Notes under the pieces: model-generated | Databases searched by the model: none | The model's input: the letters and a program-made list of their open reading frames with translations, nothing else | Told to the model about the DNA's origin: nothing | Assembly: GCA_001418405.1 (NCBI GenBank) | Contig: LIQL01000130.1 | Coordinates: 1-64,000 of the forward strand | Length of the DNA: 64,000 nucleotides | Reading direction: 5' to 3' | Origin: Streptomyces diastatochromogenes | Lineage (GTDB): Bacteria; Actinomycetota; Actinomycetes; Streptomycetales; Streptomycetaceae | In this document: in pieces, positions 1 to 64,000 of the stretch | How positions within the stretch are numbered: the stretch's first letter is position 1 | How the letters are laid out: each line of letters starts with the position of its first letter | Made by a program: the position numbers and the translations under genes

Positions 1-304
1 GCAGGTCACGGGCCTTGCCCTCGGCCTGCTCCGGCCAACGGTGCCCGAACACGTGCCTGTTGAAGGGCGCGTTGCCCAAGCCCTTCCAGATCTCGCTCGC
101 CGCCTGCTGAACGACGGGATCGCAGGTCCAGTTCGTTCCGGCGCGGTGGAACTCCACCCCGCGCCGCCGGGCTTCGGCGCGGAACATCGGGGGAGCGTGG
201 AGCGCGACGTGGTGCCCCTCCTCAACAGCCGGGCAGATGACGTAATCCAACGCGGACACGTGCGAAGGCACCGGCTCAGCGGTGATCGCTATCCGTAAGG
301 CCAT
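1..304 (-). CDS. Glycosyltransferase, N-terminal part (runs off the window edge)
   Basis: Reading leftward from ATG at 304-302, the frame stays open for 101 codons to the window edge. The start, MALRIAITAEPVPSHV, followed by a hydrophobic stretch and EEGHHVALHAPPMFRAE, is the usual first Rossmann strand and loop of GT-B glycosyltransferases of family 1 (macrolide/UDP-glucuronosyl type): a small hydrophobic strand, a conserved HV loop and a 'GH.V...' second strand. These enzymes move an NDP-activated sugar to a small-molecule acceptor. The donor-binding C-terminal half lies outside the window, so substrate and completeness cannot be judged. No clear RBS was seen. The family is fairly secure; the acceptor is unknown. 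Confidence 0.7.
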   Translation of the reverse strand, partial: MALRIAITAEPVPSHVSALDYVICPAVEEGHHVALHAPPMFRAEARRRGVEFHRAGTNWTCDPVVQQAASEIWKGLGNAPFNRHVFGHRWPEQAEGKARDL

Positions 305-664
305 GGACAACTCCACAGTTCTCGGCGAGGTGGTACGCGGTGATCTCATCACGTCGCCACCAGTTGGGCTCAGCGGGGCACCGGCGGTCCTGCCGCAGTG
401 GAGCACCCCGACTTGGCCGGACCACCCGAGCTTGCGCGGTGACCTGTCCCAGGTGCCACGGGGACCGGACACCGCGGGAAGGCCGCATGCGAAAATCGCG
501 CCTGGGCTGCCGGAACGCGACGTGCCTGGAACGTTGGACTGGAACGCCGACATCGGCTGGTTCGCCTGACTGTGCCGCTGCGACGGCCGGTTGGACGACG
601 GCGACGTCTGGCGCGGCCCCGAGGGCTGGACCAACGACCCGTACTCGTACCGGGGGAGGCGTCC
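305..664. other. Intergenic stretch with fragments of coding-like sequence
   Basis: No complete gene can be supported in these 360 bases. On the minus strand a short coherent reading (WWRRDEITAYHLAENCGVVHGL) ends at the stop at 276 and overlaps the glycosyltransferase start. It could be the tail of a lost upstream gene. On the plus strand two short readings around 480-700, one ending in LDWNADIGWFA and one containing DGDVWRGPEGWTNDP, look protein-like but are in different frames and lack a good start. The simplest view is decayed gene material. Confidence 0.3.
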
Positions 665-1222
665 CTACACCGCCGCCGCGTCGCCGGCCGGCGACGGCCG
701 CGAGTCCCGGGCTGCCTGCTCGGACGGTGCTGACGACGCGGCCTGGAGGTGCTGGGCGGCCTCGGCGGCGGGGTAGGAGGAGGCGAAGGTGAACGCGCGG
801 TGGGACGGCCCGTTCGCCCGCAGTTCCGCCAGCCGTTCCATGGCCTCGTCCACGGTCGGGAGGTGGCCGGCGGGGACCCACCAGAGCACCAGGTACGCCT
901 CGACGTGCCGTTCGAACCATTCGCGGCGCCGCTGCATCGCCTCCAGGTGCCCGCTGCGGTAGGTGAACTCCCACAGGGCCTCCTGGGTCTCCCACACCGA
1001 CATGGTGATGATGACGTTTTCGCCCGCCGGGCGCAGGCCGGTGGCGTCGGCTGCTCCCTCCTCAACGAGCCGCCACACGAAACCGGGTGCGTCGTCGGCG
1101 GAGGCGTTGACCGGGTCGAGCAGTTCCACGAACGGGGCGACGCGCGGGTCGTCGAGGGGGTGGCGGAGCGTGGCGACGTTGAGCTGGGCGAGGTGGACGG
1201 CGGCATGCGCGGATGCGGTCAT
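665..1222 (-). CDS. DUF3291 domain protein
   Basis: A 185-residue soluble protein. Residues about 8-150 match the DUF3291 pattern: an opening HLAQLNVATLRHPLDDPRV, then DPVNASADDAPGFVWRL, a strand TMSVWETQEALWEFTY, then HRRxEWFE-like and LVLWWVPAGHLPTVDEAMERL. Family members have a dimeric ferredoxin-like (antibiotic-monooxygenase-like) fold; no reaction is established. The tail after residue 160 is low complexity and probably disordered. The gene lies 32 bases downstream of the regulator at 1255-1950 on the same strand, so the two are probably co-transcribed and this protein may be part of that regulator's response. The family call is confident; the role is unknown. Confidence 0.85.
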   Translation of the reverse strand: MTASAHAAVHLAQLNVATLRHPLDDPRVAPFVELLDPVNASADDAPGFVWRLVEEGAADATGLRPAGENVIITMSVWETQEALWEFTYRSGHLEAMQRRREWFERHVEAYLVLWWVPAGHLPTVDEAMERLAELRANGPSHRAFTFASSYPAAEAAQHLQAASSAPSEQAARDSRPSPAGDAAAV

Positions 1223-1254
1223 GGCGTCATCCCAGCACGGCCCGGTTTTCTATG

Positions 1255-1950
1255 TCAATGATGATTGTTTTTAGAGTTCTCGATCACCACGCAACACTCT
1301 CCGGGACGGGCGTCCATACGGGCACGAACGGCACCATCCGTCCCGAACAGCCCCTCCAGCAGCGCGAGATTCATCCCGCAGACCAGTGGCGGAAAGCCCT
1401 CCGCGACGGCGTGGAACGGGCAGTTGCGCATGCGGACGACGCGCCCGGCCGGCTCGGCGTCCGCGGTGTCGTCGCCACCTTCAGTGCCCTCCAGGTGGGG
1501 TTCGTAACCGCGGGCCGCCAGCGTCTCCATGGCCTCTTCGAGGCCGCCGCAGGGCGCCGCCGTGCCGCGCAGGGCCGCACCCCGGCGACGCGCGGCCGCG
1601 CGCAGCCCGGCATCCAACCCGGCCTCCTCGGCGGCCTCGGCGAGCAGCTCGGCGGCCGTGCGGTAGTCGCGGGCGGGCAGCGACACCGACCGCTCGCCCC
1701 GCGCCCGCGTGTACACCTTGGCGGGACGCCCCGCCCCGGGCCCCGAACGGCCCGTCAGACGGCGGCTGCCGCTCTCCAACAGCCCGACCTCGGCCAGCTT
1801 GTCCAGGTGGTGCGCCGCGAGCGTGCGCGCCACCCCTGCCGCCTCGGCGGCCTCGTTGCGGCCGACCTCGCGGCCCTGCGCCGCCACGTACTCGTACAAG
1901 CGGCGTCGCACCGGATCCTGCAACGCCGCGATCGCCTCGATGTTCTCCAC
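1255..1950 (-). CDS. ArsR/SufR-like HTH regulator with cysteine-rich C-terminus
   Basis: A 231-residue regulator of the COG2345 type. Residues 1-60 form a winged helix-turn-helix (LQDPVRRRLYEYV, then a recognition helix near AAGVARTLAAHHLDKL), and the wing carries the SGPGAGRPAKVYT motif. The C-terminal half has RNCPFH, then PLVCGMNLALLEG and finally PGECCVVI, so the cysteines are arranged C-x13-C-x27-CC. In SufR-like relatives such cysteines hold an Fe-S cluster, which makes this a probable redox or iron sensor (inferred). Translation starts at GTG 1950. Four imperfect heptamers sit just upstream (1977-2004). The DUF3291 gene follows on the same strand. Confidence 0.85.
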   Translation of the reverse strand: MENIEAIAALQDPVRRRLYEYVAAQGREVGRNEAAEAAGVARTLAAHHLDKLAEVGLLESGSRRLTGRSGPGAGRPAKVYTRARGERSVSLPARDYRTAAELLAEAAEEAGLDAGLRAAARRRGAALRGTAAPCGGLEEAMETLAARGYEPHLEGTEGGDDTADAEPAGRVVRMRNCPFHAVAEGFPPLVCGMNLALLEGLFGTDGAVRARMDARPGECCVVIENSKNNHH

Positions 1951-1976
1951 CCAGTCATTCTAGGAACGCCCCACAG

Positions 1977-2004
1977 CGGAGAGTGGAGTGTGGAGAACGG
2001 AGAG
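1977..2004. repeat. Four imperfect 7-bp tandem repeats upstream of the HTH gene
   Basis: The top strand reads CGGAGAG, TGGAGTG, TGGAGAA, CGGAGAG without gaps. All four share GGAG at the same phase. The block lies 27-54 bases upstream of the GTG start at 1950, in the expected promoter of that minus-strand gene, and could be its operator. It may equally be an accidental purine-rich run. Confidence 0.4.
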
Positions 2005-2029
2005 CGCGGTGCGGCCAGGGCCTCCGGCG

Positions 2030-2629
2030 TCAGGTCCGGAACGCGAACTCGGCCCGGAGCCGGCTCTTGCCCACCCGGCTCCGATCGCTCCAGTAGAGGG
2101 CCTTGTACGCGGCGTGCCGCCGCAGGTTCGCCGTGATCGGTGTCGCGCCGTTCGCGCCGCAGTGGGCCTGGCGGCAGACCCAGTCCCACGTGACACGCTG
2201 GCCGTTGCCGTCCACGATCTCGATCCAGTCCCGGCCGGCGTGCGGATCCCGCCCCGTGGGCACGCGCCACGTGACGCTGACGCCGCTGAGGTACGCGGGG
2301 TACGCCGAACTCCGGAGCTGCGCCGGCGACACCTCTTCGATCACGAAGTCGGCGTCGGGCTTCCCCGGACCCGTCCCTGGAGCCTCGGGGCCCTCGGTCC
2401 GGTGCGTCGGTGGCGACCAGAGCCCGCGCGTCGATTCCGTCTTCGGGGCCGCCTGCACGGCGGCCCGCGTCGACCCGTCCGAACCCTGGGGCGCCGCGGA
2501 AGCCGCCCCCAGTGCCACCACGGACGCACTCGCCAGCACCCCGGCGGTGACCGCGGCCCGCCACCGGGACGTGTTCGCCCTGGCGCATAAGGAAGAGATC
2601 GTGCTCCTGCCTCGCGTGCGGAACGACAT
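2030..2629 (-). CDS. Secreted protein of unknown function
   Basis: A 199-residue product with a long Arg-rich n-region, a hydrophobic core (AAVTAGVLASASVVALGAASA) and a likely signal peptidase site at about residue 46 after ASA. The mature part has a Pro/Gly-rich linker and then a compact beta-rich domain (YLSGVSVTWRVPTG, RDWIEIVDGNGQRVTWDWVC, CGANGATPITANL). Two cysteines (DWVCRQAHC) may form a disulfide. The ATG at 2629 is preferred over an upstream in-frame ATG at 2725 because GTGGAGTGGG lies just before it and the signal sequence begins there. No family was recognised. Confidence 0.7.
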   Translation of the reverse strand: MSFRTRGRSTISSLCARANTSRWRAAVTAGVLASASVVALGAASAAPQGSDGSTRAAVQAAPKTESTRGLWSPPTHRTEGPEAPGTGPGKPDADFVIEEVSPAQLRSSAYPAYLSGVSVTWRVPTGRDPHAGRDWIEIVDGNGQRVTWDWVCRQAHCGANGATPITANLRRHAAYKALYWSDRSRVGKSRLRAEFAFRT

Positions 2630-3042
2630 GCCCACTCCACTCAGCCGTTGATCTGTGATCGCTGCGCCGCAAACGGTAGGAAGCGGAGGTGAACGTTCCT
2701 TCAACGATCGCTCAACGTCCAGCATTCACCGAAACTCGCACCGATGCGATGCGATGCGATGCGATGCGATGCGATGCGATGCAGCCCCGCCCCGTGCATG
2801 ATCCCGAGCACCTCGACGAACACCGCGTTCCCATGGGCCTGGAGACCGTCGCCGAGTACGACCGAAGCATGCGGAAGATGTAGGGAAAACAGACGTCGGT
2901 GGGTGCCTCTGGGGGCGACGGGTGGAGTTCTGCGCGAAGGCTGTGCCTGGTGAAATGGGGAGAGGGGAAAGCGTGTTGAAGAGGCGGGTCGGCCGGAAAC
3001 GCGTTTGACGTTCCTCGGTGCCGGAAGGTCGGATGACGTGCC
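2630..3042. other. Intergenic region with a pentamer repeat and a possible gene tail
   Basis: There is no complete gene here. A run of eight GATGC units (2743-2782) is followed on the plus strand by a coding-like tail, VHDPEHLDEHRVPMGLETV, ending at the stop codon at 2881-2883. That tail keeps normal GC-rich third positions, so it may be the end of a lost gene whose front was replaced or interrupted by the repeat. The rest (2890-3042) is GC-moderate leader sequence before the kinase gene. Confidence 0.4.
2743..2782. repeat. Pentanucleotide microsatellite (GATGC)x8
   Basis: Eight exact head-to-tail copies of GATGC (40 bp). Because five is not a multiple of three, any change in copy number would shift a reading frame crossing it. 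No complete gene crosses it here. Confidence 0.95.
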
Positions 3043-3942
3043 ATGAGCGCAGGGCAGATGCATCCCGACATGCACCCCGTCGACGACGACCTGGTGCGGC
3101 GGCTGATCGCCGGGCAGTTCCCGCAGTGGGCGGGGCTGGCGGTGGAGCGGCTTCCGTCCGGCGGCACGGTCAACGCCATGTATCGGCTGGGCGACGACAT
3201 GGTCGTACGGCTCCCGCTGGTGAAGGGCGGGGCCGACGACGTGTCGAGGGAGTGCACCTGGCTCCCGCGACTCGCGCCCCGCCTGCCCACGCCCGTCCCC
3301 GAAGTGCTCGGAGTCGGGCGGGCGGCCGAGGGGTATCCGTGGCCGTGGTCGGTGTACCGGTGGCTCGCGGGCGAGCACCCCGAGGCGGGAGCGCTGAGCG
3401 CGCCTGCCCTGCTGGCCGAGGACCTGGCCGCGTTCGTGGCGGCGATGCGGAGCGTCACCCTTCCCGGCGCGCCGCAAGCCCACCGCGGCGGGCCGATCGC
3501 CCTGCTCGACGAAGAGACCCGGTCGGCGATCGAAGCACTGCGGGGCGTCCCGCAGGAGGGCGTCGACTGCGATGCCGCCACCGCCATGTGGGAGGACGCG
3601 CTGCGGGCGCCTGACTGGGACGGCCCGCCGGTGTGGCTGCATGCCGATCTCATGCCGGGCAACGTCCTGGTGGACGGCGGCAGGCTGACCTCCGTCATCG
3701 ACTTCGGATGCCTGGGAGTGGGGGATCCGGCCTGCGACCTGTTCCCGGCGTGGAACCTGCTGCCCGCCGGTGCGCGGGAGGTCTTCCGGGCGGCGCTGGG
3801 CGTGGACGACGCGACCTGGATCCGCGGCCGGGGACGGGCACTCTCGCAGGCGCTGATCGCGCTGCCGTACTACCGGAGGACGAACCCGGCGATGGCACAC
3901 AACGCCCGGTACGTGATCCGGACGGTACTCGACGAAGGCTGA
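3043..3942 (+). CDS. Aminoglycoside phosphotransferase-family kinase
   Basis: A 299-residue protein with the APH fold. The N-lobe (residues about 38-70) contains SGGTVNAMYRLGDDMVVRLP, and the C-lobe carries the catalytic Brenner motif LHADLMPGNVLVDGG (Asp about 202, Asn about 207) and the metal-binding IDFGCLGVGDP that takes the place of DFG. A hinge segment PWPWSVYRWLAGE precedes them. Members phosphorylate small molecules; the family covers resistance and housekeeping kinases, so antibiotic resistance is not implied by sequence alone. The ATG at 3043 follows only a weak GGAAGG. The DoxX-like gene follows 106 bases later in the same direction. Confidence 0.88.
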   Translation: MSAGQMHPDMHPVDDDLVRRLIAGQFPQWAGLAVERLPSGGTVNAMYRLGDDMVVRLPLVKGGADDVSRECTWLPRLAPRLPTPVPEVLGVGRAAEGYPWPWSVYRWLAGEHPEAGALSAPALLAEDLAAFVAAMRSVTLPGAPQAHRGGPIALLDEETRSAIEALRGVPQEGVDCDAATAMWEDALRAPDWDGPPVWLHADLMPGNVLVDGGRLTSVIDFGCLGVGDPACDLFPAWNLLPAGAREVFRAALGVDDATWIRGRGRALSQALIALPYYRRTNPAMAHNARYVIRTVLDEG

Positions 3943-4048
3943 GGGTGCCGCCGCGGGTGGGCGCGAGCCGGCCCAGGTCCTTCGTTGATCCCGGCGGCCG
4001 GATGGTCGTACTGGCGAGTAAGGTGACGGAATTCCTCAAGGAGGCGTC

Positions 4049-4447
4049 ATGTCACTGTCAGCTCGATCCCCCCGGTACCTCGCCGGACTCCTGGCCGGGG
4101 CGGCGGCCGCGCACTACGTCGTCCCCAAGCAGTTCGACGCGACCATTCCCCGTGCCCTGCCCGGCTCTCCGCGGACCTGGACCTACGCGAGCGGGGCCGT
4201 GGAACTGGCCCTGGCCGCCGGCGTGGCGCTGCCGCGCACGCGGCGCGTGGCGGCGCTGGCCGCGGCGGGGTTCTTCGTCGCGGTGTTCCCGGCCAACGTG
4301 CAGATGGCCATCGACTGGCGCCGTCGCCCGGCCCCCTTGAAGGCCGCTGCCCTGGCACGCCTACCGTTGCAGGCGCCCTTGGTGCTGTGGGCCTTGAACG
4401 TCGCGAAGCAGCAGGGCGGATCTCCGTCCGGCGGTGGAAAGCGGTAA
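4049..4447 (+). CDS. DoxX-like family small membrane protein
   Basis: A 132-residue protein with four predicted membrane helices: residues about 10-24, 48-63, 68-86 and 102-118. Features typical of DoxX-like proteins are the early YVVPKQFDATIPRALPGSPRTWTYASG segment, GAVELALAAGVALPRTRR and the FPANVQMAIDW motif before the last helix. The family is linked to membrane redox or thiol stress, but the biochemical activity is not settled. An excellent RBS (AAGGAGG) lies 6 bases before the ATG. Nothing ties its function to the neighbouring kinase beyond the shared direction. Confidence 0.85.
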   Translation: MSLSARSPRYLAGLLAGAAAAHYVVPKQFDATIPRALPGSPRTWTYASGAVELALAAGVALPRTRRVAALAAAGFFVAVFPANVQMAIDWRRRPAPLKAAALARLPLQAPLVLWALNVAKQQGGSPSGGGKR

Positions 4448-4599
4448 GAGAGCGGACGGGGCTGTGGGGCCGGCCGCCGCGTGCCGAGCGATTCGTTCGT
4501 GACGGCCGGCCGTTCCGGTGCGCCGGGCGGCGGCGGTCCGGGCGCGGCCACCTGTCATGCCTGGCCGGTCGGGGCGGCGTGTGCCCGTGTGCGTTCGCG

Positions 4600-4983
4600 T
4601 CAGGAACGCACCGGGGCCCGGCCCGACTCGCTGCGCAGCACGCAGAATTCGTTGCCCTCGGGGTCGGCGAGGATCGCCCAGCCCGAACCGTCGGGATTCC
4701 GGTGATCGGCGACGAAGGTGGCTCCGAGACCGAGCAGTCGGTCCACCTCCTGATCGCGCGAGGTCCCGGGGCGCAGACACAGATGGATCCGGTTCTTGAC
4801 CGTCTTCGCCTCGGGCACCTGGTTGAAGTACAGCACCGGGCCCTCGGGCAGCATCACTTGGACCTCCCGGTCGCCGGGCCGATCCTCCGGATGCAGCGGA
4901 CAGCCCGTCGCGCTGCTCCAGAACCGAGCGAGCGCGTAGGCGTCCGCGCAGTCGATCGCCACGTTCTGCACCACCGAGACCAT
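4600..4983 (-). CDS. VOC-superfamily (glyoxalase-like) protein
   Basis: A 127-residue single-unit VOC protein starting at ATG 4983, chosen over an upstream in-frame ATG because GGGGAGG precedes it and the fold begins at VSVVQNVAIDCADAYALARFW. The conserved beta-alpha-beta-beta-beta units appear as DCADAYALARFWSSATG, then EGPVLYFNQVPEAKTVKNRIHLCL, a second unit DQEVDRLLGLGATFVADH, and GWAILADPEGNEFCVL with the typical metal-end glutamate. It resembles 'glyoxalase-like domain' proteins that bind small molecules, not true glyoxalase I. It diverges from the membrane-protein gene at 5093. Confidence 0.88.
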   Translation of the reverse strand: MVSVVQNVAIDCADAYALARFWSSATGCPLHPEDRPGDREVQVMLPEGPVLYFNQVPEAKTVKNRIHLCLRPGTSRDQEVDRLLGLGATFVADHRNPDGSGWAILADPEGNEFCVLRSESGRAPVRS

Positions 4984-5048
4984 GGGGGCGAGCCTCCCCG
5001 ATCTCCGCGCCAGGCGCCACCGGGTTGCGTGCACTCGTCGCGCGCACG

Positions 5049-5092
5049 GCAGTCAGGATGCGTTCAGGTGGCCCGTGACACGGTCGGGCCTC
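5049..5092 (+). promoter_or_regulatory. Promoter block A with 11-bp direct repeats
   Basis: AGTCAGGATGC (5051-5061) is followed directly by GTTCAGGTGGC (5062-5072), two 11-bp half-sites of the kind bound by OmpR/PhoP-type regulators. The block aligns without gaps to 5948-5991 upstream of the paralogous gene, including TCAGGATGCGTTCA and a downstream GGTCGG (5082-5087). The ATG of the gene sits directly after the block, so its mRNA could be leaderless. Confidence 0.6.
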
Positions 5093-5932
5093 ATGACATC
5101 CGAGACCTCACCCATCCCCGCGCCGACCGTGCCGGGCGGCGGAGCCGCACCGTCCGGCCGCCGCCTGCTGGGGAACAAGGTGCCCGAAGTCACCCTCTAC
5201 TTCTGGATCATCAAGGTGCTGTGCACGACGGTCGGGGAGACCGCGGCCGACCTGCTCAACGCTCAGGCCGGCCTCGGCCTGACCGGGGTGTCGGCCCTGA
5301 TGAGCGTCCTGCTCGCCGTCGTCCTGGTCGTGCAGTTCCGCAGCCGCTCCTACCGCGCCGGCGTCTACTGGCTGGCCGTCGCCCTGATCAGCGTCGTCGG
5401 CACGCTGGTCAGCGACAACCTCACCGACAACCTGGGCGTCCCCTTGGCGGCCAGCACGAGCGTCTTCGCCCTCGTCCTGGCGATCGTCTTCGCGGTCTGG
5501 TACCGGCGTGAGCGGACGCTGTCCATCCACCACATCGACACCACCGGGCGCGAGTCCTTCTACTGGCTCGCCGTGCTGTTCACCTTCGCCCTCGGCACGG
5601 CGGCCGGCGACCTGGTGTCGGAACGCCTGGCCCTCGGATACTGGCTCTCCGCGGTCCTGTTCGGCCTGGCGATCGCCGCAGTCGCCCTCGCCCACTTCAC
5701 GCTCGGGCTGGACGCGGTGTGGAGCTTCTGGATCGCCTACGTGCTGACCCGCCCGCTCGGCGCGTCCCTCGGCGACTACCTCTCCCAGCCGACCGGCGAC
5801 GGCGGTCTGGGCCTGGGCACCGTCGTCACCAGCGCCCTGTTCCTCGCCGTCATCCTCGCCCTGGTCGGGTACCTGACGGTGACGCGGAAGGACGTGACGC
5901 CCCCTCAGGAGGTGGTGCGGGACGCGGGCTGA
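5093..5932 (+). CDS. COG4705-type repeat membrane protein (first paralogue)
   Basis: A 279-residue polytopic protein. After a short Pro-rich N-terminus come about eight membrane helices arranged as repeats, each opening with a pattern like NKVPEVTLYFWIIKVLCTTVGETAADLL. The motifs GETAADL, GTLVSDNLTDNLG, GTAAGDLVS and RPLGASLGDYLS keep an Asp near the start of helices. This is the pattern of the uncharacterised family COG4705, which some annotations call manganese- or heat-related membrane proteins, without proof. Its neighbour at 6086-6976 is a paralogue with a matching promoter, and the two-component genes 7048-9083 converge on the pair, so they are likely regulators. Confidence 0.8.
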   Translation: MTSETSPIPAPTVPGGGAAPSGRRLLGNKVPEVTLYFWIIKVLCTTVGETAADLLNAQAGLGLTGVSALMSVLLAVVLVVQFRSRSYRAGVYWLAVALISVVGTLVSDNLTDNLGVPLAASTSVFALVLAIVFAVWYRRERTLSIHHIDTTGRESFYWLAVLFTFALGTAAGDLVSERLALGYWLSAVLFGLAIAAVALAHFTLGLDAVWSFWIAYVLTRPLGASLGDYLSQPTGDGGLGLGTVVTSALFLAVILALVGYLTVTRKDVTPPQEVVRDAG

Positions 5933-5947
5933 GGGAGCGGGCGGCAG

Positions 5948-5991
5948 GCGTTCAGGATGCGTTCATGCTGCCCCTGCCAAGGTCGGATGTG
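5948..5991 (+). promoter_or_regulatory. Promoter block B, near copy of block A
   Basis: GTTCAGGATGC (5950-5960) and GTTCATGCTGC (5961-5971) form a clean 11-bp direct repeat with GTTCA at the same place in each half. The following CCCCTGCCAAGGTCGG matches block A base for base at most positions (constant offset 899). About 94 bases separate the block from the start codon of the second gene. Confidence 0.62.
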
Positions 5992-6085
5992 GCGATCGTC
6001 CCCCGGCGGTCGCCCGTCCGGCGGGGCGCTCGCCCGCACTGCGGAGCGTTCGCCCTGCGCCACGACCACACCAGGAGCCCCCGCC

Positions 6086-6976
6086 TTGCAGCAGTCGCAA
6101 GTCCTCGTCGACCACGACGTCGCGAGCCCGCCGAAAGCGGTGCTGAAGAAGCTGCCCGAAGTCACCCTCGCCTTCTGGGTCATGAAGATCGCCGCGACGA
6201 CGCTGGGGGAGACCGCCGGAGACCTCTTCTCCCAGACCCTGAAACTGGGCTACTTCCTCACCACGATCGCGCTGTTCCTGATCTTCGTGGTGACGCTGGT
6301 CGTCCAGCTCCGTTCCCGCCGCTACCACCCGTTCTCCTACTGGACGGTGATCCTGTCGACCAGCATGGCCGGCACCACGATGTCCGACTTCATGAACCGC
6401 GACGCCAGCGCCGCGTACCTCTCCAAAGGTTCCACCTCGCTCGGTTGGGGACCGCAGGGGCTGGGCCTCGGCTACCCGATCGGCGCGGCGATCCTGATCT
6501 CGGTCCTGCTGGCCATCTTCGCGCTCTGGAAGGTCAGCGGGATGACGTTCCGGATCCGGGACATCATCACCTTCCGCGGCGAGGCGCTGTTCTGGTCGGC
6601 GATCCTCGTCTCCAACACCCTCGGCACGTCCATGGGCGACTTCCTGTCCGACAGCTCCGGCCTCGGCTACGGCGGCGGGGCGCTGCTCGTCGCCGGAGCG
6701 CTCGCCGTGCTCGTCGCCCTGATGAAGGCGCCCGCCGTGCCGAACGTCCTGCTGTTCTGGCTGGCGTTCGTGCTCACCCGCCCGCTCGGCGCGACCGCGG
6801 GCGACTTCCTGACCAAGCCGATCGCCAAGGGCGGCCTGGACCTCGGCACCACCGGCTCGTCGCTGGTGCTGCTCGCCGTCCTGCTCGGCCTCATGGCCGT
6901 CATGCAGGTCCAGGAGCGCAGGACCCGGGTCGGAGGCGCGCCGGTGGCGGAGCCGGTCGCCGCGCGGGCCGACTGA
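6086..6976 (+). CDS. COG4705-type repeat membrane protein (second paralogue)
   Basis: A 296-residue polytopic protein related to the product of 5093-5932. It has about eight helices and the repeated motifs LPEVTLAFWVMKIAATTLGE, GETAGDLFSQ, GTTMSDFMN, GTSMGDFLS and RPLGATAGDFL. It carries a longer loop between the second and third repeats (RDASAAYLSKGSTSLGWGPQ). The start is taken as TTG 6086, because AGGAG lies 8 bases upstream and homology to the paralogue begins just after it; an upstream ATG at 5957 would fall inside the repeat-box promoter. Function is unknown; the conserved Asp-containing helices suggest ion transport (inferred). Confidence 0.8.
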   Translation: MQQSQVLVDHDVASPPKAVLKKLPEVTLAFWVMKIAATTLGETAGDLFSQTLKLGYFLTTIALFLIFVVTLVVQLRSRRYHPFSYWTVILSTSMAGTTMSDFMNRDASAAYLSKGSTSLGWGPQGLGLGYPIGAAILISVLLAIFALWKVSGMTFRIRDIITFRGEALFWSAILVSNTLGTSMGDFLSDSSGLGYGGGALLVAGALAVLVALMKAPAVPNVLLFWLAFVLTRPLGATAGDFLTKPIAKGGLDLGTTGSSLVLLAVLLGLMAVMQVQERRTRVGGAPVAEPVAARAD

Positions 6977-7047
6977 ACCACCGCCCCACCGCTTCGGAGG
7001 GGCGTCGGCCCGCCGTCACCGGCGCACGGCACGGAGTCGGCGGCGGG

Positions 7048-8424
7048 TCACCCGGCCGGCAGGTCGGCCAGGAAGCGCGCCCCGGTCGTGTGGGTGGGGT
7101 CGTGGGACACCTCGCCGCCGACGGCGCGGGCCAGGCGCCGGGCGAGCGGCAGGCCGAGGCCCGCGCCGTCGTGTCGGTCGTCGTCATCGGCCCGGCGGCC
7201 GGGCTGGAAGAGGGAGTCGACGAAGTCCGCGGGGACGCCCGGACCGTCGTCCGTGACGTCGATGCGCACGCCGCCGGACCACGGCCGCACGGACACGGTC
7301 ACCGTGGAGCGGGCGTAGCGGACCGCGTTGGCCAGCAGCGGGCTGATGATGCGTGCCAGGAGAGCGGGCGCCACGCCGGCCGCCAGTGCCGGATCCGCGG
7401 CCTCGACGACGGCCGTCACCCGTCCCCGCCCGTCGACGTCGCCGACCAGCCGGTGCAGCACGGGTGCGACGGCTGTGATGCCCGGGGCGGTCGCGGCGCC
7501 CGGTGCGCCCGCGCGGGCGTCGTCGAGAAGCGTGTCGCAGATGGTGCGCATGGACTGGGCGGCGTCGGCGATGACCGCGTGGGTGGCACGGGTTTCGGCG
7601 GCGGAGCGGGGGCGGGTCCGCCACCAGTCGAGTTCGGCGATGATCCGGGCGAGCGGGGTGCGCAGTTCGTGGGAGAGTTCGCCGGTCAGTTGCTGCTCGT
7701 GGCGCAGGACGGCGCCTATGCGGTCCAGTAGGGCGTCCAACGACGTTCCCAGCAGGCCGAGTTCGGTCGGGTGGCCCTCGGTGCCGAAGCGTTCGTCGGA
7801 GCCGACGGCGCTCCACTGGGCGGCCTGGTCGGTCATGAGGCGCACCGGGCGCAGTGCCCGCCCCACCGCCAGGCGGGTCAGCGCGTAGGTGCACGCGAGC
7901 ATGACGGCGTCCAGGACCAGGGAGCCCAGCAGCAGGGTGTCGGCCGAGTTGCGGTACGGGGCGAGGTCCAGGGCGGTCACGACCGTGGCGGCGCTGCGCG
8001 GACCGGGCACGGGCCGGGAACACAGGCGGACGAGGCGCGGGTCTTCGGCCTCGATCGTCGTGCACCGTTCGCCTCCTCGCGCGGCGAGCCGCGCGGCGGC
8101 CCTGGTCAGGGTGCCGTCGGCGGTGGCCGTCGGCGGCTTCTCCAGCAGGCGCGCACCGGTGTAGATCCACACGTTCGCGTCCAGGAGGCGGTCGTTGGCG
8201 GTCTCCACGATCCGCACCCCGCGGCCGCTGGTGTCGACGGTCGTGGCGACGGCGGCCCCGCGGCTGCCCAGTTCGTTGTCCGCCTGGTGCCGCAGGTGTC
8301 GGTTCACCGCGGTGTTGAACACCACCGTCAGCATGGCCATCAGGAGCGCGGCGGTGGTCAGCGCCACGAGCGAGAGCCGGCCGCGCAAGGTGCGGGGAGC
8401 CAGGCGACGTACGAGTGGGGTCAT
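7048..8424 (-). CDS. Two-component sensor histidine kinase
   Basis: A 458-residue classical kinase. There is one helix near residues 18-38, an extracytoplasmic sensor of about 120 residues, a second helix (residues 165-185), a HAMP linker, then HisKA with the phosphoacceptor in LSHELRTPLARIIAELD, and HATPase with the N box LLANAVRYARS, DDGPGVP and HDGAGLGLPLARRLA. It starts at ATG 8424, which overlaps the regulator's stop by four bases (ATGA), so the two are translationally coupled. The sensor domain contains two cysteines (ERCTTIEAEDPRLVRLC). The signal is unknown. Confidence 0.92.
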   Translation of the reverse strand: MTPLVRRLAPRTLRGRLSLVALTTAALLMAMLTVVFNTAVNRHLRHQADNELGSRGAAVATTVDTSGRGVRIVETANDRLLDANVWIYTGARLLEKPPTATADGTLTRAAARLAARGGERCTTIEAEDPRLVRLCSRPVPGPRSAATVVTALDLAPYRNSADTLLLGSLVLDAVMLACTYALTRLAVGRALRPVRLMTDQAAQWSAVGSDERFGTEGHPTELGLLGTSLDALLDRIGAVLRHEQQLTGELSHELRTPLARIIAELDWWRTRPRSAAETRATHAVIADAAQSMRTICDTLLDDARAGAPGAATAPGITAVAPVLHRLVGDVDGRGRVTAVVEAADPALAAGVAPALLARIISPLLANAVRYARSTVTVSVRPWSGGVRIDVTDDGPGVPADFVDSLFQPGRRADDDDRHDGAGLGLPLARRLARAVGGEVSHDPTHTTGARFLADLPAG

Positions 8425-9083
8425 GACAGCCGGTTGCCGATGCCGCGCACCGTGTGCAGGGTCAGGTCGCTGCGGGCCGCCCGCAGTTTGCGGCGCAGGC
8501 GGCTCACGTACTGGTCCAACGTGTTGTCGCTGACCTGGGCTCCGTCCGGCCAGGCGGCCCGGACCAGGTCGCGGCGGCGCACGACGTGGCCGCCGGCGGC
8601 CACCAGAGTGGCCAGCAGCCGGAACTCCGTGGGGGAGAGCTCGACGTCGGCGGCACCGACCCGGGCCGTGTGCCGGGTCGCGTCGAGCACCAGGTCCCCG
8701 GCCCTGGCCACGGCCGACGGCGCGGCGCGTTTGAGCACGGCCCGCAGCCGGGCGACGAGTTCGGCGAGGTGGAACGGCTTGGGCAGGTAGTCGTCGCCTC
8801 CGGCGGAGAACCCGGAGAGTCGGTCGGTGAGGTGGTGGCGGGCCGTCAGGAAGACGATCGGGGCGACGAAACCGTTGGCGCGCATCGCCTGGCACACGTC
8901 CCGGCCGTCCGCGTCGGGCAGCCTGACGTCCAGGACGACCGCGTCGATGTCGTGGGCGATCAGGCGTAGGGCCATGGCCCCGTCGGCGGCGAGCACGGGC
9001 GCGAAGCCCTCGTCGTCGAGGCCGCGGCGGAGCACGTCGCGCAGGGCGTGATCGTCCTCCACGACCAGGATCTTGTGGTGCAT
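8421..9083 (-). CDS. OmpR/PhoB-family response regulator
   Basis: A 220-residue regulator. The receiver domain begins HHKILVVEDDHALR; the phosphoacceptor Asp is in [13 protein letters not shown], the conserved Thr in VFLTARH and the Lys in DDYLPKPFHLAEL. The winged-helix effector ends with TLDQYVSRLRRKLRAARSDLTLHTVRGIGNRLS. It forms an operon with the kinase through an ATGA overlap. Regulators of this class bind 10-11-bp direct repeats, like the two blocks upstream of the nearby membrane-protein genes, so those genes are its most likely targets (inferred). The start at 9083 is fixed by the receiver's first strand. Confidence 0.92.
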   Translation of the reverse strand: MHHKILVVEDDHALRDVLRRGLDDEGFAPVLAADGAMALRLIAHDIDAVVLDVRLPDADGRDVCQAMRANGFVAPIVFLTARHHLTDRLSGFSAGGDDYLPKPFHLAELVARLRAVLKRAAPSAVARAGDLVLDATRHTARVGAADVELSPTEFRLLATLVAAGGHVVRRRDLVRAAWPDGAQVSDNTLDQYVSRLRRKLRAARSDLTLHTVRGIGNRLS

Positions 9084-9150
9084 GGACCTCCGTCCGGGCC
9101 TCGGCAGCGACCCTCTCCGGTGGGTGACCCCACTGCGACCTCGCGTTCGA

Positions 9151-9164
9151 CTACAAGCGTGTAG
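9151..9164. promoter_or_regulatory. Short inverted repeat upstream of the response-regulator operon
   Basis: CTACA-agcg-TGTAG, within a wider GCGT...ACGC frame, sits about 68 bases upstream of the regulator's ATG in the likely promoter. It may be an operator; the evidence is symmetry and position only. Confidence 0.35.
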
Positions 9165-9354
9165 ACGCTCGGTGGGACTGTAACCGACGCCGCGGGGCGG
9201 ATCCAACCACCCTCCCGCGCCCCGCACGCGGCGTGGAGCGCGACGGCGACACACCGGCCCTCGACCGCCTGCCGTCGGCCGCGCGCGATCCTCTGATCCA
9301 CACGTCGCCGTCGTCACCTGACGCTCGTGCCGCACCGCGCCCCCGGGGCCGGTG

Positions 9355-10182
9355 TCACTTCTCCAGTTCGGCCGCGTGGTCGGGGACGTAGGTCTGGAGA
9401 TCGCGCGGCGGGCGCCGGTAGCCGCTGCTCGGCGGGCGGGGCGGGAGGTCCAGCAGCGGCGGGGTGACGTCGTGGTACGGCACGGTGGACAGCAGGTGGG
9501 CGATCATGTTGAGCCGGGCCCGGCGCTTGTCGTCGCTCTCGACGACGTACCACGGCGCCTCGGGGATGTCGGTGTGGACGAACATGTCGTCCTTGGCCCG
9601 CGAGTAGTCCTCCCAGCGGGTCAGCGATTCGAGGTCGACGGGGGAGAGCTTCCAACGCCGGGTCGGGTCGTCCAGCCGCTGCCGGAAGCGCTGTTCCTGG
9701 ACGTCGTCGCTGACGGAGAACCAGTACTTGCGGAGCAGGATCCCGTCTTCGACCAGCATGCGCTCGAAAACCGGGCACTGGTGGAGGAAGCGCTGGTACT
9801 CGGTGGGCGTGCAGAATCCCATGACCCGTTCGACGCCGGCGCGGTTGTACCAACTGCGGTCGAACAGCACGATCTCGCCCGCCGCGGGCAGCTGCTCCGC
9901 GTAGCGCTGGAAGTACCACTGCGTGCGTTCGCGTTCGGTGGGCCGGGGGAGCGCGACGATGCGCGCCACCCGGGGGTTGAGGTAGGCCGTGACGCGCTTG
10001 ATGGTGCTGCCCTTGCCGGCCGCGTCGCGCCCTTCGAAGATCACCACGAGCCGCGCGCCTTCGCTGCGGACCCATTCCTGGAGCTTGACCAGTTCCGTCT
10101 GCAGTCGGAACAGCTCGCGTTCGTACCGGCCCTTCGACAGCTTCCTCGGCCCGTGGTCGCTGCCGTCCTGGTCGTCCGCCAT
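9355..10182 (-). CDS. ppk2: Polyphosphate kinase 2 (PPK2)
   Basis: A 275-residue single-domain PPK2. Walker A is in VIFEGRDAAGKGSTIKR (residues about 45-62), the lid and substrate region in NPRVARIVALPRPTERERTQWYFQR, and Walker B in IVLFDRSWYNRAGVERVMGF. The late ESDDKRRARLNMIAHLLS helix is also typical. PPK2 enzymes use polyphosphate to phosphorylate ADP or GDP, regenerating NTPs when respiration is low. A single-domain length near 275 residues fits the class I type. The ATG at 10182 diverges from the CBS gene at 10403, with an OsdR-like box between them (10275-10290). Confidence 0.93.
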   Translation of the reverse strand: MADDQDGSDHGPRKLSKGRYERELFRLQTELVKLQEWVRSEGARLVVIFEGRDAAGKGSTIKRVTAYLNPRVARIVALPRPTERERTQWYFQRYAEQLPAAGEIVLFDRSWYNRAGVERVMGFCTPTEYQRFLHQCPVFERMLVEDGILLRKYWFSVSDDVQEQRFRQRLDDPTRRWKLSPVDLESLTRWEDYSRAKDDMFVHTDIPEAPWYVVESDDKRRARLNMIAHLLSTVPYHDVTPPLLDLPPRPPSSGYRRPPRDLQTYVPDHAAELEK

Positions 10183-10274
10183 GCCACGACGGTACGAAGA
10201 CTCGGGCCGCGACGGGCGGGCGAGGGAGCCGAACGGGGCAGTGCCCGGAAGGCGGCCCCGCCCGGCGCGGGGAA

Positions 10275-10290
10275 AGGGCCGGACGGCCCT
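10275..10290. promoter_or_regulatory. OsdR/DosR-like palindromic box 1
   Basis: AGGGCCGGACGGCCCT, an inverted repeat matching itself at 14 of 16 positions. It lies in the divergent promoter between ppk2 and the first CBS-BON gene and could serve both. It shares its pattern with five other boxes in this island. Confidence 0.65.
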
Positions 10291-10402
10291 GTCCGGCCGA
10301 CCGGGCGCGCCGCAGGGTGGGCAGTGGTGCCCGGACCGGGCGCGTGCCGTACGGCTGCACGAGGACCGTGCGGTGCGGAACCGCTCCCAAGGAGGCGTCA
10401 CC

Positions 10403-11086
10403 ATGTCGAACACTCCGCACCGGGTCAGCGACGTCATGACGCAGCCCGTGGCAGCCGTCGACCGGGGAGCCGGCTTCAAGGAGATCGTCGAGACCCTGTG
10501 GCGCTGGCAGGTGAGCGCGTTGCCGGTCGTCTCGGCCGAGCGGCGGGTGGTCGGCGTGGTGTCCGAGGCCGACCTGCTGCCCAAGGAAGGCTTCCGGGAG
10601 GCGGACGCGGAACGGCTGGAGCGTCTGCGGGCGTCCGACGACGTCCGTCGCGCGGAGGCCGTGACGGCCGGGGAGCTGATGACCAGCCCCGCCGTGACCG
10701 TGCATGCGGACGCGACCCTGGCCCAGGCGGCGCGGACGATGGCGAGGGCCTCCGTCAAACGCCTGCCGGTCGTGGACGGGAACGGGCTGCTGCTGGGCAT
10801 CGTCAGCCGGGCCGATCTGCTGAAGGTCTTCCTGCGCTCCGACGACGACCTCGCGCGGGAGGTGCGGCGAGCGCTCGCGAAGTTCTTCGCGGCACCGACG
10901 AGGGACCTGCACGTCGAGGTCGCCGACGGGGTGGTCACGCTGAGCGGGCAGCTGCGGGACCGGTCGTTGGTGCCCGTGGTGGCGCGTCTGGTGCGCACCG
11001 TGGAGGGCGTGGTGGACGTGGCGTACGACGTGACGGGGGCCGCGCCGGTCCGTGTGGGCCCGGCGGCGGAGGGATCGAGTCGTTGA
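10403..11086 (+). CDS. CBS-pair/BON domain protein 1
   Basis: A 227-residue soluble protein. The first CBS motif (residues about 7-62) opens RVSDVMTQPVAAVDRGAGF and holds SALPVVSAERRVVGVVSEADLL. The second CBS (about 92-150) has GELMTSPAVTVHADATLAQAA and KRLPVVDGNGLLLGIVSRADLL. A BON domain (about 170-215) follows: VEVADGVVTLSGQLRD and RLVRTVEGVVDVAYDV. CBS pairs bind adenine nucleotides; BON domains usually contact membranes or ligands. It is close to the second copy at 11310. The mycobacterial counterpart of the CBS part is Hrp1, a DosR regulon member. The RBS AAGGAGG fixes the start. Confidence 0.9.
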   Translation: MSNTPHRVSDVMTQPVAAVDRGAGFKEIVETLWRWQVSALPVVSAERRVVGVVSEADLLPKEGFREADAERLERLRASDDVRRAEAVTAGELMTSPAVTVHADATLAQAARTMARASVKRLPVVDGNGLLLGIVSRADLLKVFLRSDDDLAREVRRALAKFFAAPTRDLHVEVADGVVTLSGQLRDRSLVPVVARLVRTVEGVVDVAYDVTGAAPVRVGPAAEGSSR

Positions 11087-11215
11087 GCGCGGACGGGGCA
11101 CGGAGGCCCGCCCCGGAGCGGCGGCCCGCCCGCCTCCTTGCGCCCGACCCCTCCCGCCGGCGCGCGGCCCTCGGCCGTGCCGGACGGGCGCTCCCCGGCC
11201 GGTCGGGCGGCCGGT

Positions 11216-11231
11216 AGGGCCGGACGGCCCC
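11216..11231. promoter_or_regulatory. OsdR/DosR-like palindromic box 2
   Basis: AGGGCCGGACGGCCCC, identical to box 1 except for the last base, about 80 bases upstream of the second CBS-BON gene. The near identity of two boxes in front of paralogous genes supports real function. Confidence 0.65.
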
Positions 11232-11309
11232 TGCCCGCGGCCGGCGGGTCGACGCAGGCTGAAAGCGTCGCACCCCGGGGCGCGGCAGCCAGAGGGAGGA
11301 GACGGCGTC

Positions 11310-11984
11310 ATGGCGCACACTCCGCACACCGTCAGCGACGTGATGACCCAGACGGTGGTCGCCGTCGGTCAGGAGGCCCGCTTCAAGGAGATCGTCGAGA
11401 CCATGGAGCAGTGGAAGGTGAGCGCCCTGCCGGTGCTCGCGGGCGAGGGGCGGGTGATCGGCGTGGTCTCGGAGGCCGACCTGCTGCCCAAGGAGGAGTT
11501 CCGGAACGCGGACCCCGACCGGATGGAGCAGCGGCAACGGCTGGACGACCTGCGCAAGGCCGGTGGTCTCACGGCGGGTGAGTTGATGAGCACTCCGGCG
11601 CTGACCGCGCACGCCGACGACACCCTCGCCCAAGCCGCCCGGACGATGGCGCGCAAGGCCGTCAAGCGACTCCCGGTGGTCGACCGCCAGGGCCTGTTGC
11701 AGGGCATCGTGAGCCGGGCCGACCTGCTGAAGGTCTTCCTGCGCTCCGACGCGGACCTGGCGGCGGAAGTCCGGGCGGACATCGTCGACCGGCTGTTCAC
11801 CGGGACGCGCAAGAAGGTCGAAGTGAGCGTCAAGGACGGCGTGGTGACGCTGCACGGACCGATCCTCGACAGCGCGCTGCTGCCCGTCGCGGCCCGACTG
11901 GTGCGGGCGGTCGAGGGCGTCGTGGACGTGACCTTCGACGTCCACGCGGCTTCGGCGGCGGAGCGACGGATGGTGGCCGGCTGA
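11310..11984 (+). CDS. CBS-pair/BON domain protein 2
   Basis: A 224-residue paralogue of the protein at 10403-11086 with the same order CBS-CBS-BON: TVSDVMTQTVVAVGQEARFKE, then SALPVLAGEGRVIGVVSEADL, KRLPVVDRQGLLQGIVSRADLL, and the BON segment VSVKDGVVTLHGPILDSALL. The linker between the CBS motifs (FRNADPDRMEQRQRLDDLRK) is longer and charged. It probably arose by tandem duplication. The RBS GGGAGGAG lies before the ATG at 11310, and box 2 is upstream. Adenine-nucleotide sensing is inferred from the domains. Confidence 0.9.
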   Translation: MAHTPHTVSDVMTQTVVAVGQEARFKEIVETMEQWKVSALPVLAGEGRVIGVVSEADLLPKEEFRNADPDRMEQRQRLDDLRKAGGLTAGELMSTPALTAHADDTLAQAARTMARKAVKRLPVVDRQGLLQGIVSRADLLKVFLRSDADLAAEVRADIVDRLFTGTRKKVEVSVKDGVVTLHGPILDSALLPVAARLVRAVEGVVDVTFDVHAASAAERRMVAG

Positions 11985-12109
11985 GGAACGGCCCCGGCCG
12001 CGCGGCCCGCGGGATCAGCCTCCGGCCCCACCGGGCCACCGATCCGCATCCGCGCCGGCTCTGATGGAGCCGGCAGGGGACGACGCACCGGGCGGAGGAG
12101 GGAACGGAG

Positions 12110-12757
12110 ATGAAGCGGCGACGGGTCGGGGCGGTCATGACCGGCGACGTCGTCCGCGCGCACCGGGGAACGCCGACCGCGGAACTCGCGCGGTGGATGG
12201 CGGAGTTCGGCATCAACGGCGTGCCGGTGGTCGATGCCGACGACAAGGTGCTCGGGGTCGTCTCGGCGACGGACCTGGCCCGGGCTCGCCCCACCGGCGA
12301 CAGCGCCCCGGGCCGCTCCGCGCAGGCCCTGATGTCCGCCCCGGCACGCACCGTCCGCGCCGACGACTCCGTCGTCCGGGCCGCCCGCCTGATGTCCTCC
12401 TACGGCATCGAGCGGCTCCCCGTCGTGGACGAGGAGGCCCGCCTCGTCGGCATGCTCACCCGACGCGACGTCCTCCGGCTCTTCGCCCGCGCCGACGGGG
12501 AGATCCGCGACGAGGTGATCGACGAGATCGTCGTGCGGCTGATGTGGCTGACCCCGGAGAGCGTCGAGGTCTCCGTCCGCGACGGCGTGGTGACGCTGGC
12601 CGGTCGCCTGGACAGCAGCGGGCAGGTGGCCGCCGTGGTGTGGATGACCCGGCAGATCGACGGCGTCACCGCCGTCGTCAGCCGGCTCACCCACCGGTAC
12701 GAGGGCGGGTACACGGGACCCGAGGGGCCGGCGGACCCCGGCGGCCCGCGGCGCTGA
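12110..12757 (+). CDS. CBS-pair/BON domain protein 3
   Basis: A 215-residue, more divergent member. The first CBS is RVGAVMTGDVVRAHRGTPTA with GINGVPVVDADDKVLGVVSATDL; the second is ALMSAPARTVRADDSVVRAARL with IERLPVVDEEARLVGMLTRRDVL. The BON-like part reads VEVSVRDGVVTLAGRLDSSG, then VWMTRQIDGVTAVVSRL. The C-terminus is a Gly/Pro-rich tail. The RBS is GGAGGAGGGA. Upstream, at 12052-12072, there is a short palindrome GCCGGCTC...GAGCCGGC but no clear OsdR-like box, so it may depend on read-through from 11310-11984. Confidence 0.88.
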   Translation: MKRRRVGAVMTGDVVRAHRGTPTAELARWMAEFGINGVPVVDADDKVLGVVSATDLARARPTGDSAPGRSAQALMSAPARTVRADDSVVRAARLMSSYGIERLPVVDEEARLVGMLTRRDVLRLFARADGEIRDEVIDEIVVRLMWLTPESVEVSVRDGVVTLAGRLDSSGQVAAVVWMTRQIDGVTAVVSRLTHRYEGGYTGPEGPADPGGPRR

Positions 12758-12778
12758 CCGCCGGCAGCCCGCGCGCGG

Positions 12779-13354
12779 TCACTGACGGTGGTGGCGGCCC
12801 GGTGCGTCGAGTTCCGCCCACTCCCGTTCCCACTGGGCGAACCGCCTGCGGTCCAAGAGGCGGACCGCTGCCCGGTCCGCGCCGAAGACCACCAGGCCGG
12901 CGCCGCACGCGGCCACGGTGCCGGTCGCGACGCCCATGGCGAGGGTGTCCGCCGCAGAGTTCGGATCCCGCACCAGAGCGCCGTTGCGGTCCAGCCACAC
13001 CGGGGTCCGGTCGCCCACCCGCACGCCGGACGGCACGGCCGCCTCACCGGTGCGCACCCGGTCGTCCGGGGTCACCCACCGCACCGTCGCATGCACCCGG
13101 CCACCGCCGGCGCTCCCGGCATCGAAGCCGACCGGACCGGGCGGCTGCTGGGTCACCACGGCGGTGACGCGGTGCCACTCGGCGCGCTGCTGCTGTGCCG
13201 CCTCGACGACCGCTTGGCCGGCCGCCACCCCGACGGTCGGCGCCCCCACGGCCAGCAGCAGGCCGCTGACCAGCGTCAACCATGACTGCACCACGTCCGT
13301 GCCCCGCCGCATGGGGCCGTGCCGCCACGGCGGGTGAGGCTTGTGCAGAGGCAT
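12779..13354 (-). CDS. Rv1733c-like two-helix membrane protein
   Basis: A 191-residue protein. A short cytoplasmic start ([18 protein letters not shown]) precedes helix 1 (about 24-48, [20 protein letters not shown]). A soluble loop of about 90 residues contains [30 protein letters not shown] and [14 protein letters not shown], and helix 2 (about 140-163) is followed by a basic tail. This layout matches the Rv1733c family, whose M. tuberculosis founder is a DosR-regulon antigen of unknown function. It diverges from the DevR-like gene at 13542, with two OsdR-like boxes in between. AAGGGGG serves as RBS. Confidence 0.82.
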
Positions 13355-13409
13355 CCCGCACCCCCTTCGGCTGCTGTTCCGAGCCTGCCATCCGGGGCCG
13401 CGGCGGAAG

Positions 13410-13425
13410 AGGGCCGAACGGTCCC
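13410..13425. promoter_or_regulatory. OsdR/DosR-like palindromic box 3
   Basis: AGGGCCGAACGGTCCC in the divergent promoter between the Rv1733c-like gene and the DevR-like regulator gene, closer to the former. It matches boxes 1 and 2 at all but a few positions. Confidence 0.65.
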
Positions 13426-13462
13426 GGACCCGGGGGCCGGCCCGCCTCGGCGGTGCGGCGCC

Positions 13463-13478
13463 GGGCCCGTTCGGCCCT
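13463..13478. promoter_or_regulatory. OsdR/DosR-like palindromic box 4
   Basis: GGGCCCGTTCGGCCCT; on the other strand this reads AGGGCCGAACGGGCCC, one base different from box 3. It lies 64 bases upstream of the DevR-like regulator start and would allow the regulator to control its own gene. Confidence 0.65.
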
Positions 13479-13541
13479 GGCGCACCGCCCCGGGGGAAGC
13501 CAGCATGGAGCAGGGAGCCGGTTTCACGGACGGAGGGCCTC

Positions 13542-14228
13542 ATGGGCGAGACGGGCGCCTTCTCACCGCAGCGGCCGATCCGGGTGTTCCTGGTCGACGA
13601 CCACGAGGTGGTGCGGCGCGGCGTGCAGGATCTGCTCGACGCGGAACCCGACATCGAGGTGGTGGGCGACGCCGGGACCGCGGACCGCGCGTTGGCCCGG
13701 GGGCCGGCGCTGCGGCCCGACGTGGCGGTGCTCGACGTCCGCCTGCCGGACGGCGACGGGATCTCCGTCTGCCGTGAGCTGCGCTCGCGGATGCCGGGGG
13801 TGGCCTGCCTGATCCTCACCTCGTTCGACGACGACGACGCGTTGCTCGACGCGATCATGTCCGGTGCCGCCGGATACGTCCTCAAGGAGATCAAGGGGGC
13901 GGACCTGGTCGCCGCGGTGCGCACCGTCGCGACGGGGCGCTCGATGCTCGACCCGGCGACCACCGCCCGGCTCATGCGCCGCCTGCGGGGCGACGAGGAC
14001 GACGCCCAGCCGGAGGACGACGCCCTGTCCGGCCTGTCGGCACGGGAGCGGGAGATCCTCGGCCTGATCGGCGAAGGGCTGACGAACCGTCAAATCGGTG
14101 CGCGGCTCTACCTGTCGGAGAAGACCGTCAAGAACCACATCTCCCGCCTGCTGGCCAAGCTCGGCGTCGAGCGCCGCATCCAGGCAGCCGTCCTGGCCAC
14201 GCGGCACGGCGCGGGGACCGGCACGTGA
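13542..14228 (+). CDS. osdR: DevR/OsdR-like NarL-family response regulator
   Basis: A 228-residue regulator. The receiver has [17 protein letters not shown], the phosphoacceptor Asp in [14 protein letters not shown], Thr/Ser in [11 protein letters not shown] and Lys in [12 protein letters not shown]. The LuxR HTH is [20 protein letters not shown] with [30 protein letters not shown]. This is the NarL/DevR type, with the mycobacterial-like extended [18 protein letters not shown]. The GTG/ATG-rich upstream region has two palindromic boxes. With the convergent kinase gene downstream (76 bases away) it corresponds to OsdR-OsdK of Streptomyces. The symbol is assigned by analogy. Confidence 0.88.
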
Positions 14229-14303
14229 GGACCGGGGCACGGCGGGCGACGGCACCCCGAGAACCGTTGCCCGCCCTTCGGCGCACGGCTCTCCCGCCGA
14301 CCG

Positions 14304-16016
14304 TCACGCGGGTAGCGGCACCGACCACACCAGGCGGGTGCCGCCGGTCGTCGGCGCCTCGACGGTCATCCCGCCGCCGGCGTTCTCGGCCCGCTTCGCG
14401 AGGTTCAGCAGGCCACTGCGCCGGCCGCCGTTCCCGGTGACGCCGACCCCGTCGTCCGCCACGGTCAGGGTGAGCCGGCCGGCACGGGCGATCAGGGACA
14501 CGTCGGCCGAGCGGGCACGGGCGTGTCGGGCGACGTTGGTCAGGGCTTCCCCCAGCACCGCAAGCGCGTGCTCGGCGAGCCCGGCCGGCACGTCCGTGTC
14601 CAGCAGCCCGGCCATGTGCAGGGACGGCATGAACCCCAGCGCGCGCGACGCCTCCTCCAGCGTGGTGACCGTCCGGGCCCGGAGCCCCTGCCGCCCGCGA
14701 GCCACGTCGTGCGAGCGCAGTCCGAAGATGGTGGATCGGATGATCTTGATGGTCTCGTCCAGGTCGTCCACCGCGCGCAGCAGGCGCTCGTGCGCCTCCG
14801 GGTGATCGACGAACCGCACCGTGCTCTGCAACGTCATCCCGATGGCGAAGAGCCGTTGGATGGCCAGGTCGTGCAGGTCACGGGCGATCCGGTCGCGGTC
14901 CCTGAGCAGGGTCAACTGGTCTGCGGAGGCCCGCTGTTCGGACAGTTCCATGGCGAGCGCGGCCTGACCGGCGAAGGTCAGCAGCGGGGCGGTCTCGGAC
15001 TCCGTGAAGGGGGCGCGCCCGCGCAGCCGGGCCAGGATGAGGACGCCGAGGACCTTCTCACCGGCCGCCATCGGAACCGCCACGGCCGGCCCCAACCCCC
15101 ACCAGCGGGGCGGCCCCGCCGTGATGCGGGGGTCGTGCTCCACGTCCCCGCTGATCAGCGGGGATCCGGCGGACAGCGCCGCGCCCCCGAACGACCCCTG
15201 GCGAGGCAGCACCAGCCCGCGGTGGGCCTCGGCATCCACGCCGGACGCCAGCTCCATCCGCAGGCAGTCGCCCGCCACGGGCAGTGCCAGGACCCCGAGG
15301 TCGGCGGCGAGGATGCGCACCGCGTGGTCGACGATCGTCGACAGCACGTCGTTGCCCTCCGCCCCCGGCAGCAACCCGGCCACGATCTCGTGGTTCGCCG
15401 CCAACCACTCCTGGCGGTAACGCGCCTGCTCGAACAGCCGGGCGTGTTCGACGGCCACACCGGCGGCCACCGCCAGCGTCGACAGCAGCGTCTCGTCGCC
15501 CTCGGTGAACGGGCCGCCACCGCGCTTCTCGGTCAGGTACAGATTGCCGAAGACGTCGTCCCCGACCCGGATCGGCACCCCCAGGAACGCGTGCATCGCC
15601 GGATGGTGCGGCGGGAAGCCGTAGGACGCGGGGTGCGCGCCCAACTCGTCCAGACGTAGCGGTGCCGGGTGGCGGATCAGCTCGCCGAGGATCCCGTGGC
15701 CGGCCGGCAGGGGGCCGATGGCCTTGAACTGCTCGTCCGTCAGCCCGACCGGCAGGAACTGACTGAGGCCGCCGTCCGGGCCGATGACACCGAGGGCGCC
15801 GTACCGCGCGTCCGCGACGACGACGGCGGCCTCGACGATGCAGCGCAGCACCTGGGGCAACTCCAGCCCCGTGCCCACCGACAGCACGGCTTCGAGGAGC
15901 AGATGCTGCGACGGTCCGCTCGCTCGCTCCACCGCGCGCAGCTGCTCCAACAGGTCCTCCGGCAACGCGTGCAGATGCGGACGCCCCCCGTCCGTCCGGC
16001 TGTAGCCCTCGCCCAC
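14304..16016 (-). CDS. osdK: DevS/OsdK-like GAF-GAF histidine kinase
   Basis: A 570-residue soluble kinase with GTG start at 16016 (RBS GGAGGG five bases away). GAF-A (about 45-200) includes RYGALGVIGPDGG, FPPHHPAMHAFLGVPIRVG and FGNLYLTEKRGGGPF. GAF-B (about 215-365) follows. HisKA_3 has the phosphoacceptor His in RDRIARDLHDLAIQRLF, and HATPase has EALTNVARHARARS and VADDGVGV. In mycobacterial DosS, GAF-A binds heme through a His within the similar HP-x-M-x-x-FLG segment. His137/His138 here lie in that position, so heme-based O2/NO/CO or redox sensing is likely (inferred). It converges with the regulator gene. Confidence 0.88.
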   Translation of the reverse strand: MGEGYSRTDGGRPHLHALPEDLLEQLRAVERASGPSQHLLLEAVLSVGTGLELPQVLRCIVEAAVVVADARYGALGVIGPDGGLSQFLPVGLTDEQFKAIGPLPAGHGILGELIRHPAPLRLDELGAHPASYGFPPHHPAMHAFLGVPIRVGDDVFGNLYLTEKRGGGPFTEGDETLLSTLAVAAGVAVEHARLFEQARYRQEWLAANHEIVAGLLPGAEGNDVLSTIVDHAVRILAADLGVLALPVAGDCLRMELASGVDAEAHRGLVLPRQGSFGGAALSAGSPLISGDVEHDPRITAGPPRWWGLGPAVAVPMAAGEKVLGVLILARLRGRAPFTESETAPLLTFAGQAALAMELSEQRASADQLTLLRDRDRIARDLHDLAIQRLFAIGMTLQSTVRFVDHPEAHERLLRAVDDLDETIKIIRSTIFGLRSHDVARGRQGLRARTVTTLEEASRALGFMPSLHMAGLLDTDVPAGLAEHALAVLGEALTNVARHARARSADVSLIARAGRLTLTVADDGVGVTGNGGRRSGLLNLAKRAENAGGGMTVEAPTTGGTRLVWSVPLPA

Positions 16017-16036
16017 GGCGGCCCTCCACAGCGGCC

Positions 16037-16091
16037 GGTGTCCGTGGCCCGGCCACACCACCCACGGTAGTGCCGGGGGCCCACGGACACC
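16037..16091. terminator. Long hairpin between universal stress protein and kinase genes
   Basis: GGTGTCCGTGG at 16037-16047 pairs perfectly with CCACGGACACC at 16081-16091, and inside it CCCGGC pairs with GCCGGG, giving about 17 paired bases around an 18-base loop with a small bulge. It lies downstream of the minus-strand USP gene (stop 16162) and 21 bases before the kinase start. It may end USP transcripts or act as a leader structure for the kinase. Confidence 0.55.
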
Positions 16092-16161
16092 TCCCGTGCG
16101 ATGGGCCCCGCCGCCCGTCCTCGCCCCCACCGGCGAGAAAGGACGCACCGCCGCGCGCGGG

Positions 16162-16992
16162 TCACCCCCTCGGAACGACCGCGACCGGGCAACGGGAGTG
16201 GTGCAGGAGGGCCAGCACGACCGGGCCCAGGGGCATCGGCGTGCGGTGCGTCCGACTCCCGACGATCAGCAGCCCGGCGCGCGACGAGGCGCCCAGGAGC
16301 GCCGGCACGGCCCGGTCGCCGACCACCTCCTCGATCACCCGGACGTCCGGGTGCTTCCCGCACCACGGGGCGAGGATCGCGGCGAGCACCTCCCGCTCGG
16401 CCGCCGTGGACGCGGCCTCGGCGTCGCCCGCGGCCGCGGGGGCCCGGGCACGTACGGCGTGCAGGTCGGCTCGGTGCACGGCGGCCGTCGTGAACGCGTA
16501 GGCGAGCACCGCGTCACCTTCCGTGCCCGTCTCCTGCACGCCGACGACGACTTCCGGGCCGGGCCCGACGGCCGACTCCTCCTCGCGGACGATGACCACC
16601 GGACACTCCGCCCGCCCCAGAACGCGCAGGCTCACCGACCCCATCAAGAAGCCGGCGATGTCGTCGTGCCCGCGCGATCCGAGCACCAGCAGCGTGGACT
16701 CCCCGCTGCGGTCCGCCAGCGCGTCCGCGGCTTCCTCCGCCACGTGCTCCACCTCCACCGCGATCCCCGGATGCAGGTCCCGAGCCACGGCCTCGGCCCG
16801 CCGGAGCACCTCGGCTCCGTACCGACGCCGGTCGGCGTCCTCAGGCACGAGGGAGACCGACCACGGCTGGGAGACCCAGGAGTGCAGGAGGCGGAGCGGC
16901 AGGTGGCGGACGGCCGCCTCCTCGGCGCCCCAGCGCACCGCGGGCTCACTGTTGCCGGTGCCGTCGAGCCCGACGAGGACCGAGCCGCCCAT
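16162..16992 (-). CDS. Universal stress protein, two-domain
   Basis: A 276-residue tandem UspA protein. Domain 1 (1-145) opens SVLVGLDGTGNSEPAVRWGAEE and has the ATP-binding signature LVLGSRGHDDIAGFLMGSVS (G-x2-G-x9-G-S). Domain 2 (about 150-276) has VVVGVQETGTEGDAVLAYAF and a less complete LLIVGSRTHRTPMPLGPVV, so nucleotide binding there is doubtful. Two-domain USPs of this type are induced by hypoxia in mycobacteria and Streptomyces. The start at 16992 is preceded by GGGAGGGGG. It diverges from the cyclic-nucleotide-binding gene at 17513, with box 5 in between. Confidence 0.9.
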   Translation of the reverse strand: MGGSVLVGLDGTGNSEPAVRWGAEEAAVRHLPLRLLHSWVSQPWSVSLVPEDADRRRYGAEVLRRAEAVARDLHPGIAVEVEHVAEEAADALADRSGESTLLVLGSRGHDDIAGFLMGSVSLRVLGRAECPVVIVREEESAVGPGPEVVVGVQETGTEGDAVLAYAFTTAAVHRADLHAVRARAPAAAGDAEAASTAAEREVLAAILAPWCGKHPDVRVIEEVVGDRAVPALLGASSRAGLLIVGSRTHRTPMPLGPVVLALLHHSRCPVAVVPRG

Positions 16993-17512
16993 GTCACGCC
17001 CCCTCCCGAGCGGAGATCCGCGCAGGGCCGCCGACCACGGGCCGGCGGGCGCGCCGACCACGGGCATCGGCCCGCCCGGTGGTCACCGCGGCCGGCGAGC
17101 AGCCCGCGAGCCGCTCGCCCAGGTGTGCCTGCACCGACCTCACCTCGCTCGTGCACGGGTGTCCAGTCCCGAACCTGCGCCACCGGACGCGTCAGGGGGA
17201 AGGGGGCGAGTCGCCCGGTCAAAGGGTCGTTCGGCCCAAGCGCCGAGGACCGACCGGAACTGTCCTGCGAAGCCGCCGGGGGCTTTCCCTGGAACGGACG
17301 GGGAGGACGGTCCGGAAGCGGAGGAGCGGAGCGGGGTCGCCCACCGCGCGATCAGGGTTCGCGAGGGGTGGACGGTCCTCCCGGTCGCGGACGCCGGCCG
17401 GCCCGCGCGGGCCGGCACGTTCCTGCCCCGTCCGCCGGCGGCCGGGACCGGCGGCCCGCGGAGTTCCGGTGGCGCCGCCCGGCGGACGCGGTGCGTGACG
17501 AGGAGGACCGCC
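16993..17512. other. Divergent intergenic region of 520 bases
   Basis: No gene could be supported here. The region holds OsdR-like box 5 (17224-17237), a small inverted repeat GGGCGAGTCGCCC at about 17204-17216, and GC-rich leader sequence in front of both divergent genes. Open frames crossing it are extensions of neighbouring genes and have no protein-like character. Confidence 0.5.
17224..17237. promoter_or_regulatory. OsdR/DosR-like palindromic box 5
   Basis: GGGTCGTTCGGCCC within AAAGGGTCGTTCGGCCCAAG. It is a variant of the island consensus located between the divergent USP (16992) and cyclic-nucleotide-binding (17513) genes. Confidence 0.55.
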
Positions 17513-17974
17513 ATGGGTACCACGCCGCTGCTCCAGGGACTTCCGCCCAACGGGCGGGAACGCCTGCTGGCCTTCGCCCACGAGGTGACCGTCCCGGAAG
17601 GCACCCGCCTCTTCGAGGAGGGCGGAACCGCCGACCAGTTCTGGATCATCCGTACCGGGTCGGTCAACCTCGACGTCCGGTTGGCGGGCCGGCGGCCGGC
17701 AGTCGTCGACGTGCTCGGCCCAGAGGACCTGCTGGGCTGGTCCTGGCTCGTCCCGCCGTACCGCTGGCGGATGGGCGCGGAGGCGTTCACCCTCGTCCGG
17801 GCCCACGAGTTCGACGCGACGGCGGTGCGCGCGCTGTGCGGAGCGGACCCGGTCCTGGGGCTGGCGGTGACCCGCCGGGTGCTCGACGTCGTCGCCCGCC
17901 GGTTGTCGGCCACCCGGCACCGGCTGGTCGACCTCGACGGCGCCGGAGCCAGGCGCCAACCCACCGCGCCCTGA
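17513..17974 (+). CDS. Cyclic nucleotide-binding domain protein without HTH
   Basis: A 153-residue protein made only of a cNMP-binding (Crp/Fnr N-terminal) domain: LPPNGRERLLAFAHEVTVPE, GTRLFEEGGTADQFWIIRTG, a phosphate-binding-cassette-like stretch PEDLLGWSWLVPPYRW, and the C-helix ADPVLGLAVTRRVLDVVARRL. The usual C-terminal DNA-binding wHTH is absent and no stop-interrupted extension was seen, so it probably works by protein contact and not as a transcription factor. The cassette lacks the Arg/Ser pair of true cAMP receptors, so the ligand is open. A GAGGAGG RBS precedes the ATG. It is probably in the OsdR-like regulon. Confidence 0.85.
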   Translation: MGTTPLLQGLPPNGRERLLAFAHEVTVPEGTRLFEEGGTADQFWIIRTGSVNLDVRLAGRRPAVVDVLGPEDLLGWSWLVPPYRWRMGAEAFTLVRAHEFDATAVRALCGADPVLGLAVTRRVLDVVARRLSATRHRLVDLDGAGARRQPTAP

Positions 17975-18064
17975 ACGGCGCCGGGAGGCCGGCGACGCCG
18001 CGGCGCCGAAGCCCCGACGGCCCCGGAGGACCCGCCCGCCCGGCGCCCCGCACCGCGGACCGGC

Positions 18065-18793
18065 TCACGCGTCCGCCGCCCGGGGTGCGCCACCGGTCGG
18101 CGGCGTCGGCGCCCCGGGAACCCTGATGCGCCGCCCGCTGAGGTGGTGGGGCCGGAGGGCGATCCACTGGTACCGCCCGCTGCCCACCCACGGCGCCGAG
18201 TACGCCTGCTCCTCGAACCTGCGGGACTCGTAGAAGCCGGTGACGACCTCGGCGGGCCCCACGGCCAGCACGCTCCACCCCTGACTGAACGCGTCGTCGA
18301 TGTGGTCCACCTCCAGCGCCGCCTCGTGACCGGCCGCCGCCGCCGGACCGGAGCCCGCCTGCGTGCGGTACGCGATCACGTCGTCGACGACGGTGTAGTT
18401 GACGGGGAAGACGGCGGGGGTGTCGTTGACCGTCACGGCCACCCGGCCGATGCCGTGTGTGGAGAGCAGCTCCCGGCATTCCGCGGGGCCGAGGGCCAAC
18501 ACCTCGGGATGCGCCCCGGCCTGGCCGAAACCGGTCGGGAGGTCGGCCGTGCTGCCCGTCAGCTCGGCGACCGTGGTGTCGAGCGCCCCGGCGAGGCGCA
18601 GCAGGAACCCGATGCTCGGCTCGGCCGCGTGCTCCTCGACGTACGCGAGGTAGCCGGGGGACGCGGCGGCCCGGGCGGCGACCTCCGCACGGCTCAGCCC
18701 CAGCTGCTGCCGCCGCGCCGCGATGCGACGCCCCAGGTCACTGCGGCCCTGCCCCGGCTCGGCGCCGGACCCACTAGCTCGGTCGGTCGTCAT
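18065..18793 (-). CDS. XRE-type HTH fused to a pyridoxamine-5'-phosphate-oxidase-like domain
   Basis: A 242-residue fusion. Residues about 18-75 are a Cro/C1-type HTH (LGRRIAARRQQLGLSRAEVA, SPGYLAYVEEHAAEPSIGFL, LRLAGALDTTVAEL). Residues about 95-215 are a split-barrel flavin-binding PPOX-like domain: ECRELLSTHGIGRVAVTVND, PAVFPVNYTVVDDVIAYRT, VDHIDDAFSQGWSVLAVGPAE and YQWIALRPHHLSGRRI. The PPOX part is related to F420/FMN-binding Pyridox_ox_2 proteins. The combination suggests a redox- or flavin-controlled DNA-binding protein (inferred). It is downstream of the USP gene at 18845 in the same direction with about 50 bases between. Confidence 0.85.
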   Translation of the reverse strand: MTTDRASGSGAEPGQGRSDLGRRIAARRQQLGLSRAEVAARAAASPGYLAYVEEHAAEPSIGFLLRLAGALDTTVAELTGSTADLPTGFGQAGAHPEVLALGPAECRELLSTHGIGRVAVTVNDTPAVFPVNYTVVDDVIAYRTQAGSGPAAAAGHEAALEVDHIDDAFSQGWSVLAVGPAEVVTGFYESRRFEEQAYSAPWVGSGRYQWIALRPHHLSGRRIRVPGAPTPPTGGAPRAADA

Positions 18794-18844
18794 CGTGCAC
18801 GCCTCCTCTCTGCCCGTGGCTGAAATCCCGTGGGTGCGGGGCGG

Positions 18845-19708
18845 CTACGCGTGCCGCACGATCGCCACGGGACAGGGCGCATGGTGGACGGCCGCGTGGA
18901 CGACGTGGCCGATGCGCGGGACGACGTGGCCGAGGTGCCGACGGCCCACGACGAGCAGCTGCGCTCCGGCCGCTCCGTGCAGCAGGGCCGGCGCGGGACT
19001 CTCCATGACCACCTGCTCCTCGACCCGCACGTCCCGGAACTTCTCCCGCCACGGACGCAGCGCCTCGGACAGTTCCTCGCGGGCGAGCAGCTCCGCCCGT
19101 TCCACGGCGCCCCGCCCCACGGCACCGCCCAGGTCGTAGGCGAACGGTGGCGGGTTCCGGCCGTGCACGGCGCGCAGCGGCACGGCGCGCCGGGCGGCGG
19201 TCTCGAAGGCGAAGGCCAACAGCCCTTCGCATGGTGCGCGCAGGCTGACGCCGACCGCGATGCCGTTGGCGTCCTCCATCTGGGGACTGTCCTGCCAGGA
19301 CCGCACCAGGACCACCGGGACCGCGACCCGCGACACCAGGTCCAGACCGGTTCCGCCCAGTGCGAAGCGCGCCACCGGCCCCAACCCCCGAGAGCCCAAC
19401 GCCAGCAGATCCGCCTGCTCGGCGGCCTCGACCAGGGCCTCCAACGGTGGTTCGCGCACCAGGGACACGTCCACGGGCAGGCCCGGCTGCGTCGACTCGA
19501 CCGCCGCCCTCGCCTCCTCGACGATCCGGTCCGGCCAGTGCGGCACCTCCGGCGCCCACGGCGCGCCCGGCGGCTTCCCCGTCAGGGGCTGCCACGCGGT
19601 CAGCAGCCGCAACCGGGCTTGCCGCAGCCGCGCCTCCAGCGCCGCCCACCGGGCCGCCGCCAGCGCCTGCGGAGTCCCGTCCACACCGACGGTGATGACG
19701 TCCTTCAT
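18845..19708 (-). CDS. Universal stress protein, two-domain (second copy)
   Basis: A 287-residue tandem UspA protein. It opens DVITVGVDGTPQALAAARWA; the ATP-binding signature LALGSRGLGPVARFALGGTG closes domain 1, and domain 2 ends LLVVGRRHLGHVVPRIGHVV. Its ATG at 19708 overlaps the stop of the upstream CBS gene by four bases (ATGA), so the two are translationally coupled. Together with the HTH-PPOX gene downstream this makes a three-gene operon led by the CBS protein and preceded by box 6. ATP binding in domain 1 is likely. Confidence 0.9.
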   Translation of the reverse strand: MKDVITVGVDGTPQALAAARWAALEARLRQARLRLLTAWQPLTGKPPGAPWAPEVPHWPDRIVEEARAAVESTQPGLPVDVSLVREPPLEALVEAAEQADLLALGSRGLGPVARFALGGTGLDLVSRVAVPVVLVRSWQDSPQMEDANGIAVGVSLRAPCEGLLAFAFETAARRAVPLRAVHGRNPPPFAYDLGGAVGRGAVERAELLAREELSEALRPWREKFRDVRVEEQVVMESPAPALLHGAAGAQLLVVGRRHLGHVVPRIGHVVHAAVHHAPCPVAIVRHA

Positions 19709-20412
19709 GCCGGCGACCGGCTTTCCCCCGCGCGCTCCTCCGCGGCGCCGGCCGCCCGGTCGCCGCCGGCCGGCGCCCGCCTCAGGTCCTCGGACACCGA
19801 CACCACGCCGTCGACGCCCGTGCACATCCGCACCAGCACGGGCACCAGCAGCAGATCGCTCACCGTGCCGTGCAGCGCGACCTGCCCGCGATTGACCTCG
19901 GCGGTCACCCCCGCCGCACCCAGGCGCGCCGTACGCCCGATCACCTCCCGGGCGATCTCCTCCCGGATCGCCTCGTCCTTGCGCAGGAAGACGCGCAGCA
20001 GGTCGCTCCGGCTGACGATGCCCAACAGCACGTCCGCCTCGTCGACCACCGGGAGGCGCTTGAGCTCCTGCACCTCCATCAGGCGGGCCGCCTCCACCAC
20101 CGTCCAGTCCGGATGGGCGCAGACCGCCGGAGCGGACATCAGCTCTCCGGCGGTGCACCCCTCCGCCCTGGCCTTCTGCCACGCCTCCAGATGGGGCAGC
20201 GGCGTCCTTCCGGACAGATCGGACCGGTCGGCCGCCTTCCGCAGCAGATCGGCTTCCGAAACGACGCCGGCCGGCCTGCCGAGGCCGTCGAGCACCGGCA
20301 CGGCGCTCACCGCGTTGTCGGCGAGCGTTTGCGCGATCTCCTTGAAGGGGGTGTCGAGCTGCACGCTCACGACCTTCCGGGTCATCAGCTCACCCACCGT
20401 GCGGTGCTGCAT
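19705..20412 (-). CDS. CBS-pair domain protein 4 with BON-like tail
   Basis: A 235-residue relative of the three CBS proteins at 10403-12757. CBS 1: TVGELMTRKVVSVQLDTPF and SAVPVLDGLGRPAGVVSEADLL. CBS 2: AGELMSAPAVCAHPDWTVVEA and KRLPVVDEADVLLGIVSRSDLL. The tail (about 170-215), VTAEVNRGQVALHGTVSDLL and RMCTGVDGVVSVSEDL, is BON-like. It leads a minus-strand operon with the USP and HTH-PPOX genes. The AAGGAGCGGGAG leader provides the RBS. It diverges from the Acg-type gene at 20662. Confidence 0.88.
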   Translation of the reverse strand: MQHRTVGELMTRKVVSVQLDTPFKEIAQTLADNAVSAVPVLDGLGRPAGVVSEADLLRKAADRSDLSGRTPLPHLEAWQKARAEGCTAGELMSAPAVCAHPDWTVVEAARLMEVQELKRLPVVDEADVLLGIVSRSDLLRVFLRKDEAIREEIAREVIGRTARLGAAGVTAEVNRGQVALHGTVSDLLLVPVLVRMCTGVDGVVSVSEDLRRAPAGGDRAAGAAEERAGESRSPA

Positions 20413-20549
20413 CTCCCGCTCCTTCCGCCAGCGCGGCCAGCGGACCGGCCACACCCCCAGCGTGACCGGTCCGCTCGTCGCACCGATATGAGCCACTCGG
20501 CCCCCGCACGCGGCCGGCCGTCCCCGGCGGCCCGACCGGCCCGAGCCCG

Positions 20550-20565
20550 GGGCCCTATGGCCCCT
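20550..20565. promoter_or_regulatory. OsdR/DosR-like palindromic box 6
   Basis: GGGCCCTATGGCCCCT (reverse: AGGGGCCATAGGGCCC), a more divergent copy of the island box between the CBS-USP operon and the Acg-type nitroreductase gene, so it could serve both. Confidence 0.55.
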
Positions 20566-20661
20566 GACCATTCCGCGGCACCCCCGCCACGCTGGAGGCA
20601 CCTGCCGATTCACCGTGCGCCGTGCCCGGGCGCCCGGTCCGATCCGCCCGGGAGGCCCCCG

Positions 20662-21654
20662 GTGCTCACCCACCCCACCCTCAAGGACACGGCCGTCAAG
20701 GCACTCGTGGCGGAAGCCACCACCGCGCCGTCGATGCACAACGCCCAGCCGTGGCACTTCGACTACGCGCGGGCCGCACGCACCCTGCTGCTCTCCGCCG
20801 ACCTGGATCGCGCCATGCCGCTGGCCGACCCCACCACGCGGGGACTCCACCTCGGCTGCGGGGCGGCCCTGCTGACCCTCCGGGCCGCCGCCGCGCACGC
20901 CGGCCACCGAACCGTCACCACGCTGCTGCCGGCACCCCACAGCCCCACGATCCTGGCCTCCGTGCGGCTCGACGTGCCGCACGAGCCGCTGGACGTGGGC
21001 CTCTCCGCCCTCCAGCCCGCCATCGCCGTCCGGCACACCAGCCGCTTCCCCTTCACCGAGCGGCGCATCCCGGACGTCCTGCGCGCCGCCCTCGTCGAGG
21101 CCGCGGCCCGCGAGGGCGCGCAGCTGGCCTTCTTGACCACACCGCACCGCGAGGCGGTACTCGACCTCGTCCTGCACGCCGAGGGCTACGACCGCATGGA
21201 CGACGGCCGGGAAGTCGAACAACGCAGGTGGACCCGCGACGCCTCCGCCGCCGACACCGCGGACGGCATCCCGGAAGACGCCTTCGGCCCGGCCAAACGC
21301 GGCGGCGCGGCCCCGATGCGGGACTTCGCCGGCCGGCGCACCGTCCCCGGACGCGCCTACGCCGAGTTCGAGCAGCGGCCGCAACTGGCCTCCCTCAGCA
21401 CCACCCGCGACGGTCCCGCGGACTGGCTCCGCGCGGGCCAGGCACTGCAACGCGTCCTCCTCCTCGCCACCCGCCAGGGACTCGTCAGCTCCTTCGCCAC
21501 CCAGGCCCTCGAATGGCCCGACCTGCGCTGGCTGCTGCGCGACCCGCGCTCCGGCACCGGCTGCGTCCAGATGATCCTCCGCCTCGGCTACGGCCCCGAC
21601 GGGCCGCGCACCCCGCGCCGTCCGGTGGACGAAGTCCTGACGATCACCCCTTGA
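20662..21654 (+). CDS. Acg-type FMN-binding nitroreductase-fold protein
   Basis: A 330-residue protein starting at GTG 20662 (GGAGG seven bases upstream). It opens TAVKALVAEATTAPSMHNAQ, the Acg family's hallmark, with a hydrophobic stretch and PWHFDYARAARTLLLSADLDRAMPLAD following. The second half has HTSRFPFTERRIPD, RAGQALQRVLLLATRQGLVSS and MILRLGYGPDGPRTPRRPVDEV. Mycobacterial Acg (Rv2032), a DosR regulon member, is a double-length nitroreductase homologue that binds FMN but lacks classical activity and may store flavin. The same is inferred here. Box 6 lies about 100 bases upstream. Confidence 0.88.
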   Translation: MLTHPTLKDTAVKALVAEATTAPSMHNAQPWHFDYARAARTLLLSADLDRAMPLADPTTRGLHLGCGAALLTLRAAAAHAGHRTVTTLLPAPHSPTILASVRLDVPHEPLDVGLSALQPAIAVRHTSRFPFTERRIPDVLRAALVEAAAREGAQLAFLTTPHREAVLDLVLHAEGYDRMDDGREVEQRRWTRDASAADTADGIPEDAFGPAKRGGAAPMRDFAGRRTVPGRAYAEFEQRPQLASLSTTRDGPADWLRAGQALQRVLLLATRQGLVSSFATQALEWPDLRWLLRDPRSGTGCVQMILRLGYGPDGPRTPRRPVDEVLTITP

Positions 21655-21666
21655 GCGCCGCCCCTT

Positions 21667-21684
21667 CGCGGGCGCGTGCCCGCG
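21667..21684 (+). terminator. Hairpin downstream of the Acg-type gene
   Basis: CGCGGGC-gcgt-GCCCGCG is a perfect 7-bp stem 13 bases after the stop codon. There is no T-run, as is usual in Streptomyces, so it is a probable intrinsic-type terminator. Confidence 0.6.
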
Positions 21685-21941
21685 TGCGTCGGCACACCGC
21701 TCCGGGCCCCGCACACGGTTCCCGGCAACCGCGCACCACCGCTGCCCTCACGGACCCGGCGGTGCGCGCTCCTCCCCCAACCGGCCGGTGCCGCCCGGCC
21801 GGTGACCGCCGCATCGCCCCGCACGCGCTCCCGACCCCGCCCCGACGTGTTCCCGTCGATCCCCTATCGTCTGCGCGGACCGCAGGGCACCTGCTCGCGG
21901 ACCCGGCCGCCACGGGCCGAAGCAGACAAGGAGCACCGACG

Positions 21942-23213
21942 TTGAGCAGGACGCCCCCGCCCCCACCCGGGACACCCGGCGCGCTCCAGCGGCGCCTGGG
22001 GGTCACGGACGCCGTGACGATCGGCCTCGGGTCGATGATCGGCGCCGGGATCTTCGCCTCCCTCGCCCCGGCCGCCCGGGCAGCCGGCTCCGGCCTGCTC
22101 GTCGGCCTCGCCTGCGCAGCCGTCGTCGCCTACTGCAACGCGAAGTCCTCCGCCGGGCTCGCCGCCCGCTACCCGGCCTCCGGCGGCACCTACGTCTACG
22201 CCCGCGAGCGGCTCGGCGAGTTCTGGGGATACCTGGCCGGATGGGCCTTCGTGGTCGGCAAGACCGCCTCCTGCGCAGCCATGGCCCTGACCGTCGGCAC
22301 CTACGTCTGGCCCGACCAGGCACACGCGGTCGCGGCCGCCGCAGTGGTGGCGCTGACCGCGGTCAACTACGTCGGCGTGCACAGGTCCGCCCTGCTCACC
22401 CGGGCGATCGTCACCGTGGTCCTGGCGGTCCTGGCAGCCGTGGTGGTCACCGTGCTCACCTCCGGTGCGACCCAGACCGCCCGACTGGACGTCGGCTCGG
22501 ACGCCACGGTCGTCGGCGTGCTCCAGGCCGCGGGGCTGCTGTTCTTCGCCTTCGCCGGCTATGCCCGCATCGCCACGCTCGGCGAGGAGGTCCGCGACCC
22601 CGCGCACACGATTCCGCGGGCGATCCCGGTCGCGCTGGGCATCACGCTGGCCGTCTACGCCGTGGTCGCCGTCGCCGTGCTGCTCGTGCTGGGCCCCGAC
22701 CGACTGGCCACGACCGCCGCGCCGTTGACCGAAGCCGTCCACGCGGCGGGAGCCGACGGACTCACGCCCGTGGTGCGGGTCGGCGCAGCCGTCGCCGCGC
22801 TGGGCTCGCTGCTCGCCCTGATCCTCGGCGTCTCCCGCACCACCCTCGCCATGGCCCGCGACCACCACCTGCCCCACCACCTCGCCGCGGTGCACCCGAA
22901 GTTCAAGTCGCCGCACCGCGCCGAGATCGCCGTCGGCCTGGTGGTCGCCGCCGTGGCCGCGACCGCGGACCTCCGCGCCGCGATCGGCTTCTCCTCCTTC
23001 GGCGTCCTCGTCTACTACGCCCTTGCCAACGCCTCCGCCTGGACCCTCACCCCGGCCGAAGGCCGCCCCGCCAGGATCGTCCCCGCCGTCGGCCTGACCG
23101 GCTGCCTCGCCCTGGCCTTCGCCCTCCCCCCGACCTCCGTCGCCGCCGGAGCCGCCGTCCTCGCCGTCGGAGCCGCGCTCTACGCCGTGCGCCGCAGGCC
23201 CCCACGCGGGTGA
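21942..23213 (+). CDS. APC-superfamily amino acid permease
   Basis: A 423-residue transporter with about 12 membrane helices. The early motif VTDAVTIGLGSMIGAGIFAS matches the APC family's first helix (substrate carboxylate-binding G-S-G-like loop), and YNAKSSA, FWGYLAGWAFVVGKTASC and FFAFAGYARIATLGEEVRDPAHTIPRAI (helix 6 region) are typical. The product imports or exchanges amino acids or polyamines; specificity is not visible. TTG 21942 is chosen because AAGGAG sits 8 bases upstream and helix 1 follows shortly. It is about 290 bases from the Acg-type gene and probably not part of that regulon. Confidence 0.85.
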   Translation: MSRTPPPPPGTPGALQRRLGVTDAVTIGLGSMIGAGIFASLAPAARAAGSGLLVGLACAAVVAYCNAKSSAGLAARYPASGGTYVYARERLGEFWGYLAGWAFVVGKTASCAAMALTVGTYVWPDQAHAVAAAAVVALTAVNYVGVHRSALLTRAIVTVVLAVLAAVVVTVLTSGATQTARLDVGSDATVVGVLQAAGLLFFAFAGYARIATLGEEVRDPAHTIPRAIPVALGITLAVYAVVAVAVLLVLGPDRLATTAAPLTEAVHAAGADGLTPVVRVGAAVAALGSLLALILGVSRTTLAMARDHHLPHHLAAVHPKFKSPHRAEIAVGLVVAAVAATADLRAAIGFSSFGVLVYYALANASAWTLTPAEGRPARIVPAVGLTGCLALAFALPPTSVAAGAAVLAVGAALYAVRRRPPRG

Positions 23214-23370
23214 CCCACCGGACCGGCCCTGGGAAGCCGGGCGGGTCGGGCCGGGAAGTGCCGGGCGAGCGGCACCATGTGATGCCGCGTCAGCCACCCT
23301 TCGGCCCGCTGAGGCCGGGCTGGTCACGCCTGGGAGGATCTTCGACACGAGTTCACCGTGAGGGGGTCCA

Positions 23371-24240
23371 GTGGAGATCGTCGAGCATGCGATCAGTGCG
23401 CACTGCGAGGGTGTGAGGGCGCAGCCCGTCGGGGGCAGCAGGGTGGGTGTGCTGGTGCTGGCCGGTTCGAGCGGCCGCATCGAAACCGACCGTTGCCGCC
23501 TGCTCGCGCGCACCGGAATGACTGCGCTGTCGATCCGATGGTTCGGCGGCGAAGGCCAACCCGCGGGAATCTGCGAGATTCCGCTGGAGACCTTCAGCAC
23601 CGCGATCGATCTGCTGCGGGCCGGGGGAGCGGAGCGGATCGGTGTGCTGGGGGTGTCCAAGGGCGCCGAAGCCGCCCTGCTCCTCGCCGTCCGCGACCCG
23701 CGTGTCGATGCGGTGGTCGCGTTGTCGCCCACCTCCGTCGCCTGGGCGAACGTCGGTCCCGGTGCCGACGGGAAGACCTACCCCTACCGCTCGTCGTGGA
23801 CGTGGAGGCAGGAGCCCGTCCCGTTCGTCCCCTACGACGACAGTTGGGTTCCCGCGGAACCGGAAGGGGAGCCCACTGCCTGCCGAACGCTCTACGAGCG
23901 CAGTAGGCAGACCTTTGACGCGGCGGCGAGGCAGGCCGTGATCCCGATCGAGCAGTCCGCTGCCGAGATTCTGCTCGTGGCGGGCGGTGACGATGAAATG
24001 TGGCCGTCGTTGCTGTTCGCGCAGGAGTTGGCGGCACGCCGTGCTTCGGCGGGCCGCACTGCCAAGGTCATCCACACGGCCGACGCCGGGCATCGCCCGC
24101 GGTTGCCGGGGGAAGGGCCGGCCGCTTCGTCCCACCGGTTCCGCTACGGCGGTACCGCCGAGGCCGACGCCGACCTCGGTGCACAGGCATGGCCTGACAT
24201 CGTGAGCGTGCTCGCAGGACCTGTGGCCCTGGGGAGCTGA
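23371..24240 (+). CDS. BAAT/acyl-CoA thioester hydrolase-type alpha/beta-hydrolase
   Basis: A 289-residue alpha/beta-hydrolase. The nucleophile elbow is GVLGVSKGAEAALLLA (Gly-x-Ser-x-Gly, Ser about 97), followed by DPRVDAVVALSPTSVAW and the acid residue in ILLVAGGDDEMWPS; the His lies in TADAGHRPRLPG. The GVSKG elbow and the PYRSSWTWRQEPVPFVPY region match the C-terminal domain of bile-acid-CoA:amino-acid acyltransferase/acyl-CoA thioesterase family proteins. The substrate is probably an acyl thioester (inferred). It starts at GTG with GAGGGGG upstream. Confidence 0.82.
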   Translation: MEIVEHAISAHCEGVRAQPVGGSRVGVLVLAGSSGRIETDRCRLLARTGMTALSIRWFGGEGQPAGICEIPLETFSTAIDLLRAGGAERIGVLGVSKGAEAALLLAVRDPRVDAVVALSPTSVAWANVGPGADGKTYPYRSSWTWRQEPVPFVPYDDSWVPAEPEGEPTACRTLYERSRQTFDAAARQAVIPIEQSAAEILLVAGGDDEMWPSLLFAQELAARRASAGRTAKVIHTADAGHRPRLPGEGPAASSHRFRYGGTAEADADLGAQAWPDIVSVLAGPVALGS

Positions 24241-24420
24241 TCAGGCTGGATTGGTGTCAGACGACTTCTTGGCGGCGGCGTACAAGGGCCGGCCCCCGAG
24301 CGGTCGCGTGGTGCGCGCGGCACCGGACCGGCCGGGCTCGGGACGGATCCCGTCGCGGGCGCGCCCCGCACCGCTCGTAGGATGGGACGCGCTGACGGGT
24401 GCACGGTAGGGAGGTTGTTG

Positions 24421-25401
24421 GTGCTGGCTGCCGTTGCCGACTCGCCCGGCCGACTGGCCGACGTCCTGACGATCCACGACGTGGACGGGCCGGCGGCCCC
24501 CGGCGCGGGCGAGGTCGTGGTGCGCATGCTCGCGGCGACCGTCAACCCCTCCGACGAGGTCAGCGTCTCGGGCGCGTACGGGTCGCGGACATCGTTCCCG
24601 ATGGTCCCCGGGTTCGAGGGCGTCGGGGTGGTCGAGGCGGTCGGGCCGGGGGTGCCCGGCAGGGCGCTGGGGCGGCGGGTGCTGCCGCTCGGGTCGGCGG
24701 GGAACTGGCAGCAATACAAGCGGCTCGGCCACTCCTGGTGCGTTCCGGTGCCGGACGACGTGCCCGACGAGGTCGCCTGCTTCGCCTACATCAACCCCCT
24801 CACCGCCACGCTGATGGTCGACCGGTTCTGCGGGCCGGGCGTGCGCGAGGTCGTGGTCACGGCAGCCGGGTCGGCCATCGGCCGGCACCTCGCGGAACTC
24901 CTGACCGAACGCGGGATCACCCCGGTGGGGATCGTGCGGGGCACGCCGGGGCGCGGCGTGGCCGATGCGGCCCGGTGGCGGGCCGTGATCGCGACGAACG
25001 AGCCCGGTTGGCGCGAGCGGCTGCGGGCGGCGGTCGGTCCGCGGGGCGCCGACGTCACGTTCGACTGCGTCGGTGGGGCCGTGGGCGGCGACGCGTTCGC
25101 GCTGACGGCGGGCGACGGTGTGTTCGTCCACTACGGCCTGCTGTCGGGGACACCGCTCCCGGCGGCGTGCTTCACCGGCGGCGGTGCCCGCGTGGAGCTG
25201 TTCCGCCTGCGCGACACCGTCCAGAAGGACGGCGGGCGGCATCTTCCCGCACTGTTCGCGCCGGTCTTCGACAACCTGCGCCGCGGTCGCCTGCACACCG
25301 CGGTGGGGCCACGCATCGGACTCGGCGAACTCGCCGACCACCTCAAGGGCCCGACGACCGGCCGCCGGGCCGGGAAGATCCTCATCGATCCGCAGCGGTG
25401 A
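24421..25401 (+). CDS. MDR-family oxidoreductase (MECR/quinone-reductase-like, zinc-free)
   Basis: A 326-residue medium-chain dehydrogenase/reductase. The GroES-like part has AAPGAGEVVVRMLAATVNPSD and FPMVPGFEGVGVVEAVGPGV; the Rossmann part has EVVVTAAGSAIGRHLAELL, a weakened NADPH loop. The zinc ligands of alcohol dehydrogenases are absent. NPSDEVSVSGAYG and LPLGSAGNWQQYKRL resemble trans-2-enoyl-CoA reductases (MECR). GTG 24421 is preferred, since GGGAGG lies six bases before it. Likely substrates are enoyl thioesters or quinones (inferred). The gene ends before a strong terminator-like hairpin. Confidence 0.82.
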   Translation: MLAAVADSPGRLADVLTIHDVDGPAAPGAGEVVVRMLAATVNPSDEVSVSGAYGSRTSFPMVPGFEGVGVVEAVGPGVPGRALGRRVLPLGSAGNWQQYKRLGHSWCVPVPDDVPDEVACFAYINPLTATLMVDRFCGPGVREVVVTAAGSAIGRHLAELLTERGITPVGIVRGTPGRGVADAARWRAVIATNEPGWRERLRAAVGPRGADVTFDCVGGAVGGDAFALTAGDGVFVHYGLLSGTPLPAACFTGGGARVELFRLRDTVQKDGGRHLPALFAPVFDNLRRGRLHTAVGPRIGLGELADHLKGPTTGRRAGKILIDPQR

Positions 25402-25426
25402 CGGCCGCACTTGTCCGTGCTCGCAC

Positions 25427-25457
25427 GGGCGTGAGCTCTGGTCAGGAGCCCACGCCC
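25427..25457. terminator. Bidirectional hairpin between convergent genes
   Basis: GGGCGTGAGCTC (25427-25438) and GAGCCCACGCCC (25446-25457) pair at 11 of 12 positions around a 7-base loop. A second, smaller hairpin (GAGCCgggcGGCTC) follows. They lie between the stop codons of the MDR gene and the methyltransferase gene. Confidence 0.7.
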
Positions 25458-25513
25458 GGAGCCGGGCGGCTCCCCGTTCGGGGGCGGTCCCGTCCTCGGG
25501 GGAGCAGTCCCTC

Positions 25514-26161
25514 CTATGCCTTGCGGGCGAGCAGTTGGACCTCCTGGAACTGCCGTCGGTCGGTGGGCTGGGGCTCGCGGACCATCCGGGCCACCTCGGC
25601 GAGCCCGGACGCGCGCAGCAGCGCGGCGAGGTGGTCCGGCGCCCACCGATAGGCCGGCGCGACGGCGTGATCGAACTCCTGCGTCGGGTGCGATGCTTCG
25701 TCGGTGGCCGAGAAGCCGATCAGGAGGTGGCCGCCGCGCGCCAGTACGCGACCGAACTCCGCCACGATGGCGGGGAGTTCCGGCGGCGGGGTGTGGATGA
25801 CGGACCAGCGGGAGAGGATGCCGGCCAGTTCGCCGTCGGCGACGTTCAGTGCGGTCATCGAGCCCACGTCGAAGCGCAGCTCCGGATGGGCGTCGCGGGC
25901 CAGTTCGATCATGGTGGGCGAGGCGTCGATGCCGAAGACCGACAGCCCCAACTCCGCGAGATGGGCCGTGACATGGCCGGGCCCGCACCCCAGGTCCGCG
26001 ACCTGTCCGTCGCCGCTCGCGCCGACGACCTCGGCGAAGGCGCCCAGGATCGCGCGGTCCAGGGGCCTGTCCCGCAGCTCGTCGCGGAACAGCTGTGCAT
26101 AGGTGGGGGCGGCGGCGTCGTAGGCATCGCGGGTGGCGCTCAAGGCATCGTGTTCGACCAT
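25514..26161 (-). CDS. Class I SAM-dependent methyltransferase
   Basis: A 215-residue methyltransferase. Motif I is QVADLGCGPGHVTAHLAELG (SAM-binding GxGxG type), motif II begins VFGIDASPTMIELARDAHPEL, and the acidic loop is FDVGSMTALNVADGEL. The post-I segment LSRWSVIHTPPPELPAIVAEFG and LARGGHLLIGFSATDEA is also typical. Early residues DAYDAAAPTYAQLF fit the N-terminal helix of small-molecule methyltransferases. The substrate is unknown. It converges with the MDR gene and is separated from the FAD gene at 26258 by about 95 bases. Confidence 0.88.
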   Translation of the reverse strand: MVEHDALSATRDAYDAAAPTYAQLFRDELRDRPLDRAILGAFAEVVGASGDGQVADLGCGPGHVTAHLAELGLSVFGIDASPTMIELARDAHPELRFDVGSMTALNVADGELAGILSRWSVIHTPPPELPAIVAEFGRVLARGGHLLIGFSATDEASHPTQEFDHAVAPAYRWAPDHLAALLRASGLAEVARMVREPQPTDRRQFQEVQLLARKA

Positions 26162-26257
26162 GCCCGCGACGATAGTTCCTGACGCCGGGACGAGCGGAGC
26201 GATTCACGCCCCCTGCTCACGCCGCCCGCCGGCCCTCGGGCTCACGTGACGAGGGGC

Positions 26258-27379
26258 TCATGCGGTCCGCTCGTCACGGGTGAAGAAGTCGATCAGCTCC
26301 TGGGGTGTGGGCTGGTGGGGGGCTTTGGCGGCGGCCGCGGTGCTGCGGGGGAACAGTGCTCGCTCGTACGCGGTGAGGGCGGCCTCGACGTCGTCGGGGT
26401 GGGCGGCGAGTGCCTGGCCGAGTTCGGCGCCGTCCTGCATGGCGAGGTTGGCGCCTTCGCCGTCGGGCGGCGAGAGGTGGGCCGCGTCGCCGAGCAGGGT
26501 CACCCCGGGCACCCGGTCCCAGCGGTGCCCGATCGGCAGGGAGTGGAGGGGGCGCAGGACCGGTGCGTGCTCGCCGGCGGTGATCAGGGCGGTGAGTTCC
26601 GGTGCCCAGCTGTCGTACTCCGCCGCGATCCGGGCGGCGGCCGCGGCGGCATCGGTGAAGTCGACGGTGGTGAACCAGTCCTGCGGCTTGGCGACGGTGA
26701 CGTGGGCGTGGAGGGTCCCGCCCTTCTCCCGGTGCGCCACGAACCACTTCCCCGGCTCGTCCGGGTCGATGGCGACGAGCGTCCCGTCGCCGACCGCCTT
26801 CGCGGTGACCGGGTGTCGGGTGTCGGCGTCGGGCAGCTGCGTCTCGACGAACGACCGGCCGACGTAGGCGGGGGTGGCGTCGGAGAGCAGCGGTCGGACA
26901 CGTGACCACGCGCCGTCCGCGCCTACCAGCAGGCCCGTGACCACGGTGCCGCCGTCGGCGAAGACCACCTCGTGGCGGCCGTCGGCGAGGGTGCGGACGC
27001 CGGTGGCCCTGTGGTCCCAACGGACGGTGCCGGTGGGGAGCGCGTCGAGCAGCAGTTGCCGCAGCTCACCGCGCTGCACCTCGGGGCTGGTGCCCGTGCC
27101 GTCGTCGGCCTTGTCGAACAGGACGGTCCCGTTGCGGTCGACGAGCCGTATCGCTTGGCGGCCCTCCAGGACGATGCTGCGGAACTGGTTCATCAACCCG
27201 GCTGCCTTGAGGGCGAGTTGGCCGGTGCGTGCGTGGATGTCGAGCATCCCGCCCTGCGGACGCGCCGTCGCGGAGGGCTCCGCCTCGTAGACCGCGACCG
27301 GGACGCCGTGGACGTGCAGGACGCGGGCCAGTACGAGGCCGCCGAGGCCGGCGCCGATGATCGTGACAGGAGTGTGCAC
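26258..27379 (-). CDS. TetX-like FAD-dependent monooxygenase
   Basis: A 373-residue PHBH-fold flavoprotein. The FAD-binding GxGxxG is at the N-terminus (VTIIGAGLGGLVLARVLHVHG) followed by VAVYEAEPSA; the middle DG motif is GLLVGADGAWSRVRP; the C-terminal FAD motif is GVTLLGDAAHLSPPDGEGANLAMQDG. The GGMLDIHARTGQLALKAAGL stretch resembles TetX and related tetracycline-modifying or salicylate-type monooxygenases. Hydroxylation of an aromatic or polyketide substrate is expected; resistance to tetracycline is possible but not shown. It is transcribed separately from the gene upstream because a strong hairpin lies between. Confidence 0.85.
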   Translation of the reverse strand: MHTPVTIIGAGLGGLVLARVLHVHGVPVAVYEAEPSATARPQGGMLDIHARTGQLALKAAGLMNQFRSIVLEGRQAIRLVDRNGTVLFDKADDGTGTSPEVQRGELRQLLLDALPTGTVRWDHRATGVRTLADGRHEVVFADGGTVVTGLLVGADGAWSRVRPLLSDATPAYVGRSFVETQLPDADTRHPVTAKAVGDGTLVAIDPDEPGKWFVAHREKGGTLHAHVTVAKPQDWFTTVDFTDAAAAAARIAAEYDSWAPELTALITAGEHAPVLRPLHSLPIGHRWDRVPGVTLLGDAAHLSPPDGEGANLAMQDGAELGQALAAHPDDVEAALTAYERALFPRSTAAAAKAPHQPTPQELIDFFTRDERTA

Positions 27380-27398
27380 GGGTCTCCCTGAGGGTCGC

Positions 27399-27427
27399 GC
27401 ACCTGCCGGGTGGGCCCCGGCAGGTGC
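27399..27427 (-). terminator. Strong hairpin between quinone reductase and monooxygenase genes
   Basis: GCACCTGCCGGG-tgggc-CCCGGCAGGTGC is a perfect 12-bp stem with a 5-base loop, downstream of the minus-strand oxidoreductase stop (27476) and just before the monooxygenase start (27379). Confidence 0.75.
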
Positions 27428-27475
27428 CTTGCTGAACTGCGGTGTGGTGGATCGTCCGCCGGCGCGCGGGGCGGT

Positions 27476-28369
27476 TCAGACGACGATGATGCGGCGCCCG
27501 CGCGTGTGGCCGGCCTGACTGTCGCGGTGCGCCGACGCGGCCTCGGCGAGCGGGTACGTCGTGTCGACCGGGAGGTGGAGCTTCCCCCGCGAGATGAGGT
27601 CGACGGCCGTGGCGAGGGCGTCGGGCACGCTGCCGGCCACGCCGGAGTAGCGGACGCCGAACTCCGGCGCGCCGAGGTCGGCGATGGAGACGACCCGGTC
27701 CGGATCGCCGGTCAGTTGGACGAGTTCGCGCAGGACGCCGGAGCCGGCCAGGTCGAGGGCCGCGTCGACGTGACCGAGCTGGCGCACCCGCTCCACCCAC
27801 CCCTCGCCGTAGGTGGTGGCGAGGGCGCCCAGGCTGCGCAGGTAGTCCTGGTTCGCGCTGGCGGCCGTGCCGATCGTGGTGATGCCGCGGTCGCGGGCGA
27901 TCTGCAGCACCGTCGAGCCGACTCCGCCGGACGCGCCGCTGACCAGCAGCGTCTGCCCGGGCCGCACGCCGACCTGGCGGATGATGCGCAGCGCGGTCTC
28001 CACCACGGAGGGGTACCCGGCCGCCTCCTCGAACGACAGCCCCGCGGGCATGCGGGCCCAGGCCGACAGCACGGCGAACTCGGCGTAGGTGTCGGAACCC
28101 TCGCCGAACACGTGGTCGCCGACCCGGATGTCCTCGACGCCCGCACCGACCTCGTCCACCACCCCGGACGCGTCCTGCCCGACCCCGGCGGGCAACGCGA
28201 GCGGACGGGCGGTCAGTTTCTGGCCTTCGCGCAGGCGCCAGTCGATGGCGTTCACGCCCGCCGCCCGCACGGCGATGCGCACCTGACCGGGGCCCGCATG
28301 GGGCTCCTCGGCGGCTATGAGTCGCAGGACGTCCGGACCGCCGAATTCGGCGTAGCTCACTCTCTTCAT
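27476..28369 (-). CDS. NADP-dependent MDR oxidoreductase (quinone-reductase type)
   Basis: A 297-residue zinc-free MDR enzyme. The catalytic domain has HAGPGQVRIAVRAAGVNAIDW and PLALPAGVGQDASGVVDEVG, and the Rossmann domain has QTLLVSGASGGVGSTVLQIA with the NADP-binding loop GASGGVG, then TIGTAASANQDYLRSLGA. Typical substrates are quinones or enones. The ATG at 28369 diverges from the TetR gene at 28440 with only 70 bases between, so this is very probably the target gene of that repressor. Confidence 0.9.
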   Translation of the reverse strand: MKRVSYAEFGGPDVLRLIAAEEPHAGPGQVRIAVRAAGVNAIDWRLREGQKLTARPLALPAGVGQDASGVVDEVGAGVEDIRVGDHVFGEGSDTYAEFAVLSAWARMPAGLSFEEAAGYPSVVETALRIIRQVGVRPGQTLLVSGASGGVGSTVLQIARDRGITTIGTAASANQDYLRSLGALATTYGEGWVERVRQLGHVDAALDLAGSGVLRELVQLTGDPDRVVSIADLGAPEFGVRYSGVAGSVPDALATAVDLISRGKLHLPVDTTYPLAEAASAHRDSQAGHTRGRRIIVV

Positions 28370-28376
28370 GCCGACG

Positions 28377-28415
28377 ACCGTAACACTAACGGTTTTGTTT
28401 TCGAAACGGTTATTG
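28377..28415. promoter_or_regulatory. Candidate TetR operator between divergent genes
   Basis: The AT-rich 70-bp gap contains ACCGT-aacacta-ACGGT (28377-28393) and a second related element AACGGTT within TTTTCGAAACGGTTATTG (28401-28415). It is unusually AT-rich compared with its surroundings and separates the oxidoreductase and TetR genes. Confidence 0.5.
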
Positions 28416-28439
28416 CTTTGTATTTGGTAGCGTGAGGGC

Positions 28440-29018
28440 ATGACCGTGCCGCCCGGACGCCGCGAACGCAAGAAGGCCGCGACCCGCCAGAAGATCGCCG
28501 ACACCGCCCTGCGGCTCTTCTTGGAACGCGGCTACGACGCGGTGGGCATCCGCGACGTGGCCGCCGAGGCCGACGTCGCCGTGACCACGCTCTTCTCCCA
28601 CTTCGCCTCGAAAGAGGCCCTGGTCTTCGAGCAGGACACGGACTTCGAGCAACGCCTCACCCAGGCAGTCACCGCCCGCGCGCCGCACGAGCCGCTCCTG
28701 CCTGCGCTGCGCGGCGAGATCCAGGCCCTCGTACGGCACTGCACGGCGGACGGCGCCGCCCCGATCTGGCGCATGATCGAGGCGTCACCCGCCCTGCGGG
28801 AGTACGAGGAGCTGATGAGGCTGCGCCACGCCGAGTCGCTGGCCACGGCCATCGCCGCCGATCCCGACCTCTCGCTGACCCCGACGGCCTGCCGGACGAT
28901 CGCGAGGTTCGTGATCGATGCCTATTCGCTGGCCCGTGAGGCGGCCGACCCGGACGCCGCGGTGGACGAGATCTTCCGGATGATCGAGGCGGCCTGGGAC
29001 GTCGCCTGCGCCCCCTGA
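28440..29018 (+). CDS. TetR-family repressor
   Basis: A 192-residue TetR protein. The HTH is at residues about 10-60: RKKAATRQKIADTALRLFLE, RGYDAVGIRDVAAEADVAVT, TLFSHFASKEALVF. The C-terminal ligand-binding part is helical, with a likely MMIEA-like pocket helix (RMIEASPALREYEELMRLR). It diverges from the quinone-reductase-type gene, giving the standard arrangement in which the repressor controls its neighbour and itself, probably in response to an electrophile or quinone (inferred). Confidence 0.92.
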   Translation: MTVPPGRRERKKAATRQKIADTALRLFLERGYDAVGIRDVAAEADVAVTTLFSHFASKEALVFEQDTDFEQRLTQAVTARAPHEPLLPALRGEIQALVRHCTADGAAPIWRMIEASPALREYEELMRLRHAESLATAIAADPDLSLTPTACRTIARFVIDAYSLAREAADPDAAVDEIFRMIEAAWDVACAP

Positions 29019-29102
29019 GGCACGCGAGGGACCGTTCCACCAGGCAGGTGGGCCAGGGGTGACCAGGCGGGGGAGCGGGCTTCAGCATGCACCGCGGGTC
29101 GG

Positions 29103-31775
29103 TCACGCCTGCGAGGTGATGGTGTGTTCGGTCCAGATGGTCTTGCCGTGGGCGGTGTACCGGGTGCCCCAGTGCGCGGCGAGTTGGGCGACGAGGAAGA
29201 GGCCGCGGCCCCCCTCGTCGTTCGCGGTGGCCCGGCGCACGTGCGGTGCGGTGCTGCTCGCGTCGGAGACCTCGCAGGTCAGGTCGCGGTCGTAGAGCAA
29301 TCGCACGGTGATGGGTGGGGCGCCGTAGCGGACGGCGTTGGTGATCAGCTCACTGAGGATCAGCTCGGCGGTGAACGCGGCGTCCCCGAGGTCCCACTGC
29401 GTCATCCAGCGCACGCAGGCGGCCCGGACGGGCGCCACGGCGGCGGGGTCGGGGGCGACGTCCCACTGCGCGATGCGGTCGGGCGCGAGGCACCTCGTGG
29501 TGGCCACCATCAGGGCGATGTCGTCCTGCGGGTGCTCGGGCAGCAGCGCCTCGCAGACGTCCGCGCAGGTCTGCTCGCTGGTGCGGCCCGGCCGGGCCAG
29601 CGCGTGCTGCAGCCGGTCCAGACCGTCGTTGACGTCGAGGTTGCGGCGCTCCACCAGGCCGTCGGTGTAGAGGACCAGCTTGCTGCCCGGTTGCAGCGTG
29701 CGGGTGTGGGTTTCGAAGGGGGCGGTGCCCCATCCCAGGGGGAGGTTGGCCGGCACGTCCAGGATCTCCACGGTGCCGTCGGGATGGACCAGGACGGGCG
29801 GCACGTGCCCGGCCCGGGCCACTTCGCAGGTGCCCGTGCTGGAGTCGTAGACGGCGTACAGCAGCGTGGCGCCGGTGACGGGCTCCGCCTCGGCACCCGG
29901 AGCGGGGTCCTGGTCGATGCGGACGACGAGTTCGTCCAGGTGCGCCAGCAGTTCCTCGGGTGACTGGTCCAGGGCGCTGAAGTTGTGGATCGCGGTGCGC
30001 AGGCGGCCCATGGTGGCGGTGGCGTGCAGGCCGTGTCCGACGACGTCGCCGACCACGAGGGCGACGCGGGCGCCCGGCAGGGGGATGACGTCGAACCAGT
30101 CACCGCCCACGCCTGCCTGAGCGGGCAGGTAGCGGTAGGCGGCCTCGACGGCGTTCTGCGCCGGCAGTCGGCCGGGCAGCAGGCTGCGCTGCAGCGATAC
30201 GGCCAGTGCGTGCTCGCGCGTGTAGCGGCGGGCGTTGTCGACGCACACCGCGGCCCGGGCGACCAGTTCCTCGGCCGGGTCCACGTCCTCGCCGCTGAAC
30301 GGCTGCGGTCCGCGCCGCCAGAAGTTCGCCGTGCCCAACACCGTGCCCCGAGCCCGCAGCGGAACGGAGATCATGGAGTGGAACCCGGCCCGCAGGACGC
30401 GCTCCGCAAACGCGGGGACACCGCGCCGCCAGTCCGTCGAGGCGGCCAGGTCCGGCACGAGGATCGCCCGGTGGTACGCCAACCCGCGTCCCTGGGGAGT
30501 CGCCGGGTCCACCGTCACCTGCCCTCCGACCTCGTGCAGGGCTTGGCCCGGGGCGACCCCGGCGACGGCCACCCGGCGCATCGTCGTCGGGGTGCCCGGG
30601 GCCGGCTCCTCGCCGCTGACGACGGCGTCGAGCAGATCCACGGTCACCACGTCGGCGAACCGGCCGACCGCCACCTGGGCCAGTTCCTCGGCCGTGCGCA
30701 CCACGTCCAGCGTCGTACCGATACGCACGGCGGCGTCGTAGATCAGCTCCAACCGCTGCGCCGCCGTCGCGGCCCGGCCGGCGAGGGCCTGCAACTCCGT
30801 GGTGTCGCGCAACGTCGTCACACTGCCCGCGGGGCCGCCCTGGCCGCCGGTGGGGCGATGGTTGATCGCCACGAGGCGGTCGCCGGCCATGTGCACCTCG
30901 TCGGTGGCCACCCGGTCCGAGGACAGCAGCTCTCTGGTGGACTGCGGGAGGCGCAGTTCGTCGAGGTGACGGCCCTCGACGTCGTCGGGCAGGGCCAACA
31001 GGCGTCGCGCCTCGTCGTTGGCCAGCGTCAGCCGCCGCTCGCCGTCGAAGACGAGCACGCCCTCGCGCACGGAATGCAGGACCGCGTCGTGGTGCTCGTA
31101 CATGCGGGTCACCTCGCGCGGACCCAGACCGCGTGTCTGCAGGCTCAACCGCCTGCTCACCCAGACCCCGCCCACCGTCGCCAGGGCCAGCGCGCCGACG
31201 GCCCCCGCAGCCATGATCGGCAGGACCCGGTCCAGAGCGGCCGAGAGCGTCGTGACCTGCACCCCGGTCGTGACGATCCCCACCACCTTCCCCGACCGGT
31301 CCTGCACGGGCACCACCGCCCGCACCGCGTCCGAGGGGGCGCCCTTGAAGCGTTCGGTGTACGACTGGCCGGCCAGTGCGCGACGGAAGTCCCCGGAGGC
31401 CCGCTTGCCGATCAGGCTCGGCCTGGGATCGGTGTAGCGGATCCCGTCCGTACCGAGCACGGTGACGAAGTCGACGCCGCACGCCGGTCCGATGCGCTGG
31501 GTCACGGGCTGCAGGACGGCGGTCGGGTCGGCCGTCTGCAGCGCTGCCGCCGTGTCGGCGGAGCCCGCGACGGCCACGGCGCACGCGAGCGACCTCCCGC
31601 GGGCGGCCTCCACCCCAGCGGTGCGCGTCTGCCACACCAGTACCACCGTGGCGGACACCACCAGCAGCACGACGATCAGCCATTGCAGGAGGAACACCTG
31701 GCCGGCGACGCTGCGCGCGCTCACCGGACGCCAGCGCGAACGCGGCCCCCGTCCGGACCTGCCCCCCACTGTCAT
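29103..31775 (-). CDS. Multi-domain SpoIIE-type phosphatase with HATPase domain
   Basis: About 890 residues. Order: helix (about 20-45, VFLLQWLIVVLLVVSATVVLV), extracytoplasmic sCache-like sensor, second helix (about 185-205), PAS (HHDAVLHSVREGVLVFDGER), GAF (about 340-510), PP2C-type SpoIIE phosphatase (QRSLLPGRLPAQNAVEAAYR, GGDWFDVIPLPGARVALVVG, DVVGHG, LVLYTDGLVERR, PQDDIALMVA), and an RsbW-like ATPase (LILSELITNAVRYGAPP, DEGGRGLFLVAQLA). Such proteins act in partner-switching of anti-sigma factor antagonists or as stand-alone signal phosphatases. The start is uncertain (ATG 31775; an in-frame ATG at 31823 is possible). Confidence 0.88.
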   Translation of the reverse strand: MTVGGRSGRGPRSRWRPVSARSVAGQVFLLQWLIVVLLVVSATVVLVWQTRTAGVEAARGRSLACAVAVAGSADTAAALQTADPTAVLQPVTQRIGPACGVDFVTVLGTDGIRYTDPRPSLIGKRASGDFRRALAGQSYTERFKGAPSDAVRAVVPVQDRSGKVVGIVTTGVQVTTLSAALDRVLPIMAAGAVGALALATVGGVWVSRRLSLQTRGLGPREVTRMYEHHDAVLHSVREGVLVFDGERRLTLANDEARRLLALPDDVEGRHLDELRLPQSTRELLSSDRVATDEVHMAGDRLVAINHRPTGGQGGPAGSVTTLRDTTELQALAGRAATAAQRLELIYDAAVRIGTTLDVVRTAEELAQVAVGRFADVVTVDLLDAVVSGEEPAPGTPTTMRRVAVAGVAPGQALHEVGGQVTVDPATPQGRGLAYHRAILVPDLAASTDWRRGVPAFAERVLRAGFHSMISVPLRARGTVLGTANFWRRGPQPFSGEDVDPAEELVARAAVCVDNARRYTREHALAVSLQRSLLPGRLPAQNAVEAAYRYLPAQAGVGGDWFDVIPLPGARVALVVGDVVGHGLHATATMGRLRTAIHNFSALDQSPEELLAHLDELVVRIDQDPAPGAEAEPVTGATLLYAVYDSSTGTCEVARAGHVPPVLVHPDGTVEILDVPANLPLGWGTAPFETHTRTLQPGSKLVLYTDGLVERRNLDVNDGLDRLQHALARPGRTSEQTCADVCEALLPEHPQDDIALMVATTRCLAPDRIAQWDVAPDPAAVAPVRAACVRWMTQWDLGDAAFTAELILSELITNAVRYGAPPITVRLLYDRDLTCEVSDASSTAPHVRRATANDEGGRGLFLVAQLAAHWGTRYTAHGKTIWTEHTITSQA

Positions 31776-31823
31776 CGTGGACCGTCCATCTCGACTCACC
31801 GCGTCGATCCATCCATGGCACAC

Positions 31824-32212
31824 GTCACTTCCACCTGCTCCTCACCCTGACCAACGGCCTGCGGTCACGCACGCTGAGCGCGGCCATCGGCCGGTTCCCG
31901 CCTGCGAACCCGCCGCGCGAGCCCGTCGACAGCCGGGGAGACGGGCGCCGGGCCGACTGCCGCCGGGCGACGCACGCGGCAGTGCCGCCGGTGCCGAGGG
32001 CGAACGCCCGCACTAAGATCTCGGTCATCATCGGCGGGACCCCGGTCCGGACCGTCGCCCCAACGGCCTCGTCCGGCACCTCGCGAGGTGCCTGTGGGGC
32101 CGGTCCGCGGGCGCTCGTGGCGGGCGGCGTGGTGGGCGAGTCCCGTGCGATGAGCGGCCGTTCGGGGGCCGAGGACGGGCCTGAGCACCGTCCTCGTGGA
32201 CGAGGGGGAAGC
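31824..32212. other. Intergenic region with no supported gene
   Basis: There is no complete gene in about 390 bases between the divergent phosphatase and hypothetical genes. Open frames on both strands lack protein-like composition and RBS support. The last 20 bases hold the GAGGGGGAA ribosome site of the next gene. Confidence 0.45.
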
Positions 32213-33028
32213 GTGGCGACACCACGGAACAGGCGCGGACGCAGCGGCACCGCCATGCGGAGGGCTCGTCTCGCGAGGTCGAGGGAGCTGCCCGCCGCAC
32301 CGCAAGGCACGGCGGAACGTGACGGCACGTCCCTCCGGGACAGGAAACTGTGGATCGGCGCCTTCGTGACGGTCGTGACCGGACTGGCGGCCCTCCTCGT
32401 CCAGGGCGGCTGGGACTGGCTGCGAGAGGAGATGTCGGACCCCCCGGAGCTGACGGCCTACGCCGCCGACGTGAACGGGTGCACCCCGAAGTACTTCAAC
32501 GCCCGCTTGGACGAGTTGCGCGCGCATCCGGAAACGGTCGATCGCAGTGGCGTATGGATTCCGACCGCGGATCTCTGGCCTTCGGTCAACGTCACCGTGC
32601 AGGCCAAAACGAGCCAGGCGATCGTCCTCACGGGCGCGAAGGTGTCCGTGCTGTCCGCCCGTCCGCTCCCCGCACGCGGGTCGGTCGTCGATGCCGAGTG
32701 CGGTGGCGGGATGGACGAGCGGGCCTTCGACGTCGACTTGAGGACCGACCCGGTGTCCGTGCGGCCGAGCGTGGTGCGCACCGGCCAGGGAGGGGTCATC
32801 AAGAGCCGGGCATTCCCGTTCAAGGTGTCGTCCGGCGATCCGGAGCAGTTCGTCTTCAACGTGAAGAACGTCGCACAGGACGTGCGATTCGCGATCACCT
32901 TCTCCTGGGTCTCCGACGGCCAACCGGGAAGCACCCGGCTCGACAACGGCGGCCGGGGCTTCCACGTGATGGGCCTGCCGAAGAACCTGCCGCGCTACAG
33001 CCGAGTTGACGTCTTCAAGGGCAAGTGA
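32213..33028 (+). CDS. Hypothetical single-pass membrane protein
   Basis: A 271-residue protein starting at GTG 32213 (GAGGGGGAA before it). The N-terminal 55 residues are basic and low complexity, then one membrane helix lies at about 60-80 (KLWIGAFVTVVTGLAALLV). The rest is a soluble, beta-rich external domain with PELTAYAADVNGCTPKYFNA, VWIPTADLWPSVNVTVQAKT and SFPFKVSSGDPEQFVFNVKN-like strands, and a Cys at CGGG. No family was recognised. It has the look of a surface or extracellular sensor-anchoring protein, but no function can be given. Confidence 0.7.
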   Translation: MATPRNRRGRSGTAMRRARLARSRELPAAPQGTAERDGTSLRDRKLWIGAFVTVVTGLAALLVQGGWDWLREEMSDPPELTAYAADVNGCTPKYFNARLDELRAHPETVDRSGVWIPTADLWPSVNVTVQAKTSQAIVLTGAKVSVLSARPLPARGSVVDAECGGGMDERAFDVDLRTDPVSVRPSVVRTGQGGVIKSRAFPFKVSSGDPEQFVFNVKNVAQDVRFAITFSWVSDGQPGSTRLDNGGRGFHVMGLPKNLPRYSRVDVFKGK

Positions 33029-33125
33029 CCGCCGCGGAACTCCTCACCCAACGCCCGTGACCCCGGCGAGGCCACAAAGCGTTGGGGAGTGTCCGATGGG
33101 TGCGGCGCCCGTACCTTGCCCGTGG

Positions 33126-33305
33126 TCAGTTCCGGAAGCCAGAGGCGCCGGGGATACCTGAAGAGGAGGGGCGGTAGTGCATGGCGAGCCCGTCGTGCTG
33201 GTCCGGACGGGCGGCCCGGTGCGCGTCGGGGTGATCGAGACGGGCACGGCGTCCGCGCAGCACAAAGGCCGTGATCCTGGCTAAGAGGCTGGGGCGAGCA
33301 GTCAT
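33126..33305 (-). CDS. Small basic protein (59 residues)
   Basis: A short frame beginning ATG 33305 with a strong RBS (GGAGG at 33313-33317, 7-base spacing). The start MTARPSLLARITAFVLRGRR is followed by LDHPDAHRAARPDQHDGLA and ends HYRPSSSGIPGASGFRN. It has a hydrophobic-basic N-terminus and a Ser/Gly-rich tail. No homology is recognised. The RBS and the free flanking region are the support. It could be a small regulator or a leader peptide; the last is less likely because nothing follows it on that strand. Confidence 0.5.
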   Translation of the reverse strand: MTARPSLLARITAFVLRGRRARLDHPDAHRAARPDQHDGLAMHYRPSSSGIPGASGFRN

Positions 33306-33472
33306 CGTGTTACCTCCAATGGCCGTATGCCGAGGGTACCTAGCGCCGGTCGATCTCGCGTCGATGGACAGAGGATTGAGGTGTTGCGGGGCAGGTCTCG
33401 GCCATGGCCGGGCAGGTCCCGGTGGTTCCCGTCTCCAGGACAGGCATCCGCGCGACGTGCTAGAAGGACGCA

Positions 33473-33997
33473 GTGACGACAACGCTTCCAGAGATAGCAG
33501 CACTGTTGGGCGACCCCCGCTTCAACTGGACGGATCCCGCTCCGTGGGTCGCATTGGAGCAGGAGCTCGGCGTCGAACTCCCCGCGGACTTCCGGGAGGT
33601 CGTGGACGCCTACGGTTCGATCGAGATCAACAAGCAGCTGTACCTGAAGCATCCTGCCGGTCATCTGCTGCACAGCCTGGGAGAGGAGATCAGGAAGGAT
33701 CTTGAGTTCTGGCGCGAGGAGGACATGGCTGAGTTCCTGCCGAGTCCGGTGGGGGCGAACCCCGGGGAACTGATTCCGGTGGCGTCGGCCACGACGGGCG
33801 AGGCGGTCTTCCTGCGCGTTCCCGACGACTCCTCATCGCCCTGGCGCGTGGTGGTCCAGGAGTTCGACAGTCCGGCCTGGACGCGCTACGAGATGACGTT
33901 CGGCGAGTGGCTGCTGGCCTACTTGAACGGCCGGGACGTGACGTTGTGTTCTCGAAACCTCGCGCCCGATGGGCCCTTCTACGCGTTCCTGCCCTGA
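33473..33997 (+). CDS. SMI1/KNR4 family protein
   Basis: A 174-residue SUKH-type protein starting at GTG 33473 (AGAAGGA upstream). The pattern WVALEQELGVELPADFREVVDAYG is the SMI1/KNR4 core and GEAVFLRVPDDSSSPWRVVV with FDSPAWTRYEMTFGEWLLAYLNG closes the fold. SUKH proteins often act as immunity partners of secreted toxins, or have housekeeping roles. No toxin gene is visible beside it here, so immunity remains only a possibility. Confidence 0.85.
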   Translation: MTTTLPEIAALLGDPRFNWTDPAPWVALEQELGVELPADFREVVDAYGSIEINKQLYLKHPAGHLLHSLGEEIRKDLEFWREEDMAEFLPSPVGANPGELIPVASATTGEAVFLRVPDDSSSPWRVVVQEFDSPAWTRYEMTFGEWLLAYLNGRDVTLCSRNLAPDGPFYAFLP

Positions 33998-34228
33998 CCG
34001 AACCCGCTACCTCAGGTGCGTGGGTGACCGGCCGCACCCGGTCATCGAGCCCGCGGTGGGGCGCGGTGCGTCGGCGCCTGCGGCACGTCGGTGGATCGTC
34101 GTCGCGTGGCGATGCCCGAGAGAGGCCGCGATCCGGCGGTGGTTCCGTTGGCGCGCCCCGTGAGCGGCCACGGCTGTCAGTGCCGACCTTTACGCTGCGG
34201 GCGATCCACGACCAGCCGACCGGAAGAC

Positions 34229-35017
34229 ATGATGACCCGCACCCCCAGACCGGCGACCGAAGCGATACTCGCCGCGCTTCCCGAACTCGCTCCGCACGCC
34301 CGCGCCGCCGCCATCCTCCATCCCGAGCGGGCGGAGCCGGACTGCCGGAGCAGTTCCCTCGGCGGGCCACTGCTGTGGCCGAGTGACGAACCGTGGCCCG
34401 AGTGCTCCGTGCCCGACGAGAACGGCCCCGCCGACGCCCCGGCCACGGCCATGGTGCCGGTCGCGCAGATCTTCCGCGGCGACGTGCCGGGGCCCTGGTG
34501 GCCCGACGGCGTCGACCTCCTGCAGATCCTCTGGTGTCCCAACGAACACTGGGATCCGCCGGCACAACAGGCCGACGTCAGCCCGGTGGTCGAGTTGCGC
34601 TGGCGCCGGGCCGCCGACGTGGTCAGCCAGTTGACGACGCCGCCGGCGCCGTCGCGGTACGAGGACGGCTATCTGCCGCGGGCGTGCGCCGTCACCGTTG
34701 AGCCGGTGACCGATTTTCCGTTCCGTGAGGAGCTGCCGGCGGAACTCCGGCCGCGGCTTCAGGAACTGGTCCGCGCGACCGGCGACGGCGGTGACGTCAT
34801 CACCCGCCTCGCCGGTTGGAAACTCGGCGGCTGGCCCACCTGGCACCTGACGCACCCCACGGCCTTTGCCTGCGATGACTGCGGCACGACCATGACGCTC
34901 CTGTTCACCGTGGCCAGCGACACCGAGACGGAGGTCGTCGTCGGCAGGTCGGGGGACTTGCGCCTCTTCACCTGCCCCGCGGACCACCGGCACCCGTTCC
35001 AGGTGGACCTGCACTGA
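34229..35017 (+). CDS. DUF1963-type protein
   Basis: A 262-residue protein (ATG 34229, GGAAG upstream; ATG 34232 is an alternative). Features: HARAAAILHPERAEPDCRSS, LGGPLLWPSDEPWPEC, MVPVAQIFRGDVPGPWWPDG, DLLQILWCPNEHWDPPAQQA, and late GWPTWHLTHPTAFACDDCGT with a Cys-x2-Cys pair, followed by MTLLFTVASDTETEVVVG. This layout resembles DUF1963/YwqG proteins, which are often found as orphan or toxin-immunity-like genes. No substrate is known. An 11-bp stem hairpin follows the stop codon. Confidence 0.75.
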   Translation: MMTRTPRPATEAILAALPELAPHARAAAILHPERAEPDCRSSSLGGPLLWPSDEPWPECSVPDENGPADAPATAMVPVAQIFRGDVPGPWWPDGVDLLQILWCPNEHWDPPAQQADVSPVVELRWRRAADVVSQLTTPPAPSRYEDGYLPRACAVTVEPVTDFPFREELPAELRPRLQELVRATGDGGDVITRLAGWKLGGWPTWHLTHPTAFACDDCGTTMTLLFTVASDTETEVVVGRSGDLRLFTCPADHRHPFQVDLH

Positions 35018-35022
35018 ACCAC

Positions 35023-35075
35023 GGAGCGGCTGCGCCAGGCGATCGATACCCACGTGCGGGTGGTGCAGCCGCTCC
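35023..35075 (+). terminator. Long-range hairpin after the DUF1963 gene
   Basis: GGAGCGGCTGC (35023-35033) pairs perfectly with GCAGCCGCTCC (35065-35075); a smaller CCCAC/GTGGG-like pair lies in the loop. It lies immediately after the stop at 35017. Confidence 0.55.
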
Positions 35076-35105
35076 CGGTGAGCCCCTTGTGTGGTGCCGT
35101 GAATG

Positions 35106-35320
35106 TCAGCCCTTCCTCGCCGGCGGCTTGATCAGGTAGAGCCGGCGGGCCAGGTCCAGCGCGGTGAACAGCACCTGGTTCCCGTTCCAGCGGTACGGCC
35201 GCCGCTGTTGCCACGCCTGGCCGTTCCCGGTCGGGTCGGTGGCGCGTGCCTGTAGGACGACGCCGGACCGCTGGTCCCAGGACCTGATGAGGAGCCTTCG
35301 GCGCGCCTTTCCCCGGACGT
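35106..35320 (-). pseudogene. Probable 5'-truncated gene remnant beyond the PKS 3' end
   Basis: The minus strand reads RRLLIRSWDQRSGVVLQARA, then TDPTGNGQAWQQRRPYRWNG and ALDLARRLYLIKPPARKG to a stop at 35106. Codon usage is good and the sequence looks like a real C-terminal domain, but no start codon is found: further upstream the frame runs into the PKS thioesterase, where it makes no sense. It is probably the tail of a gene cut off when the PKS gene arrived or was rearranged. The family is not recognised. Confidence 0.45.
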
Positions 35321-35322
35321 CC

Positions 35323-38300
35323 TCAGCGCGAGTTGGCGCACAGCCACTGGTGGAGGGCGAGTGCGGTGGTACGGGCGTGTCCCTCCAGCATGGTGAAGTG
35401 GTCTCCGGGCACGGTGATCTCGGCGTGCGGCAGGCTCCAGTCCGGGGCGGGTTCGGCGCCGGGCAGGAGGTCGCGGGCCCGTACGTACAGGGTGGGGCAG
35501 GCGAGCGGCGCGGGTTTCCAGTCACTGAAGAGGTCGAAGTAACCGGCCATGGCGGTGAGCCGGTCGGGGCTGGCCGAGGCGAATTCCGCCGCCCGGCGCA
35601 GCATGTCCGACGTCATCGTGGAGAGCGCCTCGCCCCGGTCGCCGTGGCCGGGGGGATAGGTGTCCAGCAGGACGACGGCCGCGGGGGCGGCGCCCTCGGA
35701 CTCCAGCCGCTCGGCGACGGCATGGGCCACCCAGCCGCCGGCCGATCGCCCCACCAGTACGAGGGGGCCTTCGGCCGCAGCTGCGCGGACGGCGATGGCC
35801 TGGGCGGTGACGAGAGCGTCCAGTGAGGCGGGCAGCGCCTCCTGGGGTTCGAACCCCGGGTGCCGCACCGCGGAAACCGGCCGCAGTCCGCGCAGCCCCG
35901 CGCCGAGGCGTGCGTACTCCTGCGGGCCGGACACCGCGCTGAGCGCGGGGGAGCAGACCAGCCCGGCCCCCGTGCCGCCCGCCGCGAGCACGACGGGTTC
36001 GTGCGTCGCCCCGGGGGCCCCGGCCCGGTCGAAGACCGGGCGCAGACGGGCGGCGACGGTGAGGAGCACCATGCCGTCCCAACTCCGTTGCCGGGCGCAT
36101 GCGGCGCGGAAGAGCGCGCCCAGGTAGTCCGGAGCGTCTGCGGCGTGCGGTGCGTCGGGGCCCGGCACTGGGACGACCGGTGGAGCGTCCGCCTCCGGAG
36201 CGTTCTTCGGGCCGCCGTTCGGACTGCGCTCCGGACCGCTCCGCGGCTCGTCGTTCGCCGGTCGGCCCGGCGCGCCCACGGATGGTGTCGCGCTGGTGTA
36301 CCGCCGCGTCAGCTCGGTGGCGAGCGCGCGCGGCGTCGGGAAGTCGAAGAGCAGCGTGGACGGCAGCGCCAGACCCGTCCACGTCGCGAGCTCGTTGCGC
36401 AGTTCGACCGCGGCCAGGGAGTCCAGGCCCAGGTCCGCGAGCAGGGCGTCCTCGTCGATCTCGCTCGCGTCCGCCGCATGGCCCAGGACGCGGGCCGCCA
36501 GGGTCCGGACCTTGGTGAGCAGCCCCGCGCCCCGCTCGCCGGGGGAAGCGGCCGCGAGTGACCGGTCGCGCCGCTCCCCGCCCCCGTCGGCCGCCGGGGT
36601 GCGGAGTCGGTTCGCCGGCGGTTCGTCGGTGGGCAGGGCGGCCGGGGCGAGACGGGCCGCCACCACCACAGGTTCGTCCCCGGCGACGGCGGCGTCGAAC
36701 AGGGCCAGGCCCTCTTCCGGTCCGAGCGGGGCGAAGCCGGAACGCGCCATCCGCTGCCGGTCCGCGTCTCCGAGGTGCGCCATCATGCCGGCGTCCTGAT
36801 GCCAGGGGCCCCAGGCGATCGACGTGCCGGGCAGCCCGAGCCGACCGCGGTGGCGTGCCAAGGCGTCCAGCACGCAGTTGGCCGCGGCGTAGTTCGCCTG
36901 GCCGGCGGAGCCGAAGACGCCCGCCACCGAGGAGAACAGCGCGAACACGGCCACGTCGTGACCGCTGGTCAGTTCGTGCAGCGCGAGGGCGGCGTCCGCC
37001 TTGGGGCGCAGCACCCGCCGCAGGCGGTCGGGGGTGAGCGCGGTGACGACGCCGTCGTCCAGCACCCCCGCGATGTGCACGACACCGGTCAGCGGGTGGG
37101 CCGCCGGTACCGCGTCGAGCAGGGCGGCGAGCGCGGTCCGGTCCGCGACGTCACAGGCGTGCACGGTCACCTGGGCGCCCGCCTCGCGCAGCTCCGCGAC
37201 GAGTTCCCGGGCCCCGGGAGCGTCCGGCCCGCGGCGGCCGGCGAGCAGCAGATGGCGGACGCCGTGGGCGGTGACCAGGACCGTGCCCTGCGGGTCGAGG
37301 GGCCGTCGCTTCCGCGGTTGCGGTGCGGCCTCGGGCAGCGGCACGAGCTTCGGCACGTACGCCGCCCCCCGGCGTACGGCCGCCTCCGGTACCGAGGCGG
37401 CCAGCAGGGCGGGCACCGCACCCCAGGAGTCGGGGTGTTCGTCCACGTCGATCAGGGCGAAGCGGCCCGGGTTCTCGCGCAGGGCCGAGCGGACCAGCCC
37501 CCACACCGGTGCGTGGGACGGGACGGACGGCGGCTCGCCGGGGCGGCCGGCATCCCCGCGACCGGCCGACACATCAGCGGGGAATCCGTCGTCGGCAGCA
37601 GCAACGGCACCGGACGTCACGAGGACGAGCCGGGAGCGGGGCGAGCGCGGTTCGGCGAGCCATTCCTGCACCAGCCCCAGTGCCCAGTCCGCCGCCCGCA
37701 GCACCCCGGCGGCCTGGTCCTGCGCGTCGCCGGTCGCGTCGGGCGGTGGGCACGGCGCCACGACGACGTCCGCGGACGCGTCGCACGCCGCCGGGCCGCG
37801 GTACACCGGGACGTCGGAACCCGGGGGAGCGAGGGCGTCCACCAGCGGTGTGCCGGCCGTGCCCAGAACCCCCCAGCGAGGGATCGCCGCGGGCGCGAGC
37901 GGCTCGGTCAGCGGCACCCAGTCCGTCCGGTGGAGCACACCGGTGGCCGCCCGGCGGCGAGCGCCGGTGACCGCGTCCGCCGCCGTCGAGGCGGCACCCG
38001 GTAGGGGCCGGAGCGTCAGCGAACGGACCGTCGCCACCGGTGCGCCCGTCTCGTCGGTCAGCTCCACCCCGGTCTGCCCGTCGGGCCCGGGGGCCACCCG
38101 CACCCGCAAGCGCCGTACGCCACCGGTGTGCACGCGCACGTCGCCGAAGGCGAACGGCAGGGACGGCCCGCCGGCCGTCGGATCGGCCGCCCCGGAACCG
38201 TGCGTGACGAGCCCGTCCAGGGCCAGGGCGTGCAGCGCCGCGTCGAGCAGCGCGGGATGCAGGAGGAACTCCGGTCCGTCCGGCGCCGGGCGCGGCGCTC

Positions 38301-41300
38301 GGGCCGCTTCGGGCAGTGCGACGTCGGCGTACAGCTCCTCGCCGTGCCGCCAGGCGGCGCGCATGCCGCGGAAGGCGGGACCGTAACGCAGCCCGTCGGC
38401 GGCCAGTTGCTCGTACGGACCGCCCTCCGGCGCGTCGGCGGGCAGGGGCACCGCCGCCTCCGGCGGCCAGGGTGCGTGCGGCCGGGGCACGTCGCCGGCC
38501 GCTTCTTCGTCCGTGGGCGGCGGCGCCGGCGCAACAGTGCCGACGGCGTTCCGGAGCCAGGGCTCCTCGCCCGCCGCCGTGTGCGGCCGGGAGTGGAAGA
38601 ACACGGCCCGCCGCCCCGCGTCGTCCGCCCCCGCCACCTTCACCTGCAAGGCGACGGCGCCTTCCGGGGGCAGGGGCAGCGGTGCGGTCAGGACGAGTTC
38701 GTCCAGCACCGGGGCGCCCACCAACTCACCGGCGCACAGGGCCATTTCGAGGAAGGCGGTCGCCGGCAGCAGGATCTCGCCGGCCACCACGTGGTCGGCG
38801 AGCCACGGCTGCTCGGGCACCGAGAGCAGCCCGCTCAGCAGCAGCCCGCCGTCGTCGGCCGTACGGGTGCACGACCCCAGGAGCGGGTGGGCGGGCTCGG
38901 CCGGCGGGGACGCGGGCGGTTGCCCCGGGGCGGCGTCCAGCCAGTACCGGCGGCGCTGGAAGGCGTATGTGGGCAGGGCGACCCGCCGCCCGCCGCGGCC
39001 GGCGAAGACGGCCCGCCAGTCGACGGGCACGCCGTGGGCGTGCAGCGCGGCCAGCGCGTCGAGCAGGGCGTCGGGCTCGGGCCGTGTCCCGCGCAGGGTC
39101 GGCAGGACCAGCGGCGCCGGGCCCTGTTCGCCGCCCGCCCCGTCCCCGTCCCGGTCTCGGTCGGCGCCCGGGTCGGCCGGGGGCGGGCCGGACGCGGCGA
39201 GGCAGTCCCGTACCAGGCCGGTGAGCACGCTGTCCGGCCCCAACTCGACGTAGTGCGCGGCGCCTCGCCCGGCCAGGTGCGCCACCGTGTCGGCGAAACG
39301 GACCGGGCGGCGGACGTGGTCCACCCAGAACTCGGGGGTGCACAGCTCCGCTTCGGTGGCCGCCCGGCCCGCCACGGCGGTGAGCAGCTCCAGCCGCGGC
39401 GCGGCGAAGGCCAGTCGCCGAACCACGTCCGCGAAGTCGGCCAGCACGGGTTCCATCCGGGCGGAGTGGAAGGCGTGGCCGACCCGCAGCGGTGTCACCG
39501 ATCGGCCCCGTTGCCGGAAGTACGCGGCGGTCTCCCGCACCGCGGCCTCGTCGCCGGAGACGACCACCGAGGCGGGCCCGTTGACCGCGGCGATCTCCAC
39601 CGCACCCCCCGTTCCGGCGAGCTGCGCGGCCACCTCGTCCGCACCGGCGGCCACCGCCGCCATCGCGCCGCCCGTAGGCAGCGCATCCATCAGCCGGCCC
39701 CGGGCCGCCACGAGCGTGCACGCGTCCGCCAGGGACAACACGCCGGCGACATGGGCCGCCGTCACCTCGCCCACCGAGTGCCCGGCCACCGCACCGGGGC
39801 GCACCCCCCAGGACTCGAACTGCCGGAACAGGGCCGTCTCCAGGGCGAAGAGCGCCGGCTGCGCGAACCGTGTCCTCGCCAGCAGCCCGCCCGCCTCCGT
39901 ACCGGGCTCGGCGAACATGACCTCCCGTAGGGGCACGGGCAGCAGCGGGTCGAGCAGGGCCGCGCACTCGTCCAGCGAACGCGCGAAGACCGGATGCTGC
40001 TCCCGCGCCGCGTACAGCTCACGGCCCATGCCGGCGCGCTGACCGCCCTGACCGGTGAACAGCACGGCCGACGGGCCGTGGTGACGGGACGTCCCCGTGT
40101 GCACTCCGGGTCGGCGGTCGTCGTCCCCCTCCGCCACGGCCCTTAGCGCGCCGAGCAGTTCGGCACGGTCGCGGGCCACCACCACGGCCCGGTGCTCGAA
40201 GGCCGCACGTGTGGTGGCGAGCGAGTGCCCGAGGTCCACCAGGGGCGCATCGGGGGCGGCGACCACGTGGTCGTGCAGCCGCCGCGCCTGGGCCCGCAGT
40301 CCCGGCACGCTCCTGGCCGACACCAAGAAGGCCACCGCGGCCCGCCCGGGACGCGGCACACCCACCGGCACCGCCCCGGGCTCGACCCGGCCGCTCGCCC
40401 CGTCGTCCACCGCGCCGGGCGGTGCGGCCTCCCCGTCGCCCGGCGGCTCTTCGAGCACCACATGGGCGTTGGTGCCGCTGATACCGAAGGAGGACACGCC
40501 CACCCGGCGCCGGCGGTCCGTCGCGGGCCACTCCACCGCCCGCGTCAGCAGCGCGATCCGCCCCGGCGACCAGTCGACGCGGGGGGTCGGCTCGTCGGCG
40601 TGCAGCGTGCGCGGCAGCACGCCGTGCCGCATCGCCTGCACCATCTTGATCACGCCGGCCACTCCGGCGGCGGCCTGGGTGTGACCGATGTTGGACTTCA
40701 CCGAGCCCAGCCGGAGGGGGCGTTGCCGCTCCTGGCGGCCGTACGTCGCGAAGAACGCCTCCGCCTCGATGACGTCCCCGAGCCGGGTTCCGGTGCCGTG
40801 CGCCTCCACCGCGTCGACGTCCCCGGGTGCCAGCCCCGCGTCGGCGAGCGCCTGCCGGATCACCCGCTGCTGCGCCGGTCCGTGCGGTGCGGTCAGCCCG
40901 TTGCTCGCCCCGTCCTGGTTCACCGCCGAGCCGCGCACCACGGCCAGCACCGGAAGACCGGCGCGGCGCGCCTCGGACAACCGGCTCAGCAGCAGCATCC
41001 CGGCGCCCTCGGCCCACCCCGTGCCGTCGGCGGACGCACCGAACGCCTTGCACCGGCCGTCCGGTGCCAACGCCCGCTGGCGACTGAACTCCACGAACGA
41101 CGAGGGCCCCGACATCACCGTGGCGCCGCCGGCCAACGCGAAGGCGCACTCGCCCCGCCGCAGCGCCTGCGCCGCCAGGTGCAGGGCGACCAGGGAGGAG
41201 GAACACGCCGTGTCCACGGTGAGGGCCGGTCCTTCGAGGCCGAAGGCGTAGGCGATGCGCCCCGAGGCGACGCTCCCGGCGTTGCCGAGGCCGAGGTACC

Positions 41301-43662
41301 CCTCGACGTGTTCCGGCGTCCGCGTCAGGCGGCGCGCGTAGTCGCTGTACATCAGCCCGACGTACACCCCGGTCGCCGAGCCGCGCAGGGCGGCGGGGAC
41401 GAGCCCCGCGTGCTCGAAGCTCTCCCACGCCACTTCGAGCAGCAGCCGGTGCTGCGGGTCCATGGCCAGCGCCTCGCGGGGCGAGATGCCGAAGAAGCCG
41501 GGGTCGAAGCGGTCCACGCCGGAGAGGAAACCGCCCTCGCGCACGTACGTCCGGCCGGGCCGCCCGGGGTCCGGGTCGTACAGCGCCCGGGTGTCCCAAC
41601 CCCGGTCGGTGGGGAACGGGCCGATGGCGTCCCTCCCGTCGGCCACCAGCCGCCACAGTTCCTCGGGAGACGTCACGTCCCCGGGATACCGGCAGGCCAT
41701 CCCCACGATCACCACCGGATCGTCGTCCGACCGGGCCGCGCTCCGGTCCGCGGGCCGGGCGGTGGCCGGGGCGGCGGCGTGCCGTTCCCCGAGGTGCGCG
41801 GCGAGCGCGGCGGCGGTGGGGAAGTCGAAGGCGACGGCCTCGGAGAGCCGCAGTCCGGTCACCGCCGACAACCGCTCCCGCAGCACCGTCGCCGTCAGGG
41901 AGTCCATGCCCAGGTCGCGCAGTGCGGTCCCCGGCTCCACCGCCTGGGGCCGACAGCCGAGCACCGCCGCCACCTCGCTCCGCACCAGGGCCAGCAGGTC
42001 CTCCGACGGCTTCCCGGCGTCCTCCTCGCCCAGCGCCCGCGCGGGCAGGTCGGCGAGTTCGCGCCGCAGGACCTTCCCGGAGGCGGTACGGGGGATGTCC
42101 GCCACCTCGAACAGCTCGACCGGCACCTTGACGGCGGACAGTTCCGCGCGGCAGGCGGCGAGGACGCGCCCCCTGTCCAGCGCGCCGTCGCCGGGCCCGG
42201 CGACCAGATAGCCGACCGGCACCTCCCCGAAGAGGGGGTGCGGGCGTCCCGCCACGGCGGCGTCCGCGACCCCCGGGAGCCGCCGCAGCACCGCCTCAAC
42301 TTCCGAGGGGTGGACGTTCACCCCGCCCCGGATGATCAGGTCACTCGCCCGCCCGGTGATCACCAGTTCACCGGAGGCGTCGATGCTGACCAGGTCCCCC
42401 GTGCGGAACCAGCCGTCGCGCAGCACCTCGGCGGTGGCCTCCGGTCTGCCGTGGTAACCGGCCATGATCCCGGGCCCGTTGACCCACAACTCGCCCTCGC
42501 CCGCGTCCCGGCCGTCGGGGCCCCCGCCGACCCGGACCCGGGTGCCGGGCAGGACCCGGCCGCACGCCCCGGAGGCCGTCGTCTCGCCCGCCGCCGCCAT
42601 GGTGACCGGGCCCGCCTCCGTGCTGCCGTAGTGCTCCAGGTAGGGGACCCGGCAGACCGCCTCGAAGGACGCGCGGAACCCGGGCCCCGCCGCGGCGCCC
42701 GCGCTGATGCAACCCCGCAGCGCGGGGGCGCCGAGTCCGACGCCGACCCCGCCGTCCTCCTCACCCCGGACCGCGTCGAGCAGCGTCGCATACGTCGTCG
42801 GGACCCCGCCGAGCAAGGTGAACGAGGCTTCCCCGCGGCGCAGTTCGCCGAGCACGCCCGCCACCGAGAACCGGGGCAGCAGCACCGTGCTCGCCCCCAC
42901 CGCGGTCACCCCGAGGAAGCACACCACCTGGCTCATCGCGTGATGGAGGGGCAACGGCCACAGCACGCGGTCCCGTTCGGACAGGCCCAGGACACCGACG
43001 AGACCCGTCGCGACCGGCGACAGGCGGTTGCGCTGGGTGGACAGGACGCCTTTGGGCACGCCGGAGGAGCCCGAGGTGTAGAGCAGCCAGGCCACTTCGT
43101 CCAGTCCGAGATCGTCCCGGGCCGGCGTCCGCGGCTCCGTGCCCGCCAACTCCTCGTACCGCAGCGCACCGCCCGCGACCGTGCCGGCACCGCCCGCCGG
43201 CTCCGCGAGGCCCTCGCACGCAGGCCCACTCCCCGCCCCGCCCTCGTCGTCGCCGCCTTCGGCCACCACCACGGTCAGCCCGGGCCGCGACGACAGCGTT
43301 GGCCGCCGCGTCAGACAGGCGTCGTCGGTGAGGAGCACCCGTGCCCCGCTGTCGTCCAGCAAGCGGGACAGCTCCTCCGCCGAACTCCCGGGGTCCAGCG
43401 GCACGCCCACGCCGCTCGCCCGGGTGACGGCGAGCAGGCCCTCGACCGCCTCGACGCGGTTGCCGAGCAGCACGGCCACCCGGTCACCGCGCGCCACGCC
43501 GAGTCCGGCCAGGTGACCGGCCAGCCGTGCGGTCCGCCGGGCCAGCTCCCGGTACGTCACACGCCTGAACGGGTCCTGGAAGCAGACCTTGTCCCCGAGC
43601 CGCCGAGCGTGGTCCCCGAGCAGTTCCGGCAGCGGTGTGACGATGTCGGCGTGCGTGCCCAC
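35323..43662 (-). CDS. Single-module type I polyketide synthase with acyl-AMP ligase loading domain and TE
   Basis: 2779 residues, GTG start (AAGGAGG upstream). Order: AL loading domain (1-540; [11 protein letters not shown] about 195, Lys in [13 protein letters not shown]); ACP1 (GMDSL, Ser588); KS from about 648 (DTACSSSL, Cys820; EAHGTGT and NIGH His present); AT (GHSVG, Ser1296; HAFH near 1395, so malonyl-CoA expected); DH ([10 protein letters not shown], His about 1624, active-type); KR with an intact catalytic SSV...QANYAAAN but without its GGTGxLG NADPH loop (see finding); ACP2 (LGLDSL, Ser2415); TE (GRSAGG, about 2640; late GDHF His). Starter adenylation, one malonyl extension and release are inferred. 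Confidence 0.9.
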
Positions 43663-43827
43663 TGCTTAACCTCCTTGAGACGAGCTGTTGTTGAGGACGA
43701 CGGTGTGATCGCCGCGGTTGCCGTCCGAAGGGCGGAGGCGGTCCGGTAGCGGCAGCGGCGGCCGGCTCCACGGCGGCACCGGCAGGCCGACGCCAGCTCC
43801 GTCCACCGGCCTTTCCCGCGATCGGAC

Positions 43828-46773
43828 TCAGCCGCCGGCCCCGGCCCCGGCCCCGTTCCCGCGCCGGCGGCCCGGTGGGTCCGCGAGGGCGTCCCGTACG
43901 AGTTCGAGGGGGTGGCGCGCGGCGTGGTGCGTGGTGTGGGCGATCTGCTGGCGGCACGAGACGCCGGTGGCCGTGACGACGGTGGTCGGGGGCTCGGCGG
44001 CGAGCGCCGGGACGAGGCGGTCGCGGGCGATGCGCAGCGACAGGTCGTAGTGCTCGGCCTCGAAGCCGAAGGAGCCGGCCATTCCGCAGCAGCCGGCATC
44101 CAGTTCGGTGACGTGGGCGCCGGGGATGCGGCGCAGCAGGGCCACCGTGGCGGCGGTGCCGACCTCCGCCTTCTGGTGGCAGTGCCCGTGGTAGACGATG
44201 CGCCCACCGGCGTAGGGGTTGTCGGGGCGCAGGTGGAGCCGCCCGGCGTCGATGGCCTCGGTGAGCAGTTCCTCGGTCTGCCGGACGCGTGCGGCGACCT
44301 CGCGGACCTCCGGGGCGTCGGGATGCAGACGGAGGTGCTCGTCGCGCAGGGTGAGGAGGCAGGAGGGTTCGCATCCGGTGATCGGGCCGTCGGTGGCGGC
44401 CAGTCGGCGGGTGAGGGCGAGCGAGGCCGTCGCGGCGCGGTCGAGCAGGCCCTTGGAGTAGGCGGCCCGGCCGCAGCAGCCGCGGCTCTCCAACCGGACC
44501 GCCCAGCCGGCGCGTTCGAGGAGTTCGATGGCGGCCCGGCCGACCGCCGGCTCGGTGTAGGTGGTGAAGGAGTCCGCGAGGAAGGTGACGGTTCCCAACG
44601 GTGCCTGCCGGCCGGGCGCGATGCGGTGCTGATACCAGCGGACGAGGTTGCCGCGGAGCGGGAGGGGGAGCGGGCGGTCGGCGGCGAGGCCGAGCCGCTG
44701 CGCCAGCACATGGCGGGCGCCGGGGATGTGTTGGAGCAGGGCGGGGAGGGGGGCGGTGGCGGAGCCGAGGCGGTTGAGCGTCCGGACGGCGCCGAAGAGA
44801 CGGCTGCGCAGCGGGACGCCGTGCAGGTCGTGGCGGTGCGAGAGGGCCTCGGCCTTGAGGGCGGCCAGGTCGACGCCGAGCGGGCACTCGCTCCGGCACG
44901 CCTTGCACATCAGGCACAGGTCGAGGACCTCGTGCAGGCGGTCGTCCCCGAGCGCGGCCCTGGGGTCGGGCGCGGACAGCGCTTTGACGAGGGCGCCGGC
45001 GCGTCCCCGGGTGGCGTGCTGCTCCTCACGGGTCGCCATGTAGGACGGGCACATGGTGCCGTGCGCGTCCTTGCGGCACAGTCCGATGTTCATGCACCGG
45101 TCGGCGGCGCCGCGCATCCCACCGGTGTCGGCGAAGTCCAGGCGGGTGCGCAGTCCGGGAGCGGGGGGCAGGGCGGGGTCGCGCAGGTGGTCGGTCATCG
45201 GCCCGGCGTCGACGATCTTGCCGGGGTTGAGGCGGGCGTCGGGGTCGAAGAGGCGTTTCACCGCGCGCATCGCGTCGTAGAGCTCGTCGCCGAACAGCCG
45301 GCGGTTGAACTCGCTGCGGGCCAGCCCGTCGCCGTGTTCGCTGGAGTTGGCTCCGCCGTACTCCGCGGCGAGGTCGCGGACCTCCTCGGCGACGGCGCGC
45401 AGCGCGGCGACCCGTGCGGGGTCGGTGAGGTCGACGAACGGGCGGATGTGCAGGCAGCCGACGGAGGCGTGGCCGTAGAAGCCGGCGGTCATGTCGTGCC
45501 GGTCGAGGATCTCCTTGAAGCGGCGGGTGTAGGCGGGCAGGTGGGCGGGGTCGACGGCGGTGTCCTCGACGAAGGCCAGGGGGCGGTGGGTGCCCGAACC
45601 GGCGGCCATCAGCAGACCGAGCGAGGACTTGCGGACTTTGAGCAGGGCGGCCTGATCGCCGGGCGTCTCGGCGGTCAGGGTGTGGTAGCCGTGGCCGTGA
45701 CGCCGCCACCGGCCCGCCAAGTCGGCCAGTCGGCAGCGGAGTTCTTCCTCGTCGTCGCCGGTGAGGCTGACGAAGAGCAGGGCCTCGGGGGTGCCGTGCA
45801 GGAGTGCGTCGAGCGAGGCGTATTCGATCTTGCGGCGGGCGAGGTCGAGGATGGTGCGGTCCATCAGCTCCACGGCCGCGGGATCGCAGGCGAGGGCGTC
45901 GCCGGTGGCCTCGACGGCGGCGGCGACGGAGGCGAAGTGGCCGACGGCGAAGACGGTGCGGGCGGGCTGGGGGACGAGGCGGACCTCGGCTGCGGTGACG
46001 AGGGCGAGGGTGCCCTCGGAGCCGACCAGGAAACGGGCCGGGTCGAAGGGGCGTCCGGCGCCGGCGTCGGCGGCGACGCGGTCGAGGCGGTAGCCGCCGG
46101 CCCGGCGCCAGTGGGTGGGGTAGCCGGTGGCGATGGCGTCGGCGTGTGCCGCGGCGAGGGCGGGCAGTTCGCGGTGGATGCGGCCGTCCAGGGTGGCGCG
46201 GGCGGCGCGCCGGGCGCGTTCGGGCTCGGGCACGGGGGCGAGGCGTGCGCTCGTGCCGTCGGAGAGGACCACCTCCAGAGCCAGGACGTGGTCGATGGTC
46301 ATGCCGTGCCGCAGCGAGCCGCTGCCCGCGGAGTTGTTGCCGAGCATGCCGCCGAGGGTGGCCCGGTTGCTGGTGGAGGTGTCCGGCCCGAAGACGAGGC
46401 CGTGCGCGGCGGCGGCGCGGTTGAGCTGGTCCTGGACGACGCCGGGTTGGACCCGGGCGGTGCGGGCGGCGGGGTCGAGGTCGGTGATCCGGTCGAGGTG
46501 GCGGGAGAAGTCGAGGACCAGGCCGGCGCCGACGGTCTGTCCGGCGAGGCTGGTGCCGGCACCGCGGGCGGTCACGGTGGTGTCGTGTGCGGCGGCGGCG
46601 CGCACGGCCGCGGCGACGTCCTCGGCGTGCCGCGGGAAGGCGACGCCGAGCGGGGTGATGGCGTACATGCTGGCGTCTCGGGAGTACAGGTGGCGGGTGT
46701 AGTCGTCGAAGGCGACCTCCCCGTCGAGGTCGCGCACGAGGCGCCGCCGCAGCGCCTCGCCGGCGGCGCTCAT
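43828..46773 (-). CDS. FAD- and Fe-S-containing glycolate/D-lactate dehydrogenase-type fusion
   Basis: About 981 residues (start ATG 46773). Front half: FAD-binding type 4 (PLGVAFPRHAEDVAAAV, TVTARGAGTSLAGQTVGAGL, STSNRATLGGMLGNNSAGS, PARFLVGSEGTLALVTAAEV) and FAD-oxidase C domain (GHASVGCLHIRPFVDLTD, GANSSEHGDGLARSEF, DARLNPGKIVDAGP). Back half: ferredoxin-type Cys clusters (CMNIGLCRKDAHGTMCPS, CLMCKACRSECPLGV) and two CCG domains (RGCCGRAAYSKG, DAGCCGMAGSFGFEAE). This unites what are GlcD and GlcF subunits in other bacteria. It oxidises a 2-hydroxyacid (glycolate, D-lactate or D-2-hydroxyglutarate). The aminotransferase gene is just upstream. Confidence 0.85.
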   Translation of the reverse strand: MSAAGEALRRRLVRDLDGEVAFDDYTRHLYSRDASMYAITPLGVAFPRHAEDVAAAVRAAAAHDTTVTARGAGTSLAGQTVGAGLVLDFSRHLDRITDLDPAARTARVQPGVVQDQLNRAAAAHGLVFGPDTSTSNRATLGGMLGNNSAGSGSLRHGMTIDHVLALEVVLSDGTSARLAPVPEPERARRAARATLDGRIHRELPALAAAHADAIATGYPTHWRRAGGYRLDRVAADAGAGRPFDPARFLVGSEGTLALVTAAEVRLVPQPARTVFAVGHFASVAAAVEATGDALACDPAAVELMDRTILDLARRKIEYASLDALLHGTPEALLFVSLTGDDEEELRCRLADLAGRWRRHGHGYHTLTAETPGDQAALLKVRKSSLGLLMAAGSGTHRPLAFVEDTAVDPAHLPAYTRRFKEILDRHDMTAGFYGHASVGCLHIRPFVDLTDPARVAALRAVAEEVRDLAAEYGGANSSEHGDGLARSEFNRRLFGDELYDAMRAVKRLFDPDARLNPGKIVDAGPMTDHLRDPALPPAPGLRTRLDFADTGGMRGAADRCMNIGLCRKDAHGTMCPSYMATREEQHATRGRAGALVKALSAPDPRAALGDDRLHEVLDLCLMCKACRSECPLGVDLAALKAEALSHRHDLHGVPLRSRLFGAVRTLNRLGSATAPLPALLQHIPGARHVLAQRLGLAADRPLPLPLRGNLVRWYQHRIAPGRQAPLGTVTFLADSFTTYTEPAVGRAAIELLERAGWAVRLESRGCCGRAAYSKGLLDRAATASLALTRRLAATDGPITGCEPSCLLTLRDEHLRLHPDAPEVREVAARVRQTEELLTEAIDAGRLHLRPDNPYAGGRIVYHGHCHQKAEVGTAATVALLRRIPGAHVTELDAGCCGMAGSFGFEAEHYDLSLRIARDRLVPALAAEPPTTVVTATGVSCRQQIAHTTHHAARHPLELVRDALADPPGRRRGNGAGAGAGG

Positions 46774-46864
46774 GCCGACACCCCGTTCCGGTCGGCCCCG
46801 CGCGTGCGAGGCCCGCACCGTTCGAAGGGAGTTTCGCCCTTCTTGTCCATGCCGTCCATGTGGT

Positions 46865-48058
46865 TCATGAGGTGCTCATTGCGTCGAGCGCGGCGGTGAG
46901 TCCTGCCGGGTCGGCCGGGAGGCCGTGGGCGGCCAGGCCCATCTGGACGCCGGCCAGCGCCCCGGCGAGTTGCAGGTCGCTCAGCTGCCCCAGGTGGCCG
47001 ATGCGGAACACCCGCCCGGCGAGCCGCCCGAGGCCGTTGCCGAGGGACATGTCGTAGCGGTCCAGGACGGTGGCGCGGAACGCGTCGGCGTCCTGGCCGT
47101 CCGGCATCAGCACGGCGGTCAGGGTGGACGAGTGTGCGCGCGGGTCGGCGCAGAGCACGGTCAGGCCCCAGCCGCGGACGGCGGCGCGGGTCGCGGCGGC
47201 GTGCCGCGCGTGCCGGGCGAAGACCTGCGGCAGGCCCTCCGCCGCCAGCAGGTCGAGGGCGACGTCGAGGCCGTAGAGCAGGTTGGTGGCCGGGGTGTAG
47301 GGGAAGCTGCCGTGTTCGGCGGTGTCGAGCAGGGGGTCCCAGTCCCAGTAGGCGCGGGGCAGGCGGGCGGTGCGGTGGGCTTCGAGGGCGCGCGGACCGA
47401 TGGCGTTGAGGCCGAGTCCCGGTGGGAGCATCAGGCCCTTCTGGGAGCCGGCGACGGTGACGTCGACGCCCCACTCGTCGTGCCGGTACTCGGTGGAGCC
47501 GAGCGAGGAGACGGTGTCGACCAGGAACAACGCCGGATGTGATGCCTCGTCAAGTGCCCTGCGCAGCAGGGGAACAGGGCTGGTGACGCCGGTTGAGGTC
47601 TCGTTGTGGACGACGCAGACGGCCTTGATGCGGTGCTGCGGGTCGTGGGCGAGCCGGGCGGCGAGGGTGGCGGGGTCGGCGCCGTGGCGCCAGTCGCCGG
47701 GGACGACTTCGACGTCGAGGCCGAGACGTTCGGCCAGCTCCTGCCAGAGCACCGCGAAGTGGCCGGTCTCGAAGAACAGCACCCGGTCGCCGGGGCTGAG
47801 GGTGTTGACCAGGGCGGCCTCCCAGGCTCCGGTGCCCGAGCTGGGGTAGAGGGCGATCGGTCCGGTCGTGCCGAAGACCGGGCCGAGGCGGGTCACCACG
47901 TGCCGGGCCAACTCGGCGAAGGCAGGCCCACGGTGGTCGATGGTGGGCGCGGCGAGCGCGCGCAGCACCGGGTCGGGGACGTTGGTGGGGCCCGGGATCT
48001 GGAGGAAGTGGCGGCCGGCGGTGTGGAACGAACTGGTCTGCCGTTGGGGGGAGTTCAC
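46865..48058 (-). CDS. Alanine-glyoxylate-type class V aminotransferase
   Basis: A 397-residue PLP enzyme. It opens HFLQIPGPTNVPDPVLRALA, then HRGPAFAELARHVVTRLGPV, YPSSGTGAWEAALVNTLSPGD and the PLP-Lys in VAGSQKGLMLPPGLGLNAIG; VVHNETSTGVTSPV and DTVSSLGSTEY are also typical of serine-glyoxylate/alanine-glyoxylate aminotransferases. It would convert glyoxylate made by the downstream oxidase to glycine. It starts at GTG 48058 and is divergent from the IclR gene, with a 100-bp shared promoter. The family is firm; the amino donor is not. Confidence 0.9.
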   Translation of the reverse strand: MNSPQRQTSSFHTAGRHFLQIPGPTNVPDPVLRALAAPTIDHRGPAFAELARHVVTRLGPVFGTTGPIALYPSSGTGAWEAALVNTLSPGDRVLFFETGHFAVLWQELAERLGLDVEVVPGDWRHGADPATLAARLAHDPQHRIKAVCVVHNETSTGVTSPVPLLRRALDEASHPALFLVDTVSSLGSTEYRHDEWGVDVTVAGSQKGLMLPPGLGLNAIGPRALEAHRTARLPRAYWDWDPLLDTAEHGSFPYTPATNLLYGLDVALDLLAAEGLPQVFARHARHAAATRAAVRGWGLTVLCADPRAHSSTLTAVLMPDGQDADAFRATVLDRYDMSLGNGLGRLAGRVFRIGHLGQLSDLQLAGALAGVQMGLAAHGLPADPAGLTAALDAMSTS

Positions 48059-48084
48059 GTGAGCGGTCCCTTCCCTGGAGGGTT

Positions 48085-48101
48085 GTGCCGTGTGGTGGCA
48101 C
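48085..48101. promoter_or_regulatory. Candidate IclR-type operator
   Basis: GTGCC-gtgtggt-GGCAC in the divergent promoter between the aminotransferase and IclR genes. Symmetry and position only. Confidence 0.4.
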
Positions 48102-48157
48102 GCTGTACCGTCTCAAGGCACGAGGAGCGTAGGGCCGTTCTCTGGAGGGAGTCAACG

Positions 48158-48928
48158 GTGCAGAACGTGCGAAACGCGCTGCGCGTGTTGGAGGAGGTGG
48201 CCGAGCGCCAGCCGATCGGCGTCGCCGACCTGGCGCGCGCGATGGACCTGCCGAAGAGCTCGGTGCAGCGCACGCTCGGCACGCTGCACGAGGCGGGTTG
48301 GATACGTCCCGCCGAAGGCCGCCCGACCCGCTGGCAGGTGACCGCCAAGGCGCTGCACGTGGGCCGCCGCGCCACCGGCGAATTGGGGCTGCGGGACGCC
48401 GCGGTGCCGGTGATGGAGGAGCTGCGGGCGCGTACGGACGAGACGGTCCACCTGGCGGTGCCGGAGGGCGAACGGGTCGTGCTCGTCGAACGGTTGGAGA
48501 CCAGTCAGCCGGTGCGGATCATCCTCCCACTGGGGCAGGTCCTGCCGGTGCACGCGTCGGCGAACGGCAAGGCGGTGCTGGCGGCCCGGTCGGACGCGGA
48601 GGTGGCGGAGCAACTGGCCGGCGGGCTGGCCCGGTTCACGGAGACGACGGCGACGGACCCGGCGGCGCTGCGTGCGGAGGTCGACGAGATCAGGGCGCGT
48701 GGTTGGGCGGTGAACCGCGGTGAGTGGCGGGCGGACGTGTCCGCGGTGGCGGCGGCGGTGCTGGGCGAGTCCGGACGCCCGGTGGCGAGCCTCAGTGTGA
48801 ACGTGCCGACCGCTCGACTGACGGACCCGATGCGGGACCGGTTCGGGGCGCTGGTCGCCGAGGCGGCGGGACGACTGAGCGAGGCGCTGGGTGGGCGCCC
48901 GGGGCGCTCGGCATCGAGAAGGGCGTGA
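48158..48928 (+). CDS. IclR-family regulator
   Basis: A 256-residue IclR regulator, GTG start (GGAGGGA seven bases before). The wHTH (about 1-60) reads VQNVRNALRVLEEVAERQPI, VADLARAMDLPKSSVQRTL, TLHEAGWIRPAEGRPTRWQV. The effector domain has GERVVLVERLETSQPVRIIL, PLGQVLPVHASANGKAVLAA and VNRGEWRADVSAVAAAVLGE, in place of the usual GxS/Y-C motif region. IclR proteins sense small acids such as glyoxylate or pyruvate. Flanking permease, oxidase and aminotransferase genes make a glycolate/glyoxylate signal likely (inferred). Confidence 0.9.
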   Translation: MQNVRNALRVLEEVAERQPIGVADLARAMDLPKSSVQRTLGTLHEAGWIRPAEGRPTRWQVTAKALHVGRRATGELGLRDAAVPVMEELRARTDETVHLAVPEGERVVLVERLETSQPVRIILPLGQVLPVHASANGKAVLAARSDAEVAEQLAGGLARFTETTATDPAALRAEVDEIRARGWAVNRGEWRADVSAVAAAVLGESGRPVASLSVNVPTARLTDPMRDRFGALVAEAAGRLSEALGGRPGRSASRRA

Positions 48929-48975
48929 CACGGGGCCTCTTGACGGCAGCAGCACACGCACCCATGCTCTCCGGC

Positions 48976-49012
48976 TGACGGAAAATAGTATCCGAATTGC
49001 GGAATTCCGTCA
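48976..49012. promoter_or_regulatory. Large palindromic operator upstream of the permease gene
   Basis: TGACGGAA at 48976-48983 and TTCCGTCA at 49005-49012 form a perfect 8-bp dyad; inside lie CGGAATTCCG (49000-49009), a perfect 10-bp palindrome, and a smaller TCCG...CGGA pair. The block sits 76 bases upstream of the permease start and just after the IclR gene, in an AT-richer patch, and is the best candidate for the IclR site. Confidence 0.6.
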
Positions 49013-49087
49013 TGCCGTTCGTGCGTTCGCGGACGGATCGAGCACTCCGAGCCCCGGCCCGCTCGGCCGGAGAGAGCGAGTCTCGCC

Positions 49088-50692
49088 GTGTACCGTCAAG
49101 TCACCGATCCCTTAGGCAACTTGGGGCTCACCGCGCTGCTGGCCGCCGCCCCACTCCTGGTCCTCCTGATACTGCTGGGCGTGCTGCGAATGGCCTCCCA
49201 CCGGGCCGCCCTGTGGAGCCTGGCCAGTGCCGTCGTCATCGCCCTCGCCGCCTACCGGATGCCGCCCGGCCAGATCGCGGCCGGTGCCGCGGAGGGAGCG
49301 GCGTTCGGCCTCTTCCCGATCGTCTGGATCATTCTCAACGCGGTGTGGATCAACAAGCTCCAGCGCGCCTCCGGCCACTTCGACCTCATCGGCCGGACCT
49401 TCACCTCGCTCTCCCCGGACCCCCGCGTACAGGCCCTCGTCGTCGCCTTCTGCTTCGGCGCCATGATCGAGTCACTGTCGGGGTTCGGCACCCCCATCGC
49501 CATCACCTCGATCATCCTGCTGGGCCTCGGCCTGACCCCGCTCCGCGCCGCCGCCGTGGCCGCCTTCGCCAACACGGCGCCGGCCGCCTTCGGTTCGGTC
49601 GGCAACCCCATCCAGGCGCTCGCCAAGGCCACCGGCCTCCCCGAACACGACCTCGGCGCCATGGTCGGCCGCCAGTCAGCGGTGATCGCCGTGCTGGTCC
49701 CCTTCTTCCTCCTGCTGATCCTGGACGGGCGCCGCGGGCTGCGCGAGGTCTGGCCGGCGGCACTGGTGGCCGGCGTGGCCTTCGGGGTCGGCCAGTACGT
49801 GTGCGCGAACTTCTTCACCTACCAACTGACCGACGTCACGGCCGGCCTCGTCTCGGTGCTGGCCCTCGTGGTCCTCCTGCGCTTCTGGCGCCCCGCCGGG
49901 ACCCACCCCGCAGCCGACTCCGTCCCACGACCGGGGACGGCCCCGCGCCTCCCGCTCCTCCAGGCGTTCGCCCCGTACGCGCTGCTCATCGTGGCGTTCG
50001 CGCTGGTGTCGGTGGACGGCCCGGTGGCCCGCTTCGTCGCGGCGCGCGGCACCTCGTTCCCCTGGCCGGGACTCGACGTCCGCACCGCCGACGGTACGCT
50101 TCCCAAGGCGGCGGTCTACGACTTCAACTGGCTCGGAACGGGCGGTACGGTGCTGCTGGCCGTCGGCGTGCTGACGGTCCTGATCCTGCGGGTCCGGCCC
50201 GGCCGCGCGCTGCGCGCCTACGGTGAGGCGTGCGTCCAGATCCGCTGGGCCGCGCTGTCCATCGGCTGCGTCCTGGCCCTGTCCTACGTCATGAACCTCT
50301 CCGGCATGGCCGTCTCCCTGGGTGCCTGGCTGGCCGGGACGGGCGGTGCGTTCGCGCTGCTGTCGGGCTTCCTGGGCTGGTTCGGGGTGGCGTTGACCGG
50401 GTCGGACACCTCGTCCAACGCCCTGTTCGGCGCGATGCAGGTCGCCGCGGCGCACCGGGTCGGCATGGACGGCCTGTTGGCGGCGGCGACGAACAGCACC
50501 GGCGGCGTACAGGGCAAGGCCGAGGCCATGCAGAACCTCGCGATCGCCTCAAGCGCAGTCGGACTGACGGGCCGGGAGGGCGAGATCCTACGGAAGGTGA
50601 TCGGCTGGAGCCTGTGCGTCCTCGCAGCGCTCTGCCTGGTGGCCTGGGCGCAGACGACACCGTTGCTGAACTGGATGGTGGTGGGCCGGTGA
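49088..50692 (+). CDS. lctP: L-lactate/glycolate permease (LctP family)
   Basis: A 534-residue membrane protein (GTG start) with about 13 helices. Family motifs: ALWSLASAVVIALAAYRMPP, GAAEGAAFGLFPIVWIILNA, FGAMIESLSGFGTPIAITSI, ANTAPAAFGSVGNPIQALAK, GWFGVALTGSDTSSNALFGA and SNSTGGVQGK-like ATNSTGGVQGKAEAMQNLAI. LctP proteins move L-lactate, D-lactate or glycolate with protons. The flavin oxidase/aminotransferase/IclR neighbours suggest glycolate or lactate uptake (inferred). The upstream palindrome probably controls it. Confidence 0.92.
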   Translation: MYRQVTDPLGNLGLTALLAAAPLLVLLILLGVLRMASHRAALWSLASAVVIALAAYRMPPGQIAAGAAEGAAFGLFPIVWIILNAVWINKLQRASGHFDLIGRTFTSLSPDPRVQALVVAFCFGAMIESLSGFGTPIAITSIILLGLGLTPLRAAAVAAFANTAPAAFGSVGNPIQALAKATGLPEHDLGAMVGRQSAVIAVLVPFFLLLILDGRRGLREVWPAALVAGVAFGVGQYVCANFFTYQLTDVTAGLVSVLALVVLLRFWRPAGTHPAADSVPRPGTAPRLPLLQAFAPYALLIVAFALVSVDGPVARFVAARGTSFPWPGLDVRTADGTLPKAAVYDFNWLGTGGTVLLAVGVLTVLILRVRPGRALRAYGEACVQIRWAALSIGCVLALSYVMNLSGMAVSLGAWLAGTGGAFALLSGFLGWFGVALTGSDTSSNALFGAMQVAAAHRVGMDGLLAAATNSTGGVQGKAEAMQNLAIASSAVGLTGREGEILRKVIGWSLCVLAALCLVAWAQTTPLLNWMVVGR

Positions 50693-50740
50693 CCGTACGC
50701 ACCGCCGGGAGAGGTTCGGCCCTCGGTAGCCTTTCTCCTC

Positions 50741-51178
50741 ATGACGCGTGCTTGGATCTTGCCGGTGTTGTTGGTGCTCTGCGGCTCGGTCATTGCGACC
50801 GGGCAGTTCCTCAGCGGGTCTCCCATCGCGGCCGCAACACTGCTGTTGCTGTTCGTGCTGCTCGCAGCGGTGAACTCGCCGCTGGCCTTTCCCAGGTCGA
50901 CCGGTGCCTCCGACGCACAGCGCCGTAGCGCGGCCGATGGCCGGCCGATCGTCTACTGGCGTCCGGGCTGCACGTACTGTCTCCGCTTGCGCCTCCGCTT
51001 GGGCCGCCACGCCCGCCAGCTGCATTGGGTCAACATCTGGCGTGATCCGGCGGGAGCGGCAACGGTGCGGGCGGCCAACGACGGCAACGAGACCGTGCCG
51101 ACCGTCGTCGTGGCCGGCCGGCCGCACACCAACCCCGATCCCGCGTGGGTGCGTGAACAGCTCTCCCGCCCCGCTTGA
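50741..51178 (+). CDS. Membrane-anchored glutaredoxin-like protein
   Basis: A 145-residue protein with two N-terminal membrane helices (residues about 4-21 and 27-46) and a soluble glutaredoxin-fold part from about 65. The redox motif is VYWRPGCTYCLRLRLRLGRH, a CxxC pair of the mycoredoxin type, followed by HWVNIWRDPAGAATVRAANDG and the cis-Pro segment NETVPTVVVAGRPHTNPDPA. In actinobacteria such proteins reduce mycothiol-mixed disulfides. Membrane anchoring suggests a role on the inner face of the membrane. Two genes later begins the MarR/hydrolase pair. Confidence 0.85.
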   Translation: MTRAWILPVLLVLCGSVIATGQFLSGSPIAAATLLLLFVLLAAVNSPLAFPRSTGASDAQRRSAADGRPIVYWRPGCTYCLRLRLRLGRHARQLHWVNIWRDPAGAATVRAANDGNETVPTVVVAGRPHTNPDPAWVREQLSRPA

Positions 51179-51551
51179 ACAAGAGCGGTGCCCCAGCCGA
51201 GGGCGACGGCGTGGGAAGCTCCACGTCCATCTCCGCCTGGCCGGACCACGGAGCAGGCCCCGGCGGGGGCGCCGTTGACCAGCTCTCCAGCCGTAGGGAG
51301 GCCCGGATGACTTGCGAGGGGACCTGTAGATAGACCATGCCGGGCGCCGAGACCAGCCACCTCGATAAGTCCGCGTTCGGGGTGTGGGTGTCCACACTGG
51401 TGTCGACCAGCCCGAAGATGCGGTGGTTCGGGGAGACCGTGGTCTCGAACGCGTCCAGGAGCCTGCTCAACTGCGCACCTCTCAGGGCTGATCGGGGTCG
51501 AGCGAAACCTAACAACACCGCAGAGGTCGAGGGGCGGGGCCTTCGTGCCAC
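51179..51551 (-). pseudogene. Probable truncated hypothetical gene
   Basis: The minus strand reads from a possible TTG at about 51470 (AGAGG before it) or ATG 51551: SRLLDAFETTVSPNHRIFGL, VDTSVDTHTPNADLSRWLVS, APGMVYLQVPSQVIRASLRL and QAEMDVELPTPSPSAGAPLL. That is a coherent, compact protein start, but past 51190 the frame degenerates and enters the antisense of the glutaredoxin-like gene. The C-terminal part seems lost. The rest of this 436-base gap holds nothing else. Confidence 0.45.
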
Positions 51552-51614
51552 GCATACACCGCATCCCGCTCCGACGACCCGAACCGGATGGCGACCGGGG
51601 CGCCAGTCAGCAGG

Positions 51615-52097
51615 TCAGCCGGTGGGTGTGCCGACCTGATCGCGTTCGAGCGTGCCGCGCAGGGTCGACAGGGCCTGCGCGACTGCCGACAGGGCGGGGG
51701 CGTCCAGGGCGTCTCCGAGGAGCTCGGCCAGGCCGCCCGTGACGGTCCGTTCCGACTCCTCGACGAGCCGCGCGCCGTCGTCGGTCAGGGCCAGCAGGGA
51801 GGACCTGCGGTCCGCCGGGTTCGGCCGACGAGCGGCCCAACCGTGCTTCTCCAGGCGGTCGATGCCCTTGCTGGTCGCCCCGACGCCGATGGCGAACTCG
51901 GCGGCGAGGTCCGCCACCCGGCATCCGGGGTGGTCGCGCAGGTAGCTCAGGAACTCGTACTGCGAGGTGACGATCCCGTGCCGCTCGCGGAGACGGTCGT
52001 TGAGGGCGTTGTACAGGCGCGTCTCGCACCGGACCAGGTCGGCGAACAGTCCGGAGAAGTCAGCTGCGGCGCGCTCTCCGCTCGATGTATATTCCAC
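51615..52097 (-). CDS. MarR-family regulator
   Basis: A 160-residue MarR protein with GTG start at 52097. The winged helix spans about 40-110: HGIVTSQYEFLSYLRDHPGC, RVADLAAEFAIGVGATSKGI, DRLEKHGWAARRPNPADRRS and SLLALTDDGARLVEES. The start was placed at GTG because homology begins there and the divergent operator overlaps it. It diverges from the alpha/beta-hydrolase gene at 52141, which is probably its target. The ligand is unknown, likely a phenolic acid (inferred from the family). Confidence 0.88.
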   Translation of the reverse strand: MEYTSSGERAAADFSGLFADLVRCETRLYNALNDRLRERHGIVTSQYEFLSYLRDHPGCRVADLAAEFAIGVGATSKGIDRLEKHGWAARRPNPADRRSSLLALTDDGARLVEESERTVTGGLAELLGDALDAPALSAVAQALSTLRGTLERDQVGTPTG

Positions 52098-52105
52098 GGC
52101 ATATA
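52088..52105. promoter_or_regulatory. Candidate MarR operator
   Basis: TATAT-tccacggc-ATATA, a dyad in the AT-rich gap between the MarR and hydrolase genes that overlaps the MarR start codon. Confidence 0.5.
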
Positions 52106-52140
52106 GTGTACAGGAAGCTACTTCTGGCAGGAGTATGTCC

Positions 52141-53091
52141 ATGAGCAGGGAACAGCGCATCCGAGTCGACGAGATCCTGCGGCAGCCAGGCGCCGGGGGA
52201 CCCCGGGCAGTCGAGGAACTCCGGGCCGGCTTCCGGCAGTTGATGGCCCAGATGATCGTGCCCCACAGCAGCATCCGCACCGCGCCGACGACGCTCGGCG
52301 ACCGGCCCGCGCTGCGCGTCGAGCCGAGGAGGGCGTCGGACCGAGGAGCGGACGCGGGCCCCGACGCCGGGACGATCCTGTACTTCCACGGCGGCGGCTG
52401 GGTCTTCGGCTCGCCCGAGACCGCCCTGTCGCTGACCGGGAACCTCGTCGCCAGGACCGGCCTAGCGGCGTACTCGCTGGACTACCGGCTCGCCCCCGAA
52501 CACCCCTTCCCGGCCGCGATCGAGGACGGCCTGAGCGCCTACCGGGCCCTCCTCGACCGCGGCGAGGATCCCTCGGCCATCGTCGTCGCGGGCGACTCCG
52601 CCGGCGGCGGCCTCGCCGTCACCACCTGCCTCGCCGCCCGGGACGCGGGCCTTCCGCTGCCCGCCGCCCTCCTCGCCTTCTCCCCAGGCACCGACGCCAC
52701 CCGGACCGGCGCAAGCATGGACACCAAGGAAGACATCGACCCGATCTTCACCCGTGCGGCCCTCGAACACACCGGAGCCATGCACCTCGCCGGCGCCGAC
52801 CCGCGCCAGCCCCTGCTGAGCCCGGCCGTCCACGCCGACCTGACCGGCCTTCCCCCGATGCTGATCCAAGTCGGCACCAACGAGATGCTGCTGGACGACT
52901 CCACCCGCCTGGCCGCACGGGCGAGCGCGGCGGGCGTGGACGTCATCCTCGACGTCACCGCCGACGTGCCGCACGTGTTCCAGTCGTTCGCCGGCGTCCT
53001 CGACGAGGCGGACGAGGCGTTGGACCGTGCCGCCCTCTTCCTGCGCCAGCGGATCAGGGGCGGAGGCGGCCCGCGGACGTCGGTCGGGTAG
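52141..53091 (+). CDS. Alpha/beta-hydrolase (hormone-sensitive lipase type)
   Basis: A 316-residue esterase. The oxyanion motif is TILYFHGGGWVFGSPETALS (HGGG), the nucleophile GDSAGGGLAVTTCLA (Ser about 147), the acid is probably in the DVTADVP/DEAD region, with His in ADVPHVFQSFAGV. LDYRLAPEHPFPAAIEDGL is the HSL-family signature. ATG 52141 has AGGAG seven bases upstream. Esterase activity on short-chain or aromatic esters is expected. The divergent MarR gene probably controls it. Confidence 0.92.
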   Translation: MSREQRIRVDEILRQPGAGGPRAVEELRAGFRQLMAQMIVPHSSIRTAPTTLGDRPALRVEPRRASDRGADAGPDAGTILYFHGGGWVFGSPETALSLTGNLVARTGLAAYSLDYRLAPEHPFPAAIEDGLSAYRALLDRGEDPSAIVVAGDSAGGGLAVTTCLAARDAGLPLPAALLAFSPGTDATRTGASMDTKEDIDPIFTRAALEHTGAMHLAGADPRQPLLSPAVHADLTGLPPMLIQVGTNEMLLDDSTRLAARASAAGVDVILDVTADVPHVFQSFAGVLDEADEALDRAALFLRQRIRGGGGPRTSVG

Positions 53092-53147
53092 GGGCGGGCG
53101 GCGAGATGCACAAGCGGAAGGACTCCTACGAGTAGTGCGGATGATCT

Positions 53148-53165
53148 TTCACTGAGTACGGTGAA
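53148..53165. promoter_or_regulatory. Short inverted repeat in the gap before the second hydrolase
   Basis: TTCAC-tgagtacg-GTGAA, 56 bases after the previous stop codon and about 205 before the next start. It could be a weak terminator hairpin or operator. Confidence 0.3.
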
Positions 53166-53370
53166 CCATCAGATGGCGGGCGGCTGTTCGTAGGTCGCCT
53201 CGTGGTTCCGCGCTCGCCCGTTGGCGCTTGCCCTGCACGAAAACACCTCTGCGGCCAGGAAGGTGCCCCGAGGAACGACGTCTCGTTCCCCGGCCGCGAG
53301 GCGGTGCGCGGCGCCGAACGGGGCAAGCGTGCACCGCAGACGCCGCAGAGGCCAGAAAGTGAGCAGACAG

Positions 53371-54219
53371 ATGCAACCGACGTTCGTACTGGTTCACGGA
53401 TCCTTCGCGAACTCCTTCTCCTTCGCACCACTCCAAGCCGAACTCGGCCTCCTCGGCCACCGCTCCGTCGCCGTTGACCTGCCAGGCCACGGGTTCGCCG
53501 CGACGTTCCCACGCGCCTACCAGGCACCGCAGGACCTCGAAGGGCTCGCCACCACGCCTGGGGCCATCAAGGGCGTCACGCTCGCCGACACCGCCGCGCA
53601 CCTCATCGGGACGTTGGAGCGGGCCAAGCGGAACGGGCCCGTCATCCTGGTCGCCCACAGCCGTGGCGGCATGACGGCCACCGTCGCGGCCAACCAGCGG
53701 CCCGACCTGATCGACCGCATCGTCTACGTCTCCGCCTGGTGCCCCGTCGACCTCGACGTCAGCGCCTACTATGCCGAGCCCGAGATGGCCACGGTCGACT
53801 CCACAGGCATAGCGTCGGCGATGGTCGGCAATCCCGCCGAGCTCGGGCTGTTGCGCGCCAACTTCCGCACTGCCGAGCCCGGCGTACTCGCGGCCTTCAA
53901 GGCAGCCTTCCTCGCCGACGGGACGGACGAGGAGTTCATGGTCTTCCTCAACACCTTTCAGCCCGACGAGAGCCTCGACGTCGGCACTTGCGACGACCGG
54001 GCGCAGGCCGACACCTGGGGCCGGATCCCCAAGGTGTACGTCCGGCTCACCGAGGACACCAGCGTGCCGCTCGCCATGCAGGACCGGATGATCCGCGAGG
54101 GCGACGCGCTGACACCGGAGAACCCCTACGACGTCCGTACGCTCACGAGCAGCCACCTGAAGTGGCTGGTCGACCCGGCACCGGCGGCCCGGCTCCTGGG
54201 CGAACTCGCCGAACTCTAG
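53371..54219 (+). CDS. Alpha/beta-hydrolase (esterase/hydroxynitrile-lyase-like)
   Basis: A 282-residue hydrolase. It opens PTFVLVHGSFANSFSFAPLQ, then VDLPGHGFAATFP; the nucleophile elbow is PVILVAHSRGGMTATVAANQ (Ser about 98); the acid and His lie in VYVRLTEDTSVPLAMQDRMI and TLTSSHLKWLVDPAPAARLL. The pattern resembles salicylate/plant-type esterases (HNL-like) more than dehalogenases. The start at ATG 53371 fits the first strand. An upstream GTG in another frame was rejected. No regulatory neighbour is obvious. Confidence 0.88.
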   Translation: MQPTFVLVHGSFANSFSFAPLQAELGLLGHRSVAVDLPGHGFAATFPRAYQAPQDLEGLATTPGAIKGVTLADTAAHLIGTLERAKRNGPVILVAHSRGGMTATVAANQRPDLIDRIVYVSAWCPVDLDVSAYYAEPEMATVDSTGIASAMVGNPAELGLLRANFRTAEPGVLAAFKAAFLADGTDEEFMVFLNTFQPDESLDVGTCDDRAQADTWGRIPKVYVRLTEDTSVPLAMQDRMIREGDALTPENPYDVRTLTSSHLKWLVDPAPAARLLGELAEL

Positions 54220-54335
54220 CCTTCGCCTGCCGGATCGCGATCGGATGCAGATGACGAGAGCGGCGGCGGTGACGACGCCGAGGTGGACGTCCCTGCCGGC
54301 TCTCTCCAACGTGTTGCGATCCTCGTACCGTCCCT
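54220..54335 (-). pseudogene. IS5-like transposase remnant
   Basis: On the minus strand GKGRYEDRNTLERAGRDVHLG and VVTAAALVICIR resemble the C-terminal end of IS5-group transposases: the Y-x2-R-x3-E signature (RYEDRNTLE) is present, but the usual K/Y helix that should follow is missing, as if an internal piece was deleted. No terminal inverted repeats or target duplication could be identified. The remnant borders the hexamer repeat at 54337. Confidence 0.45.
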
Positions 54336-54336
54336 T

Positions 54337-54390
54337 GCCGAAGCCGAAGCCGAAGCCGAAGCCGAAGCCCGAAGCCCGAAGCCCGAAAGC
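54337..54390. repeat. Microsatellite of GCCGAA units turning into GCCCGAA units
   Basis: Five copies of GCCGAA (54337-54366) are followed by GCCCGAA (54367-54373), GCCCGAA (54374-54380) and a degenerate third. The switch from 6- to 7-base unit implies a slipped base. It borders the transposase remnant. Confidence 0.85.
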
Positions 54391-54437
54391 CGTGCGCCGA
54401 GCGCGCGTCACCCGTGTTGCCTGAGGCAGCTTCTCAG

Positions 54438-54995
54438 CTACGCGGTGGGGAGGACCTGGGGAAGCGCCTTGGAGAACATCTCGTACGCATCCAACAGACT
54501 TTGCCGCTGCTCAAGCCAACGCTGGTGCAAGGCCGAGTCGATGTCCGCAACGTGCGAAGGGCTGCGCCGGAGAGCGTCTATGGCCTTGAGGGCCGTTTCG
54601 AGTCGTCGGAGGGCCGCACCCGAGATCTCCTCTAGCTCCGTCACCTGACACACCACCACGTTGTCGAAGTGCCCCCTCAGTACCTCCCCTTCCGCTCTCC
54701 GCAGCTTGTCGCGCACTTCGGTCAGCGCCCGTCTGTTGCGAAGGGCGTACATCAACTCATCGAGCGCATCGACGGCCTCCCCGAGCTTCACCTGGAAGGC
54801 GAGGCAGCTCTGCCGGCGCCATTCGTCATGCTGGAGGCGCCTCTCCTCCGTCTTCCCCTGCTTGTCCAACTCGCCTTGCTGAAGCAGCTGAACACGAGCC
54901 CCACGCGCTGCCAGCCCTGCCCCCGCAGCAGCACCTGCCGCACTCGCGAATCCCGCCAAGCCAGCGGCCCAGACCGCGGCGACCCCCTGATCCAT
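54438..54995 (-). CDS. Hypothetical coiled-coil protein
   Basis: A 185-residue protein with a hydrophobic N-terminus (VAAVWAAGLAGFASAAGAAAGAGLA, residues about 4-28) that may anchor it, then an all-helical charged region: QQGELDKQGKTEERRLQHDE, LGEAVDALDELMYALRNRRA, REKLRRAEGE-like stretches and LRRLETALKAIDALRR. It ends YEMFSKALPQVLPTA. Long heptad-like spacing suggests coiled coil. No family was recognised. It is a single gene between remnants and the TetR gene. Confidence 0.65.
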   Translation of the reverse strand: MDQGVAAVWAAGLAGFASAAGAAAGAGLAARGARVQLLQQGELDKQGKTEERRLQHDEWRRQSCLAFQVKLGEAVDALDELMYALRNRRALTEVRDKLRRAEGEVLRGHFDNVVVCQVTELEEISGAALRRLETALKAIDALRRSPSHVADIDSALHQRWLEQRQSLLDAYEMFSKALPQVLPTA

Positions 54996-55090
54996 GCACA
55001 GGATTTTGCCGTGTCGGTTGCGGGAACGGAAGCGAGTCGCGATCGACGGCCCGCGCAGATCAGGATGAGTCTGCGCTGAGAGGCGGCCAG

Positions 55091-55678
55091 TCAGTTGGCG
55101 GTCGAGGTGCCGATGCCGTGCAGCAGGGTCTCGACGACGCGGGTGGCGAGGGAGTCCAGGGCGGCGTCGGTGTCCGGGGCCTGTGAGGCGGCCTCGTGGA
55201 TCAGGGCGTAGTAGACGCGCCGCGCCCAGTCGAGATCGGTGTCGGGCGGGAGCACGCCGGCGTCGCGCAGGCGGACGAACAGCTGCGCGCACTGAGCGAG
55301 TACGTCGGCGTGGACGCGGGCGACCTCGGGGGCATCGGTGGGCAGGGCGCCCATGGCGAAGCCCCATCCGGTCTTCACGCGGAGCACGTTCGCGGTGACC
55401 TGGTAGAGCGCGACGGCGGGTGGGGCGGTCTGTGGCCGGGCGGCCTCGACGGCTTCGTGGAACCGCTGCGTCGCCCATGCGGCGAGCGCCGTGATCAATG
55501 CCTCCCGGGACGCGAACCGCCGGTGCACGGTGGTCCGTGCGACGCCTGCGGCCTCGGCGATCTGCTCCATCGTGGCCGCCGGGTTGGCGGACAGCACCTG
55601 CTCGCCGGCTTCGAGGATCGCGCGCACGGTCCGCTCGGTGTCGGCGCGCAGCGGTTTCGGGGAGGCGGGCGGCGCCAT
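55091..55678 (-). CDS. TetR-family regulator
   Basis: A 195-residue TetR regulator starting at ATG 55678 (GGAAGGACC upstream). The HTH spans about 16-60: TERTVRAILEAGEQVLSANP, TMEQIAEAAGVARTTVHRRF and ASREALITALAAWATQRFHE. The ligand-binding part ends with VETLLHGIGT. It diverges from the SDR gene at 55814 with a 135-bp AT-rich gap that contains an inverted repeat (55777-55792), so it probably represses the SDR gene. Confidence 0.92.
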   Translation of the reverse strand: MAPPASPKPLRADTERTVRAILEAGEQVLSANPAATMEQIAEAAGVARTTVHRRFASREALITALAAWATQRFHEAVEAARPQTAPPAVALYQVTANVLRVKTGWGFAMGALPTDAPEVARVHADVLAQCAQLFVRLRDAGVLPPDTDLDWARRVYYALIHEAASQAPDTDAALDSLATRVVETLLHGIGTSTAN

Positions 55679-55776
55679 GGGCGGGTCCTTCCAGGAGAAC
55701 GGCAACCGCAAGAGTACGTCAGAGAGGCAACTCAACCAAGACTTGCAACATCGATGACGCATGTTCTAGCTTTTCT

Positions 55777-55792
55777 GCATCATAAAAGATGC
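55777..55792. promoter_or_regulatory. Candidate TetR operator in the SDR promoter
   Basis: GCATC-ataaaa-GATGC, 22 bases before the SDR start codon, in an AT-rich patch with an ATGACGCATG element nearby. Confidence 0.55.
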
Positions 55793-55813
55793 GATCGGCG
55801 ATGGAGGAGCACC

Positions 55814-56596
55814 ATGGATCTGCAGTTGAACGGCAAGACCGCTCTGGTCACGGGCGCCAGTCGGGGTATCGGGCTGGCCGTCGTCCACGCCCTGGCAGCC
55901 GAAGGCGTGCGCGTGGTCGCCGCCGCCCGCACCCCCACCCCGGAACTGGCGGCGGCCGGCGCGATGCCGGTGGCGGCCGACCTGTCCGACCCCGCCACAG
56001 CCGCACGCCTGGTCACCGAGGCCGTCGCCGAACTGGGCGGCCTCGACATCCTGGTCAACAACGTCGGCGGCGGAGACGGCGGCCTCAACGGCGGCTTCCT
56101 GGACCTGACCGACGCCCAGTGGGACCAGGTGGTGGACCTGAACTTCTTCGCCACCGTCCGTGTCACCCGCGCCGCCCTGCCCGCCCTGGCGGCCGCCCGC
56201 GGTGCGATCGTCAACGTGTCGTCGATCGGGGCCCGCGTCCCGCACGGCGGCCCCGTCGCCTACACCACCGCCAAGGCTGCGCTCACCGCGTTCGGCAAGG
56301 CCCTGGCCGAGGAGTTCGGCCCGCAGGGGGTGCGGGTGAACACCGTCTCCCCGGGGCCGGTCCGCACTGACATGTGGGAGAGCCCGACCGGCTACGGCGC
56401 CGAACTCGCCACCGCCATGAGCATCCCCCACGCCGACCTCCTGGCCGGACTGCCGGCCGCGATGGGCATGCTCATCAACCGCCTCGTCGAACCCGACGAG
56501 GTCGCCTCCCTCGTTGCCTACCTGGCCTCGCCCCGCGCCGCCGCCACCACCGGCACCGACCACTTCATCGACGGCGGAGCCGTCAAAACCGCCTAG
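55814..56596 (+). CDS. Short-chain dehydrogenase/reductase
   Basis: A 260-residue classical SDR. The NAD(P)-binding motif is TALVTGASRGIGLAVVHALA (TGxxxGIG), DILVNNVGGGDGG is the NNxG motif, and the catalytic Ser, Tyr and Lys are in IVNVSSIGARVPHGGPVAYTTAK (Ser about 141, Tyr about 154, Lys about 158). FGPQGVRVNTVSPGPVRTDM is the substrate side. NADP preference is suggested by the Arg after the second strand (AAART). The RBS GGAGGA fixes the ATG. The reaction is oxidation or reduction of a hydroxyl/carbonyl; the substrate is unknown. Confidence 0.93.
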   Translation: MDLQLNGKTALVTGASRGIGLAVVHALAAEGVRVVAAARTPTPELAAAGAMPVAADLSDPATAARLVTEAVAELGGLDILVNNVGGGDGGLNGGFLDLTDAQWDQVVDLNFFATVRVTRAALPALAAARGAIVNVSSIGARVPHGGPVAYTTAKAALTAFGKALAEEFGPQGVRVNTVSPGPVRTDMWESPTGYGAELATAMSIPHADLLAGLPAAMGMLINRLVEPDEVASLVAYLASPRAAATTGTDHFIDGGAVKTA

Positions 56597-57148
56597 GAAA
56601 AGCCCTGTTCACCCTGGCTTGCCGCACAGGAACGAAGGGCCGGGCTCAGACGGTGCGCGGGCTCGTGGAGTACACCGTCTCCTGGCCTTCAGGGTGTCGA
56701 CGCCTTGCGTCGCCGCTACGAACGCCAGCCCCGAGCACTTCCGTGCGGCTGGGATGGCACGTTCTGCTGGGGCGCTCTCACCGGGCGGCGCCACTCCACG
56801 GGTTGGTGTATTTGGCGCCGTGGGCCTTGGGTGCTCTGCCGCGTCTGCCCGTTGGCTCGGCCGTGGGTGCGCGTCGCCCCGAATGAGGCTCCTGGCGGGC
56901 CTGCTGACGGCAAGACAGGTGTGGTGACCCCGGCCCACCCCCGTGGGGGCCGGGGTGATGCTGATCCTCTGTGGACGAGGGGGGTTCTGTCAATTAATTG
57001 GTGATCGATCTAGCCAACCCCTAGTCTTTTGACCGACTTGCCTCATTTGCGAGAGATGCTATTTCCAATTAATTGGAGACGCGGCTGCCGAGGCGCGTAT
57101 CGGCTCGCCTAGGATCCAGACCGTGTCGATACGAAAGCGGGAGTAGGA
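56597..57148. other. Intergenic region before the XRE-led quartet
   Basis: No gene is supported in these 552 bases. The first part (56600-56980) is GC-rich with coding-like but disrupted frames on both strands, probably decayed gene material. From 56985 the composition turns AT-rich and holds two identical CAATTAATTG palindromes, the promoter of the next operon. Confidence 0.5.
56991..57075. promoter_or_regulatory. Twin CAATTAATTG palindromes (XRE operator candidates)
   Basis: CAATTAATTG occurs at 56991-57000 and again at 57066-57075, exactly 75 bases apart. Both are flanked by G/T-rich bases (the second is extended to CCAATTAATTGG). Such a 10-bp AT-rich palindrome is very unusual in DNA of this composition. 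The spacing of about seven helical turns would suit DNA looping. The XRE gene begins 73 bases after the second copy. Confidence 0.75.
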
Positions 57149-57661
57149 GTGCAACCACCCGAGCAAGGGGGCGCGGCCGAACGGTTCGCTCAGCGGTTCA
57201 ACCGCTTGAACGAGTCGATCTACCCCGCGACGCAGGCGAGGCCGTACACCGAACAGGAAATCGCAGACCAGATCCAGATGTCGGTCAGTCAGGTCAACAA
57301 CCTGCGCAACGGCAGATCCGTGCCGCGCGGCGACCGGGCCATGAGGCTCGCCGCCCTCTACGGGGTTCGGCTCGACTACTTCTTCCTCCCGGACGACGCC
57401 GAGTACGTCAGGGAAGTGGAGCAGCATCTCCTCGCCATCGACGTGGAACGTCGCGGACTCCCTCAGATGCGAGCCAACCGGACGGCTGGCTCCGGCGGTG
57501 GCGCCGCCAGTGGCGCAGAGAGTCCGCTTGACGACGAGGTTCGGCACATCGCCGAAGGGTTGGCCGAACTGCCCAGTGAATTCCGCGACGTGGTCGGTAC
57601 GCTCGTCGACACGCTGCGCGAGCGCATGGGCCTGCAACCCCGCGGCAGGAGATCACGGTGA
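57149..57661 (+). CDS. XRE-type helix-turn-helix regulator
   Basis: A 170-residue regulator starting at GTG 57149 (GGAG upstream). HTH about 33-75: YTEQEIADQIQMSVSQVNNL, RNGRSVPRGDRAMRLAALYG; then an extension ending with a helical C-terminus (DDEVRHIAEGLAELPSEFRD, VVGTLVDTLRERMGLQPRG). It overlaps the next gene by four bases (GTGA), so both are translated together. It probably represses its own operon at the two palindromes, and the adjacent peptidase probably removes it. Confidence 0.88.
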   Translation: MQPPEQGGAAERFAQRFNRLNESIYPATQARPYTEQEIADQIQMSVSQVNNLRNGRSVPRGDRAMRLAALYGVRLDYFFLPDDAEYVREVEQHLLAIDVERRGLPQMRANRTAGSGGGAASGAESPLDDEVRHIAEGLAELPSEFRDVVGTLVDTLRERMGLQPRGRRSR

Positions 57662-58182
57662 ATCGGCCCGAAGTTGTGACGACGTGGCAGATACCAGAGG
57701 GTTGGGCTGGCGACATGGGAATCCGGGCTGAGCGACAGCGAGTGAGGAAGATCCTTCGCGATCTCGGACTACCCGCTCACCCCACCCTTCAGGAACTCTG
57801 CTCCGCCTACGAGCAGCGAACGGGGCGCACGCTGCACCTCATCGAACGCGAGGTCCGTCCCGGCGAACCCTCGGGTGAGTACGAACAGTATCTGGGCGAG
57901 GACCGCATCTACTACCCAAAGGGCACCAGCCTGGCGCACCAGGCCCTGGTGAAGTGCCATGAACTCGCCCATCTCCTCCTGCACCATGCGCCCCGTCACA
58001 ACGCCATCGATCCGGACGTCGTCCGGCGGGTCCTCGGGCGCTCCCACTACGCGGATCCGGCCGAACACGAAGCCGAGACGGTCGGCACGCTCCTCTACTT
58101 GGAGCTGAACCTCGAACCGGAGGACGGGGCGGCGGCACACATCGCGCCCGCGCTGATCCACCGGGAAGGGCGTCATGCCTAG
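57658..58182 (+). CDS. ImmA/IrrE-type zinc metallopeptidase
   Basis: A 174-residue protein with the zinc motif QALVKCHELAHLLLHHAPRH (HExxH at residues 101-105) and a third ligand in AEHEAETVGTLL (Glu about 137-140). This is the IrrE/ImmA (COG2856) family, whose members cleave a cognate XRE repressor upon a signal (ImmA in ICEBs1, IrrE in Deinococcus). GTG start, four-base overlap with the XRE gene; its end overlaps the following gene by eight bases. The arrangement XRE-ImmA is a standard repressor/protease pair. Confidence 0.88.
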   Translation: MNRPEVVTTWQIPEGWAGDMGIRAERQRVRKILRDLGLPAHPTLQELCSAYEQRTGRTLHLIEREVRPGEPSGEYEQYLGEDRIYYPKGTSLAHQALVKCHELAHLLLHHAPRHNAIDPDVVRRVLGRSHYADPAEHEAETVGTLLYLELNLEPEDGAAAHIAPALIHREGRHA

Positions 58183-59404
58183 CAAAGAGACCGCCTACGA
58201 CCTCGCGTACACGGTCGTGGGCCTGAGCCTCTACCTCCTGGCCCTCTACAAGGGGCGCGCCTGGCTCAGCGAACGGATCCCGAGCCTGCTCCTCATGACG
58301 GGGGCCGCACTGTCCGCCGGTAGCGGCTTCCTGGTGGCGGCGCCGCACAACTACCGGCTGATCGACCAGCTCGCGGGGATCTCGAACCTCGCCACGTACG
58401 TCGTCTACAGCGCTATCACCGTGTGCTGCGCCTTCTACCTCCTGATCGTGATGCTCTGGAAGGGCGCATCCGCCAATGGGGGCAGCTCCGCCACCTCTGA
58501 AGTCCGTAGGCAGGCGGAAATCGATCGCCTCCGCCGCGCCGCTCGTTGGGTTGCGCCCCTCTACGCCGTCATCCTCTTGCTGATGACGGCTCTCTTCTTC
58601 ACCGTAGAGCTACCGACCGGCGAAAGACCGCTGGACTTCGACACCACCTACGCCGAGCAACCCACCATCACGGCATTCCTGATGATCTATCAGGCGGGTT
58701 ACGGGCTCGGTATCTGGTCGATGGCCTATTTCGCGTGGCGGCACTCCCGCCGGATGACGGACCGGCTGCTCCGCACCAGTCTCACCTGCACGGCGATCGG
58801 CTGCGTCTTCGTCGCGATGTACGGCGTCTTGAAGATCATCGCCATTGTCGGCGTCAATGCCGGACTTCCCTCAATGGAGCCCATCAGCAACACCCTTGCC
58901 CCCGCGGCCGCTTCGGTGGGCGGCGACATCGTCCTGTACGGATGGGTGTACAGCGCGCTGAAGGCGCGCCGCCACCGCAACCAGGAGTTCCACGCCCTGG
59001 AGATACTCTGGAGGACGGTGACGCGGATAGACCCCGGCCTCATCCTGAAGAACCGGGTGCCGCGCTCGGAGTGGGGTCAGCAGGTCATGGCAGTCCGACG
59101 GGCCGGAGAGATCCGTGACGGTCAACTGTCCTTGCGCCCATGGGTCTCTCCCGACGTGGTGGACACGGCCAGGCGCATCGCGGAAGACGAGGACCTCCGG
59201 CCGTCACAACGCGAAGCGCTGGCGGCTGCCGCGGCGCTCCGTGCGGCGCTGCGGGCCAGGGAGGAGGGGACCGTCCCCTCCCCGGCGTGCGACCATCTCC
59301 CGGGCATAGAGGTCCCTCCGCACGCCGAGCGGCAGCACCTCATCATGGTCGGGAAATACCTGCACAGCGCACTTGTCGACAAGGTCCTGGCCGCCTCCCC
59401 ATGA
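58175..59404 (+). CDS. Seven-helix MAB_1171c/DUF6545-type membrane protein
   Basis: A 409-residue protein. Seven helices at about 6-22, 32-54, 66-90, 125-148, 163-190, 205-232 and 243-265 (YTVVGLSLYLLALYKG, ITVCCAFYLLIVMLW, WVAPLYAVILLLMTALFFTV, CVFVAMYGVLKIIAIVGV, VGGDIVLYGWVYSAL). A cytoplasmic C-terminal domain of about 140 residues follows: HALEILWRTVTRIDPGLILK, LSLRPWVSPDVVDTARRIAE and REALAAAAALRAALRAREEG. This is the DUF6545 C-terminus of MAB_1171c-type 'putative transporter' proteins. It looks more like a receptor or sensor than a transporter. It overlaps the peptidase gene. Confidence 0.8.
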   Translation: MPSKETAYDLAYTVVGLSLYLLALYKGRAWLSERIPSLLLMTGAALSAGSGFLVAAPHNYRLIDQLAGISNLATYVVYSAITVCCAFYLLIVMLWKGASANGGSSATSEVRRQAEIDRLRRAARWVAPLYAVILLLMTALFFTVELPTGERPLDFDTTYAEQPTITAFLMIYQAGYGLGIWSMAYFAWRHSRRMTDRLLRTSLTCTAIGCVFVAMYGVLKIIAIVGVNAGLPSMEPISNTLAPAAASVGGDIVLYGWVYSALKARRHRNQEFHALEILWRTVTRIDPGLILKNRVPRSEWGQQVMAVRRAGEIRDGQLSLRPWVSPDVVDTARRIAEDEDLRPSQREALAAAAALRAALRAREEGTVPSPACDHLPGIEVPPHAERQHLIMVGKYLHSALVDKVLAASP

Positions 59405-59463
59405 CGCGCACAAGACGGAATGACGAGATGCATCCAATGAGCGAAAAAGCCGGGTGACCTTCA

Positions 59464-60264
59464 GTGCCATGGACAATTGAGGAAGAGCAGGAAGCCCAAG
59501 CGGTCTACCGGGAAATGGCGCTCACGCACTTCCCCGGCGATGTGAAGCTCGGACTGAACCTCGGCTTCTACCGCACCTTCGCCGTCCCCTCCATCGCCCG
59601 CGTGCTGGCCGGCACGGGAAAGCTGACCAAGCAGCCGCGCGTTCGGGCGAAGGCCACCGGCGAGCTCATGTACACCCTCATCGAGCACGGACTGGACACC
59701 GGCGAGGGGGAGGCGGCAGTACAGAAGCTGATCCGGCTTCACTCGGGCCTTGCCGTCTCCAACGAGGACTTCGTCTACGTACTGGCAGCCTTCTGCATCA
59801 CGCCCATCCGCTGGATCGACACCCACGGTTGGCGTCGAACGAACCAGACCGAGAAGAGAGCGACCCACACGTTCTACTCACTCCTGGCCGAGCGGATGGG
59901 CATCACGGACGTCCCCGACTCCTTCGAGGAATTCACCGCATGGATGGACGCATTCGAAGTCAGGACGTTCCGCAGCACCGCAGAAGGGCACAGCCTCGTC
60001 ACGGCGACCCGGTCCCTGCTGTCCGATCGCATGCCCCGACTCCTCTCACCGCTGGCCAACGGGATCTTCACGTGCCTTCTCGGAGAGCGACTCCGCAGGA
60101 CCTTTGAACTGCCGCGTCCCCGCCTGCTCGTGAGAAGTGCGGTTTCCGCCGCACTGTGGGGTCGACGCCTCCGCATGCGCCGCGCCCACACCCGCGGCCT
60201 TGCCTCTCCTCACCCACACGGCGATCCCTCGGAAGAGCCCGTGGGCACAGGGACAGCTAACTGA
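59464..60264 (+). CDS. MpaB/Lcp-like oxygenase-family protein
   Basis: A 266-residue helical protein starting at GTG 59464. The core HSGLAVSNEDFVYVLAAFCI, THGWRRTNQTEKRATHTFYS, LLAERMGITDVPDSFEEFTA and the late MDAFEVRTFRSTAEGHSLVT match the ER-bound oxygenase MpaB/rubber-oxygenase (DUF2236) family. Its heme ligand and catalytic residues are not clearly complete here, so activity is open. It follows the membrane protein by 60 bases on the same strand and is probably part of the same operon. The C-terminal 40 residues are variable. Confidence 0.72.
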   Translation: MPWTIEEEQEAQAVYREMALTHFPGDVKLGLNLGFYRTFAVPSIARVLAGTGKLTKQPRVRAKATGELMYTLIEHGLDTGEGEAAVQKLIRLHSGLAVSNEDFVYVLAAFCITPIRWIDTHGWRRTNQTEKRATHTFYSLLAERMGITDVPDSFEEFTAWMDAFEVRTFRSTAEGHSLVTATRSLLSDRMPRLLSPLANGIFTCLLGERLRRTFELPRPRLLVRSAVSAALWGRRLRMRRAHTRGLASPHPHGDPSEEPVGTGTAN

Positions 60265-60617
60265 GCGGCCCTGACGAAGCCGTCAGCCAGGCACCTCAAG
60301 CCACCTTGTGGGGGGGGGCGAGGCCAGGCGCCGCCACCGGGTGGTCCGTGCCCATCCGTCATCATGTCAGGCACCCGTCATCGGACCGGGGCCGACTTCT
60401 GACACCGCCGCCGACGATTGCCCCGTGATCCGAGGTGCCAACCGGGAACAGTCAGCCCGGGCGGCACTGTTGCATCCATCGAGGGACCGGCGCCGCACGG
60501 GCGGGGGACACGGAGACCACAAGATCATTCCCCCCCCCGGAGAGGACCGGGCCCCGGGAGCGCGGCACGCCCGCCGCGCATTCGGACTGACACGTATTTC
60601 CGCAGGAGGACTGTTAC
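60265..60617. other. Intergenic region with homopolymer runs
   Basis: No gene was found. A run of nine G (60310-60318) and a run of nine C (60530-60538), in inverted relation 212 bases apart, are the notable features. The end holds the AGGAGG site of the next gene. Confidence 0.5.
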
Positions 60618-61451
60618 ATGACTGACCGGCCCTTGACGCTCATGGCGGTGCACGCCCACCCCGACGACGAAGCCACCGGAACCGGAGGAGTCCTCGCGCG
60701 GTACGCGGCGGAGGGCATCCGCACGGTGCTCGTGACGTGTACCGACGGCGGTTGCGGTGACGGACCCGGGGGTGCCAAGCCGGGCGATCCCGGGCACGAC
60801 CCGGCGGCCGTCGCCTCGATGCGCCGTCAAGAACTCCAGGCGAGCTGTGACGTCTTGAAGGTCAGCGATCTGGAGATGCTGGACTACGCCGACTCGGGAA
60901 TGACGGGCTGGCCGAGCAACGACGCCCCCGGATCCTTCTGGCAGACCCCCGTGGAGGAAGGCGCCGGCCGACTCGCGGAACTCATGCGGCACTACCGACC
61001 CGATGTGGTCGTCACCTACGACGAGAACGGCTTCTACGGTCACCCCGACCACATCCAGGCACACCGCATCACGATGGCGGCGTTGAAGATGACCGAGCTG
61101 ACGCCGAAGGTGTACTGGACGACGATGCCCCGCTCGGGGATGCAGCGGTTCGGGGAGATCATCCGCGAGTTCCACCCGGACATGCCGGAGCCGGACCCCG
61201 CCGAGGCCGCCGCGATGGCCAACATCGGTCTCCCCGACGAGGAGATCACCACGTGGGTGGACACCACCGCGTTCAGCGGCCAGAAGTTCGACTCGCTGGC
61301 CGCGCACGCCAGTCAGGGAGAGAACATCTTCTTCCTCAAGATGGGCAAGGAGAGGTTCGGTGAGTTGATGGGCATGGAGACCTTCGTCCGCGTCCAGGAC
61401 GCCACCGGCGCGACCGTACCCGAGAACGACCTCTTCGCCGGACTGCGCTGA
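60618..61451 (+). CDS. Mca/LmbE-type deacetylase (PIG-L family)
   Basis: A 277-residue PIG-L/LmbE protein. The zinc motif is MAVHAHPDDEATGTGGVLAR (AHPDDE), the middle NGFYGHPDHIQAHRITMAAL provides further ligands, and MLDYADSGMTGWPSND plus late PDEEITTWVDTTAFSGQKFD complete the fold. Close similarity in this pattern and length points to mycothiol S-conjugate amidase (Mca), which cleaves toxin-mycothiol adducts; MshB is the alternative. The RBS AGGAGG precedes the ATG by 9-10 bases. It stands alone. Confidence 0.85.
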   Translation: MTDRPLTLMAVHAHPDDEATGTGGVLARYAAEGIRTVLVTCTDGGCGDGPGGAKPGDPGHDPAAVASMRRQELQASCDVLKVSDLEMLDYADSGMTGWPSNDAPGSFWQTPVEEGAGRLAELMRHYRPDVVVTYDENGFYGHPDHIQAHRITMAALKMTELTPKVYWTTMPRSGMQRFGEIIREFHPDMPEPDPAEAAAMANIGLPDEEITTWVDTTAFSGQKFDSLAAHASQGENIFFLKMGKERFGELMGMETFVRVQDATGATVPENDLFAGLR

Positions 61452-61534
61452 TCCGCTCGCCCGACCGGGGCCCGGGAAGGCCCATCGACCGCAGGGCGCG
61501 ATCGAGCATGCTCACACACCCGGGGGCTTGTCCA

Positions 61535-61560
61535 CGCGGGTTGCGCTCCGGCAACCCGCG
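61535..61560. terminator. Perfect bidirectional hairpin between convergent genes
   Basis: CGCGGGTTGC-gctccg-GCAACCCGCG, a 10-bp perfect stem with a six-base loop, lies between the Mca-like gene and the LuxR gene stops. Confidence 0.75.
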
Positions 61561-61634
61561 ACCGGGCCGGCAGGCCCTCGCCGGCAGCGCGGACAGGGCT
61601 GCGGACAGGCCGGCCCCGTGGTCCCTGAGCGCCA

Positions 61635-63983
61635 TCAGCTCCCGGCGGGTTCGTCGCGCTGCTCGTACGTCCACAGCGCCAGTTGCGTGCGCGAGGTGAG
61701 CCCGAGCTTGCCCAGGATGCGTTCGACGTGGTTCTCCGCGGTGCGCTGCGCGATCGTCAGGCGCGCCGCGATGTCCTTGTTGGTCAGACCCTCGGCGACC
61801 AGCTCCGCGACCTGGCTCTCGCGCCGCGTCAACCCCGGCACCACCCCGGCCGCGTCGTCCAGTACGTAGGCCATCGCCTCGTCCACGGTGGCGCGCGCCC
61901 CGCGGCGGAAATCCCGCTCGAAGGCCGCGGCGGACAACGCCTCCCGCACCGCGGCCTCGAAGCGCAGATGCTGCGCGCGCATGAACGGCACCGAGCCCAG
62001 CCGCCCGCCCAGCGACTCCCACAACAGGTGCAGCACGCCCAGGAGCCGGGCCGCGCGCCGCGGGGCGTCCTGGGTGCTCCAGGCGATGACCTCCACACAC
62101 ATGGCCAGGCCCCACCAGTCCTGGAACGGGCGCAGCCGGGCGACGGCCGCCCTGGCATGCGCGATCGCGTCGGCGGGCGCGCCCGCCCGCCGGGCCAGCA
62201 GGGCGCGGGCGAGCAGAGCCATGCCGTACAGCCAGGACTCGTCGTGCGCGCGGGCAGCCGCCTCGACCTCGCCGCACGCCTCGTCGGCCGCGGCGACCTC
62301 ACCTCCGTAGGCGTGCGCGAGGGCGAACTTGACCCGGCATTCGAGGGCCGCGTCCAGGCAGTCCTGCGCGCGGAACTCGGTGCCCGCCCGCGCGAACAGC
62401 TCGGCGGCGCTCGCGAAGTCCTCGCGCCACACGGCGAGGATCCCCTGATGGTGCCACACCCAGGCCGACTCCCGCCGGTGGCCGCCCCGCCTGGCCGCGG
62501 CCTCGCACCCGGCGAGCGCACGCTGCACATCGGCGTCCGGGTCGCCCTGCAGGATGCCCAGGTACGTCTCGGTGACGAGGGCGTGCACGCGGACGGCGGG
62601 ATCCGGGCCGGCCGCGTCCTCGCCGTCGTCCTTCGGATCGTCGGCGGCGAGCAACTGCGACAGCCAGCGGCGGCCCTCGGACAGCAGACCCGCGGTGATC
62701 CAGTAGTGCCGGGGCGACACGGCCAGGGCCAGACCGGCCCGCGCCTGCCCGGGCCGTTCCAGACAGAACTCCAGGGCCGCGCGCAGGTTCGGATGTTCCA
62801 GGCGCAGCCGCGTGAACCATTCGACCTGCCGGGGCCCGAACCACTCCCGCCCGGCCCGAGCGGTCAGTTCCGCGTACCGGTCCCGATGCCGGCCGCGCAG
62901 CGCGTCGAGCAAGCCGGACGCGGCCAGCCGCTCGTGCCCGTACTCCCGTACCGTCTCCAGCATGTGGTAGCGCGAACGTCCCTTCTCCTGGCGGCAGTTG
63001 ACGATCGACCTGGCGACAAGGGCATCGAGGGTGTCGAGCAGGGCGCCGGGCGGCAGCTCGGCGTCCGTGCAGACCCGTTCGAGGCTCTCCAGGTCGAAGC
63101 CGCCGCGGAACACCGAGGCCCGCGCCCACAGCAGCCGCTCGCGCCCCGTGCACAGCTCGTGGCTCCAGTCGATCAGCGCGCGCAAGGTGCGCTGCCGGTC
63201 GGCGGCGACGCGGCTGCCCCCGGTCAGCAGCGCGAACCGGTCCGTGAGCCGCTCCAGGATCTCCGGCGGCGTCAGGCTCCGGACGCGGGCCGCCGCCAGC
63301 TCGATCGCGAAGGGCAGCCCGTCCAGCCGGCGCACGAGCTCGACGACGGCAGCGGCGTCGGACTCGGACACGGCGAAGCCCGGCAGCACGGCGGCGGCCC
63401 GATCGGCGAACAGCGCGACGGCCGGATTGCCGCTCACCGCGCGCACGCCGCCGTGACCCGCGTCCGCGTCCGGCACCGGCAACGGCTCCACGGAGAAGAC
63501 CTGCTCGCCCGCTATGCCGAGCGGCTGCCGGCTGGTCGCCAGGACGCGCAGCCCGGGCGCGCCCCGCAGCAGTGCGTCGGCGAGACGGGCGCACGCTTCG
63601 ATCAGGTGCTCGCAGTTGTCCAGGACCAACAGGGCGCGCCGCTCGCGCAGCCGGGCGGTGAGGACGGCCGTCGCGTCGGCGCCGGGGTGCGCCGGGGGCG
63701 CCGTGTCGAGGACGCCGAGGACGCTCGGTGCGAGCAACTCGGGGTCCTGTAGGTCGGCGAGTTCGGCGACGTACACGCCGTCGGGGAAGGCGGAGCGCGC
63801 CGCGTTCGCCGCCACGCGCTGCGCCAGCCGGGTCTTGCCCACACCGCCGACCCCGCTGAGCGTGACCAGGCGCGCGCCGGAGAGCAGCCGGGCGATCCGG
63901 GCCGTCTCCGCCCGCCGCCCGATCAGCGGCGTCAGTTCACCGCCGAGGCCGACGAACGCCCCCGTGACCGCCCCCGTTTCCAT
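61635..63983 (-). CDS. ATPase-LuxR regulator of the AfsR/LAL-like type
   Basis: A 782-residue regulator. An NB-ARC-like ATPase (1-330) with Walker A in LVTLSGVGGVGKTRLAQRVA, Walker B in ALLVLDNCEHLI, and the sensor motif TSRQPLG; then a winged helix region (LPFAIELAAARVRSL, IDWSHELCTGRERLLWARA, MLETVREYGHERLAASG); TPR-like helical repeats (about 420-690); a C-terminal LuxR HTH (LTRRESQVAELVAEGLTNKD, IAARLTIAQRTAENHVERIL, GKLGLTSRTQLALWTYEQ). These large ATP-dependent activators often control secondary metabolism or redox genes; the target is unknown. Confidence 0.9.
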   Translation of the reverse strand: METGAVTGAFVGLGGELTPLIGRRAETARIARLLSGARLVTLSGVGGVGKTRLAQRVAANAARSAFPDGVYVAELADLQDPELLAPSVLGVLDTAPPAHPGADATAVLTARLRERRALLVLDNCEHLIEACARLADALLRGAPGLRVLATSRQPLGIAGEQVFSVEPLPVPDADAGHGGVRAVSGNPAVALFADRAAAVLPGFAVSESDAAAVVELVRRLDGLPFAIELAAARVRSLTPPEILERLTDRFALLTGGSRVAADRQRTLRALIDWSHELCTGRERLLWARASVFRGGFDLESLERVCTDAELPPGALLDTLDALVARSIVNCRQEKGRSRYHMLETVREYGHERLAASGLLDALRGRHRDRYAELTARAGREWFGPRQVEWFTRLRLEHPNLRAALEFCLERPGQARAGLALAVSPRHYWITAGLLSEGRRWLSQLLAADDPKDDGEDAAGPDPAVRVHALVTETYLGILQGDPDADVQRALAGCEAAARRGGHRRESAWVWHHQGILAVWREDFASAAELFARAGTEFRAQDCLDAALECRVKFALAHAYGGEVAAADEACGEVEAAARAHDESWLYGMALLARALLARRAGAPADAIAHARAAVARLRPFQDWWGLAMCVEVIAWSTQDAPRRAARLLGVLHLLWESLGGRLGSVPFMRAQHLRFEAAVREALSAAAFERDFRRGARATVDEAMAYVLDDAAGVVPGLTRRESQVAELVAEGLTNKDIAARLTIAQRTAENHVERILGKLGLTSRTQLALWTYEQRDEPAGS

Positions 63984-64000
63984 GAGCGGTCATCTTACGG

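What the first reader, a model, noticed from the sequence alone, without database searches (positions are those of the whole stretch)
57149..60264. Coupled XRE / ImmA-IrrE peptidase / seven-helix DUF6545 membrane protein / MpaB-like oxygenase quartet
Four genes run head to tail. The first two overlap by 4 bases (GTGA), the second and third by 8, and the fourth follows after 60. The HTH protein plus an HExxH peptidase is the classical repressor/protease switch. The membrane protein has a large soluble C-terminal domain, like a receptor, and the oxygenase-like protein could make or alter a lipid or hydrophobic signal. The order suggests signal production or sensing at the membrane, then peptidase activation, then loss of the XRE repressor and induction of the operon. 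Members are known as families, but I know of no described function for the set as a unit.
Basis: partly seen in the sequence, partly recalled or inferred. Interest (0 to 1): 0.86.

Follow-up and report, generated by a model that had tools for sequence, protein, structure and literature searches.

The report
Membrane-sensor protease switch with swappable oxygenase
Four neighbouring genes in a soil bacterium (a DNA-binding regulator, a protein-cutting enzyme, a seven-helix membrane protein and an oxygenase) form one conserved unit, and in related bacteria the first three stay together while the enzyme at the end is exchanged, which suggests a plug-in system for sensing and oxidising some greasy molecule.

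Summary
XRE > ImmA-like > MAB_1171c/DUF6545 > MpaB-like was found in eight genomes, one in another family. In Streptomyces sp. CB02959 just the promoter plus the four genes align (90.5%); the flanks do not. dN/dS is 0.04-0.18 for all four. New here: (1) The 'XRE' is EspR-family (profile E 4.8e-37), closer to EspR than to ImmR. (2) Two CAATTAATTG palindromes 75 bp apart upstream of it have no other exact copy in the held 9.1-Mb draft genome and are kept while their spacer diverges. (3) The membrane protein is 7-TM, predicted N-out/C-in, DUF6545 in the cytoplasm. (4) In 107 non-random neighbourhoods the next gene is an FAD oxidoreductase (35), cytochrome P450 (33) or MpaB (6, plus one my caller missed), against 2 of 480 other genes. 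So peptidase plus 7-TM protein, usually with the regulator, is the core, and the oxygenase a swappable output. Best reading: a self-contained switch in which a membrane ligand triggers cleavage of the regulator and induces an oxygenase acting on a hydrophobic compound. Gene unit: near certain. Mechanism: inferred, about 0.45. The families are known; six searches found no paper on the set.

The parts
56898..60208 (+). stretch shared with Streptomyces sp. CB02959 (90.5% identity; flanks do not align)
   Evidence: blastn; alignments of both edges
56927..56956 (.). G+C-rich inverted repeat at the left edge of the cassette, possible terminator or insulator hairpin (weak: z -1.31)
56991..57000 (.). 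palindrome CAATTAATTG, candidate operator 1
   Evidence: 0 in 100 shuffles; only 2 places in the 9.12-Mb draft, reversed control 0; kept in L121
57066..57075 (.). palindrome CAATTAATTG inside TCCAATTAATTGGA, candidate operator 2, 75 bp from the first
57110..57115 (+). TAGGAT, candidate -10 box by eye, kept in L121 (inference; no clear -35, consensus scan found no promoter)
   Evidence: alignment
57149..57661 (+). EspR-family regulator: N-terminal HTH_3, C-terminal helical domain
57658..58182 (+). ImmA/IrrE-like zinc peptidase; HELAH at 57958-57972, likely third ligand E136 at 58063-58065
58175..59404 (+). MAB_1171c-family 7-TM protein, predicted N-out/C-in; TM about residues 7-25, 38-56, 75-93, 126-144, 165-183, 206-224, 241-259
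58976..59368 (+). DUF6545 domain of the 7-TM protein, predicted cytoplasmic
59464..60264 (+). MpaB/Lcp-family (PF09995) haem-oxygenase-like enzyme; R61 (59644-59646), T65 (59656-59658), H93 (59740-59742)

Best explanation
A self-contained, ligand-gated oxygenase operon. SHOWN BY SEQUENCE: an EspR-family regulator, a zinc peptidase with intact motif, a 7-TM protein with a DUF6545 domain (predicted N-out/C-in), and an exchangeable enzyme, mostly oxidising (here MpaB-type), are inherited together; the promoter region carries two identical palindromes with no other exact copy in the draft genome. INFERRED: (1) the regulator binds both palindromes, bridges them and holds its own promoter shut; (2) a hydrophobic molecule, possibly an isoprenoid or other unsaturated lipid, binds the 7-TM protein, which through DUF6545 activates or releases the peptidase; (3) the peptidase cuts the regulator, probably near its C-terminal dimerisation helices, so the DNA bridge falls apart; (4) the operon is induced and the oxygenase cleaves or oxidises the inducing molecule, or converts it to an outgoing product, ending the response. 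Regulator, peptidase and 7-TM protein are the general switch, the enzyme the output that decides the chemistry.
For: Unit: quartet in the window, L121 (= L122), L123, L124, L125, L126, L141 and in L223 of another family; identity to CB02959 limited to the block; dN/dS 0.04-0.18. Regulator: EspR profile match 4.8e-37; passages of PMC3315491 describe EspR bridging, loss of dimerisation on removing ten C-terminal residues, and two EspR sites flanking the espR promoter. Operators; other lineages carry their own repeated palindromes upstream of XRE, AACGATCGTT x2 in L170/L175, AACTATAGTT x2 in L186 (repeated 9-mer in L187). Peptidase: HExxH in 101 of 102 copies next to MAB. Topology. Output slot: FAD 35, P450 33, MpaB 6 (+L122) of 107 loci, against FAD 1, P450 1, MpaB 0 of 480 other genes. 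Oxygenase: R/T/H in 10 of 10; best solved relative trans-anethole oxygenase 8s1j, 1.6e-9. Hydrophobic substrate: squalene/phytoene-synthase-like gene near the 7-TM gene in L049, L156, L161 (Pfam checked in L156 only); PAP2-like genes, under the Pfam cut-off, in other genera.
Against: No experiment; no step after gene order and motifs is shown. Single-palindrome upstream regions in some lineages (L052 group, L124/L125, L141) and no repeated perfect palindrome in the P450-type loci examined weaken a universal looping model. Operator 2 lies upstream of the guessed -10 box, a place that also fits an activator. The regulator gene was called directly before the peptidase in only 73 of 107 loci, and anywhere in the stretch in 81. 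21 of 107 loci have the next gene on the opposite strand. One peptidase (L153) lacks HExxH as called. The window peptidase is under the Pfam M78 cut-off, and its family profile found no M78 structure. Amidase, HAD hydrolase and AraC partners are not oxygenases. NCBI names the 7-TM family 'putative transporter'. The L141 MpaB protein gave no Pfam hit and the L223 7-TM protein is under the NF042915 cut-off. Both AlphaFold models were too poor to use.
Confidence: 0.45

Rival explanations
1. Regulated biosynthesis and export: the 7-TM protein is a transporter of a small hydrophobic product made or finished by the oxygenase, and regulator plus peptidase are only its pathway switch.
For: NCBIfam calls the family a putative transporter; a paper on MAB_1171c itself reports about half the biofilm mass in its knockout and lists it as an integral membrane transporter protein (passages); a squalene/phytoene-synthase-like gene stands nearby in L049/L156/L161.
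Against: 7 TM with a soluble C-terminal domain and no transporter-family hit at Pfam beyond a weak DUF2301; no profile match to a solved transporter below E 0.1; the unit usually has a single enzyme, few for a pathway.
Confidence: 0.25
2. Activator logic: the EspR-like protein activates the operon from sites upstream of the -10 box and the peptidase switches it off.
For: TAGGAT at 57110-57115 lies downstream of both palindromes and is kept in L121.
Against: The promoter position is guessed, not mapped, and the consensus scan found none; passages read say that EspR downregulates its own expression in certain conditions and has sites flanking its promoter.
Confidence: 0.15
3. A mobile toxin-antitoxin-like or defence cassette: XRE is the antitoxin side, the peptidase or oxygenase the toxic side.
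For: Cassette with flanks that do not align; relatives of the 7-TM protein on 32 plasmid records; Makarova et al. 2009 proposed XRE-COG2856 pairs as part of three-component TA-like systems (passages).
Against: PADLOC gives only weak hits, none for the 7-TM or MpaB protein; 28 of those 32 plasmids are rated non-mobilizable; P450, FAD and MpaB enzymes are not toxins that I know of (recalled); orthologous-looking loci recur in many genomes.
Confidence: 0.1
4. Chance neighbours: triad and MpaB gene merely lie together.
For: MpaB-family matches are common in the genus (93 of 150 genomes), and 10 stretches fetched around such genes hold no triad gene by tblastn.
Against: Quartet in eight genomes; -4 to +83 bases before the MpaB gene in L123, L124, L125, L126 and L141, 59 in the window; cassette identity runs to within 19 codons of the MpaB gene's end; the 8 triad-borne MpaB proteins and two lone ones lie apart from 29 lone ones on the tree (100/99).
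Confidence: 0.03

Closest known systems
ImmA-ImmR of ICEBs1 and IrrE-DdrO (XRE regulator plus HExxH peptidase)
   Same: Adjacent HTH regulator and small zinc peptidase with overlapping genes; DdrO structures appear far down the regulator profile's hits (E 1.7e-4 and above). ImmA is said to be needed for proteolytic inactivation of ImmR (passages of PMC2701414).
   Different: Regulator is EspR-type; a 7-TM protein and an enzyme are built in; the window peptidase is under the Pfam M78 cut-off. Cleavage is not shown here.
EspR, mycobacterial nucleoid-associated regulator
   Same: Profile match over nearly the full length, 4.8e-37; paired sites at its own promoter, as reported for espR (passages).
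   Different: EspR binds 165 loci (passages); here no further exact operator copy is in the draft genome, and the gene is tied to a peptidase.
MAB_1171c family NF042915 / DUF6545
   Same: Above both curated cut-offs.
   Different: Known as a named family; the one paper found (passages) gives knockout phenotypes, no mechanism in what I read.
MpaB / Lcp / trans-anethole oxygenase / Nro1 haem oxygenases
   Same: PF09995; R, T and H of the DUF2236 core kept.
   Different: Lcp's distal lysine K167 is not at the matching place (Ala64, Lys one earlier); apart from most lone Streptomyces MpaB proteins on the tree.
CapH-CapP of CBASS (recalled; only capP seen in a call)
   Same: Regulator plus peptidase logic (recalled); weak capP hit, E 0.0026.
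   Different: No defence effector or cyclase was recognised among the four proteins.

Membership tests
ImmA/IrrE peptidase (Pfam Peptidase_M78) | HExxH plus downstream acidic zinc ligand | tested here: met
   H101, E102, H105, E136 invariant in 15 of 15; HExxH in 101 of 102 copies next to MAB
ImmA/IrrE peptidase (Pfam Peptidase_M78) | score above Pfam gathering cut-off | tested here: not met
   18.4 bits against 22; hence called ImmA/IrrE-like only
ImmA-ImmR type switch | peptidase cleaves the neighbouring XRE regulator | not testable with these tools
   needs protein work
ImmA-ImmR type switch | regulator closest to ImmR | tested here: not met
   EspR 2.7e-6 against 0.016 for the ICEBs1 Xre protein 7t8i; family profile 4.8e-37 for EspR, 7t8i not among its hits up to 0.01
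EspR family | N-terminal HTH plus C-terminal dimerisation domain along the length | tested here: met
   profile positions 8-141 of 154 on 4ndw 19-152
EspR family | bridging of DNA by dimers of dimers | not testable with these tools
   paired palindromes are suggestive only
MAB_1171c family NF042915 and DUF6545 | scores above curated cut-offs | tested here: met
   140.5 against 100; 75.9 against 24.4
MAB_1171c family NF042915 and DUF6545 | transport activity implied by the family name | not testable with these tools
   none
MpaB/Lcp oxygenases PF09995 | curated score | tested here: met
   49.6 against 23; L125 45.2 and L223 36.7 pass; L141 gave no Pfam hit
MpaB/Lcp oxygenases PF09995 | conserved R/T/H of DUF2236 (R164, T168, H198 in LcpK30) | tested here: met
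   R61, T65, H93 invariant in 10 of 10; aligned to R, T and H in 8s1j; the same pattern by eye in the L223 translation. Nro1 is reported with R in place of T (passages), so T is not universal
MpaB/Lcp oxygenases PF09995 | distal axial lysine as in Lcp | tested here: not met
   Ala64 at the place three after R61; so not an Lcp sensu stricto
MpaB/Lcp oxygenases PF09995 | haem b and C=C cleavage | not testable with these tools
   none
Type II toxin-antitoxin / defence system | recognised toxin or defence gene in the unit | tested here: not met
   PADLOC gives only weak RmrA and capP hits, none for the other two proteins; no toxin library was searched

The most novel reading that the evidence does not exclude
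A large actinobacterial class of one-operon chemoreceptor switches: a 7-TM receptor signals across the membrane by triggering intracellular proteolysis of an EspR-type DNA-bridging regulator, each copy with its own private operator and its own plug-in enzyme (P450, flavoenzyme, MpaB haem oxygenase, PAP2-like phosphatase, amidase). This would be a membrane-receptor-to-protease signalling mode apart from two-component and sigma/anti-sigma systems, and would give XRE-peptidase pairs a sensor and an enzyme output.
Probability: 0.35. Interest if true: 0.82.

Novelty: new variant of a known kind. Interest (0 to 1): 0.64.

Why it matters
XRE-peptidase pairs were proposed in 2009 to belong to three-component systems whose regulatory targets still had to be found (Makarova et al., passages). 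This unit supplies candidates for both ends: a membrane sensor upstream and an enzyme output. Because the switch stays while the enzyme changes between unrelated oxygenase folds, ligand class and output can be tested by comparison, and the private operator gives a ready reporter. It would also turn many 'MAB_1171c family putative transporter' genes into testable receptors, and be a source of inducible oxygenases.

Tried and rejected
Considered and rejected: PIG-L gene 60618-61451 as a fifth member (no match in the CB02959 stretch; in 12 fetched relatives, two of them cut short by contig ends, its block, about 60442-61493, is the only part that aligned to window 45001-64000). Empty-site test of the insertion: not possible for the same reason. 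A broad family alignment could not be used to search viral contigs, and the MpaB alignment found no relative there. AlphaFold of the 7-TM protein (mean pLDDT 41.5) and of MpaB (45.7) were too poor for a fold search, so none was made. Sigma-70 scan found no promoter. The edge hairpin is not significantly stable (z -1.31). The profile search of the 7-TM family against solved structures gave nothing credible.

Limits of the counts: neighbourhoods were chosen from rows similar to the window's 7-TM protein, plus a few places from the DUF6545 search, and are not a random sample; many look orthologous, so counts are not independent events (tree: 67 rows, 12 label changes against a shuffled mean of 31.2; P450 and FAD 5 changes each, MpaB 2; several long branches flagged). 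Genes were called by my own composition script, which misplaces starts and missed the CB02959 MpaB gene. The count steps over tandem 7-TM genes (L181, L183, L191). Dropped before the count: L032 (same place as L126), L142-L151 (fetched around MpaB), L050, L056, L203 (no MAB called). The P450 and FAD profiles were built from the downstream genes; a motif control on the same 480 other genes gave 1 P450 motif and 2 N-terminal Rossmann motifs, where 31 of 33 P450-labelled genes had the haem motif but only 6 of 36 FAD-labelled genes met my strict Rossmann pattern (the eight misses printed show truncated starts or other glycine patterns; the 36 include one, in L053, that one search counts as opposite strand). 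The FAD family has only weak Pfam/NCBIfam hits. The MpaB tree used 31 lone proteins, best matches first, 21 of them as tblastn segments.

Literature: searches for MAB_1171c (1 paper), DUF6545 (0), and combinations with XRE, ImmA, MpaB, P450 and Streptomyces (listings) showed no description of the set; only open PMC papers are held, and I read passages of five papers only.
Full report
OBSERVATION. Families: HTH_3; a HExxH protein whose Peptidase_M78 score (18.4) is under the Pfam cut-off (22); NF042915 MAB_1171c family with a C-terminal DUF6545; PF09995 MpaB/Lcp catalytic domain. The window is G000:C36 of a 9.12-Mb, 937-contig draft genome; the relative found by name is Streptomyces sp. CB02959.

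IS IT A UNIT? Against the CB02959 stretch (L121) only window 56898-60208 aligns, at 90.5% identity (window 53001-64000 was compared); the edges fall upstream of the promoter region and 19 codons before the end of the MpaB gene. The PIG-L gene that follows has no match there, and its own block, about 60442-61493, was the only part of window 45001-64000 that aligned in 12 fetched relatives. dN/dS between the two copies is 0.153, 0.044, 0.112 and 0.181 for the four genes in order, which speaks for purifying selection on all four. The quartet order is also in L123 (G353), L124 (G297), L125 (G225), L126 (G028; regulator by tblastn) and L141 (G356) of the same genus, with -4, -4, 4, -4 and 83 bases before the MpaB gene, and in L223 (G692, another family of the class), where the longest ORFs of all four genes overlap (its 7-TM protein is a weak family member, 42 bits). 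With the window and CB02959 (L122 lies inside L121) this makes eight genomes. On a tree of 39 MpaB proteins the 8 borne by triads plus two lone ones (L142, L143) lie on one side (100/99) and 29 lone genus members on the other; L223 and L141 are long branches. Ten stretches fetched around lone MpaB genes hold no triad gene by tblastn.

THE SWITCH IS THE CORE, THE ENZYME IS EXCHANGED. In 107 neighbourhoods with a called 7-TM gene, the peptidase gene lies directly before it in 102, and the regulator gene directly before that in 73. The next gene after the 7-TM gene is: FAD oxidoreductase 35, P450 33, MpaB 6, amidase 4, squalene/phytoene-synthase-like 1, other 3, opposite strand 21, same strand but over 400 bases away 2 (one is L122, whose MpaB gene is present by tblastn), end of stretch 2. 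Among 480 other genes of the same stretches the same profiles found FAD 1, P450 1, MpaB 0, synthase-like 2 and PIG-L 1. Representatives were checked: P450 PF00067, SQS_PSY PF00494, Amidase PF01425 and PF09995 are over their cut-offs; the FAD type has only weak hits (PF12831 under, PF04820 just over the cut-off), and its NCBIfam hits are all under cut-off, as are those of the P450 (best: pentalenolactone synthase; for the FAD protein QhpG). On a tree of 67 of the 7-TM proteins enzyme types cluster but change repeatedly: 12 changes in all against a shuffled mean of 31.2. In 20 stretches of 18 genomes from other genera, 14 have regulator, peptidase and 7-TM gene head to tail as called; proteins related to the PAP2-like one of L167 stand in L206, L208, L209, L211, L217 and twice in L218, with PAP2 scores under the Pfam cut-off where tested (27.1 and 22.5 against 27.2). 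The 7-TM family matches in 50 of 246 genomes of the class, 34 over cut-off, in 21 of 103 genera; DUF6545 alone in 8 of 198 genomes of the phylum, with one sub-cut-off ring in a control genome. The own genome has three further DUF6545 genes; at all three places (L040, L164, L165) a peptidase gene lies before the 7-TM gene.

THE REGULATOR. A profile of 13 regulators matches EspR over nearly its full length at 4.8e-37; DdrO and other XRE proteins follow far behind. The passages read of PMC3315491 say that EspR is a two-domain dimer, that loss of ten C-terminal residues prevents dimerisation, that dimers bridge separate sites, and that two EspR sites flank the espR promoter. Here CAATTAATTG occurs at 56991 and 57066, and at no other place in the draft genome; the reversed control finds none, and 100 shuffles of the window give none. 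A looser 14-base pattern with up to two mismatches gives five other places, all with two mismatches, about as many as the reversed control's four. In L121 both sites are unchanged while much of the DNA between them has diverged. Among 73 upstream regions examined, other lineages have other palindromes: AACGATCGTT twice in L170 and L175, AACTATAGTT twice in L186 and a repeated 9-mer of it in L187, single GCCACAGCTGTGGC in the L052 group and some FAD loci, CACGATCGTG in L124 and L125, GGTCAAGAATTCTTGACC in L141. P450-type loci show no repeated one; some have a single palindrome (TGTTCGCGAACA in L036 and L046, TGATCGATCA in L045, L155 and L157), many none. So several switches seem to have private addresses. 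That the regulon is this operon alone is inferred from exact matches only.

THE PEPTIDASE. Four putative zinc-site residues are invariant in 15 of 15, HExxH in 101 of 102 copies beside MAB. The family profile found no M78 structure; the best were M48-type zincins at E 0.036 and above.

THE MEMBRANE PROTEIN. Averaged hydropathy over 15 relatives gives seven segments, and K+R per loop alternates 0.2, 3.1, 1.4, 4.4, 0.9, 5.1, 0.5, 21.3, which predicts N-out/C-in with DUF6545 inside. The outer loop between TM4 and TM5 is acidic (D+E 3.7, K+R 0.9) with a PLDFDT-YA-like stretch in the consensus. No credible solved relative. The only paper found that names MAB_1171c reports about half the biofilm mass in its knockout in M. 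abscessus (passages).

THE OXYGENASE. R61, T65 and H93 are invariant in 10 of 10 aligned proteins and align to R, T and H of trans-anethole oxygenase 8s1j. The review PMC6311187 (passages) gives R164, T168 and H198 of LcpK30 as nearly invariant among 495 Lcp homologues and H198 as proximal haem ligand. PMC12724181 (passages) proposes C=C cleavage of nitrile rubber by the MpaB-family Nro1 and cites cleavage of a farnesyl chain by MpaB. So a haem enzyme that cleaves or oxidises an unsaturated hydrophobic molecule is the natural expectation; the substrate is unknown.

MECHANISM. The operator has no other exact copy, so the simplest output of the switch is the operon itself; its only non-regulatory product is the oxygenase. 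I therefore favour: sensing of a hydrophobic compound by the 7-TM protein, activation of the peptidase, cutting of the EspR-like bridge, induction, and oxidation of the compound. Whether the compound is self-made or foreign is open. Rivals are listed with their odds.

KNOWN OR NEW. Each family is known. XRE-COG2856 pairs were proposed in 2009 as part of three-component systems, and finding the targets of such regulators was named as of interest (passages of PMC2701414). The searches showed no paper describing the triad with a 7-TM protein or the exchange of oxygenases. I file it as a new variant of the XRE-peptidase switch, with an EspR-type regulator and a built-in membrane protein and enzyme.

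Noticed in passing
window 60618-61451 (+): PIG-L / MshB-like deacetylase just downstream; 85-93% identical DNA in 15 same-genus relatives, there as its own block and not part of the cassette.
   Followed up: yes
window 55091-55678 (-): TetR regulator with a weak ScbR-family hit (E 1.3e-6, under cut-off) beside a short-chain dehydrogenase; possible butyrolactone-type regulator.
   Followed up: no
window 61635-63983 (-): 782-aa ORF with a P-loop-like start (GVGGVGKT) and a LuxR-like C-terminus by eye, in the style of large ATP-binding regulators.
   Followed up: no
L156 2493-4783 (-), also L049 and L161: 7-TM gene followed by an FAD enzyme and a squalene/phytoene-synthase-like gene (synthase-like alone called in L049), a clue to an isoprenoid substrate.
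   Followed up: partly
L170 and L175 upstream of XRE; L186 and L187: Repeated palindromes (AACGATCGTT, AACTATAGTT) unlike the window's, suggesting orthogonal operator addresses per lineage.
   Followed up: partly
L186 5942-7513 and L051, L159, L187: 7-TM gene followed by an amidase instead of an oxidising enzyme.
   Followed up: partly
L142 4974-5747 and L143 4977-5750: Lone MpaB genes on the triad side of the MpaB tree; in L142 next to a PucR-type regulator and a sodium:solute symporter. Possible loss of the triad or source of the enzyme.
   Followed up: partly
L216 and L217, upstream divergent 350-aa ORF: A larger protein matching the peptidase profile (E 1.8e-5 in L216) divergent from the triad.
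   Followed up: no
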